A stretch of DNA of 32,478 nucleotides. It comes from Bacteroidaceae bacterium. Its GTDB lineage: Bacteria > Bacteroidota > Bacteroidia > Bacteroidales > Bacteroidaceae. The stretch lies in contig JAEEGS010000040.1 of NCBI GenBank assembly GCA_016280445.1, positions 117,998 through 150,475 of the forward strand, written 5' to 3'. Below are positions 1-32,478 of this stretch, one piece after another. The notes beneath the pieces were generated by a model. That model worked only from the letters and a program-made list of their open reading frames with translations. It searched no databases and was not told the origin of the DNA. A program made the translations under genes and the position numbers. The first letter of the stretch is position 1, and each line of letters starts with the position of its first letter.

Positions 1-385
1 TACCATCCACCACAAAATCGTATTCCTTCACAATGTCGAGGGCATTGTCTGACATCAGGAACTCACGATAGGTATTGACCTTCACGTGGGGGTTGATGGC
101 GTTGATGGTTTCTTTTGCCGACTCCACTTTCCACTTGTCCACATCGGGCGTGGTGTGGATAATCTGACGCTGCAAGTTGCTCAAATCGACCACATCGCCA
201 TCCACAATGCCGATAGTGCCGACACCAGCCGCAGCCAGATACATCGCCACGGGAGCACCCAAGCCACCAGCACCGATGACGAGCACCTTGCCCTCACGGA
301 TTTTCTCCTGACCCTCTACACCTACATCCTGCAAAAGGATGTGGCGCGAATAGCGGTTCAGTTCTTCTTCGGTGAAATCAAACAT
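1..385 (-). CDS. E1-like sulfur-carrier adenylyltransferase (ThiF/MoeB/HesA family), 3' part outside window
   Basis: The gene enters from the left edge, so only the N-terminal 128 codons are visible. The protein starts MFDFTEEELNRYSRHILL, a typical MoeB/ThiF opening, and continues with the nucleotide-binding GAGGLGAP loop, the IVDGDVVD strand and the DLSNLQRQI motif. Enzymes of this family adenylate the C-terminal glycine of a ubiquitin-like sulfur carrier so that it can be converted to a thiocarboxylate. The start codon lies inside the end of the ThiS-like gene (8-nt overlap), so the two proteins are translationally coupled and almost certainly partners. The upstream cysteine synthase and Cys/Met PLP enzyme argue for a role in amino-acid sulfur assimilation. 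MoeB (molybdopterin) or ThiF (thiamine) functions remain possible because the C-terminal half is not in view. Confidence 0.9.
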   Translation of the reverse strand, partial: MFDFTEEELNRYSRHILLQDVGVEGQEKIREGKVLVIGAGGLGAPVAMYLAAAGVGTIGIVDGDVVDLSNLQRQIIHTTPDVDKWKVESAKETINAINPHVKVNTYREFLMSDNALDIVKEYDFVVDG

Positions 386-593
386 ACTGTCCTCCTCCCA
401 TGAAATAAAGGAAATCCACGGTGTCACCCTCATTCAGTTGAAGGGTGGCAAAGTCTTCTCTGTCCACGAACTCTTCGTTCACCTGCACACTCACCATATC
501 GGGTTGTGCCACATTGTTCTGCTGAATCAAATCTGCTACAGTAGCAGGGAGTTGAACCTCTTGGTCTTCTCCATTTACAATCAATTTTGCCAT
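378..593 (-). CDS. ThiS/MoaD-like sulfur carrier protein with a C-terminal tail after the glycines
   Basis: A 71-residue ubiquitin-fold protein of ThiS size, with the usual VNGEDQEV opening, a central ADLIQ helix and the LNEGDTVDFLYFMGGG ending. In ThiS and MoaD the chain stops at Gly-Gly, which is adenylated and thiocarboxylated. Here three residues (QYV) follow a Gly-Gly-Gly. Tails of this kind are known in carriers such as HcyS and QbsE, where a JAMM-type peptidase trims them before activation, so this copy may be a pro-form. It sits 66 bases downstream of cysteine synthase and overlaps the E1 gene. ThiS for thiamine is the alternative, but no thiC, thiG or thiH neighbour is visible. Confidence 0.85.
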   Translation of the reverse strand: MAKLIVNGEDQEVQLPATVADLIQQNNVAQPDMVSVQVNEEFVDREDFATLQLNEGDTVDFLYFMGGGQYV

Positions 594-606
594 AATGATG
601 AAGTTT
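585..606 (-). promoter_or_regulatory. Shared translation-start leader, copy 1 (thiS-like gene)
   Basis: The sequence AAACTTCATCATT directly precedes the ATG, and the match to the cysK leader extends into the coding region (ATGGCAAAA). A small GC-rich hairpin (GCCCA stem) lies just upstream. The same leader occurs before cysK and the LuxR-type gene. It contains no Shine-Dalgarno sequence. Confidence 0.6.
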
Positions 607-659
607 CCAGCCCACGCGCTGGGCGAGGGTTTGTTGATTAAATATAAGTTATTGCAGTT

Positions 660-1592
660 TTATTCCTCAGAGAAGAGTTTCGTGCTGAGGTAGCGTTCGC
701 CTGTGTCTGGCAGCAGCACCACGATGGTCTTGCCTGCATTCTCTGGGCGTTTGGCTATCTCGATGGCAGCATGGGTCGCCGCACCGCTGGAGATACCCAC
801 CAACGTACCCTCAATCTTGGCAAGAAGTCGACTGGCAGCAAAAGCATCCTCGTTCTTCACTCTGAACACCTCGTCATACACTTTCGTGTTGAGCACCTGA
901 GGCGTGAAACCAGCACCGATGCCCTGCAACTTGTGAGGGCCAGGCTTTCCACCTGACAGCACTGCCGAGTCGTAAGGCTCTACAGCCACCACCTTCACTT
1001 TAGGGTTCAACTGCTTCAGCACCTCACCCACACCTGTCACGGTGCCACCTGTACCGACACCTGCCACGAAGATATCGACCTTCCCGTCAGTGTCTTCCCA
1101 AATCTCCTTGGCTGTGGTCTGACGATGCACCTCAGGGTTTGCCTCGTTGGCAAACTGTTGAGGAATGAACGCATCGGTCTGTGATGCCAGTTCCTGTGCC
1201 TTTCGGATAGCTCCTGGCATACCCTCATGAGCAGGCGTGAGCACCAATTTGGCACCCAAACTGCGGAGCAACGTGCGGCGCTCAATGCTCATGCTATCGG
1301 GCATCGTGAGGATGAGCTTGTAGCCACGCTGGGCAGCCACCAAGGCCAATCCCACACCCGTGTTGCCACTGGTGGGTTCGATGATGACGGTGTTCCTGCC
1401 AAGAAGTCCCTGCTTCTCAGCCTGTTCGATGAGTGCATAGCCCACGCGATCTTTCACGCTGCGTCCTGGATTCAGATACTCCAGCTTTGCCAATACACGG
1501 GCTCTCAATCGCTGGTCTTTCTCTACTTTGGAAAGTTCGAGCAAAGGTGTTTTGCCTATCAGTTCTACAAGGCTTTGTGCTATTTTTGCCAT
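660..1592 (-). CDS. cysK: Cysteine synthase (O-acetylserine sulfhydrylase family)
   Basis: A 310-residue fold-type II PLP enzyme of normal family length. The PLP lysine is K47 in [11 protein letters not shown], the substrate loop is EPTSGNTG at 72-79, the phosphate-binding glycine loop is GVGTGGT near 180, and the C terminus is the standard [13 protein letters not shown]. It joins a sulfide source to O-acetylserine to form cysteine in the cytoplasm. Its place upstream of a ThiS-like carrier and an E1 enzyme suggests that the sulfur could be delivered as a carrier thiocarboxylate, as for CysM with CysO in mycobacteria. The sequence itself looks like ordinary CysK, so free sulfide remains the simpler donor. 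The start is fixed by the leader shared with two other genes of the operon. Confidence 0.93.
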
Positions 1593-1609
1593 AATGATGA
1601 AGTTTTTGT
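1587..1609 (-). promoter_or_regulatory. Shared translation-start leader, copy 2 (cysK)
   Basis: The 23 bases ending in ATGGCA are identical to those in front of the LuxR-type regulator at 3614-3636, and the core AAACTTCATCATT also precedes the thiS-like gene. No Shine-Dalgarno sequence is present. Confidence 0.6.
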
Positions 1610-1611
1610 AA

Positions 1612-1690
1612 TTTATAATGTATAATGTATAATAAGGCTAACGCGATGCACACAAGCCGTATGGTTATTATACATTATAAATTGTAAATT
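1612..1690. repeat. Heptamer-armed hairpin element A (between metY-like gene and cysK)
   Basis: The left arm is a tandem of TATAATG heptamers. TATAATGTATAATAA (1621-1635) pairs perfectly with TTATTATACATTATA (1665-1679). The 29-base loop carries the core GGCTAACGCGATGC followed by AAGCCGTATGG, also found in elements B and C. It is the only sizeable gap inside the sulfur operon and could attenuate or process the transcript. Confidence 0.75.
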
Positions 1691-1767
1691 ATATATTGAT
1701 TTGCTGCAAAGTTCGAGGTTTTCACGCTGCTGGGCAATCCCCTACGTACGGTATTCTTCTACCCTTT

Positions 1768-2949
1768 TTATGGTATCGCCCTTACCGCCTGCACGATGTC
1801 CTCGAAGATGTCGTCCACATCCTCCAAGCCCACAGAGAGGCGGATGGTGGTGTCGCGCACGTCCATCTCTGCTTTCTGTTTGCCGCCGAAAGGACCGAAG
1901 ATGGTGCTGTAGGGATGGATGGCGAGGCTCTTGTTGTCGAAGAGGTTCGTCGCCCTGCGGATGAGTTGTAGGTGGTCGATGAAGTTGAAACAGGTCTTGC
2001 GGTCAGCAAGGTCGATGGTCAGCATCGCGCCTGCCGTCTTGCCAAACTGCCTCACCGCCAAGTCGTGGAAGGGGTTGTCTTCCAAACCGATATAGTTGAC
2101 CTGAGTTATTTCGGGCACCTCCTTCAGTTTCCTTGCCAACGTGAGCGCGTTCTGTGCCTGCACCCGATAGCGGGCATCGAGGGTTTCCAGTCCGAGACTC
2201 TGCATATAAGCCGCATGAGGCGACATGTAACTGCCCACGTTGAAGAGCAACTCGAAGCGGATGCGCTGATTCACCACAGGGAAGGTGCCATAGTCGATGA
2301 CCAGACCGCCCAACGACGTCGCACCGCCAGAGATGTACTTCGTGCTGCTCACCACCTCCACATCCACACCCAGACGCTTGGCGCTGAACTGCGTGAAGGG
2401 GATGACCGTCGTGTCGGCAATGAGTGGAATGCCCCTCTCGTGAGCAATCTCAGCCAATGCCGAGAGGTCAGCCACCTCCATCTGTGGGTTCGTGACAATC
2501 TCCAGATAGAGACAAGCCGTATGCTCGTCGATGGCATCACGCACCGCATCGAGGTCAAGCAGGTCAATGGAGCGAGTCTCAATGCCGAGACGTGAGAAGG
2601 TGCGGTTCATCAACGCCACCGTATTGCCAAACAGATGACGCGAAGTGACGATGTTCTTCCCCTGCTCCACAAACACCAGCAAGGCATTCGTGATGGCTGC
2701 CATGCCCGAACAGAAGGCAAACACGTTCGTTGCCCCAGTCAGGGCTTTCACCTTATCCTCGAGATACATCACGGTAGGATTCATCACCCTCGAATAGTCG
2801 GGTGCCAGCACTCTTCCACAGAAGGCGTTCGCCATCTCCTTTGCCGTCTCAAACTCGTATGCCGCCGTATGATACACTGGCATTGCAATCGCCCCATAGG
2901 CATCTTGTCTCGGCAATTTCGTGTCAATTGCTATTGTTGCCTTATTCAT
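1768..2949 (-). CDS. Cys/Met-metabolism PLP enzyme (O-acetylhomoserine sulfhydrylase / cystathionine lyase-synthase family)
   Basis: A 393-residue fold-type I PLP enzyme when started at MNKATIAID, 10 bases after the regulator's stop codon; 24 further in-frame codons upstream overlap the regulator and look non-coding. Family marks are YSRVMNPT (52-59, binds PLP phosphate), SGMAAI (81-86), IADTTVIPF (178-186) and the PLP lysine K204 in SSTKYISGG. The usual Gly-His after this lysine is replaced by Gly-Gly, and the usual DN before the cofactor-stacking strand reads DT. The family makes homocysteine or cystathionine or degrades sulfur amino acids, and the exact reaction cannot be read from motifs. 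Next to a carrier-E1 pair, a MetY-like homocysteine synthase fed by a protein thiocarboxylate is the most attractive hypothesis. Confidence 0.85.
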   Translation of the reverse strand: MNKATIAIDTKLPRQDAYGAIAMPVYHTAAYEFETAKEMANAFCGRVLAPDYSRVMNPTVMYLEDKVKALTGATNVFAFCSGMAAITNALLVFVEQGKNIVTSRHLFGNTVALMNRTFSRLGIETRSIDLLDLDAVRDAIDEHTACLYLEIVTNPQMEVADLSALAEIAHERGIPLIADTTVIPFTQFSAKRLGVDVEVVSSTKYISGGATSLGGLVIDYGTFPVVNQRIRFELLFNVGSYMSPHAAYMQSLGLETLDARYRVQAQNALTLARKLKEVPEITQVNYIGLEDNPFHDLAVRQFGKTAGAMLTIDLADRKTCFNFIDHLQLIRRATNLFDNKSLAIHPYSTIFGPFGGKQKAEMDVRDTTIRLSVGLEDVDDIFEDIVQAVRAIP

Positions 2950-2959
2950 TCTCTCAACT

Positions 2960-3619
2960 TTAAATACAGTATTCCACCATCTCCACCAATCCAGCCCGTA
3001 GGGCATATTTTGTGGCCTCATACACAGTGTTCACATTGATTTTTCGGAAGATGTTCTTCTTGTGGGTCGTGATGGTGTGGATGCTCGAATTGCGTTCTGC
3101 CGCCACCTCCTTCACCGACTTGCCCAAAGCGATGAGACGGAGCACCTCACGTTCGGTGGCGGTGAGGGGGTCGTCCTGTTCGGTGGCTGTCTGTGGAGTG
3201 AGCAGCAGGTTGGTAACCTGATGGCAGAGGAACCGCACGCCTGTCACCGCACATTTCAGTGCCGTGATGATTTCCTGTGCCGAGTCGTCCTTCAGTATCA
3301 TGCTGAACTGCTGCTCCACGCTGAGTCGGCGGATGAGTTGCTCTGTCAGTTCGTCGGAGAAGAGCACCCACAGGGCGAAGGGGAACCGCTCGGAGAGGTT
3401 GAGGAGTTCGTCGCTGCTGGCGAGGTCGAAGAGGGTGTAGTCTATCACCACCACCGATGAGGGGTTCTCCTTCAGTTCGGCAATGAGTTCAGCGCGCCGG
3501 CTGAGTTCTTTTACTTCCAGATGCTCCACGTTGGCTAGTGCTCCTCTGATGAGATTTCTCAGTCCCAGCCGTGTGATGTCCTGATTGTCTGCCAATATGA
3601 TTTGTCTTGTCTCTGCCAT
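2960..3619 (-). CDS. LuxR-family response regulator (receiver-like domain plus HTH)
   Basis: A 219-residue protein started at MAETRQIILADNQD; the 42 in-frame codons upstream contain the promoter and are excluded. The N-terminal receiver-like domain keeps the acidic pocket (D11), a candidate phosphoacceptor D60 in VVVIDYTLF and K110 in MILKDD. The C-terminal 65 residues are a LuxR/GerE helix-turn-helix (LTATEREVLRLIALGKSVKEVA and HTITTHKKNIFRKINV). It is the first gene of the sulfur operon, with only 10 bases to the PLP enzyme, and no sensor kinase is visible. It is divergent from the SusC gene carrying the first 59-bp promoter element, so it is the obvious local candidate for controlling that regulon, though nothing in the sequence proves it. 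Confidence 0.9.
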   Translation of the reverse strand: MAETRQIILADNQDITRLGLRNLIRGALANVEHLEVKELSRRAELIAELKENPSSVVVIDYTLFDLASSDELLNLSERFPFALWVLFSDELTEQLIRRLSVEQQFSMILKDDSAQEIITALKCAVTGVRFLCHQVTNLLLTPQTATEQDDPLTATEREVLRLIALGKSVKEVAAERNSSIHTITTHKKNIFRKINVNTVYEATKYALRAGLVEMVEYCI

Positions 3620-3636
3620 AATGATGAAGTTTTTGT
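3614..3636 (-). promoter_or_regulatory. Shared translation-start leader, copy 3 (luxR-type gene)
   Basis: Identical over 23 bases to the cysK leader. Because the -7 box ends at 3640, this leader must make up nearly the entire 5' untranslated region of the operon mRNA. Confidence 0.6.
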
Positions 3637-3639
3637 GCT

Positions 3640-3648
3640 GCAAAGTTA
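3640..3648 (-). promoter_or_regulatory. Bacteroidetes -7 box of the sulfur operon
   Basis: Reads TAACTTTGC on the minus strand, matching TAnnTTTGC, 20 bases before the regulator ATG. No strong -33 TTTG was picked out. Confidence 0.6.
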
Positions 3649-3749
3649 AGAGGTATGGAAAAAATGACCAAGAAAATACTTTATATTTGGAAAATCCTCC
3701 CATTAAATGATATTTTTCAATACATTTTTTCCACAGATCCCCCATTTAT

Positions 3750-3808
3750 GGTATGCATATCGCCTGTAAAGGGTATTTCGCTAGTGGGGGAATGTCTATA
3801 CCTTTGCA
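3750..3808 (+). promoter_or_regulatory. 59-bp promoter/operator element, copy 1 (susC-like)
   Basis: Begins GGTATGC, has GGGTATTTCG at element positions 22-31, and ends in the -7 box TACCTTTGCA. Spacing is identical to copies 2-4. This is the most divergent copy: the right half-site CGAAAT found in copy 2 is degenerate here (GGGAAT). It lies 36 bases before the SusC-like start. Confidence 0.75.
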
Positions 3809-3844
3809 CTCGAAATTTACAAAAAACTTCAACGTATATATATT

Positions 3845-6800
3845 ATGGTAAAGAACAGGTTGTTTTTGGCAGTGGCATTGACCATTGCATCGGTGCTGAC
3901 CGCAGCGGGTCAGACCATTACGGGAACGGTATTGGATGCCACGACAGGCGAAAGCATCATCGGGGCATCGGTCAAGTATGGTGAAGGAAAGGGCGTGGTG
4001 ACCGATTATGACGGGCATTTCGCCATCGCGGTGAACAGGTTGCCTATGAAACTCAGCATTACCTACACGGGTTACAGACGCCAGGACATCACGGTGTATG
4101 ACGAAGAGGAAGACATCGAAGTGAAGTTGACCGAAAAACGCAACTACCTCAACGATGTGGTGGTGGTGGGATACGGCACACAGAGCCGCACCCAGTTGAC
4201 AGGTTCGGTCACCACAGTAAAGGCCGACGTGTTTGAAAACAGCACAGCCACCACGCTGGACGGTGCGCTGAGCGGTCAGGTGGCGGGTCTGAATGTGACG
4301 GCGGCGAGTGGACAGCCTGGTGCGGAGAGTAGCATCCGCATCCGTGGCGGCAACTCGGTGAATGCCTCGAACGAGCCTCTGTATGTGGTGGATGGGTTCA
4401 TCTACTACAAGGATGCGAGCAATAACGGCACGGGCTTGGGTGCCATTGAGAGCCACCTGAACCCCTTGGCCACCATCAATCCCAACGACATTGAGAGCAT
4501 TGAGGTGCTGAAGGATGTGAGTGCCACGGCCATTTATGGTTCACGTGGTGCGAACGGTGTCATCCTCATCACCACGAAGAAGGGAAAGCTGGGTGAGAAG
4601 AGTGCCCACATCGCCTATGGTTACAGCCTCGGACTGAGCAGCGCGAGCAAGCACCTCGACCTGTTGGATGCCTCGGAGTGGGCACAATTCCAAAAGACCT
4701 ATTTCAGCAATAAGGGTGGTTACACCGACGAGCAAATCGCAGCCCTGGGCAAGGGCACTGACTGGCAAGATGCTGTGCTCCGCACGGCTGTGCAGCAGGG
4801 ACATGAGCTGTCGGTGAGTGGCAGCACCGACAAAAGCCGTTATGCTTTCTCGGCCAACTACACCGACCAAGATGGCATCGTGGTGGGCACAGGTTTCCAG
4901 CGTTACAACTTCCACCTCAACACGGAGTGGGAGTTGCAGAAGGGCTTGAAGTTTGGTGTCAACGCCACCTATGGACGCTCGAAGCAACAGGGCTTCACCA
5001 CCACCGAGGAGCAGGTGTTCAACTCGTCGCCCTTCTCCGCTGGCATCACCAACAGCTTTGTGTATGCGCTGCTCATGCCACCTGTCATTCCAGTGTATAA
5101 TGAAGATGGCTCGTACAACTTCACGAACCCTTACGAGTATGCTTACTTTGCCATTGGCGACCACGCAGCCAACCCTGTCTACGACCTAAAAGAGAGTGTG
5201 GCGGAGAACGTGAACAACTACCTGCTCTCCAACGTGTGGGCAAGTTACAAGCTGGGCGACTTCACGCTGAAAGCCACCGTGGGACTAAATAGCGAGAAAC
5301 TGACGCAAAATTACTTCTCGGGGGCATACACCTCGCTGGGCATGGCCACTCAGGGCATTGGTGGCACAGGCAACCGTCAGACGGATGTGTGGCAACAGGA
5401 GTACACCCTGTCTTATCAGAAAGAACTGGGCATCCATCAGATTGACGCCTTGGCAGGTTACACCAAGCAAACCAGCACCTCCACCTACAGTTCCATCCGC
5501 ACGAATCAATTCACCAACGAGACGCTGAAACACTACAATCTGGGCGACGGTTCGGGTATCTACACCCCTCAGACAGGCATCAGCAAGAGTACCCTCAACA
5601 GCCTCATCGCACGTGTGAACTACACCTTGCTCGACCGCTACAATGCCACCGCCACGTTCCGTGCCGACCATTCCAGCCGCTTCTCGAAACATCATCGCTG
5701 GGGCTACTTCCCATCGCTCGGACTCTCGTGGAACGCAGACAAAGAGGCTTTTCTGGCCCATGCACGACAGCTGGATTACCTGAAAGTGCGCCTCACGGGT
5801 GGACTCGTGGGCAATCAGGAGATTCCCGACTATGCCTTCATCACCTCTTACAGCACAGGCTCCTACGGTGGCTCTTCCTCTTATGCCAAGGCCAACACCG
5901 CCAACAACAACCTGAAATGGGAGACCACCGCCTCTTATAACCTCGGTGCCGACCTCGGACTCTGGAGCGGACGCTTCGATGTGACGCTCGACCTCTACTA
6001 CAAGAAAACCTCCGACCTGCTGCTCGACGTGCCCATGGGCTTTGCATCGGGTGTGACCAGCCAGTTGCAGAATGTGGGCAATGTGGAAAACAAAGGTATT
6101 GAGTTGGCCGTAAGTGGCATCCTGCTCAAGCGTCGACACCTGCAGTGGACAGCCGCTGCCAACCTTGCCCACAACCATAACGAGATTACCGACATGGGCA
6201 AGACCAACGACGTGCTCCAAGGAGCTGATGCCCAGCAGATTCTGCGCAAGGGCGAAGCACTCGGCTCGTTCTATGGCTTGAAGTACATCGGTGTCGTGCA
6301 GAACGATGAAGATGTCAGCCAGCTCCCCACCGTGAATGGTATTGTGCCCAAGCCTGGCGATGCGAAGTTTGCCGACGCCAACGGCGACGGCAAGATTGAC
6401 GGCTACGACCGCGTCATTCTCGGCTCTATCCAGCCCAAACTCACCTACGGCTTCTCTTCTCAACTGCAAGTGCGCGACTGGGACTTCAACATCACCTTCG
6501 CCGGCAGCTATGGGTCTAAACTCTACAATGCCCTGGGCAGACGATTGGAGCAGACTGGCGACTCCTACAACGTGCTGAGCACCGTAAAGGATGCGTGGAC
6601 ACCTGAGAACGGCAGCAACTCACTGCCCCTCGCCTCCACCTCGCGTCCCTTCTCCTACGTCGACAGCCGTTACATCCAGAGTGCCAGCTACTTGAAGCTC
6701 CGCAACCTCACCATCGGTTATCGTCCCCGACTGCCCAAGTCCTTTCCTCTCTCCTTGCGTGTTTATGCCACTGCCACCAACCTCTTCACCATCACCCCTT

Positions 6801-6895
6801 ACAAGGGTTACGACCCTGAAGTAAGCAGTGGAACGGACAACGGAGCCTACCCCTCGTCACGAACATTTACTTTTGGCGTAAAAATCACATTATAA
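3845..6895 (+). CDS. SusC/RagA-family TonB-linked outer-membrane transporter
   Basis: A 1016-residue protein of normal SusC length. A signal peptide (about 1-22, ending TAAGQ) is followed by a carboxypeptidase-regulatory-like domain (ITGTVLDATTGESIIGASV), the TonB-box and plug entry DVVVVGYGTQ at 104-113, plug motifs (IRIRGGNSVNASNEPLYVVDG, then IESIEVLKDVSATAIYGSRG) and a long beta-barrel. A DANGDGKIDGYD loop near residues 843-854 resembles a calcium-binding EF-hand-like loop common in SusC barrels. It forms a TonB-powered pore that works with a SusD lipoprotein lid; the cognate SusD is probably the next gene. No glycan enzyme is co-transcribed, so the substrate cannot be assigned. It has its own terminator, so SusC and SusD are separate transcription units. 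Confidence 0.95.
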   Translation: MVKNRLFLAVALTIASVLTAAGQTITGTVLDATTGESIIGASVKYGEGKGVVTDYDGHFAIAVNRLPMKLSITYTGYRRQDITVYDEEEDIEVKLTEKRNYLNDVVVVGYGTQSRTQLTGSVTTVKADVFENSTATTLDGALSGQVAGLNVTAASGQPGAESSIRIRGGNSVNASNEPLYVVDGFIYYKDASNNGTGLGAIESHLNPLATINPNDIESIEVLKDVSATAIYGSRGANGVILITTKKGKLGEKSAHIAYGYSLGLSSASKHLDLLDASEWAQFQKTYFSNKGGYTDEQIAALGKGTDWQDAVLRTAVQQGHELSVSGSTDKSRYAFSANYTDQDGIVVGTGFQRYNFHLNTEWELQKGLKFGVNATYGRSKQQGFTTTEEQVFNSSPFSAGITNSFVYALLMPPVIPVYNEDGSYNFTNPYEYAYFAIGDHAANPVYDLKESVAENVNNYLLSNVWASYKLGDFTLKATVGLNSEKLTQNYFSGAYTSLGMATQGIGGTGNRQTDVWQQEYTLSYQKELGIHQIDALAGYTKQTSTSTYSSIRTNQFTNETLKHYNLGDGSGIYTPQTGISKSTLNSLIARVNYTLLDRYNATATFRADHSSRFSKHHRWGYFPSLGLSWNADKEAFLAHARQLDYLKVRLTGGLVGNQEIPDYAFITSYSTGSYGGSSSYAKANTANNNLKWETTASYNLGADLGLWSGRFDVTLDLYYKKTSDLLLDVPMGFASGVTSQLQNVGNVENKGIELAVSGILLKRRHLQWTAAANLAHNHNEITDMGKTNDVLQGADAQQILRKGEALGSFYGLKYIGVVQNDEDVSQLPTVNGIVPKPGDAKFADANGDGKIDGYDRVILGSIQPKLTYGFSSQLQVRDWDFNITFAGSYGSKLYNALGRRLEQTGDSYNVLSTVKDAWTPENGSNSLPLASTSRPFSYVDSRYIQSASYLKLRNLTIGYRPRLPKSFPLSLRVYATATNLFTITPYKGYDPEVSSGTDNGAYPSSRTFTFGVKITL

Positions 6896-6903
6896 AACAC
6901 TTA

Positions 6904-6937
6904 AAAGAGGATAGAACAAGCGTTCTACCCTCTTTTT
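6904..6937 (+). terminator. Rho-independent terminator after the SusC-like gene
   Basis: AGAGGATAGAAC pairs with GTTCTACCCTCT around a 4-base loop (one A/C mismatch) and is followed by a run of T. It lies directly between the SusC stop and the next promoter element. Confidence 0.8.
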
Positions 6938-6996
6938 GGTACATGAATACCACATCATCGGGATTTCGGGCATGGCGAAATGTCCGTACCTTTGCA
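6938..6996 (+). promoter_or_regulatory. 59-bp promoter/operator element, copy 2 (susD-like)
   Basis: Begins GGTA and contains the perfect inverted repeat ATTTCG-N7-CGAAAT, then TGTCCG and TACCTTTGCA. The TTTC of the left half lies 19 bases before the -7 TA, the place of the Bacteroidetes -33 box. The downstream sequence GCAGATTTAG is shared with copy 3. Confidence 0.85.
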
Positions 6997-7051
6997 GCAG
7001 ATTTAGAAACAACTAAAATATTTTAAGGTAAAAAAGAAAGGAGATTACAAA

Positions 7052-8695
7052 ATGAAAAAAAATCTACTCTTCGCTACATTGGTAGCAACAAGCCTTTTGG
7101 CAGGCTTCTCGTCATGCTCATCAGATGACGACAACAGCAATCAAGTGACAGACGACAACGTGGTGGCAGATGACCAAAGTGCCCTCTCGCTGGTAAATGG
7201 CGTGTACAGCCACTGGCAGCCACTCAGTTCATCGTTCTCATTCATTATCGAGCTGAACTCGAACAAACTCACCTCCTTCGAGGGTGAGGAAAACGAGGCA
7301 GGTCCTGTGAACAGCCGCTTTGAGCAGGAGCCAACAACATGGTATCAGGTTAAGATATTCAACCACCTGTTCCTCGGCATCACACAGGCCAACGAAGCCA
7401 TCACCACCGTGACCAACTCTTACAAGGCTGGCAAAGTCTCTCAGGCTGGTTACAATGCCGCTGTGGGCAAGGCTAAGTTCCTTCGTGCTTTGGCATACCT
7501 GAAGCTCGTGCAACTCTGGGGTGAAGTGCCTGTCTATACAGAAAAAGGCGGTAGCACCACCGATCGTCAGAGCATCGACAACGTGTTCAACCAGATTGTC
7601 AGCGACTTCACCGAAGCAGAATCTCTCCTGAAGGACTACGACGGAGACCCACGCATCCCCTCCAAGCAGGCAGCACAGGGACTCTTGGCACGTGCCTACC
7701 TCGTATGGGGTGACAACCCACTCTCTCAGGCAGAAGTGGCAGCCATCGCCAACGGACAGACTGACCCTGATTTCACGAAGACCGACAGCCGTCTGGAAAA
7801 GGCGGTGGAGTATGCCAACAAGGTCATCAACAGCGGTAAACTTGCCCTCGACCCAGAATATAATAAGTTGTGGGGACGCGAATATGAGAGCAACAAACGC
7901 CACACCAACGAGCACCTCTTCACCATTGCTCACGATGGCGACAAGAAGGACGCACAGGGCAACCACCAGACCCACTGCTCATGGACATTCCCCTACCAGA
8001 ACGGTGAGAACGGTGAGGGTTACAGCCAGAACCATACCGAGGTGTCTGACGACGATCTCTATGAAGACTGGAAGCGTGAGCAGCCCAACGACAAGCGTTT
8101 GGCAGAAACTTACTTCGTAGCAATCAAAAACCCTGAGACGGGCAAGATCCACCACTACCTCTCACCCTTCTACACCCCCATCAACGGCAAGGGCGTGGAC
8201 CAGAGCTACGACAATGCTGAGAATCTGGAAATCACTCAGAACTCCGTTGACCGCATCGAAATCCGCTACGCAGAAGTGCTCCTCATCAAGGCAGAAGCCC
8301 TCGTACAGCTCGGTCGCAACAGCGATGCAGCAGAGCCATTCAACCAACTCCGCACTCGTGCCGGCATTGCCACCGTCAGCGCTCCCACCTTCGAGCAAAT
8401 CAAGCGTGAATGGGACTATGAGTTCACTTATGAGCAGTTCTCTGTGCTGAACTCCTACCGCTGGAAAGACCTCATCTCATCTGTCAGGAAAGTGGCGAAC
8501 TACAAGCACTTCCCCAACGACTGGAAGACCAGCACCGGCAACACCTACACAGCCGATCAAGAGGCATACTTCACGAAGATTCACAATCACCTCAGAGCAA
8601 AGTACACCAACGTGCGCGGTAAGCACTACCGTCAGCCCATCCCAACAGGTCTGAAGGGTGAAGCCCTTGGAATCAGCCAGAACCCTGGGTACTAA
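7052..8695 (+). CDS. SusD/RagB-family nutrient-binding lipoprotein
   Basis: A 547-residue protein with a lipoprotein signal (MKKNLLFATLVATSLLAGFSSC, lipid-modified Cys at 22) and an acidic SSDDDNSN linker typical of surface export. The rest is the helical TPR-like SusD fold, with conserved stretches such as AKFLRALAYLKLVQLWGEVPVYT, AAQGLLARAYLVWGD, the segment IEIRYAEVLLIKAEALVQLG and the C-terminal RQPIPTG. It would act at the cell surface as the lid of the upstream SusC-like transporter. The presence of its own copy of the 59-bp promoter, after a terminator, is atypical, because susCD pairs are normally one transcript. The substrate is unknown. Confidence 0.94.
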   Translation: MKKNLLFATLVATSLLAGFSSCSSDDDNSNQVTDDNVVADDQSALSLVNGVYSHWQPLSSSFSFIIELNSNKLTSFEGEENEAGPVNSRFEQEPTTWYQVKIFNHLFLGITQANEAITTVTNSYKAGKVSQAGYNAAVGKAKFLRALAYLKLVQLWGEVPVYTEKGGSTTDRQSIDNVFNQIVSDFTEAESLLKDYDGDPRIPSKQAAQGLLARAYLVWGDNPLSQAEVAAIANGQTDPDFTKTDSRLEKAVEYANKVINSGKLALDPEYNKLWGREYESNKRHTNEHLFTIAHDGDKKDAQGNHQTHCSWTFPYQNGENGEGYSQNHTEVSDDDLYEDWKREQPNDKRLAETYFVAIKNPETGKIHHYLSPFYTPINGKGVDQSYDNAENLEITQNSVDRIEIRYAEVLLIKAEALVQLGRNSDAAEPFNQLRTRAGIATVSAPTFEQIKREWDYEFTYEQFSVLNSYRWKDLISSVRKVANYKHFPNDWKTSTGNTYTADQEAYFTKIHNHLRAKYTNVRGKHYRQPIPTGLKGEALGISQNPGY

Positions 8696-8735
8696 ATCAA
8701 AATCTTAGCCATAATAAATAGTATTCATCAAGAGG

Positions 8736-8768
8736 GGGCTGGCATACAGCAACAACGTGTGCCAGCCC
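8736..8768 (+). terminator. Hairpin terminator/attenuator between SusD-like gene and FISUMP lipoprotein gene
   Basis: GGGCTGGCATAC (8736-8747) pairs with GTGTGCCAGCCC (8757-8768) with one G-U pair and a 9-base loop, followed by TTATTATAT. The downstream lipoprotein has no clear promoter of its own, so some read-through from the SusD promoter is likely. Confidence 0.65.
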
Positions 8769-8799
8769 TTATTATATTCACACAAAAACAAAATAAAAC

Positions 8800-9510
8800 A
8801 TGACACACAACAAGTATTTCATCCTCGCCACAGTGGCAATTCTCAGTGTGGCATCCGTCTCTTGCAGCAAAGATGACAATGAAGCAGAAAAAATCGTGAA
8901 CAATGCAGGTGAACCTGTTGCAATAGGTGGCACAGTTGGAGAGATTGTTGACCTCGGATTATCAGTTAAATGGGCCAACCAAAATCTCGGAGCAGCCTCT
9001 GAAGAAGACCTTGGCAAATACTTTGTCTTCGGAGAGACAGAACCCAAGACGAACTACACCTGGGCCACCTATAAATGGGGCGAAGCTGATGCTTTGACTA
9101 AATATCAGTTGTCTTCGGTAGACAGCTCTGTTGGCAATGGTCTCCGCACCCTTGAACTCTCCGACGATGCAGCACGTGTCAACTGGGGCGGCAGGTGGCG
9201 CACTCCCACTCAAAAAGAGATCATAGAACTGATTGAGAAAACCACATGGACTTGGAAAAATGTGAACGGCGTGAATGGTCACGAAGTAGTTGGACCTAAC
9301 GGAAACAGCATCTTCATTCCCGCTGCTGGCTATCAGAACGGCACAGAAACCTACAGCGTTGGAACAAAAATCATCCTCCTCTCTGCAACACTCATGGGAT
9401 GGACCACTTACGATGACATTGAGTACGTATCCATTGGAAGCGGTTTCGCTCCACAGTGGAGTTTAAATGACAGGCAATGGGGTCGTTCCATACGTCCAGT
9501 TTGGGACTAA
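8800..9510 (+). CDS. FISUMP-domain lipoprotein (Fibrobacter major paralogous domain-like)
   Basis: A 236-residue predicted lipoprotein: signal peptide and lipobox (VASVSC, Cys at about 22), then a short KDDNE linker. The body has the characteristic wording of this Bacteroidales family: VDLGLSVKWANQNLGA, YFVFGETEPKTNYTWATYKW, LELSDDAARVNWGGRWRTPT and GPNGNSIFIPAAGYQNGT, ending RSIRPVWD. The family is a surface or secreted beta-rich module of unknown biochemical role. It lies 104 bases behind the SusD-like gene with a hairpin between. It may be a third surface component of that uptake system, or an unrelated insertion, since it abuts a decayed gene. Confidence 0.8.
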   Translation: MTHNKYFILATVAILSVASVSCSKDDNEAEKIVNNAGEPVAIGGTVGEIVDLGLSVKWANQNLGAASEEDLGKYFVFGETEPKTNYTWATYKWGEADALTKYQLSSVDSSVGNGLRTLELSDDAARVNWGGRWRTPTQKEIIELIEKTTWTWKNVNGVNGHEVVGPNGNSIFIPAAGYQNGTETYSVGTKIILLSATLMGWTTYDDIEYVSIGSGFAPQWSLNDRQWGRSIRPVWD

Positions 9511-9522
9511 ATCCTTTTTACA

Positions 9523-9857
9523 TGACAAAGAACTTCATCCCCTTTAGTCTCTTCATTACGGCAGCCATCGGGCTGTCGTTTTGTGGTGCTGCCAATATTG
9601 ACTTATTGATGGCTTCCAGCATCACAGGCATGATTTGTGACGGCGGCAATCACGGTTGCACCATGAAAGGCATCGTAGCAGTGGATGCTGCCTATCAATC
9701 AGTAGGATTGGCTCTTGAGGGCATTGCCATTGGGCATGTTCACGGCATCAATGGCAAAACTCCCGAAGAAACCATGCGCAACATGGGACTCATCGCTTCG
9801 CCAGGCATGGTGAAGACCGAAGGGGTCATTGTTGACATCATGAAGGGGAAACAGTAG
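9523..9857 (+). pseudogene. C-terminal remnant of L-cysteine desulfidase (CyuA/YhaM, UPF0597 family)
   Basis: About 111 codons are open, but they match only the last quarter of a family that is normally about 430 residues long. SSITGMICDGGNHGCTMK corresponds to the Fe-S segment of the enzyme, with two cysteines separated by six residues as in the family, and the ending MVKTEGVIVDIMKGK matches its C terminus. Catalytic and cluster residues from the N-terminal three quarters are missing; the space upstream is occupied by the FISUMP gene. The intact enzyme splits cysteine to pyruvate, sulfide and ammonia. The last 20 bases overlap the end of tcdA on the other strand. The alternative is a short stand-alone protein using the ATG at 9523. 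Confidence 0.65.
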
Positions 9858-10644
9858 CGTCTTGAATCACCAGTCCAGCCAGCGTGAAACCGAAGATGGC
9901 AGTGATATGGGCGAGGGAACCATTGATTTGGGCTTTCGATGAGCACCACTCGTGATTGAGCAACGAGGAATCGCCTGGTCCCGTCTTTGCCTTCGGACAC
10001 ATGCACCGTTCCGTGCCACAAGTCGCATTATGACCTTGATTTGTGAGCAACTCGTCACTAAACACACATTGGAACTTCTTGGCAGGGAAATGCTTGTCGC
10101 GCTTGAAGCGGTTGCGCAGGGCACGAGCGAGGGGGTCGCCCTTCACCTTCCAGAACTCGGTGACCTGGATGCGTGTGGGGTCGAGTTTCAGGGCGGCACC
10201 CATCGACGAGAAGAACTTGGCTTTCGTCTGGCAAGCCATCAGGATGAGCAAGGCTTTGTCCTTGAGCGAGTCGATGGCGTCGATGATATAGTCGTAACTG
10301 CCAAGGTCGAACTCATGGGCAGTCTCTTCCGTGAAAATCTTCTGCAAGGCGATGATGTCTGCCGAGGGGTTGATGCTGAGGAGCCGTTGTTTGAGCGCAT
10401 CCACCTTCACTTGCCCCACCGTCTCGGAAGTCGCCATCAGTTGGCGGTTGATGTTGGTGATGCATACGCGGTCGGAATCGACAATTGTCAACTGTCCGAT
10501 GCCACTGCGCACCAAACTCTCGGCACACCAGGATCCTACCCCTCCCACACCGAAGAGAATCACCCGCTTCTGGGCTATCCGTTCCATTACTTCGTTACCC
10601 AGAAGCAGTTCTGAACGTCGGAAAATTGGTTGTATGTTTGCCAT
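9838..10644 (-). CDS. tcdA: tRNA threonylcarbamoyladenosine dehydratase (E1-like)
   Basis: A 268-residue protein started at MANIQPIFRRSELLLG; 17 upstream codons overlap the promoter and are excluded. It has the E1-like ATP loop GVGGVGSW at 32-39, TIVDSDRVCITNINRQL at 53-69, DAIDSLKDK, and the C-terminal NGSLAHITAIFGFTLAGLV typical of CsdL/TcdA. It cyclises t6A at position 37 of ANN-decoding tRNAs to ct6A using ATP. It differs from the ThiF-like protein at the left edge in lacking a carrier neighbour. Its own -7 box lies 20 bases upstream. The gene is divergent from the candidate copper operon, with a 23-bp-period array between them. Confidence 0.93.
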   Translation of the reverse strand: MANIQPIFRRSELLLGNEVMERIAQKRVILFGVGGVGSWCAESLVRSGIGQLTIVDSDRVCITNINRQLMATSETVGQVKVDALKQRLLSINPSADIIALQKIFTEETAHEFDLGSYDYIIDAIDSLKDKALLILMACQTKAKFFSSMGAALKLDPTRIQVTEFWKVKGDPLARALRNRFKRDKHFPAKKFQCVFSDELLTNQGHNATCGTERCMCPKAKTGPGDSSLLNHEWCSSKAQINGSLAHITAIFGFTLAGLVIQDATVSPS

Positions 10645-10663
10645 GATTCTTCTAATTTGGTTG

Positions 10664-10672
10664 GCAAAGGTA
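10664..10672 (-). promoter_or_regulatory. -7 box of tcdA
   Basis: TACCTTTGC on the minus strand, a full match to TAnnTTTGC. Confidence 0.6.
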
Positions 10673-10750
10673 CGACTTTTTATCGAGAATAACAAAACCT
10701 ATAGAGACGTATTGTCGTAGTCAACAATGACAAAGTGGAAAAGCCCCCTT

Positions 10751-10888
10751 TCCGACACTTCCACAGCCCTCGAACCGACATCGTCGACGTCGGTCGACCG
10801 ATGTCGTCGAGGTCGGTCAACCGATGTCGTCGACATCGGTTTAGGGGATGTGGAGGCACCCATCAGGGGGATGTGGAGGTGCAGAAGC
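10751..10888. repeat. 23-bp-period array K1 with dyad-symmetric cores
   Basis: Three adjacent units begin at 10774, 10797 and 10820, exactly 23 bases apart. Each holds a 19-bp core at 10775-10793, 10798-10816 and 10821-10839. The third core is a perfect dyad: CCGATGTCG, central T, CGACATCGG. The first has one mismatch between its halves and the second two. The period continues in two looser units that both contain GGGGATGTGGAGG (10844 and 10867) and in one on the left containing CTTCCACA. No open reading frame here has coding character. It looks like a set of cooperative operator sites or a small repeat element. Confidence 0.8.
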
Positions 10889-10906
10889 CGACTCTACCCC
10901 GTTCGT

Positions 10907-10965
10907 GGTATGCTTATAGCGCATGAGGGGTATTTCGGGCATGGTGAAATGTCCGTACCTTTGCA
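10907..10965 (+). promoter_or_regulatory. 59-bp promoter/operator element, copy 3 (YtkA-like lipoprotein operon)
   Basis: Begins GGTATGC, has ATTTCG-N7-TGAAAT (one mismatch in the right half-site) and ends in TACCTTTGCA. The right half, from ATTTCGGGCATGG to beyond the -7 box, is nearly identical to copy 2. Confidence 0.85.
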
Positions 10966-10975
10966 GCAGATTTAG

Positions 10976-11078
10976 TAAAGGTTAAAGTTGAAAGGTTAAA
11001 GACCATGCGGCCTGTTTGCCAACACCGCGTCAGCCTTCTTTAAACTTTAAACTGTAAACTCTAAACTTAAAAAAAATA
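10976..11078. repeat. Heptamer-armed hairpin element C (5' UTR of the YtkA-like gene)
   Basis: The left arm GGTTAAAGTTGAAAGG plus TTAAAGA faces a right arm of TTTAAAC, TGTAAAC and TCTAAAC heptamers. The core lies inverted relative to elements A and B: CCATGCGGCC at 11003-11012 and CGCGTCAGCC at 11026-11035. It begins about 10 bases after the -7 box, so it fills most of the roughly 130-base leader of the mRNA. Confidence 0.75.
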
Positions 11079-11103
11079 TTAACGACAAAAAACTTAGAGA
11101 ACA

Positions 11104-12051
11104 ATGAACAAGAAGGTATTAATGTTGTTTTTAGCGATAGCATCGCTGGGACTGGTGTCGTGCAACAGCAACGACGATGAGACGGGAATAGTGATTGACG
11201 GTATTGACCTGACGAGCGATGTGGATTGCTGCTCGGCCGAGGAGGCGCTGCAGGTGTACAGATTCATCCAGACGGTGCACATCATCCCCGAACTCTCCAC
11301 TTCTGTGGACGGTAAGTATGACGTGTGGGCCTATACGAAGACGGGCACCCTGCACAGGGGCTACAACGACCTGTACTTCGTGGTGACAAAGAAGAAGTCG
11401 GGCAACTACGTCAAGAACTTCAACATCAAGAATGTCACACCGCTGATGCACATGGTGAAGATGGACATGTGGCACAGCACCCCTGTGGGCGGCACCTTCG
11501 AGGTGTTCGACACGACACGTCCTGCCGTGAAGCGCGGATGGGTGTCGCTGCTGATGAACACGAGCGACGCAGGCAACTGGCAGTTCTCCTACGACATCGA
11601 GGTGCTGGGCAGCAAGGGCGGCGTGGAGAAGCAGGCCATCAACGTGGAAGCGCTGCCCGAGGGACAGGACTGGCTCAAGAACTTCAAGGTGGGCGATGAC
11701 ACGTACTTCCTCTCCTTAGTCAATCCATCAGACTGGAAGACAGGCACGAACACCATCCAGGCCTACATCTCGAAGAAGAGCACCCCTGCCACCACACCCT
11801 ATGCCTTGGCCACGGAGACCTTCACCATCGAGATAGACCCTCGCATGCCAGACATGGGCAACCACACGTCACCTGACAACGTGGCTCTGACCAAGCAGCA
11901 GGACGGCAGCTACACAGGCACCATCAACCTGACCATGACCGGTCTCTGGCGCATCCACCTGACGGTGAAGGACTCGAAGGGTAACATCGTGGCAGGAGGC
12001 GATGACCTGAAGGATGGGTTCAGTTCACTGTATTGGGACGTAACACTTTGA
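11104..12051 (+). CDS. Met/His-rich lipoprotein with two YtkA/FixH-like modules (candidate periplasmic copper-binding protein)
   Basis: A 315-residue lipoprotein (signal 1-19, lipobox LVSC, Cys20). Two similar beta-sandwich-like halves are visible, about 70-165 and 195-313; each has a YtkA/FixH-type pattern of a Met/His cluster followed by beta-strands ending in GxW. Cluster 1 is TPLMHMVKMDMWHSTP (M115, H116, M117, M120, M122, H124) and cluster 2 is DPRMPDMGNHTSPD (M248, M251, H254). A CC pair sits at 42-43. Such Met/His sets are usual in periplasmic Cu(I)/Cu(II) binding proteins. It is transcribed from the 59-bp promoter and precedes an OprC/NosA-like receptor, which supports a metal-handling role, but metal specificity is inference. 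Confidence 0.75.
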   Translation: MNKKVLMLFLAIASLGLVSCNSNDDETGIVIDGIDLTSDVDCCSAEEALQVYRFIQTVHIIPELSTSVDGKYDVWAYTKTGTLHRGYNDLYFVVTKKKSGNYVKNFNIKNVTPLMHMVKMDMWHSTPVGGTFEVFDTTRPAVKRGWVSLLMNTSDAGNWQFSYDIEVLGSKGGVEKQAINVEALPEGQDWLKNFKVGDDTYFLSLVNPSDWKTGTNTIQAYISKKSTPATTPYALATETFTIEIDPRMPDMGNHTSPDNVALTKQQDGSYTGTINLTMTGLWRIHLTVKDSKGNIVAGGDDLKDGFSSLYWDVTL

Positions 12052-12125
12052 AATTGAAAGTTGAAAAATTCAACTGTCGGAAGTTACCGGTTCTTTGCGA
12101 GCAAAGCGCTACGCGATGGCGCTCA

Positions 12126-12242
12126 GGAGTTATTGGAGTTATAGGAGTTACAGCCTATACTCTGTCAACTGTGGGGAGGAGTTTTCACGCCAGCATTACA
12201 TTCGGCTTTAACTCCTCTAACTCCTCTAACTTCTTTAACTCC
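12126..12242. repeat. Nonamer-armed hairpin element E
   Basis: Three tandem 9-mers starting GGAGTTA (12126-12152) face four complementary 9-mers of the TAACTCCTC type (12209-12242). AGCC and GGCT bound the inner loop, as in the heptamer elements. Just upstream, CTTTGC-GA-GCAAAG forms a short hairpin. The element fills the 224-base gap between the lipoprotein and the receptor gene; no -7 box was recognised in it. Confidence 0.7.
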
Positions 12243-12275
12243 AAGAAAGTGGACCTTGCGAAACTTAAGTGAAAA

Positions 12276-14279
12276 ATGATTGGAACTTTACTTTTAGCTA
12301 TATTATCACCCTCTGACACCATAATCACCTCGTCACACCTCATCGACGAGGTGGTAGTGGTTTCGGCAGCAGGGGAGGGAAGGAAACGTTCGGTGAAGGG
12401 GCTGGCGGCAAGCATCGACGAGCACTTGGCGGAGCTGTCGCACGTGGACTTGGTGAGACGTGGCTCATATGCCTGGGAGCCTGTGGTGAACAACATGGCA
12501 ACGGAACGTGTGTCGACCACCATCGACGGCATGAAGATTTTCTATGCCTGCACGGACAAGATGGACCCTGTGACGTCTTATGTGGAGAGTAGCAACCTGC
12601 AGAGCATCCTGCTCAATTCGGGACTGAACGGAAATCCGCAATCGACGGGCAACATCGGCGGGAGTTTGGACTTAAAGTTGAGAAAGGCGGGATTTGGGGG
12701 AGAATCCCTGTTCTCCTCCAAAACAGGGGGACTTGGAGGAGGGCTGGTCGTTGGTCATGAAACTAACGGACACCTGCAGGTGTATGGAGCGGATGGAGTG
12801 GTGTCACTGCCGAGGTTCTACACGAATGTTGGGGTGTTCTACCGCCATGCCGATAACTATAAGGAGGGTGGAGGACGGAAGGTACCATTCTCGCAGTTCC
12901 AGAAGGTGAATGTGTATGACAACTTCGGGTTCCGTCTGACGGAGGAAGGGAACGACGTGGTGGAGGGTACGTTCATCTACGACCGTGCCAGCAACGTGGG
13001 CTATCCTGCCTTGAACATGGATGTGGCGAAGGCGGAGGCGTTCATTGCGTCGCTGTCGTATCGGCACCAGTTCGTGGAGGGGTTCCTGAATGCGTGGGAA
13101 ACGAAGGGGTATTACAACCACATCACCCACGTGATGGACGACACGAAGCGTCCCGATGTGGAGATACACATGGATATGCCCGGAAAGAGTTGGACAAGCG
13201 GACTCTACAGTCTGCTGACAGGAACGGGTGGGCGGCACGAGGTGCAGGCGAACTACGACCTCTACTACAACCGTCTCTTTGCCGACATGACGATGTATCC
13301 GGGTGGTGCCGCACCGATGTATATGGTCACATGGCCCGATGTGGGCACACTGAACACGGGTTTGGCTGTGAACGACCGCATCTCGCTGACGGGCAGGCAA
13401 ACCGTAACGCTCACGGCCAAATGGGCGATGCAGTGGCAGCGGCTCAACAACGAGGAGGGCTACTATGCGCTGAGGGTGTTCTTCCCTGGCATGAAGGACA
13501 GTTACAATCAGACCATCGGACGCATTGCCGCCACTTATCAACTATCAATTCTCAATTCTCAATTGTCAATAGGCGCTGGGTGGGGAAGCCGCGCACCGAC
13601 CGTGACGGAGGCGTATGGCTACTACTTGAACAACACGTTCGACCAGTATGACTACATTGGCAATCCGCGTCTGAAGAATGAGAGTGCGGTGGAACTGAAC
13701 TGTGCAGCCAAATTCTCAATTTTCAGTTCTCAACTCTCAATTTCCCTCGATGCCAACGCTTTCTTCTTCTCCAACTACATCATCGGCCAGTTCGAGAATC
13801 GCCTCTCGCCCATGACGGTTGGTGCCGAGGGAGTGAAGGTGTATGGCAACCTAAGCCATGCCACCATGGTGAACACGGCATTTACAGCCGACTGGAAACT
13901 CCTCCCGTGGCTGACATGGAACACGCGGCTGAGTTATGCCATAGGAAATGACGACGTGGGGAAGGCGTTGCCGCTCATCTCGCCATTTGCCTACACGTCG
14001 GGTATCAACTGTCAACTGTCTTCCATCAACTGCAAATTGACCGTGAAGGGCAATGCACGCCAGGTCAACTATGGCAAGAAGTATGGCGAGACCTCCACAC
14101 CTGCCTATGCCATCGTGAACCTCAGCGGACAATATGCATTCCATCTGCACGGACATGCCCTGACCCTCCGTGCTGGAGTGGAGAACCTGCTCGACAAACG
14201 TTACTCCACCTATTCCGATTGGTGCGACATCCCACAGAAGGGAAGGAATTTCTACACGAATCTGAGCGTGTCGCTCTGA
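12276..14279 (+). CDS. TonB-dependent outer-membrane receptor, OprC/NosA-like (candidate copper receptor)
   Basis: A 667-residue barrel receptor without the SusC-type N-terminal domain. After a short hydrophobic N terminus comes a TonB-box-like DEVVVVSAAG (24-33), a compact plug, and a barrel ending ENLLDKRYSTYSDWCDIPQKGRNFYTNLSVSL. The plug segment GMKIFYACTDKMDPVTSY holds C92 and M96 in the CxxxM arrangement used for copper in OprC; a second Met/His cluster IHMDMPG (H298, M299, M301) could supply the rest of a CxxxM-HxM-like site, though the second motif is not exact. It follows a Met/His-rich lipoprotein, probably in one transcript. Three heptamer repeat runs are embedded in barrel-coding sequence. 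The start is the first ATG before the DEVVV segment. Confidence 0.85.
   Translation: MIGTLLLAILSPSDTIITSSHLIDEVVVVSAAGEGRKRSVKGLAASIDEHLAELSHVDLVRRGSYAWEPVVNNMATERVSTTIDGMKIFYACTDKMDPVTSYVESSNLQSILLNSGLNGNPQSTGNIGGSLDLKLRKAGFGGESLFSSKTGGLGGGLVVGHETNGHLQVYGADGVVSLPRFYTNVGVFYRHADNYKEGGGRKVPFSQFQKVNVYDNFGFRLTEEGNDVVEGTFIYDRASNVGYPALNMDVAKAEAFIASLSYRHQFVEGFLNAWETKGYYNHITHVMDDTKRPDVEIHMDMPGKSWTSGLYSLLTGTGGRHEVQANYDLYYNRLFADMTMYPGGAAPMYMVTWPDVGTLNTGLAVNDRISLTGRQTVTLTAKWAMQWQRLNNEEGYYALRVFFPGMKDSYNQTIGRIAATYQLSILNSQLSIGAGWGSRAPTVTEAYGYYLNNTFDQYDYIGNPRLKNESAVELNCAAKFSIFSSQLSISLDANAFFFSNYIIGQFENRLSPMTVGAEGVKVYGNLSHATMVNTAFTADWKLLPWLTWNTRLSYAIGNDDVGKALPLISPFAYTSGINCQLSSINCKLTVKGNARQVNYGKKYGETSTPAYAIVNLSGQYAFHLHGHALTLRAGVENLLDKRYSTYSDWCDIPQKGRNFYTNLSVSL
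12706..12741 (+). repeat. Interleaved inverted repeats inside the receptor gene
   Basis: CCCTGTT (12706) and CTCCTCCAA (12713) are followed by their complements AACAGGG (12722) and TTGGAGGAG (12733). They encode the Gly/Ser-rich stretch ESLFSSKTGGLGGGL near residue 143-157, so a repeat-derived in-frame insertion is possible. Confidence 0.45.
13536..13570 (+). repeat. In-frame heptamer run (CAATTCT type) in the receptor gene
   Basis: CAATTCT is tandemly repeated with small changes and encodes QLSILNSQLSI in a barrel strand. A 21-base triple unit gives a 7-residue repeat with alternating polarity suited to a beta-strand. Confidence 0.6.
13710..13745 (+). repeat. In-frame heptamer run (TCTCAAT type) in the receptor gene
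   Basis: Degenerate heptamers TCTCAAT, TTTCAGT, TCTCAAC, TCTCAAT encode FSIFSSQLSISL. A third such run (TCAACTG units) lies at about 14005-14040. Confidence 0.55.
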
Positions 14280-14299
14280 CCTCCTCCTACCACATTCAT

Positions 14300-14358
14300 G
14301 GTATGCCCCTACCATACCAACGGGATTTCGGTGACGGTGAAATGTCCGTACCTTTGCA
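14300..14358 (+). promoter_or_regulatory. 59-bp promoter/operator element, copy 4 (binding protein-symporter operon)
   Basis: Begins GGTATGC, has ATTTCG-N7-TGAAAT, then TGTCCG and TACCTTTGCA, all at the same spacing as copies 1-3. It starts 21 bases after the receptor stop codon and leaves only about 24 bases to the next ATG. Confidence 0.85.
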
Positions 14359-14382
14359 AAAAAATTGAAAACAACAAGAAAA

Positions 14383-15279
14383 ATGAAGAAGATATTGAAT
14401 TTGATTTTAGCCATGACGCTGGGCGTGGCATCCGCCTCAGCCCTCACGGCACAGAACGATGGAGTGATTACGGTGAAGACCAGCAAGGCAGGACGTACAC
14501 TGGTGGAGAAATGGGTGGCAGCCTACCGCGAAGAGCATCCCGAAGTGCAGATAGAACTCGTGTCGGGCAAGGCGAAGGAAGCCGATCTCACACTCGTCAG
14601 CACCGAGGTGGAGGGCATCAACGTGACCTACGTGGGACGCTATGCTCTGCTGCCCGTCACATCCGCCACCAATCCGCTGAAAGAGGACATCGAGAAACGG
14701 ACATGGACAGCCAAGGACCTGAAATGCCTCTTCTTTGTGGACGAAGAACTCGACGACGACGAGTTTGACAACGTGAAGAGCAGGAAAGAGCGGTTGGCCG
14801 ACAAACTGACCGTCTGCACAGGTAGTCACAGCACCAGTTGGACACCTGCGCTCGCTGCCCATTTCGGCCACACCAAGGACGACTTGAAAGGCAACAAAGT
14901 GGCAGGCGACGACTACTACCTGCTCGCAGCCCTCGAAGAAGAGCCTACAGCAGTGACATTCACCTCGCTCACTTTCCTCTACGACCTCCAGTCACGCCAT
15001 GTCCGCGAAGGCGTAGCCCTGCTGCCCCTTCATGTGAAGAAAGAACAGGGAGAGGCCTTCACCGACCTCGACACCGCCATCAACCTGCTCGAGCATCAGC
15101 CCATCGACGCCATCCCCGTAGAGCCTGTAGGCTTCACTTACGAGCAGTATGACAGCGACATTGAGCAATTTCTCTCATGGGTGCTCAGCGAGGGACAGGC
15201 CTACAACCACTCGCAGGGATTTCTCCAACTGGAAGAGAAAGATGTGAAACACCAAATCAAAGTGTTGGCTAACAGGTGA
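14383..15279 (+). CDS. Periplasmic solute-binding protein, PstS/ModA-like fold
   Basis: A 298-residue secreted protein: signal peptide MKKILNLILAMTLGVASASALTA, then GVITVKTSKAGRTLVEKWVAAYREEHPEVQIELVSG, the classic first beta-alpha-beta unit of type II binding proteins, and VGRYALLPVTSATNPL, resembling the strand and hinge of PstS-like proteins. There is no lipobox, so it should be free in the periplasm. The ATG chosen follows the promoter by 24 bases. It overlaps the symporter start by 1 base, so the pair is coupled, which is odd because such binding proteins normally serve ABC transporters and none is here. The ligand is unknown; phosphate is not supported by context. Confidence 0.75.
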   Translation: MKKILNLILAMTLGVASASALTAQNDGVITVKTSKAGRTLVEKWVAAYREEHPEVQIELVSGKAKEADLTLVSTEVEGINVTYVGRYALLPVTSATNPLKEDIEKRTWTAKDLKCLFFVDEELDDDEFDNVKSRKERLADKLTVCTGSHSTSWTPALAAHFGHTKDDLKGNKVAGDDYYLLAALEEEPTAVTFTSLTFLYDLQSRHVREGVALLPLHVKKEQGEAFTDLDTAINLLEHQPIDAIPVEPVGFTYEQYDSDIEQFLSWVLSEGQAYNHSQGFLQLEEKDVKHQIKVLANR

Positions 15280-16520
15280 TGGGAAAGATGAGCAAGAACA
15301 CGAACACAAAAACAAATCAGGGGCGCCAACTCGCAGTGTGGGTGGGCGCCCTTGCAGTCGGAGGCATTTTGGGATGGCTGCATGTGGAATGGCTCGACGG
15401 GCTGTTCCACTTCATCGCTACGGTCTTCACGCGGCTCTTCCAACTGGTGGCAGTGCCCACCATCGCATTGGCTGTCATCACCACACTCTCCTCGCTGGGA
15501 CAACGGCAGGAGACAGGCAGGATATTCCTTCACACCCTCACCTACACGCTCCTCACCACCGTGGCGGCTGCAGTGGTGGGGCTGGTGCTCTATGTGGTGA
15601 TCAGCCCTGAAAATATAGATGCATTCCCTACGAAAGAGGATTGGAGCGGATTGGTGAAAGAACTTTCCTACTATGACCATCTGCTTAGCGTGGTGCCCAA
15701 CAATGTGGTGGAGCCATTTGCCAAGGGCAATGTGCTGAGCATCCTGCTCATCGCAGCCGCAGTGGGACTGGCCTTGGCATTCATGCCGAAGAGCGACAAC
15801 GTGCAGGTGCTCATCAAGGGCATCTTTGGTTTGCAGGAACTGCTCTTTGTGCTCATCCGTGCGCTCATCCGAGTCTTGCCCCTGGGCATCGTGGCCTTTG
15901 CGGGTCAGTTGTCGGGCCAGTTGTCGGCAGGGGTGATGGTTGGCTCCTTGGGCAAATATGTGGCTGTGATTCTGGGAGGGAATCTGCTGCAGTTCTTCGT
16001 GGTGCTGCCGCTCTTCCTCTTGGCTAGGGGGCTGAACCCGTGGAAGGTGCTCAAGGCAATGTCGCCTGCTGTGCTCATGGCGCTCTTCACAAAGAGCAGT
16101 GCGGCTACCCTGCCTGTGACCATGCAGTCGGCAGAGGAAAGGTTGGGAGTGCGTGGTGAGGTGGCTCGGTTCGTCCTGCCCATCTGTACCACCATCAACA
16201 TGAATGGTTGTGCCGCCTTCATTCTTGTCACGTCGCTCTATGTGATGCAAAACGGGGGCATGAGGCTCGATTGGCCTACAATGCTTGTGTGGCTTGTGGT
16301 GGCAGTGGTGTCGGCCATTGGCAATGCTGGTGTGCCTATGGGTTGCTATTTCCTCACTTTCTCGCTCATGGCTGGTGTCGGTGCGCCGCTGGGTATCATG
16401 GGTCTCATTCTGCCTCTCTTCGCGGTGATTGACATGGTAGAGACGGCTGAGAACGTGTGGAGCGACTCATGTGTGTGTGCTATGGTAGCATCTTGCCCAC
16501 CACAAGACGGTCGCCCGTGA
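15279..16520 (+). CDS. DAACS-family amino acid:cation symporter, SstT-like in its substrate-site signature
   Basis: A 413-residue inner-membrane protein with about eight membrane segments and two re-entrant loops. TKSSAATLPVTM (271-282) matches HP1 (TRSSSGTLPVTM in GltPh). The TM7 motif reads NMNGCA (307-312) instead of NMDGTA. The TM8 signature reads DMVETAENVWSD (385-396), against DMGRTMVNVTGD in GltPh. The arginine that binds acidic side chains (R397 of GltPh) is therefore Glu388, which argues against glutamate/aspartate. As I recall, E. coli SstT (Ser/Thr transporter) also has ETA-x-N here. A small neutral amino acid such as serine, threonine or cysteine is the best guess. The first ATG after the overlapping stop was used. 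The 3' end overlaps the convergent glycosidase gene by 41 bases. Confidence 0.85.
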   Translation: MGKMSKNTNTKTNQGRQLAVWVGALAVGGILGWLHVEWLDGLFHFIATVFTRLFQLVAVPTIALAVITTLSSLGQRQETGRIFLHTLTYTLLTTVAAAVVGLVLYVVISPENIDAFPTKEDWSGLVKELSYYDHLLSVVPNNVVEPFAKGNVLSILLIAAAVGLALAFMPKSDNVQVLIKGIFGLQELLFVLIRALIRVLPLGIVAFAGQLSGQLSAGVMVGSLGKYVAVILGGNLLQFFVVLPLFLLARGLNPWKVLKAMSPAVLMALFTKSSAATLPVTMQSAEERLGVRGEVARFVLPICTTINMNGCAAFILVTSLYVMQNGGMRLDWPTMLVWLVVAVVSAIGNAGVPMGCYFLTFSLMAGVGAPLGIMGLILPLFAVIDMVETAENVWSDSCVCAMVASCPPQDGRP

Positions 16521-18279
16521 GGTCAACTTCGAAGAGACAGGGCCTGCGATGGTAGCGGCCTGCGATGTTTTGGTGGCTGTGGACGGACATGAGCCAGCGG
16601 CCGTCGAGGGTGCGGAAGAGCATGCCGTGGCCGAAGTTGGGTGGGGTGATGGGTTGTGCCTCTTGTGTCCAAGGGCCATCAAGGGTGCCGCTCTCGGAGT
16701 AGGCGACTCCTTGGGTGTAGATGTTGTCTATCCAACTGGTCCATATCATGCCGAGACGACCTGTGCCGGTGCGGAAGAGGTAGGGGCCGTCGGTGACTTT
16801 GTTGGGACGGTCGTGGCCGTCTTCCATTTCGTGGCTCCATGGGGAGGCGGAGGCACGGAAGAGCACTTTGCCGGTGCCGATGGAACCGCTAAGGTCGGGT
16901 TTGAGTTGTATCTTCTCGATGGTTCCATCCCAGTTCTGAAGCCATTCGCCGCAGTAAACCATGTAGGGGAGGCCGTCGGTGTCAACCCAGAAGGTGCCGT
17001 CGAGGGTGGGTTGATTCTCGGGCAGGTAGGTGGCATCGGCCATGGGTCGATAGGGTCCGTCGGGGGTGTCGCTGACAAGGATGTGGGAGGCGCGTCGGGG
17101 GATGACGTTGCCCCGCACGGTGTCTATCTTGATGTCGTTGTTGGTGAAGGTGGCGAAGTAGTAGTATTTCCCTTTGTAGGCATGGAGTTCGGCTGCCCAG
17201 ATTTGTGGTCGGCGACCCATCCAGGAGTTGGGGTCGGTCTCTGCCACACGGTAGGGGCCTGTCCAGAGTTTCAAGTCCTTGCTCTTCCAGAGGCGACCTC
17301 CTGTGCCTGTCATGTAGTAGGTCTGGGTAAGGGAGTCGGCAAGGATGCAGGGGTCGGAGAGGATGATGCTGTCGCGTGGCACTGTGCGAATGCCTCGTGA
17401 CTCGGCTCGTTGCTGTTGGGGATTGGTCCACACGCGCACGTAGTCAATCTCGTATTTCATGGGCATGGCGCGGTTGTCGATGGTGCCGCCGTTGTCGCCT
17501 CCGATGGCGAGGTTGAGCAGGAGGTATTGCGGACGGGTGAAGGGGTTGATGTGCTGACCGATGCTGCCGTTAACGGTCTGGCTCATGGGGATGTCGTTGA
17601 GGAGTTCGTCGTCGAGATAGATGCGGATGGACTGTGGTGTCCAATCCATGCGCCAGGTGTGGAATTCTTTGCTCCACTTCTTGTCCTTGGCCGTGAAGTG
17701 GCTGAAGGGTATCCTCTTCGAGTTCCACACGGCATGGTTGGGTCGGTCGTCGCCCCATGCGGCGTTGGCAAGAATGTGGGGAACGCCTCCGATGCGGTAG
17801 TACTCCATCACGTCAATCTCTCCGCAGGATGGCCAAGGCATGTTCTTGCCGAGCAGCCAGATGGCTGGCCATGCGCCGCCTGCGGTGGGTATCTTGGCTC
17901 GCACTTCGAGACGGCCATAGAGGAAGGAGAAGGAACGCCGTGTGGTGAGCGATGCCGAGGTGTAGTCGATGTGTTCGCGCTCGCTGCGCCAGTCGCGTCT
18001 TCCTGCTGTGCTATGGAGGGGATTGGGGCGATGCTCTTTCCTTGCCTCGATGACCAGGCATCCTCCCTTCTGATAGGCATTGTCTTCTTGATACCACTGG
18101 TCTTCGTGGTTACGCACGAAACCGTGTTCGGCATCCCATACGGTACGGTCGTAAGGGCCATCGGTGTCGAATTCCTGACTCCAGACAAGTTGCCATGTAT
18201 TTTCCTGTGCCATGGCGGGCAGTCCTCCCATCAGCACGAATGTGGCTATCAGCCATCCAATGCGATTTCTCATGAACAT
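16480..18279 (-). CDS. Secreted GH16-GH43 fusion glycoside hydrolase
   Basis: A 599-residue protein with a signal peptide (to about PAMAQ, residue 25). Residues 27-290 are a GH16 beta-jelly-roll: WDAEHG, FLYGRLEVRAKIPTAGGAWPAIWLLG, and the catalytic signature GEIDVME at 153-159 (nucleophile E154, acid/base E159), ending YEIDYVRVW. Residues 315-599 are a GH43-like five-bladed propeller: DPCILADSLTQTYYMTGTG, then WAAELHAYKGKYYYF, and VTDGPYLFRT, where many GH43 members have Glu-Gly-Pro. GH16 enzymes cleave beta-1,3/1,4-glucans or related galactans; GH43 trims arabinose, xylose or galactose. The fusion suggests attack on a decorated cell-wall polysaccharide. It is divergent from two esterase genes across a shared promoter region. 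Confidence 0.88.
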   Translation of the reverse strand: MFMRNRIGWLIATFVLMGGLPAMAQENTWQLVWSQEFDTDGPYDRTVWDAEHGFVRNHEDQWYQEDNAYQKGGCLVIEARKEHRPNPLHSTAGRRDWRSEREHIDYTSASLTTRRSFSFLYGRLEVRAKIPTAGGAWPAIWLLGKNMPWPSCGEIDVMEYYRIGGVPHILANAAWGDDRPNHAVWNSKRIPFSHFTAKDKKWSKEFHTWRMDWTPQSIRIYLDDELLNDIPMSQTVNGSIGQHINPFTRPQYLLLNLAIGGDNGGTIDNRAMPMKYEIDYVRVWTNPQQQRAESRGIRTVPRDSIILSDPCILADSLTQTYYMTGTGGRLWKSKDLKLWTGPYRVAETDPNSWMGRRPQIWAAELHAYKGKYYYFATFTNNDIKIDTVRGNVIPRRASHILVSDTPDGPYRPMADATYLPENQPTLDGTFWVDTDGLPYMVYCGEWLQNWDGTIEKIQLKPDLSGSIGTGKVLFRASASPWSHEMEDGHDRPNKVTDGPYLFRTGTGRLGMIWTSWIDNIYTQGVAYSESGTLDGPWTQEAQPITPPNFGHGMLFRTLDGRWLMSVHSHQNIAGRYHRRPCLFEVDLTGDRLVVGKMLP

Positions 18280-18330
18280 AAATAGGTTTTAGGACGTCGA
18301 AAAAAGACGCGTGAAAAATGTTTGTGGGGA

Positions 18331-18338
18331 CAAAGATA
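18331..18338 (-). promoter_or_regulatory. -7 box of the GH16-GH43 gene
   Basis: TATCTTTG on the minus strand, about 50 bases before the start codon. Confidence 0.55.
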
Positions 18339-18377
18339 GGGCTTTTTGTGCGATTCCACAAATTTTTTTTGCCTTGC

Positions 18378-18410
18378 TTTGGCTTTCTCTCTAAGATGCT
18401 GTATCTTTGC
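18378..18410 (+). promoter_or_regulatory. Promoter of the esterase operon
   Basis: A -33 TTTG (18378-18381) and a -7 box TATCTTTGC (18402-18410) with a 20-base spacer, a canonical Bacteroidetes promoter. It lacks the 59-bp element. Confidence 0.75.
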
Positions 18411-18420
18411 AAGCGAATAA

Positions 18421-18530
18421 AGTTTAAAGTTGAGAGTTTAAAGTTTAAAGAGGGCTGACGCGATGCAAGCCGCATGGTCTTTAAACTTTAAACCTTAAAC
18501 TCTAAACTTTATACTCTCAACTTTACAAAA
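18421..18530. repeat. Heptamer-armed hairpin element B (5' UTR of the esterase operon)
   Basis: GTTTAAAGTTTAAAGA (18436-18451) pairs perfectly with TCTTTAAACTTTAAAC (18478-18493), with further imperfect pairing outward to about 18530. The 26-base loop holds the core GGGCTGACGCGATGC and AAGCCGCATGG. It fills almost the entire leader between the promoter and the ATG at 18544. Confidence 0.8.
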
Positions 18531-18543
18531 CCTATTATAGAGA

Positions 18544-20379
18544 ATGAATATGAAAAAATGCTTTTTGTGGTGGTGTCTGTTGGCTGGATGGGCAAGCGCG
18601 GGGATGGCGCAACGGCCAACGACAGTTTGCCACGAGGACGGAAGGGTGACTTTCCAGTACAAGAATGACCATGCCAAGGAGGTGATGGTGGATGTGCAGT
18701 TTGCGGGGCGCAACGCGATGAAGCGCGATGCGCAGACGGGGCTGTGGACAGTCACGCTGGGTCCTGCGGCTCCCGATTTGTACCCCTATTGTTTTGTGGT
18801 GGACGGGGTGAGCGTGATGAATCCGGAGTGTGAGGCGTATTTCCCCAATGAGGGCTTCAAGAACAGCCTGCTGGAGATTCCCAGTCGGCAGGGAAGCCTT
18901 CCGCACGACATCAAGCCTGTGCCGCATGGAACGGTGGAGTATGTCCACTACTATTCGAAGAGTTTGGGCGGCACGAACAACGCGATTGTCTATCTGCCGC
19001 CTTCCTACAACAAGGAGAAACAGAAGAAGTACCCTGTGTTCTACCTCATCAGCGGTACGACGGACACGGAGGAGGTGTACTATAAGGTGGGTCGTGTGAA
19101 CTATATCTTGGACAATCTCTTGGCTGAAGGAAAGGCTGAGGAGATGATTGTGGTGCTGCCCTACGGAAACCCCACCAAACTGCTGCCGCAGCAACCTGAG
19201 GGGGATGGCAGGCCTCAGACGCAATTCGGGAAGGATGTGTTCAGTCTCGACTTGGTGAATGACCTGATGCCATGGGTGGAGCAGCACTATCGCACCATCA
19301 ACGATGCCGACCATCGTGCCATCGGCGGGTTCTCGCGTGGTGGCAATCAGGGTCTCTCGAACGGATTGCGCCATCTCGACAAGTTCTCTTACCTGTGCAG
19401 TTACAGTTCGTTCACCTCGACCGACATTCCCGATGTGTATGACCATGCGACGGAGACGAACAGCAAGATTCACCTCTTCTGGCTGGGTGTGGGCACTGAC
19501 GATTTCCTCTATGGCAATGCCCGTGACTACATGGAGTTTCTGGACAAGAAGGGCATCCGTTCGGTGAAGGAGTACACGCATGACAAGTTTGGGCACACAT
19601 GGATGAACGCCAAGTATTTTCTCGACAAGACCCTGCGACTCTTGTTCCGTCCTGAAGCGGCTGAGGAGGCCATGAAGAAAGGGAAACCGGCTCTGGCTGC
19701 CACAGGAAAGGAGCAGCAGTTCACAGCGAGTGTGATGGCACGTCTCTTCCCTCGTGCTGTGGTGTCGCCAGAGTTTGGCTACGACCACATCACCTTCCGC
19801 ATCAATGCTCCAACGGCTAAGGAGGTGCTCTTTGAGAGCGAGTATGGAACGAAGCCCATGCAGAAGGATGCTGACGGTGTGTGGAGCATCAGGATTGAAG
19901 ACCATGTGACGGAGACGTTCAAGTATTGCTTTGTGGTGGATGGCACCCAAGTGGCTGACCCCAGTAATATGTATCTGTCGCCCGACAAGGGCTTCAAATC
20001 CAGCGTCAGCAACAACCCTGCTGCGCCATACGGTCTGGCAGCGATGGGCGACATTCCTCATGGCAGGGTCAGTTACGACCTCAACCTTCAGGTGGCCTAT
20101 TATTTCCCACCTGTTGATGACTACTCCCTTCTCCCCATCATCCGTCTCATACCGGGAAAGGATGACACGATGGAGAGTTGGTTCAAGTTGGGTGGTGCTG
20201 ATGCGATGGCTGACAAACTCCTTGCCGAAGGTAAGACAAAGCCCTGCGTCATGCTGACAGATGTGTTTGCCGAAGCCAGTTTCAACAACACAAAGATTTA
20301 TACGCTGAAAGCCTCTGACTACAAGACATGGGCAGAGCGTCGCAAGGCTCTGGAGCAACTGCTTCTCAGCCTGAAATAG
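18544..20379 (+). CDS. Secreted esterase with CBM48-CE1-CBM48 and a truncated second esterase module
   Basis: A 611-residue secreted protein (signal to about GMAQ, residue 23). Residues 26-115 are a CBM48/Ig-like module; 128-370 form an esterase-D/CE1 alpha-beta hydrolase with nucleophile S264 in GGFSRGG, acid D319 or D320 in GVGTDDF, and H351 in DKFGHTW. Residues 395-495 repeat the CBM48-like module (YCFVVDG occurs in both copies), and 505-611 resemble only the start and a short part of a second CE1 domain, without GxSxG or the catalytic His. CE1 enzymes remove feruloyl or acetyl groups from xylan. It is the first gene of a two-esterase operon. Confidence 0.87.
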   Translation: MNMKKCFLWWCLLAGWASAGMAQRPTTVCHEDGRVTFQYKNDHAKEVMVDVQFAGRNAMKRDAQTGLWTVTLGPAAPDLYPYCFVVDGVSVMNPECEAYFPNEGFKNSLLEIPSRQGSLPHDIKPVPHGTVEYVHYYSKSLGGTNNAIVYLPPSYNKEKQKKYPVFYLISGTTDTEEVYYKVGRVNYILDNLLAEGKAEEMIVVLPYGNPTKLLPQQPEGDGRPQTQFGKDVFSLDLVNDLMPWVEQHYRTINDADHRAIGGFSRGGNQGLSNGLRHLDKFSYLCSYSSFTSTDIPDVYDHATETNSKIHLFWLGVGTDDFLYGNARDYMEFLDKKGIRSVKEYTHDKFGHTWMNAKYFLDKTLRLLFRPEAAEEAMKKGKPALAATGKEQQFTASVMARLFPRAVVSPEFGYDHITFRINAPTAKEVLFESEYGTKPMQKDADGVWSIRIEDHVTETFKYCFVVDGTQVADPSNMYLSPDKGFKSSVSNNPAAPYGLAAMGDIPHGRVSYDLNLQVAYYFPPVDDYSLLPIIRLIPGKDDTMESWFKLGGADAMADKLLAEGKTKPCVMLTDVFAEASFNNTKIYTLKASDYKTWAERRKALEQLLLSLK

Positions 20380-20415
20380 AAGGATTTTTCACTAATCACA
20401 AAAAATATCAACTCA

Positions 20416-22200
20416 ATGAAAAAAGCATTATTATCTTTGATTTTGCCGTGCATGGCTCTCTTGGCCATGGCACAGCCACCACAAGGAGGCTTTGGAGGTT
20501 TCCAAAGGCAGGGAGTGGCACTCGAAACCAGTCAGCAATGGAAGGATGTGAACTATGCAGGCGATGGACAGGCTTTTCACACTTGCGACATCTATCTGCC
20601 CAAACAGGAGAAGGAAAGTTATCCTGTTGTTATACACATCTATGGCAGCGCGTGGTTCAGCAACAACAGCAAGGGTGCTGCCGACCTTGGCACCATCGTG
20701 AAGGCGTTGCTTGATGCTGGTTATGCCGTTGTTTGTCCAAACCACCGCTCCAGCATGGATGCGAAGTGGCCTGCTCAGATTCACGACATCCGTGCCGTCA
20801 TCCGCTTTGTGCGTGGTGAGGCTAAAACGTATAAGTTCGATTCTTCGTTCATCGCCACCTCGGGATTCTCTTCTGGAGGACATCTTGCCTCGATGGCTGC
20901 CACTACCAGTGGTACCAAGCAGACCAAGGTGGGTACGGTTGACATCGACCTTGAGGGCGCATTGGGCAACTACACCAGCGAGAGCAGTGCGGTGAATGCA
21001 GCGTGTGACTGGTCGGGTCCTATCGACCTAACAGATATGGAGTGTGGTGACCACATGAAGATGGGCGAGAATAGTCCAGAGGATGTGCTGCTGAACTCAA
21101 AACTGACCCAAGAGCCAGACAAGTACCTCAGTTTGAGCGTGACGACTTATGTGGACAAGAACGACCCTCCTGTTATCATCTTCCATGGCGAGAAAGACAA
21201 TGTGGTTCCTTGCTGCCAAGGCAAGAAGTTCTTTGAGGCATTGAAGGCGGCTGGTGTGAAAACCGAGGCTACATTCGTGCCAGAAGGTGGTCACGGCATG
21301 GGTATGTATAGCGAGGAGAACCTGCAGAAGATGGTGAATTTCCTGAATGCTGCAAGGGGAAGCCGTTGCCGCATCCTCGAAGAGGGCGGAACAGGGGCTT
21401 ATAAGGCTGTGATGAAGGAGGAGGCTACATTGCCCGAACACACCATCTTTGTGCCTCAAGACCTTTCTGTGTTCAATCAGAAGAAGCCTTTGCCCGTGCT
21501 GGTGTGGGGTAATGGTGCGTGTGCCAACTCTCCTTTCGAGCACATGAATTTCCTCAACGAGATTGCTTCTCATGGTTACATCGTGCTGGCCACTGGCGAT
21601 ATTCCTATGGTGGACGAGTGGTACAAAGGACCGATGTCGAGAGCAGAACAGCAGATAGAGTCCATCGACTGGATTATCGCTCAGAATGAGAATCCGACTT
21701 CTCCTTACTATCAGAAGATAGACACCAAGAACATTTGTGTGGCTGGTATGTCGTGCGGTGGTTTGCAGACCCTCTTCAATTGTGCCGACCCCCGCATCAA
21801 GAGTTTGATGATTTGCAACAGCGGACTCTTCACCGACCAGAGTGCTCCGACTGCTGTCGGTGGTATGCCGATGCCTAAGAAGGATAAACTGAAGGAAATC
21901 CACACGCCTATTATCTACATCCTCGGCGGTAAGACCGACATTGCGTATGGTAACGGTATGGATGATTTCCAACGTATCAGCCATGTGCCCGCATGTGCCA
22001 CCAACTTCCCGGTAGGTCATGGCGGCACCTATCGCGAACCTCATGGTGGCGAGTTCAGTGTGGTGGCATTGGCATGGCTGAACTGGCAGTTGAAAGGTGA
22101 CGCCAATGCGGCTAAGATGTTCAAGGGCAAAAACTGCGAACTCTCTCAGCGCAAGGATTGGACTATCGAAAAGAACGCCAAGTTCAATAAACTGAAATAA
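20416..22200 (+). CDS. Secreted tandem alpha/beta-hydrolase esterase (two catalytic domains)
   Basis: A 594-residue protein with a signal peptide (to about AMAQ, residue 20) and two alpha/beta-hydrolase domains. Domain 1 (about 40-315) is BD-FAE/acetyl-esterase-like: IHIYGSAWF oxyanion loop, nucleophile S152 in SGFSSGG, D261 in HGEKDNVVP and H293 in EGGHGMG. Domain 2 (about 325-560) has WGNGACAN as oxyanion loop, S446 in AGMSCGG, D508 in GGKTDIAYG and H535 or H543 in GHGGTYREPHGG. Both triads look complete, so it may remove two kinds of ester, for instance acetyl and a bulkier acyl group, from a hemicellulose. It lies 36 bases after the CE1 gene, in the same operon. Confidence 0.85.
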   Translation: MKKALLSLILPCMALLAMAQPPQGGFGGFQRQGVALETSQQWKDVNYAGDGQAFHTCDIYLPKQEKESYPVVIHIYGSAWFSNNSKGAADLGTIVKALLDAGYAVVCPNHRSSMDAKWPAQIHDIRAVIRFVRGEAKTYKFDSSFIATSGFSSGGHLASMAATTSGTKQTKVGTVDIDLEGALGNYTSESSAVNAACDWSGPIDLTDMECGDHMKMGENSPEDVLLNSKLTQEPDKYLSLSVTTYVDKNDPPVIIFHGEKDNVVPCCQGKKFFEALKAAGVKTEATFVPEGGHGMGMYSEENLQKMVNFLNAARGSRCRILEEGGTGAYKAVMKEEATLPEHTIFVPQDLSVFNQKKPLPVLVWGNGACANSPFEHMNFLNEIASHGYIVLATGDIPMVDEWYKGPMSRAEQQIESIDWIIAQNENPTSPYYQKIDTKNICVAGMSCGGLQTLFNCADPRIKSLMICNSGLFTDQSAPTAVGGMPMPKKDKLKEIHTPIIYILGGKTDIAYGNGMDDFQRISHVPACATNFPVGHGGTYREPHGGEFSVVALAWLNWQLKGDANAAKMFKGKNCELSQRKDWTIEKNAKFNKLK

Positions 22201-22202
22201 TC

Positions 22203-22958
22203 TCACTCCATTAGCGGAATCCCAAACACTGATGTCTCACATCCATCGCCCTCCACGGCTGGCAAGGCTGTGTGAGCGGCGATGGCTAATGTTAGGACGG
22301 AAATCTTCACAGAGGAGGCTTTTGCCAGTTCTTGTGCACAAGCCGTCAGTGTCGCCCCTGTTGTGACCACATCGTCGACAAGGAGGATGTGTTTCCCTGC
22401 AATCTTCTCAGGATGTGTCAGACGGAAGATGTCCTTGACGTTTTCTATGCGTTCTCGTGATGTGAGATGGGTTTGCGAGGGATTGTTCCTCACTCGTTTC
22501 ACCACTTTTGTATAGATGGGGATATTCGTCACCTGACGAATGCCCTGAGCGATGTAGTGGCTCTGATTGTAATGGCGCTTCCACTGCTTCCGCCAGTGTA
22601 AAGGAAGCGGGATGATGGCATCAATGTCGTTGAAGAAACCAGTCTTCTGGAGTTCTTCTGCATAGCAGGCTGCCAAACTGGTGGCGAGAAAGGGATGTCT
22701 CCAATATTTGATGTGATAGAGTATGTGGCGTGTCTGTTCCCCATCGTGGTGAAACATGGCTACGGCTCGCTCCACGGGAAACTGTGCCCAGAACTGGCGT
22801 TCCAACACGTTGTGCTCCACTCGGTGCAGCTCGGTGAGGGGCAGCCGCATCATGCATGTTGTGCATAGAGGATGTTCACCCACTGAAAGCCTGTTGCCGC
22901 ACATGGGACAGGTTCGAGGCATCAGCATCCCCACCACATCTCTCCACAGGTTACTCAT
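22203..22958 (-). CDS. comF: ComF-family phosphoribosyltransferase-like protein
   Basis: A 251-residue protein with an N-terminal four-cysteine zinc ribbon (C17, C20, C32, C35 in CPMCGNRL and PLCTTC), the central DAIIPLPLHWRKQWKRHYNQS stretch, QTHLTSRERIENVKDIF, and the PRPP-binding loop HILLVDDVVTTGATL at 189-203. ComF proteins support DNA uptake in competent bacteria, and in Bacteroidetes they are widespread with an undefined role. Its start overlaps the recX stop by 8 bases, so the two are coupled. Confidence 0.9.
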   Translation of the reverse strand: MSNLWRDVVGMLMPRTCPMCGNRLSVGEHPLCTTCMMRLPLTELHRVEHNVLERQFWAQFPVERAVAMFHHDGEQTRHILYHIKYWRHPFLATSLAACYAEELQKTGFFNDIDAIIPLPLHWRKQWKRHYNQSHYIAQGIRQVTNIPIYTKVVKRVRNNPSQTHLTSRERIENVKDIFRLTHPEKIAGKHILLVDDVVTTGATLTACAQELAKASSVKISVLTLAIAAHTALPAVEGDGCETSVFGIPLME

Positions 22959-23439
22959 CGTCCCAATCCTCCAGATGTTCTACCTCTTTCATCACTTCGT
23001 CGAGAGGAAATCCTTTTCCGACGGCATAGCGGATGAGTTTACCACGTATCTCGTAAGCGTTCTTCCCCTTGACGGAAGGACGCTTTTTTTGTAGGAGTTG
23101 GTGGAGCGTCGCTTGGCTTTCATCTGTATCAATGTCGGCCAGTGCCGTGTCTATACAGGAAGAGGGGATGTGGCGACGCTTGAGTTCTTGTGCTATCTTC
23201 ACGGTGCCCCAATGGTTGTAACGGAATTTATCGCGGGCAAAAGCGTTGGCATAGCGTTGTTCGTCGATGTAGCGTTCCTGCATCAGACGTGCCACAATCT
23301 GCTCGGCTATGGTGTCGGCCACCTGCCAACGGCTCAATCGCCTGAGGGCGTCGGTGCGGCATAGTTCGCTCCGGGCGCACAGGGCGGTGAGTCGGGTGTA
23401 GGCTTCGGACTCGGTGGGGATGCGGGTGGTTTTTTCCAT
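22951..23439 (-). CDS. recX: RecX-family regulatory protein
   Basis: A 162-residue protein when started at MEKTTRIP; a longer in-frame stretch upstream would contain the promoter and is rejected. It is an all-helical RecX-type protein with three-helix repeats: LCRTDALRRLSRWQV, LMQERYIDEQRYANAFARDKFRYNHWGTVKIAQELKRRHI and KGNAYEIRGKLIRYAVGKGF-like repeats. RecX binds RecA filaments and limits recombinase activity. recX plus comF makes a small DNA-handling operon. A -7 box TATCTTTGC lies at 23460-23468. Confidence 0.88.
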   Translation of the reverse strand: MEKTTRIPTESEAYTRLTALCARSELCRTDALRRLSRWQVADTIAEQIVARLMQERYIDEQRYANAFARDKFRYNHWGTVKIAQELKRRHIPSSCIDTALADIDTDESQATLHQLLQKKRPSVKGKNAYEIRGKLIRYAVGKGFPLDEVMKEVEHLEDWDDE

Positions 23440-23459
23440 CTTTTGGGTTGGTTTTGGGG

Positions 23460-23468
23460 GCAAAGATA
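23460..23468 (-). promoter_or_regulatory. -7 box of the recX-comF operon
   Basis: TATCTTTGC on the minus strand, about 20 bases before the chosen recX start, supporting that start. Confidence 0.6.
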
Positions 23469-23535
23469 GGAATATTTCGGGAATGGGAGGATGATTTTTG
23501 GGGTACAATGAGAAAAAAAGTGTCTGCAAGATGGG

Positions 23536-23563
23536 TTTTGTTGGAAATAAAGTGTAATTTTGC
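23536..23563 (+). promoter_or_regulatory. Promoter of the fimbrillin-like lipoprotein
   Basis: TTTTG at 23536-23540 and TAATTTTGC at 23555-23563, matching the -33/-7 pattern; the start codon follows 38 bases later. Confidence 0.55.
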
Positions 23564-23601
23564 CGCAGGAACCTTTTTTGAATCATATAAAATGTCATGA
23601 T

Positions 23602-24930
23602 ATGAAAAACTTGTCAGGAAGAATGCTAGTTCTGGCCGCAGGGGTGTTGACGCTGTTGGCCTGTGAACGAGTGACCATGCCTGAAGGGGCAGCGACGGAG
23701 GAGGGAAGTGCGTTGTTGCAGGTGCAGACAAGAACTGTCGGTGCTGCCGAGGATGGCACGGTGAGTTATCCAGTGAATGTGTATGTGTTCAGTGGAGAGA
23801 AGTGTGTGGCACTTCAATCCATCGGTGATGCCACTGAGGCTTTGAGCGTTCCCTTGACTGAGGGGACTTATTCGGTGTATGCCATAGGTGGTGCTACGGC
23901 CGAGAATTACAACTTGCCTACGAAAGAGCAGGCATCGCCCTCGATGGCGATTGCGCTGAAGGAGGGAAAGGAGCATGGCGATGTGATGGTGGCTCAGGGA
24001 CAGGTGACGTTGGTGGATGGCGAGACGAATGTGCTGACGTTGAATATGGAGAGGAAGGTGATGCTGTTGCAGGAGGTGAGCGTGAATCACATCCCCTCGG
24101 TGGCGACGGCAGTGACGGTCACATTTTCGCCTTTGTGGGAGAGTCTGCTCGGCACTGGATATGCTGGAGTGGCAGGTACGGAAACGGTGACTTTGACCCG
24201 ACAGACGGATGGACACTCGTGGCTGTGGACGGGCATGCGCTATCTGTTGCCTCCATCGGGCGAAACGGCCACGGTGACGGTGCGTGTGGTGAAGCCTAAC
24301 GGCACGACGACTTATACGTATCAGATAGATGAACAACTGAATGCTGGTGACAAGCTGAACATACAGAGCACGTACACGGGTTCGTTGGAGGTGACGATGA
24401 CAGGCTCCATCACGGGTGCGAATTGGAATGCGGAGAAGACCATCTCGTTTGATTTTGACGAGGGAGTAGATGGAGAACCTGAGGAAGTGGATGATGATGT
24501 GGTGACGGGCAGTGCTCCTGCGGTAGGTGACTCTTACATGGGGTGTTACGTGTTTTCGGTGAATGAATCGAGTGGAATAACTGAAGTGCTGTTGCTGTCG
24601 TCGAATCAGCAGGTGATGAGCAATCTTTCGGGAAATGATACACAAGCGTCGGCAAGGACGAAGGTGGAAGCGGCCTTGTCAGCATGTGGGGTGGATGGCA
24701 TCAGCGGTTGGAGGCTGATGACAAAGGCTGAGGCCCAGACGCTTTCCGGACGATACGCTGACTATTCGAAGATAGGCTTACAGGGTGATAAAGACCATCG
24801 CCTGCTGGTGGAAGATGACAGTGCGATAAAGCCTGTCACGATGGGAGCAGGTTCGGTGACTACGGGGCAATCGTTTGCCGAGACAAACATTCTTCGTCCT
24901 GTCGCCACGGTCAAGTTTAAGCAACCGTAG
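23602..24930 (+). CDS. Fimbrillin-like lipoprotein (FimB/Mfa2-type)
   Basis: A 442-residue lipoprotein started at MKNLSGRMLVLAAG, with lipobox LLAC and Cys21. Residues 45-165 form an N-terminal beta domain with SYPVNVYVFSGEKCVAL and LTEGTYSVYAIGG, the pattern of Bacteroidales fimbrillin and Mfa2/FimB anchor proteins. A second beta domain runs to about 300, followed by an acidic linker (EGVDGEPEEVDDD). The final 130 residues (SYMGCYVFSV, then GISGWRLMTKAEAQTL, RPVATVKF) recall a FISUMP-like ending. It could anchor or cap a fimbria, but no other fimbrial gene is nearby. It ends 9 bases before the convergent yitT stop. Confidence 0.7.
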   Translation: MKNLSGRMLVLAAGVLTLLACERVTMPEGAATEEGSALLQVQTRTVGAAEDGTVSYPVNVYVFSGEKCVALQSIGDATEALSVPLTEGTYSVYAIGGATAENYNLPTKEQASPSMAIALKEGKEHGDVMVAQGQVTLVDGETNVLTLNMERKVMLLQEVSVNHIPSVATAVTVTFSPLWESLLGTGYAGVAGTETVTLTRQTDGHSWLWTGMRYLLPPSGETATVTVRVVKPNGTTTYTYQIDEQLNAGDKLNIQSTYTGSLEVTMTGSITGANWNAEKTISFDFDEGVDGEPEEVDDDVVTGSAPAVGDSYMGCYVFSVNESSGITEVLLLSSNQQVMSNLSGNDTQASARTKVEAALSACGVDGISGWRLMTKAEAQTLSGRYADYSKIGLQGDKDHRLLVEDDSAIKPVTMGAGSVTTGQSFAETNILRPVATVKFKQP

Positions 24931-24939
24931 TGGACGGCT

Positions 24940-26241
24940 TTACTTCTTTCTCCGTTCCAAATAGCGTTTTAAGGCTTCCAGACTCTCGTGTTCCGTGATG
25001 TCGTATTCGGGTTGGTCGTAGTTGCCTTCGACGAGTGTGACAGTGCCGTCTTTGGCCAGATAGAAGGCATCGAATCCGAAGAACTTCTTGACAAAGGAGA
25101 CGCGTTTGCGGGGTTCCTGTCCGAGAATGACGGAGTAGAACTCCTTGCGGGTGTCGCACCCTACTTGCAGGAGGGAACGGATGTCGTAATAGTCTCCAAG
25201 CGTTTGCTGGGCGGTGTCTATCTTGGTGCTGTTGTTGGTCACACACACCAACACGGCGTTTTTCTTTTTCTTCTCTTCTTTGGTGCGCTTGTCGCTCACC
25301 TTGAATTGGTCGAAACTTTCTCCCCACACACCACTGGCATCGGTCATGGAGACAAAGGCATATGGGTCGATGCGTTTGATGATGCGCTGCATCATGGCTT
25401 GGTCGCGTCGACGGATGATGCTGACGATGACTTTACGGTCGGTGTGGGTGAACCAGCCTTCACCATCGAGCACCGTCACACCATGATGGGTGTTGACGAT
25501 GGCATCGGCGATGGCATCGGCATTTCGGGAGAATATCATGAACTGCACGGACTGGTGACGACGGCGCATCCAGTAGTCGATGGTGGTGGAGCAGATGAAC
25601 AGCATCACGAAACCATAGATGACACGGAACCAGTCGTGGAAAATGAAGTAGCACGAGGAGATGATGACAACATCGCAAACCATGATGACGCTGCCCAGCG
25701 ACATGTTCTTGTACTTGTTCACGATGGCGGCAATGATGTCGGTACCTCCTGTGGAACCGTTGTTTTCGAAACAGAGTGCCACGCCAGTACCACAGAGGAT
25801 GGCTCCTAAGACACATGCCATGAAGGATTCCTCGCCGATGAGTTGAGGTAACATCATCGAACCGGGATGGGTTGGGTCGGGCACTTCGATAAGTCGTTGC
25901 ATCAGCCACAAGATGAACGTCATGAAGAACACGGCATAGATGGTCTTGATGCAGAAGCGGATGCCCAACACCTTGATGGCAGCGATGAGCAGGGCGATGT
26001 TGATGACGACGTAAGTCACTTGCACCTCAATGCCAGTGGCATAGTAAACGATAGATGCCACACCCGCCACACCGCCTGTAGTCAAGCTGTAGGGGAGCAT
26101 GAACACGGTCACGCCGATAGCATAAAGGATTACGCCCACAGAGATGAGGGCATAATCCTTTAGTTCAGACCCCCACCTCAGTCCTCCCCCTCTATGGGGA
26201 GGAAGACCATCCGGGTTGTTTGTCTTTTGTTCTTGAACCAT
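24940..26241 (-). CDS. YitT-family membrane protein (DUF161/DUF2179) with repeat-derived N terminus and an extra C-terminal domain
   Basis: A 433-residue protein. Residues 27-220 contain five or six membrane helices of the YitT family (LYAIGVTVFMLPYSLTTGGVAG and ENNGSTGGTDIIA are signature stretches); 230-315 are the cytosolic DUF2179 domain (VTVLDGEGWFTHTDRKVI). Residues 1-25 are encoded by a repeat element covering the start region. After a Lys-rich linker (316-327), about 105 further residues are unusual for the family. Their start, VCVTNNSTKIDTAQQTLGDY, faintly resembles the N terminus of RdgB/Ham1 NTP pyrophosphatase, but the FADDTGLEV motif is absent. The molecular function of YitT proteins is not established. 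Confidence 0.82.
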   Translation of the reverse strand: MVQEQKTNNPDGLPPHRGGGLRWGSELKDYALISVGVILYAIGVTVFMLPYSLTTGGVAGVASIVYYATGIEVQVTYVVINIALLIAAIKVLGIRFCIKTIYAVFFMTFILWLMQRLIEVPDPTHPGSMMLPQLIGEESFMACVLGAILCGTGVALCFENNGSTGGTDIIAAIVNKYKNMSLGSVIMVCDVVIISSCYFIFHDWFRVIYGFVMLFICSTTIDYWMRRRHQSVQFMIFSRNADAIADAIVNTHHGVTVLDGEGWFTHTDRKVIVSIIRRRDQAMMQRIIKRIDPYAFVSMTDASGVWGESFDQFKVSDKRTKEEKKKKNAVLVCVTNNSTKIDTAQQTLGDYYDIRSLLQVGCDTRKEFYSVILGQEPRKRVSFVKKFFGFDAFYLAKDGTVTLVEGNYDQPEYDITEHESLEALKRYLERRKK

Positions 26242-26311
26242 AGTTTATATCATCCGCCGCATGGCTATTCTCCCCATAGGGGGGGAGATGTCCGAAGGAC
26301 AGAGAGGGTCT
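26167..26311. repeat. GC-rich inverted-repeat element F (leuS-yitT junction)
   Basis: Bounded by AGACCC and GGGTCT, with internal CTCCCC-type hairpins, GACCATCCGG and CCGCATGG marks and a GGACATCTCC-type arm shared with element D. It begins right after the leuS stop and covers the yitT start codon and first 25 codons. Confidence 0.75.
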
Positions 26312-26312
26312 C

Positions 26313-29243
26313 TTATTTCTTCAGTACTACGTTGATCATTTTGCCAGGCACAACGATGACTTTTGCCACCGTGAAGCCTTCCATCCACTTGGCAGATTGT
26401 GGGTTGGCAAGTGCGGCTTTCTCAGCGTCTTCCTTGGTCACATCGGCTGGGAACTCCAGTGGGAAACGTGCCTTTCCGTTGAAGGCCACCATCATCTTCA
26501 CGGAGTCTTCCTTCAGATAGTTTTCGTTGAAGGCTGGCCAAGGAGCATCGCAAACGGTAGTGGTATGACCGAGCAAGTGCCAGAGTTCTTCTGCCAAGTG
26601 AGGACAGAACGGAGCCAGCAGAATGACGAGTGCTTCCTTCACCTCACGATTTGTACTCTTGAGCTTGGTGAGTTCGTTTAAGCATACCATGAAGGCGGCG
26701 ATGGACGTATTATAAGAGAACACCTCGATATCGGCAGTCACCTTCTTGATGAGGGTGTGGAGTGCCTTGAGTTCTTCCTTAGACCCTCTCTGTCCTTTGG
26801 ACATCTCCCCCATAATGGGGAGACCATTCGGGGTGTTAGTCGTTGAAGAGCAAGCCGCATGGTCTCCCTCCCCATTATGGGGGAGGGTTGGGGAGAGGGT
26901 CTCCTCATTGGTCATAAACTTCCACAATTTCTTCAAGAATCTGTGGCAACCGTCAATACCATTCGTGTCCCAAGGTTTGCTCTGTTCCACAGGACCGAGG
27001 AACATTTCGTAGAGACGCAAGGTGTCGGCACCGAACTTCTCCACAATCATGTCGGGATTGACTACGTTGAACATACTCTTTGACATCTTCTCCACAGCCC
27101 ATCCACAGATGTATTTGCCTTCATCGTTGAGGATGAACTCAGCGGTCTCATACTCAGGACGCCAAGCCTTGAATGCTTCCACGTCGAGCACATCGGCACT
27201 CACAATGTTCACATCCACATGGATAGGAGTGACATCGTAGCCGTCCTTCTTGTCATACGAAACAAAGGTGTTCGTGTCCTTAATACGATACACAAAATTG
27301 CTTCGTCCCTGAATCATGCCCTGATTGATAAGCTTCTGGAAGGGTTCTTCCTTGCAGGAAATGCCGAGGTCGAAGAGGAACTTGTTCCAGAAACGGCTGT
27401 AAATCAAGTGACCTGTGGCATGCTCGCTACCACCCACATACAAGTCCACATTTTGCCAGTACTCATCAGCATCTTTGCTTACGAGTGCCTCGTTGTTGTG
27501 TGGATCCATATAGCGGAGATAATAGGCAGAACTACCTGCAAAGCCTGGCATCGTGTAGAGTTCGATGGGGAATACCGTCTTGTTGTCAATCTTTGTGTTC
27601 TCCACAATCTTCTTGTTCACCTCGTCCCAAGCCCAAACGGTAGCGTTGCCGAGTGGTGGCTCACCTGTCTCGGTAGGCAAGAACTTGTCCACCTCTGGCA
27701 ATTCGATAGGCAGACACTCCTCTGGAATCATCGTGGGGATGCCATTCTTGTAATACACAGGGAAAGGTTCACCCCAATAGCGCTGACGAGAGAAGATGGC
27801 ATCGCGCAGACGGTAGTTCACCTTCACACGACCCAATCCAGCTTCCTTCACATACTTCTTGGTGGCAGCAATTGCCTCTTTTACGGTCAATCCGTTGAGG
27901 GAGAAGTCGATGTATGGCTTCACGTCTGCACGTGGTGAATTGCATACAATACCCTCTTTGGCATCATAGCTTTCCTCGCTGATGTCAGCACCCTCAATCA
28001 GAGGAATAATCGGCAAGTTGAAGTGCTTGGCAAAAGCGTAGTCACGGCTATCGTGAGCAGGTACTGCCATGATGGCACCTGTACCATAACCAGCCAACAC
28101 ATATTCTGAAATCCAGATAGGATTCTTCTCACCTGTGAAAGGATTGATGGCATACGAGCCAGAGAACACACCCGTCACCTTGTGGTCAATCATGCGTTCA
28201 CGCTCTGTACGACCTTTAACATACTTGATGTATTCCTCCACAGCAGCTTTCTGCTCAGGAGTGGTCACTTTCTCCACCAATTCACTTTCAGGAGCCAACA
28301 CCATGAAGGTGACACCAAACATCGTATCAGCACGAGTGGTAAAGATGGTAAAGCTCTCGTCGCTATCAGCAATCTTAAACTCCACTTCAGCACCTTCTGA
28401 GCGTCCAATCCAGTTCTTCTGTGTCTCCTTGATGCTGTCGCTCCATTGAATCGTGTCGAGACCATCCAACAGACGCTGAGCATAGGCACTCACACGCAGA
28501 CACCACTGACGCATCTTCTTCTGCTCCACAGGGAAACCACCACGCACACTCACACCATCAACCACCTCATCATTCGCCAACACAGTACCCAAACCAGCAC
28601 ACCAGTTCACCATCGTCTCACCCATGAAGGCAATGCGGTAGTTCATCAGCGTGTCGCTCTTCTGCTTCTCGTCCATCGCCTTCCATTCGGCAGCCGTGAA
28701 TGTGAGGTTTTCCGTCTGAGCGACATCCAAACCCTCTGTTCCCTTCTCTTCAAAGCGTTCAATCAACTTCTCGATGGGTTGAGCTGACTGGCACTTGTTG
28801 CAGAAGAACGAGTTGAACATCTTCTGGAAGGCCCATTGTGTCCATTTGTAATAGCCAGGAGCACAAGTACGCACCTCTCTGTCCCAATCGAAGCAGAAGC
28901 CAATCTTGTCCAACTGCTCGCGATAGCGGTCAATGTTCTGGAAGGTGGTCTTCTCAGGGTGCTGACCTGTCTGGATGGCATACTGCTCAGCAGGCAATCC
29001 GTAGGCATCATAGCCCATCGGGTTCAGTACGTTGAAACCCTGCAGACGCTTGTAACGTGCATAGATGTCACTGGCGATATATCCTAATGGGTGGCCAACG
29101 TGCAAACCTGCTCCGCTGGGATAGGGGAACATGTTCAGCACATAAAACTTGGGCTTGCTATTGTCCTCAACAACTTTGTAAGTCTTCTCCTCGACCCACT
29201 TTTGTTGCCACTTCTGTTCAATCTCTCTAAAATTGTATTCCAT
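26313..29243 (-). CDS. leuS: Leucyl-tRNA synthetase with an in-frame repeat insertion
   Basis: A 976-residue class I aminoacyl-tRNA synthetase that charges tRNA-Leu in the cytoplasm. The HIGH motif is HVGHPLGY (about 48-55), the editing (CP1) domain follows, and the KMSKS loop is [14 protein letters not shown]. Near residues 781-820 the protein carries [19 protein letters not shown] and [15 protein letters not shown], which are the translation of a repeat element and not LeuRS sequence; removing about 40 residues gives roughly 936, a usual length for this group. The insertion lies between the KMSKS-proximal helix (LKKLWKFM) and the anticodon-binding helices ([15 protein letters not shown]). 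The gene is presumably functional because it is essential and the frame is intact. Confidence 0.96.
26781..26902. repeat. GC-rich inverted-repeat element D inside leuS
   Basis: 122 bp with perfect 10-bp terminal inverted repeats AGACCCTCTC (26781) and GAGAGGGTCT (26893). Internal hairpins are built on CCCCATTATGGGG, and GGGAGACCAT faces ATGGTCTCCC. The centre contains AGCAAGCCGCATGG, as in the heptamer-armed elements. It is translated in frame. Confidence 0.85.
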
Positions 29244-29273
29244 TGTTTTTGAGTTGTTAAATCGAATTTGGCT

Positions 29274-29282
29274 GCAAAGTTA
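29274..29282 (-). promoter_or_regulatory. -7 box of leuS
   Basis: TAACTTTGC on the minus strand, 31 bases before the leuS ATG. Confidence 0.6.
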
Positions 29283-29362
29283 CAAATTTTATATTGAATA
29301 TGTTACACCTTTATACCAAAATCCATTCAACCACTCTTTCGTACTTCCCGACGACGAACCTT

Positions 29363-29815
29363 TTACACACCCAATATCTGCTCGGCATGTTCTTTGGTCT
29401 TCACCTGTTTGCCCACAAAAATCTGCTCGATGATGCCCTCCTCGTTGATGATGAAAGTGGTGCGGATGGTGCCCATCGTCTTCTTGCCATACATGTTCTT
29501 CTCGCCCCATGCGCCCATCGCCTCCAAGAGCGTGTGGTCCACATCGGCAATCAAAGGGAAGGGCAATTCGTGTTTCTCCTTGAACTTCACATGAGAGGCA
29601 GCAGAGTCCTTGCTCACACCAACCACCTCATAGCCAGCACCTTGCAACTCGCCATAGCGGTCGCGCAAACTGCAAGCCTCAGCGGTGCAGCCGCTGGTGT
29701 TATCCTTCGGATAGAAGTACAGCACCAGTTTCTTGCCCTTGTAGTCACTCAGACGGATGTCCCGTCCCTGCTCGTCTTTGCCCAAAATCTCAGGCGCTTT
29801 GTCTCCAATGTTCAT
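29363..29815 (-). CDS. bcp: Thiol peroxidase / peroxiredoxin (Bcp/PrxQ)
   Basis: A 150-residue thioredoxin-fold peroxiredoxin started at MNIGDKAPEILGKDEQG. The active site is YPKDNTSGCTAEACSLRD, with the peroxidatic Cys in SGCT and a resolving Cys five residues later, the 1-Cys/2-Cys PrxQ arrangement. The C-terminal half (RTTFIINEEGIIEQIFVG) is standard. It reduces peroxides in the cytoplasm using thioredoxin. The upstream in-frame extension contains the promoter and is excluded. It is a single-gene unit with its own -7 box. Confidence 0.95.
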   Translation of the reverse strand: MNIGDKAPEILGKDEQGRDIRLSDYKGKKLVLYFYPKDNTSGCTAEACSLRDRYGELQGAGYEVVGVSKDSAASHVKFKEKHELPFPLIADVDHTLLEAMGAWGEKNMYGKKTMGTIRTTFIINEEGIIEQIFVGKQVKTKEHAEQILGV

Positions 29816-29849
29816 GTCGTTGTCATTAATGGGTTTACAAGATGATGCC

Positions 29850-29858
29850 ACAAAGGTA
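29850..29858 (-). promoter_or_regulatory. -7 box of bcp
   Basis: TACCTTTGT on the minus strand, a one-base variant of TAnnTTTGC, 35 bases before the ATG. Confidence 0.55.
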
Positions 29859-29919
29859 ACACTTCTTTCCGACCCCACAAAAAAAGCGTCGCAGAAATTT
29901 CCCCGATGCCCCCAGCAAG

Positions 29920-30011
29920 GCCAAAACAGCACCTCCACAAACGTAATTACGCTTCCACCGTTGCCGTAATTACCCCTACGCGTGTGCCGTAATTTCGCCA
30001 ACGACACAAGT
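29920..30011. repeat. 23-bp-period array K2 with GTAATTAC dyads
   Basis: GTAATT starts at 29943, 29966 and 29989, exactly 23 bases apart. The first lies in the perfect palindrome CGTAATTACG; the others are CGTAATTACC and CGTAATTTCG. CACCTCCACA lies just before the first and CTTCCACC between the first two, echoing the CTTCCACA/TGTGGAGG motifs of array K1. The array sits about 60 bases upstream of the bcp -7 box. Confidence 0.65.
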
Positions 30012-30077
30012 GTTTTGACGATGCCATATAGAGAGAAAAATGTCAAACGAGTTGCACCCAAAACACCAAACGTCCCA

Positions 30078-30251
30078 TCAGTCTCAAATCTCAAATCTCA
30101 GTTAGAAAAAAAGGTACCTTTTCACATCGACTCCCTCTCTTATTATATATATAACTTATTAATAATTAGATATATAGATATATAATATATAGAAGAAGGG
30201 AGAGTGAGGAGGTGCCTTTAAAAACAATTGAGATTTGAGATTTGAGACTGA
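30078..30251. repeat. Large hairpin G with GAGATTT heptamer arms
   Basis: A perfect 23-bp inverted repeat of CTCAAAT-type heptamers lies at 30078-30100 and 30229-30251. Inside are GGTACC against GGTGCC, CTCCCTCTC against GGGAGAG, and an AT-only centre rich in TATATA and TTATTAATAA. Most of the 174 bases can fold into one structure. No coding sequence was recognised. Confidence 0.8.
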
Positions 30252-30427
30252 CGAGGTGTCTGTAGATTGCTAATTCTCTATAAAGCAATAAGTTATAAAA
30301 ATACACCAAGTCTCCCCAGCAATCTCAAAGCCTTCAAGAGTCTCAAAATGCCCCCAAAAACCACTCTTTCTGGCCTCAAAAACCTGCCTGAGACCAAACA
30401 TAACTTAAATCCACGTTGCTCTATAGC
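30252..30427. other. Gene-free spacer between hairpins G and H
   Basis: No open frame with coding character. It contains scattered degenerate arm units (AGTCTCAAA, AATCTCAAAG, GCCTCAAAAA), as if older copies of the hairpin G arms had decayed here. Confidence 0.5.
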
Positions 30428-30574
30428 GCCAAATGCCAAATAAGAAATAAGAAAAAAAACTCCCCCCCTATATTATATATATATAATTATTAATAGGGAT
30501 AGAAGTAAATGGATAGGAACTATATAATATATAATAACCACCCCTTCACGCTTATTTGGCATTTGGCGTTTGGC
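30428..30574. repeat. Large hairpin H with GCCAAAT heptamer arms
   Basis: GCCAAATGCCAAATAAG (30428-30444) pairs perfectly with its complement at 30551-30567, with a further GTTTGGC unit on the right. The interior again has an A-run, a CTCCC tract and TATATTATATATATA with TATATAATATATA. It ends 2 bases before the stop codon of the orphan membrane gene and could serve as its terminator. Confidence 0.8.
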
Positions 30575-30576
30575 AA

Positions 30577-31566
30577 TTATTCACTTTGTATGTTGGTACA
30601 AATAGACCACGAAATAACTTTTGCAATTTGTTGAATAGATGATTTGTCTAAATGACCATCTAATTCTTTTATTGTTTCAGAAATAGTTTTTTCATCTATT
30701 GTGTCGTGTGTTTCTTTTTCTTTAATAGTACTGAATACTTTTTCTAATAGCGAACAATTCTTTACATACTCATCGATTAATAAAGGGGAAAGATAGTAAT
30801 AGGGAAAGGCTTTTTTTAATTCTTTCCAAACAAAACGGTCTCCGTTTACAAATAGATTTGCTAATTCTTGTTCTTTTTCTTCAATATATTGTTTTTTTCT
30901 TTGTGAACTTAACTCTCTCAAAAATTCGAAATAGTTTTTGAGTTTTTGAGTATAACAATCAATCACGGTATTATTCTTTTCTACTTGAAGAAGAACTCTT
31001 TTTTGTACTCCCTTTTTATAGAACTTCATAATTAGACCAATAAAGAAAACAAATATAATACTAATGATAATTGACCAAACAATATCTAAGCCCACGAGAT
31101 AAAAAAATACAGGTCCTATAAAACTACCTACAAGAAATGAACTTATCATTATCCAATTTGCAACAGTGACCCCCCTTTGTATTTTCTGAATGATGCTACC
31201 TTTATAGTCAAGATAATCTTTGACCATAATATCGTCAAAAATGGGGTCAATATGTTGTTCTTTACAAAAAGATTCGATAGAAGGCAAGTATTTCAATTGG
31301 TCTTTAACCCAATACAAATAATCATTAGATGATGGCGAGGATGGCAAGCATGCACTAACACTTTGGTTTTTATCTTCTATGGTTTTGTATATAAATCTTG
31401 GATCACACCCCATTCTTCTAATGTGTTGTTCGTATTCATATATTCCTTCTGTAGTTTTATAAGGGAAATTGGGATGAGTCCAAATATTACGAGGGAAAAT
31501 TCTATCAAACCTCAAATTATAATTGTTTTTGGGTGTAGGAAGCTCGGGGAATAAATCGTAATTCAT
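30577..31566 (-). CDS. AT-rich hypothetical protein with two membrane helices
   Basis: I do not recognise this 329-residue protein. Residues 1-130 are soluble and have no signal peptide (FPELPTPKNNYNLRFDRIFP near the start). Two adjacent hydrophobic helices at about 135-158 and 160-181 form a membrane hairpin. A charged, probably coiled-coil region (QLVEK-type, about 190-240) and a helical tail follow. The gene is visibly much richer in A+T than its neighbours and uses AT-ending codons, so recent transfer is likely. It stands alone between frdB and the hairpin region. No -7 box was found. Both ends facing the cytoplasm fits the sequence. Confidence 0.75.
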   Translation of the reverse strand: MNYDLFPELPTPKNNYNLRFDRIFPRNIWTHPNFPYKTTEGIYEYEQHIRRMGCDPRFIYKTIEDKNQSVSACLPSSPSSNDYLYWVKDQLKYLPSIESFCKEQHIDPIFDDIMVKDYLDYKGSIIQKIQRGVTVANWIMISSFLVGSFIGPVFFYLVGLDIVWSIIISIIFVFFIGLIMKFYKKGVQKRVLLQVEKNNTVIDCYTQKLKNYFEFLRELSSQRKKQYIEEKEQELANLFVNGDRFVWKELKKAFPYYYLSPLLIDEYVKNCSLLEKVFSTIKEKETHDTIDEKTISETIKELDGHLDKSSIQQIAKVISWSICTNIQSE

Positions 31567-31626
31567 ATAATTCTTGTTATGGCTTCTATTGTCTATTCAT
31601 AATCGTTACTCAAAATAATCTAATAA

Positions 31627-31654
31627 GGGCGGGTAACGGTGATGCTACCCGCCC
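31627..31654 (-). terminator. Terminator hairpin of the frd/sdh operon
   Basis: GGGCGGGTA (31627-31635) pairs with TACCCGCCC (31646-31654) around a 10-base loop, 20 bases after the frdB stop; the following T-tract on the minus strand is broken (TTATTAGATTATTTT). Confidence 0.7.
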
Positions 31655-31674
31655 TATTATTTATATAATATGTA

Positions 31675-32439
31675 TTAGTCTGCCAATTTTGCCTTGATGA
31701 ACTCGCGGTTCAAGCGAGCGATGTTGGCGATGGTTTCACACTTAGGACAAACGGCTTCGCAGGCACGGGTGTTGGTGCAGTTACCAAATCCGAGTTCGTC
31801 CATCTTGGCTACCATAGCCTTGGCACGACGAGCTGCCTCTACGCGGCCTTGGGGAAGAAGGGCGAGCTGCGATACCTTCGAGCTGACGAAGAGCATGGCA
31901 GAGCCGTTCTTACAAGCTGCTACGCAGGCACCGCAACCGATGCAGGAAGCGCAATCCATTGCCTCATCAGCATCCTCCTTGGGGATGAGGATGGCATTGG
32001 CATCCTGTGGAGCACCTGTGCGGACGGTGGTGTAGCCACCTGCCTGGATGATTTTGTCGAAGGCTGAGCGATCGACCATGCAGTCCTTGATGACAGGGAA
32101 ACCTGCAGAACGCCAAGGTTCGATGGTGATGGTGTCGCCCTCGTTGAACTTACGCATGTAGAGCTGGCAAGTGGTGGCTCCACGCTCGGTCTTGCCGTGA
32201 GGCGTACCGTTGATGTAGAGCGAGCACATGCCGCAGATGCCCTCGCGGCAGTCGTGGTCAAACACGAATGGCTCCTTGCCTTCCTCAATCAACTGCTCGT
32301 TGAGGATGTCGAGCATCTCGAGGAACGAAGTATCACCAGGGATGTCCTTCATTACCTTCTCTTCAAAATGACCCGCATCTTTCGGACCATTCTGCTTCCA
32401 GTATTTTACTGTGAATGATTTTAATACTTTTTCAGCCAT
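31675..32439 (-). CDS. frdB: Fumarate reductase / succinate dehydrogenase iron-sulfur subunit
   Basis: A 254-residue subunit that passes electrons between quinone and the FAD subunit at the inner membrane. The N-terminal 2Fe-2S domain has CREGICGMC and a later Cys in TTCQLY; the C-terminal domain has [14 protein letters not shown] for the 4Fe-4S cluster and [14 protein letters not shown] for the other cubane-type cluster. In anaerobic Bacteroidales this complex normally works as a quinol:fumarate reductase, which is why frdB is preferred to sdhB. An AAGGA sequence 4 bases before the ATG overlaps the stop of the preceding gene. Confidence 0.95.
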
Positions 32440-32445
32440 AGTTCC

Positions 32446-32478
32446 TTAGTTCTTATAGTTACGGGTTTGTACTTTGAT
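32446..32478 (-). CDS. frdA: C-terminal end of the fumarate reductase flavoprotein subunit (partial)
   Basis: The last ten codons read IKVQTRNYKN followed by TAA, in the expected place and frame for frdA/sdhA ahead of frdB. The identification rests mainly on gene order, because the rest lies outside the window. Confidence 0.6.
   Translation of the reverse strand: MKVQTRNYKN

Follow-up and report, generated by a model that had tools for sequence, protein, structure and literature searches.

The window analysed here, a stretch of 32,478 nucleotides, contains a genuine repeated promoter of 59 bases, which resembles a binding site for a NarL-type response regulator encoded nearby (Table 1). Promoter and operator are probably combined in this element, the operator serving the regulator encoded at 2960-3619, which would switch on the acquisition of organosulfur compounds. 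A dimer of this regulator would bind the dyad ATACC-N8-GG(G/T)AT as two inverted heptamers (7-2-7) centred at about -42 and, placed next to the polymerase, would activate transcription from the -7 box TACCTTTGCA. The five presumed targets are cysK, the SusC gene, the SusD gene, a lipoprotein/TonB-receptor pair and a binding protein/symporter pair, whose products would capture organosulfur, probably cysteine-containing, compounds and fix their sulfide, and the regulator would act in its phosphorylated form, at sulfur or cysteine limitation. We infer binding, control by phosphorylation, the limitation signal and activation rather than repression, the last being favoured because of the position of the operator. 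If correct, this reading identifies a regulator together with its operator and the genes that it controls, and it links a SusCD pair to a non-glycan nutrient; the circuit could also be tested in relatives in culture that possess the regulator, among them Xylanibacter ruminicola D31d and Parabacteroides gordonii.

Table 1. Elements, operator cores and genes of the window discussed in the text (core: ATACC-N8-GG(G/T)AT).
Feature	Position	Strand	Context or evidence
Element copy 1	3750..3808	+	Before SusC; spaced pattern, matrix scan, genome model
Element copy 2	6938..6996	+	Before SusD; spaced pattern, matrix scan, genome model
Element copy 3	10907..10965	+	Before YtkA-like lipoprotein and TonB receptor; pattern, matrix, genome model
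Element copy 4	14300..14358	+	Before binding protein and SDF symporter; pattern, matrix, genome model
Element copy 5	1705..1763	-	Before cysK; -7 box variant GAACTTTG; matrix scan, alignment, genome model E 3.5e-12
Core, copy 1	3759..3776	+	Left half degenerate
Core, copy 2	6947..6964	+	
Core, copy 3	10916..10933	+	
Core, copy 4	14309..14326	+	
Core, copy 5	1737..1754	-	
cysK, cysteine synthase	660..1592	-	TIGR01139 451 bits, cut-off 351
Cys/Met metabolism PLP enzyme, directly behind regulator gene	1768..2949	-	PF01053 E 4e-95
NarL/FixJ-type response regulator, candidate binder	2960..3619	-	GerE HTH PF00196 E 6.4e-15, residues 150-206
SusC-like TonB-linked receptor	3845..6895	+	TIGR04056 830 bits
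SusD-like lipoprotein	7052..8695	+	PF07980 E 2e-23
Lipoprotein, unknown family	8800..9510	+	No Pfam match
SDH_alpha-type gene remnant, 126 residues	9477..9857	+	PF03313, last third only
YtkA-like lipoprotein	11104..12051	+	PF13115 E 1e-7
TonB-dependent receptor, weakly copper-receptor-like	12276..14279	+	TIGR01778 86.5 bits, cut-off 472
Periplasmic binding protein, weakly like LysR substrate domains	14383..15279	+	PF03466 22.3 bits, below cut-off 28; Cbl E 0.034
SDF (dicarboxylate/amino-acid) symporter	15276..16520	+	PF00375 E 3e-87

The first four copies had been noticed from the letters of the DNA before any search (the sequence-only reading), and both their coordinates and their common letters proved exact; the spaced pattern matches the window four times, against no match in 100 dinucleotide-preserving shuffles. 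A matrix made from these four copies scores them at 79-90 and, elsewhere in the window, rises above zero at one place only, minus-strand positions 1705-1763 with a score of 3.1 (the runner-up scores -19), so that the window holds five copies. The fifth sits 110 bp upstream of cysK and was overlooked by the earlier statement that the other promoters have only a -7 box, its own being GAACTTTG and not TAnnTTTG. In the genome from which the window comes (3.07 Mb), a model of the five copies returns the five window sites at E 5e-17 to 3.5e-12 and, among the 150 of 662 first-look candidates that were scored, no further full-length strong match. The next match is partial (E 0.002) and fronts a small RNA, and the remaining listed ones are partial and weaker. 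This gap between E 3.5e-12 and 0.002 makes the regulon a local one in its own genome, as had been proposed, and the idea of a shared operator/promoter is supported too. Recent copying of one promoter, with no common regulator behind the copies, might be read from the roughly 13 further bases that copies 2 and 3 have in common beyond the element (GCAGCAGATTTAG); such an origin is extremely unlikely, since any two of copies 1-4 differ at 12-22 of their 59 positions while the core positions persist across many genomes. Between the ThiF gene and copy 3, at about 10775-10845, the window also contains a tandem-like run of GTCGACGTCGGTCGACCGATGTCGTCGA.

When 37 genomes of the genus and 24 others of the order were searched with the model, strong clusters of elements appeared in 24 of the 61, all 24 of them belonging to the genus. 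Forty stretches from relatives, picked because they held matches, make up 41 sources together with the window, and 93 sites were located in 40 of these (window included). Judged by the first same-strand gene within 350 bp, 75 of the 93 sites front eight recurring gene classes: binding protein (20), SusD (18), YtkA-like (16), cysK (9), the antiporter/SDH_alpha type (5, a label that stands for short matches to the remnant in the window, L065 alone having had its proteins scanned), SusC (4), a TonB receptor (2) and a second TonB receptor (1). The others lie before small-RNA loci (8), other genes (5) or none (5). The units that recur in the genus are binding protein/SusC, SusD, YtkA-like lipoprotein/TonB receptor, cysK, and antiporter plus SDH_alpha.

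The architecture of the operator was derived from 92 sites anchored on the -7 box, which come to 86 without six small-RNA sites and to 59 without near-duplicates (two of small-RNA type, in L090 and L098, stay within the 59). Across these 59 sites, the best-kept columns outside the -7 box are T11, C14, G23, G24, A26, T27, T28, A42 and A43, and the top dyad among those scanned with 5-bp arms is ATACC-N8-GG(G/T)AT at element positions 10-27, with a fraction of 0.756 of its pairs complementary. This best dyad has the 7-2-7 spacing of inverted heptamers 2 bp apart (TACC-N8-GGTA), and its centre falls at about -42 when the TAnnTTTG box is taken as centred on -7. Strict symmetry is broken by G at position 25 in 33 of the 59 sites, and the right half reads GGGA in about half of them. 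Over the same sites none of three dyads tested pairs better than column shuffles (for ATACC-N8-GG(G/T)AT, 264 pairs against a shuffle mean of 264.4), and the symmetry of the operator thus rests on conserved columns, not on covariation. A second dyad, GGTAT-N4-ATACC (1-14), was discarded: GGTA at 1-4 is common, but the pairing count of 171 is below the shuffle mean of 179.6. A single 7-2-7 site does not account for the conservation of GGTA (1-4), of the ATTTCG stretch or of GAAAnGTCCG.

The sequence-only reading had instead taken ATTTCG-N7-CGAAAT (26-44) as the key dyad, with its half-site simply replacing a -33 box. As a description of the copies this holds in part, the dyad being perfect in copy 2 and changed once in copies 3 and 4, but twice in copy 1; as an account of the operator it gave way to the dyad at 10-27, and the replacement of the -33 box found no support. 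That ATTTCG-N7-CGAAAT nonetheless serves a different regulator as its operator across the -33 region would agree with the state of this dyad in copies 2 to 4, with the nearly invariant ATT and with the well-kept A42 and A43, but it is very unlikely, given that positions 39-41 and 44 of the right half are weakly conserved in relatives (four of the six pairs are complementary in 17-28 of 59 sites) and that the left half shares positions with the right half-site of ATACC-N8-GG(G/T)AT. Even in its best version a fraction of 0.631 of the pairs is complementary over the 59 sites, and it was rejected as the main operator dyad on this weaker pairing. As for the promoter proper, PMC7366714 gives TAnnTTTG at -7 and TTTG at -33 for Bacteroides sigma-ABfr; copies 1-4 share TACCTTTG at -7 and copy 5 deviates from T to G, whereas TTTG is absent from the -33 region of the elements, which reads TTTC in copies 1-4.

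The protein that would read this operator gives full-length matches to NarL-type regulators, and its closest solved relatives are VraR, RcsB, EsrB and NarL, with full-length structure matches that include VraR, RcsB and NarL. Pfam returned no receiver domain for it at E <= 0.001; residues D11, D60, S88 and K110 (phospho-acceptor Asp, Ser/Thr, Lys) are invariant in 10 aligned homologues, and the helix SIHTITTHKKNIFRK is nearly unchanged. No histidine kinase was seen among the 20 window proteins scanned. Among the closest known systems are the E. coli NarL/NarP operators: according to PMC4549865, an engineered NarL 7-2-7 site is TACC-N8-GGTA, and sites of the 7-2-7 type lie at -40 to -49 in the napF promoter and at -38 to -47 in that of yeaR. 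The present system has the same spacing, a GerE-type response regulator and a dyad near -42, as at those two promoters. In contrast, it belongs to another phylum and another promoter type, shows extra conserved blocks and a right half of either GGGA or GGTA, and concerns target genes for sulfur, not nitrate.

That one regulator, the product of 2960-3619, is the candidate was already part of the sequence-only reading, and it is supported by linkage and by co-occurrence with the element, making this protein the best candidate binder. The regulator was found in 32 of 45 genomes of the genus, and strong elements (E <= 1e-6, a line drawn after the data were seen) in 28 of these 32 against none of the 13 regulator-less genomes. 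For the first 37 genus genomes the Fisher p is 8e-7 with kinship ignored, and the co-occurrence is confounded because regulator and targets are physically linked. Eight further genomes of the genus, searched with a filter of a strictness different from that used for the first set, served as a test: strong elements occurred in four of four genomes with the full regulator gene and in none of three without it. One weak partial match (E 7e-4) was seen in the regulator-less G063, and in G061 the regulator is a 132-residue frame at a contig start only, with no strong element. The regulator-bearing genomes from which strong elements are absent are G008, G028, G032 and G061; in G008 and G028 the regulator is 58% identical, and weaker elements (28.1 and 26.6) lie upstream of cysK, pointing away from it. 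Where the regulator gene stands outside the SusC/SusD cluster, it adjoins another element-bearing unit, with cysK (G007), the binding protein (G010 and G011) or a TonB receptor (G020) as its neighbour. A cysK match exists in 12 of the 13 regulator-less genomes, and its identity of 59-64% indicates that it is probably of another lineage, and it was not kept as a control; no element stands before it, the best score there (26.2, in G004) lying on the far side of the gene.

A common acquisition theme of the units, also proposed at the outset, is supported. It concerns sulfur, as seen in the cysteine synthase, the Cys/Met PLP enzyme adjacent to the regulator and, in some clusters, a PatB-type C-S lyase (L068). 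The nearest solved relative of the PLP enzyme is an O-acetylhomoserine sulfhydrylase, and the sulfur-assimilation gene directly behind the element is cysK, in the window and at 9 of the 93 sites. Clusters of relatives add antiporter-like and SDH_alpha genes (L065), and SDH_alpha proteins include cysteine desulfidases. Two full ORFs occupy, in the near-identical cluster of G013 (L067), the place where the window has its SDH_alpha remnant, and a deletion in the window is therefore likely. Taken literally, the names of the receptors would suggest a regulon for copper (metal) acquisition, with a TonB-copper-like receptor (86.5 bits), a YtkA-like lipoprotein and, in some relatives, an HMA protein together with another TonB receptor (the HMA domain protein in L065). 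Such a regulon is quite improbable, as the receptor scores far below the family cut-off of 472 bits and neither cysK, the Cys/Met enzyme adjoining the regulator nor the SDH_alpha partner fits copper alone; the evidence points to sulfur or cysteine rather than copper. Enterobacterial CysB/Cbl regulons likewise group cysK with sulfur-compound uptake under one regulator, which is there of the LysR type, whereas it is here of the NarL/FixJ type. A search of a collection of open-access papers found none on transcriptional regulators through which Bacteroidales control the acquisition of sulfur or cysteine. Between the window and G013, identity reaches 98-100% over most of the cluster, with lower values for cysK (89%) and the PLP enzyme (86%), suggesting that part of the locus was recombined or transferred.

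Outside the genus, scanning named genomes yielded 217 relatives of the regulator, of which 80 were kept and the 56 most distant define loci L206-L261. At least one of cysK, Cys/Met enzyme, PatB, MoeB, DsrE and encapsulin is present at >=50% identity in 25 of these 56. Gene calling saw the regulator in 54 of the distant loci; in 21 of them at least one of five sulfur genes (cysK, Cys/Met enzyme, PatB, MoeB, DsrE) is found no more than 500 bp away from it, and in the other 33 none of these is. In 51 of the loci (L211-L261, 889,839 bp; regulators 46-58% identical) the genus matrix gives nine matches above 30, spread over eight loci, against none in 40 permutations of the operator columns. These matches front cysK in L217, L222, L252 and probably L220, the binding protein/SusC unit in L250 and L256, and a PLP-enzyme/cysK pair in L242. 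The presence of the regulator was the criterion by which these loci were selected, so that they attest to an association and not to specificity across the genome. Genes for MoeB-like, DsrE-like and family 2 encapsulin shell proteins adjoin cysK or the Cys/Met enzyme at L088:16511-19991, L244 and L256.

Over the whole order (295 genomes), a loose exact pattern, which misses copy 5, occurs in 35 genomes and the regulator (E <= 1e-30) in 24, and 12 genomes have the two together (Fisher p 1.2e-6, rising to 5e-6 when the genome of the window is left out, kinship being ignored in each case). The same pattern is found in 23 of 271 regulator-less genomes, and among 10 loci from the 11 other double-positive genomes, all outside the genus, only that of G333 fronts cysK. 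Far from the genus, the loose pattern is consequently not specific to the sulfur regulon.

Downstream of the next-best match in the genome of the window (C54:22981) lies the candidate small RNA (G000:C54:23044-23071, in L011 and L140; also L135-L163), and about seven distal matches from relatives stand before it as well. It consists of an almost invariant stretch of 26 nt, AATTACGTAAACCATAAAATGTTAGA, followed by a terminator hairpin; the hairpin stem varies among the 16 of 29 loci that were aligned, and 9 of its 11 pairs stay complementary despite the changes. By pattern search there are 29 copies in 28 of the 45 genus genomes, and a related promoter, (A/G)GTATTG and then TA(A/C)CTTTG, is visible at 27 of the 29 loci. 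Rfam gave no match at the eight loci searched. A short reading frame that begins with ATGTTAGAG extends into the hairpin; by eye its length is not conserved. Control of the small RNA by the regulator of 2960-3619 is unsupported, because seven genomes without that regulator carry it (G001, G004, G024, G033, G062, G063 and G067).

The presence of this related promoter in genomes that lack the sulfur-linked regulator raises the question of whether the element itself might be read by another GerE-type regulator, for instance a hemerythrin-GerE protein, with iron or redox as the condition. In keeping with this, loose TACC-N8-GGTATT matches adjoin hemerythrin-type genes (L284, L289) and precede a FeoB-like gene (L280), and iron deficiency raises a hemerythrin/response-regulator operon in P. 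gingivalis and B. thetaiotaomicron, as stated in PMC10434189. However, the hemerythrin-GerE protein, carried by 44 of the 45 genus genomes, is present in 12 of the 13 without a strong element, and the GGTATTG promoter occurs at only 2 of 30 fetched hemerythrin-GerE loci, which also speaks against this regulator reading a GGTATTG site of its own. Such an alternative reader is unlikely, and the regulator of 2960-3619 is retained for the element. A wider proposal, possible although doubtful, is that this NarL-type regulator governs organosulfur acquisition as a master switch across much of Bacteroidales, and that a sister operator (ATCAC/TACC-N8-GGTATTG), read by a paralogous regulator of the GerE type, drives the small RNA; one geometry would then have given rise to two codes, one for sulfur and another perhaps for iron. 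The loose matches at L280, L284 and L289 may represent a paralogous operator class linked to iron or redox.
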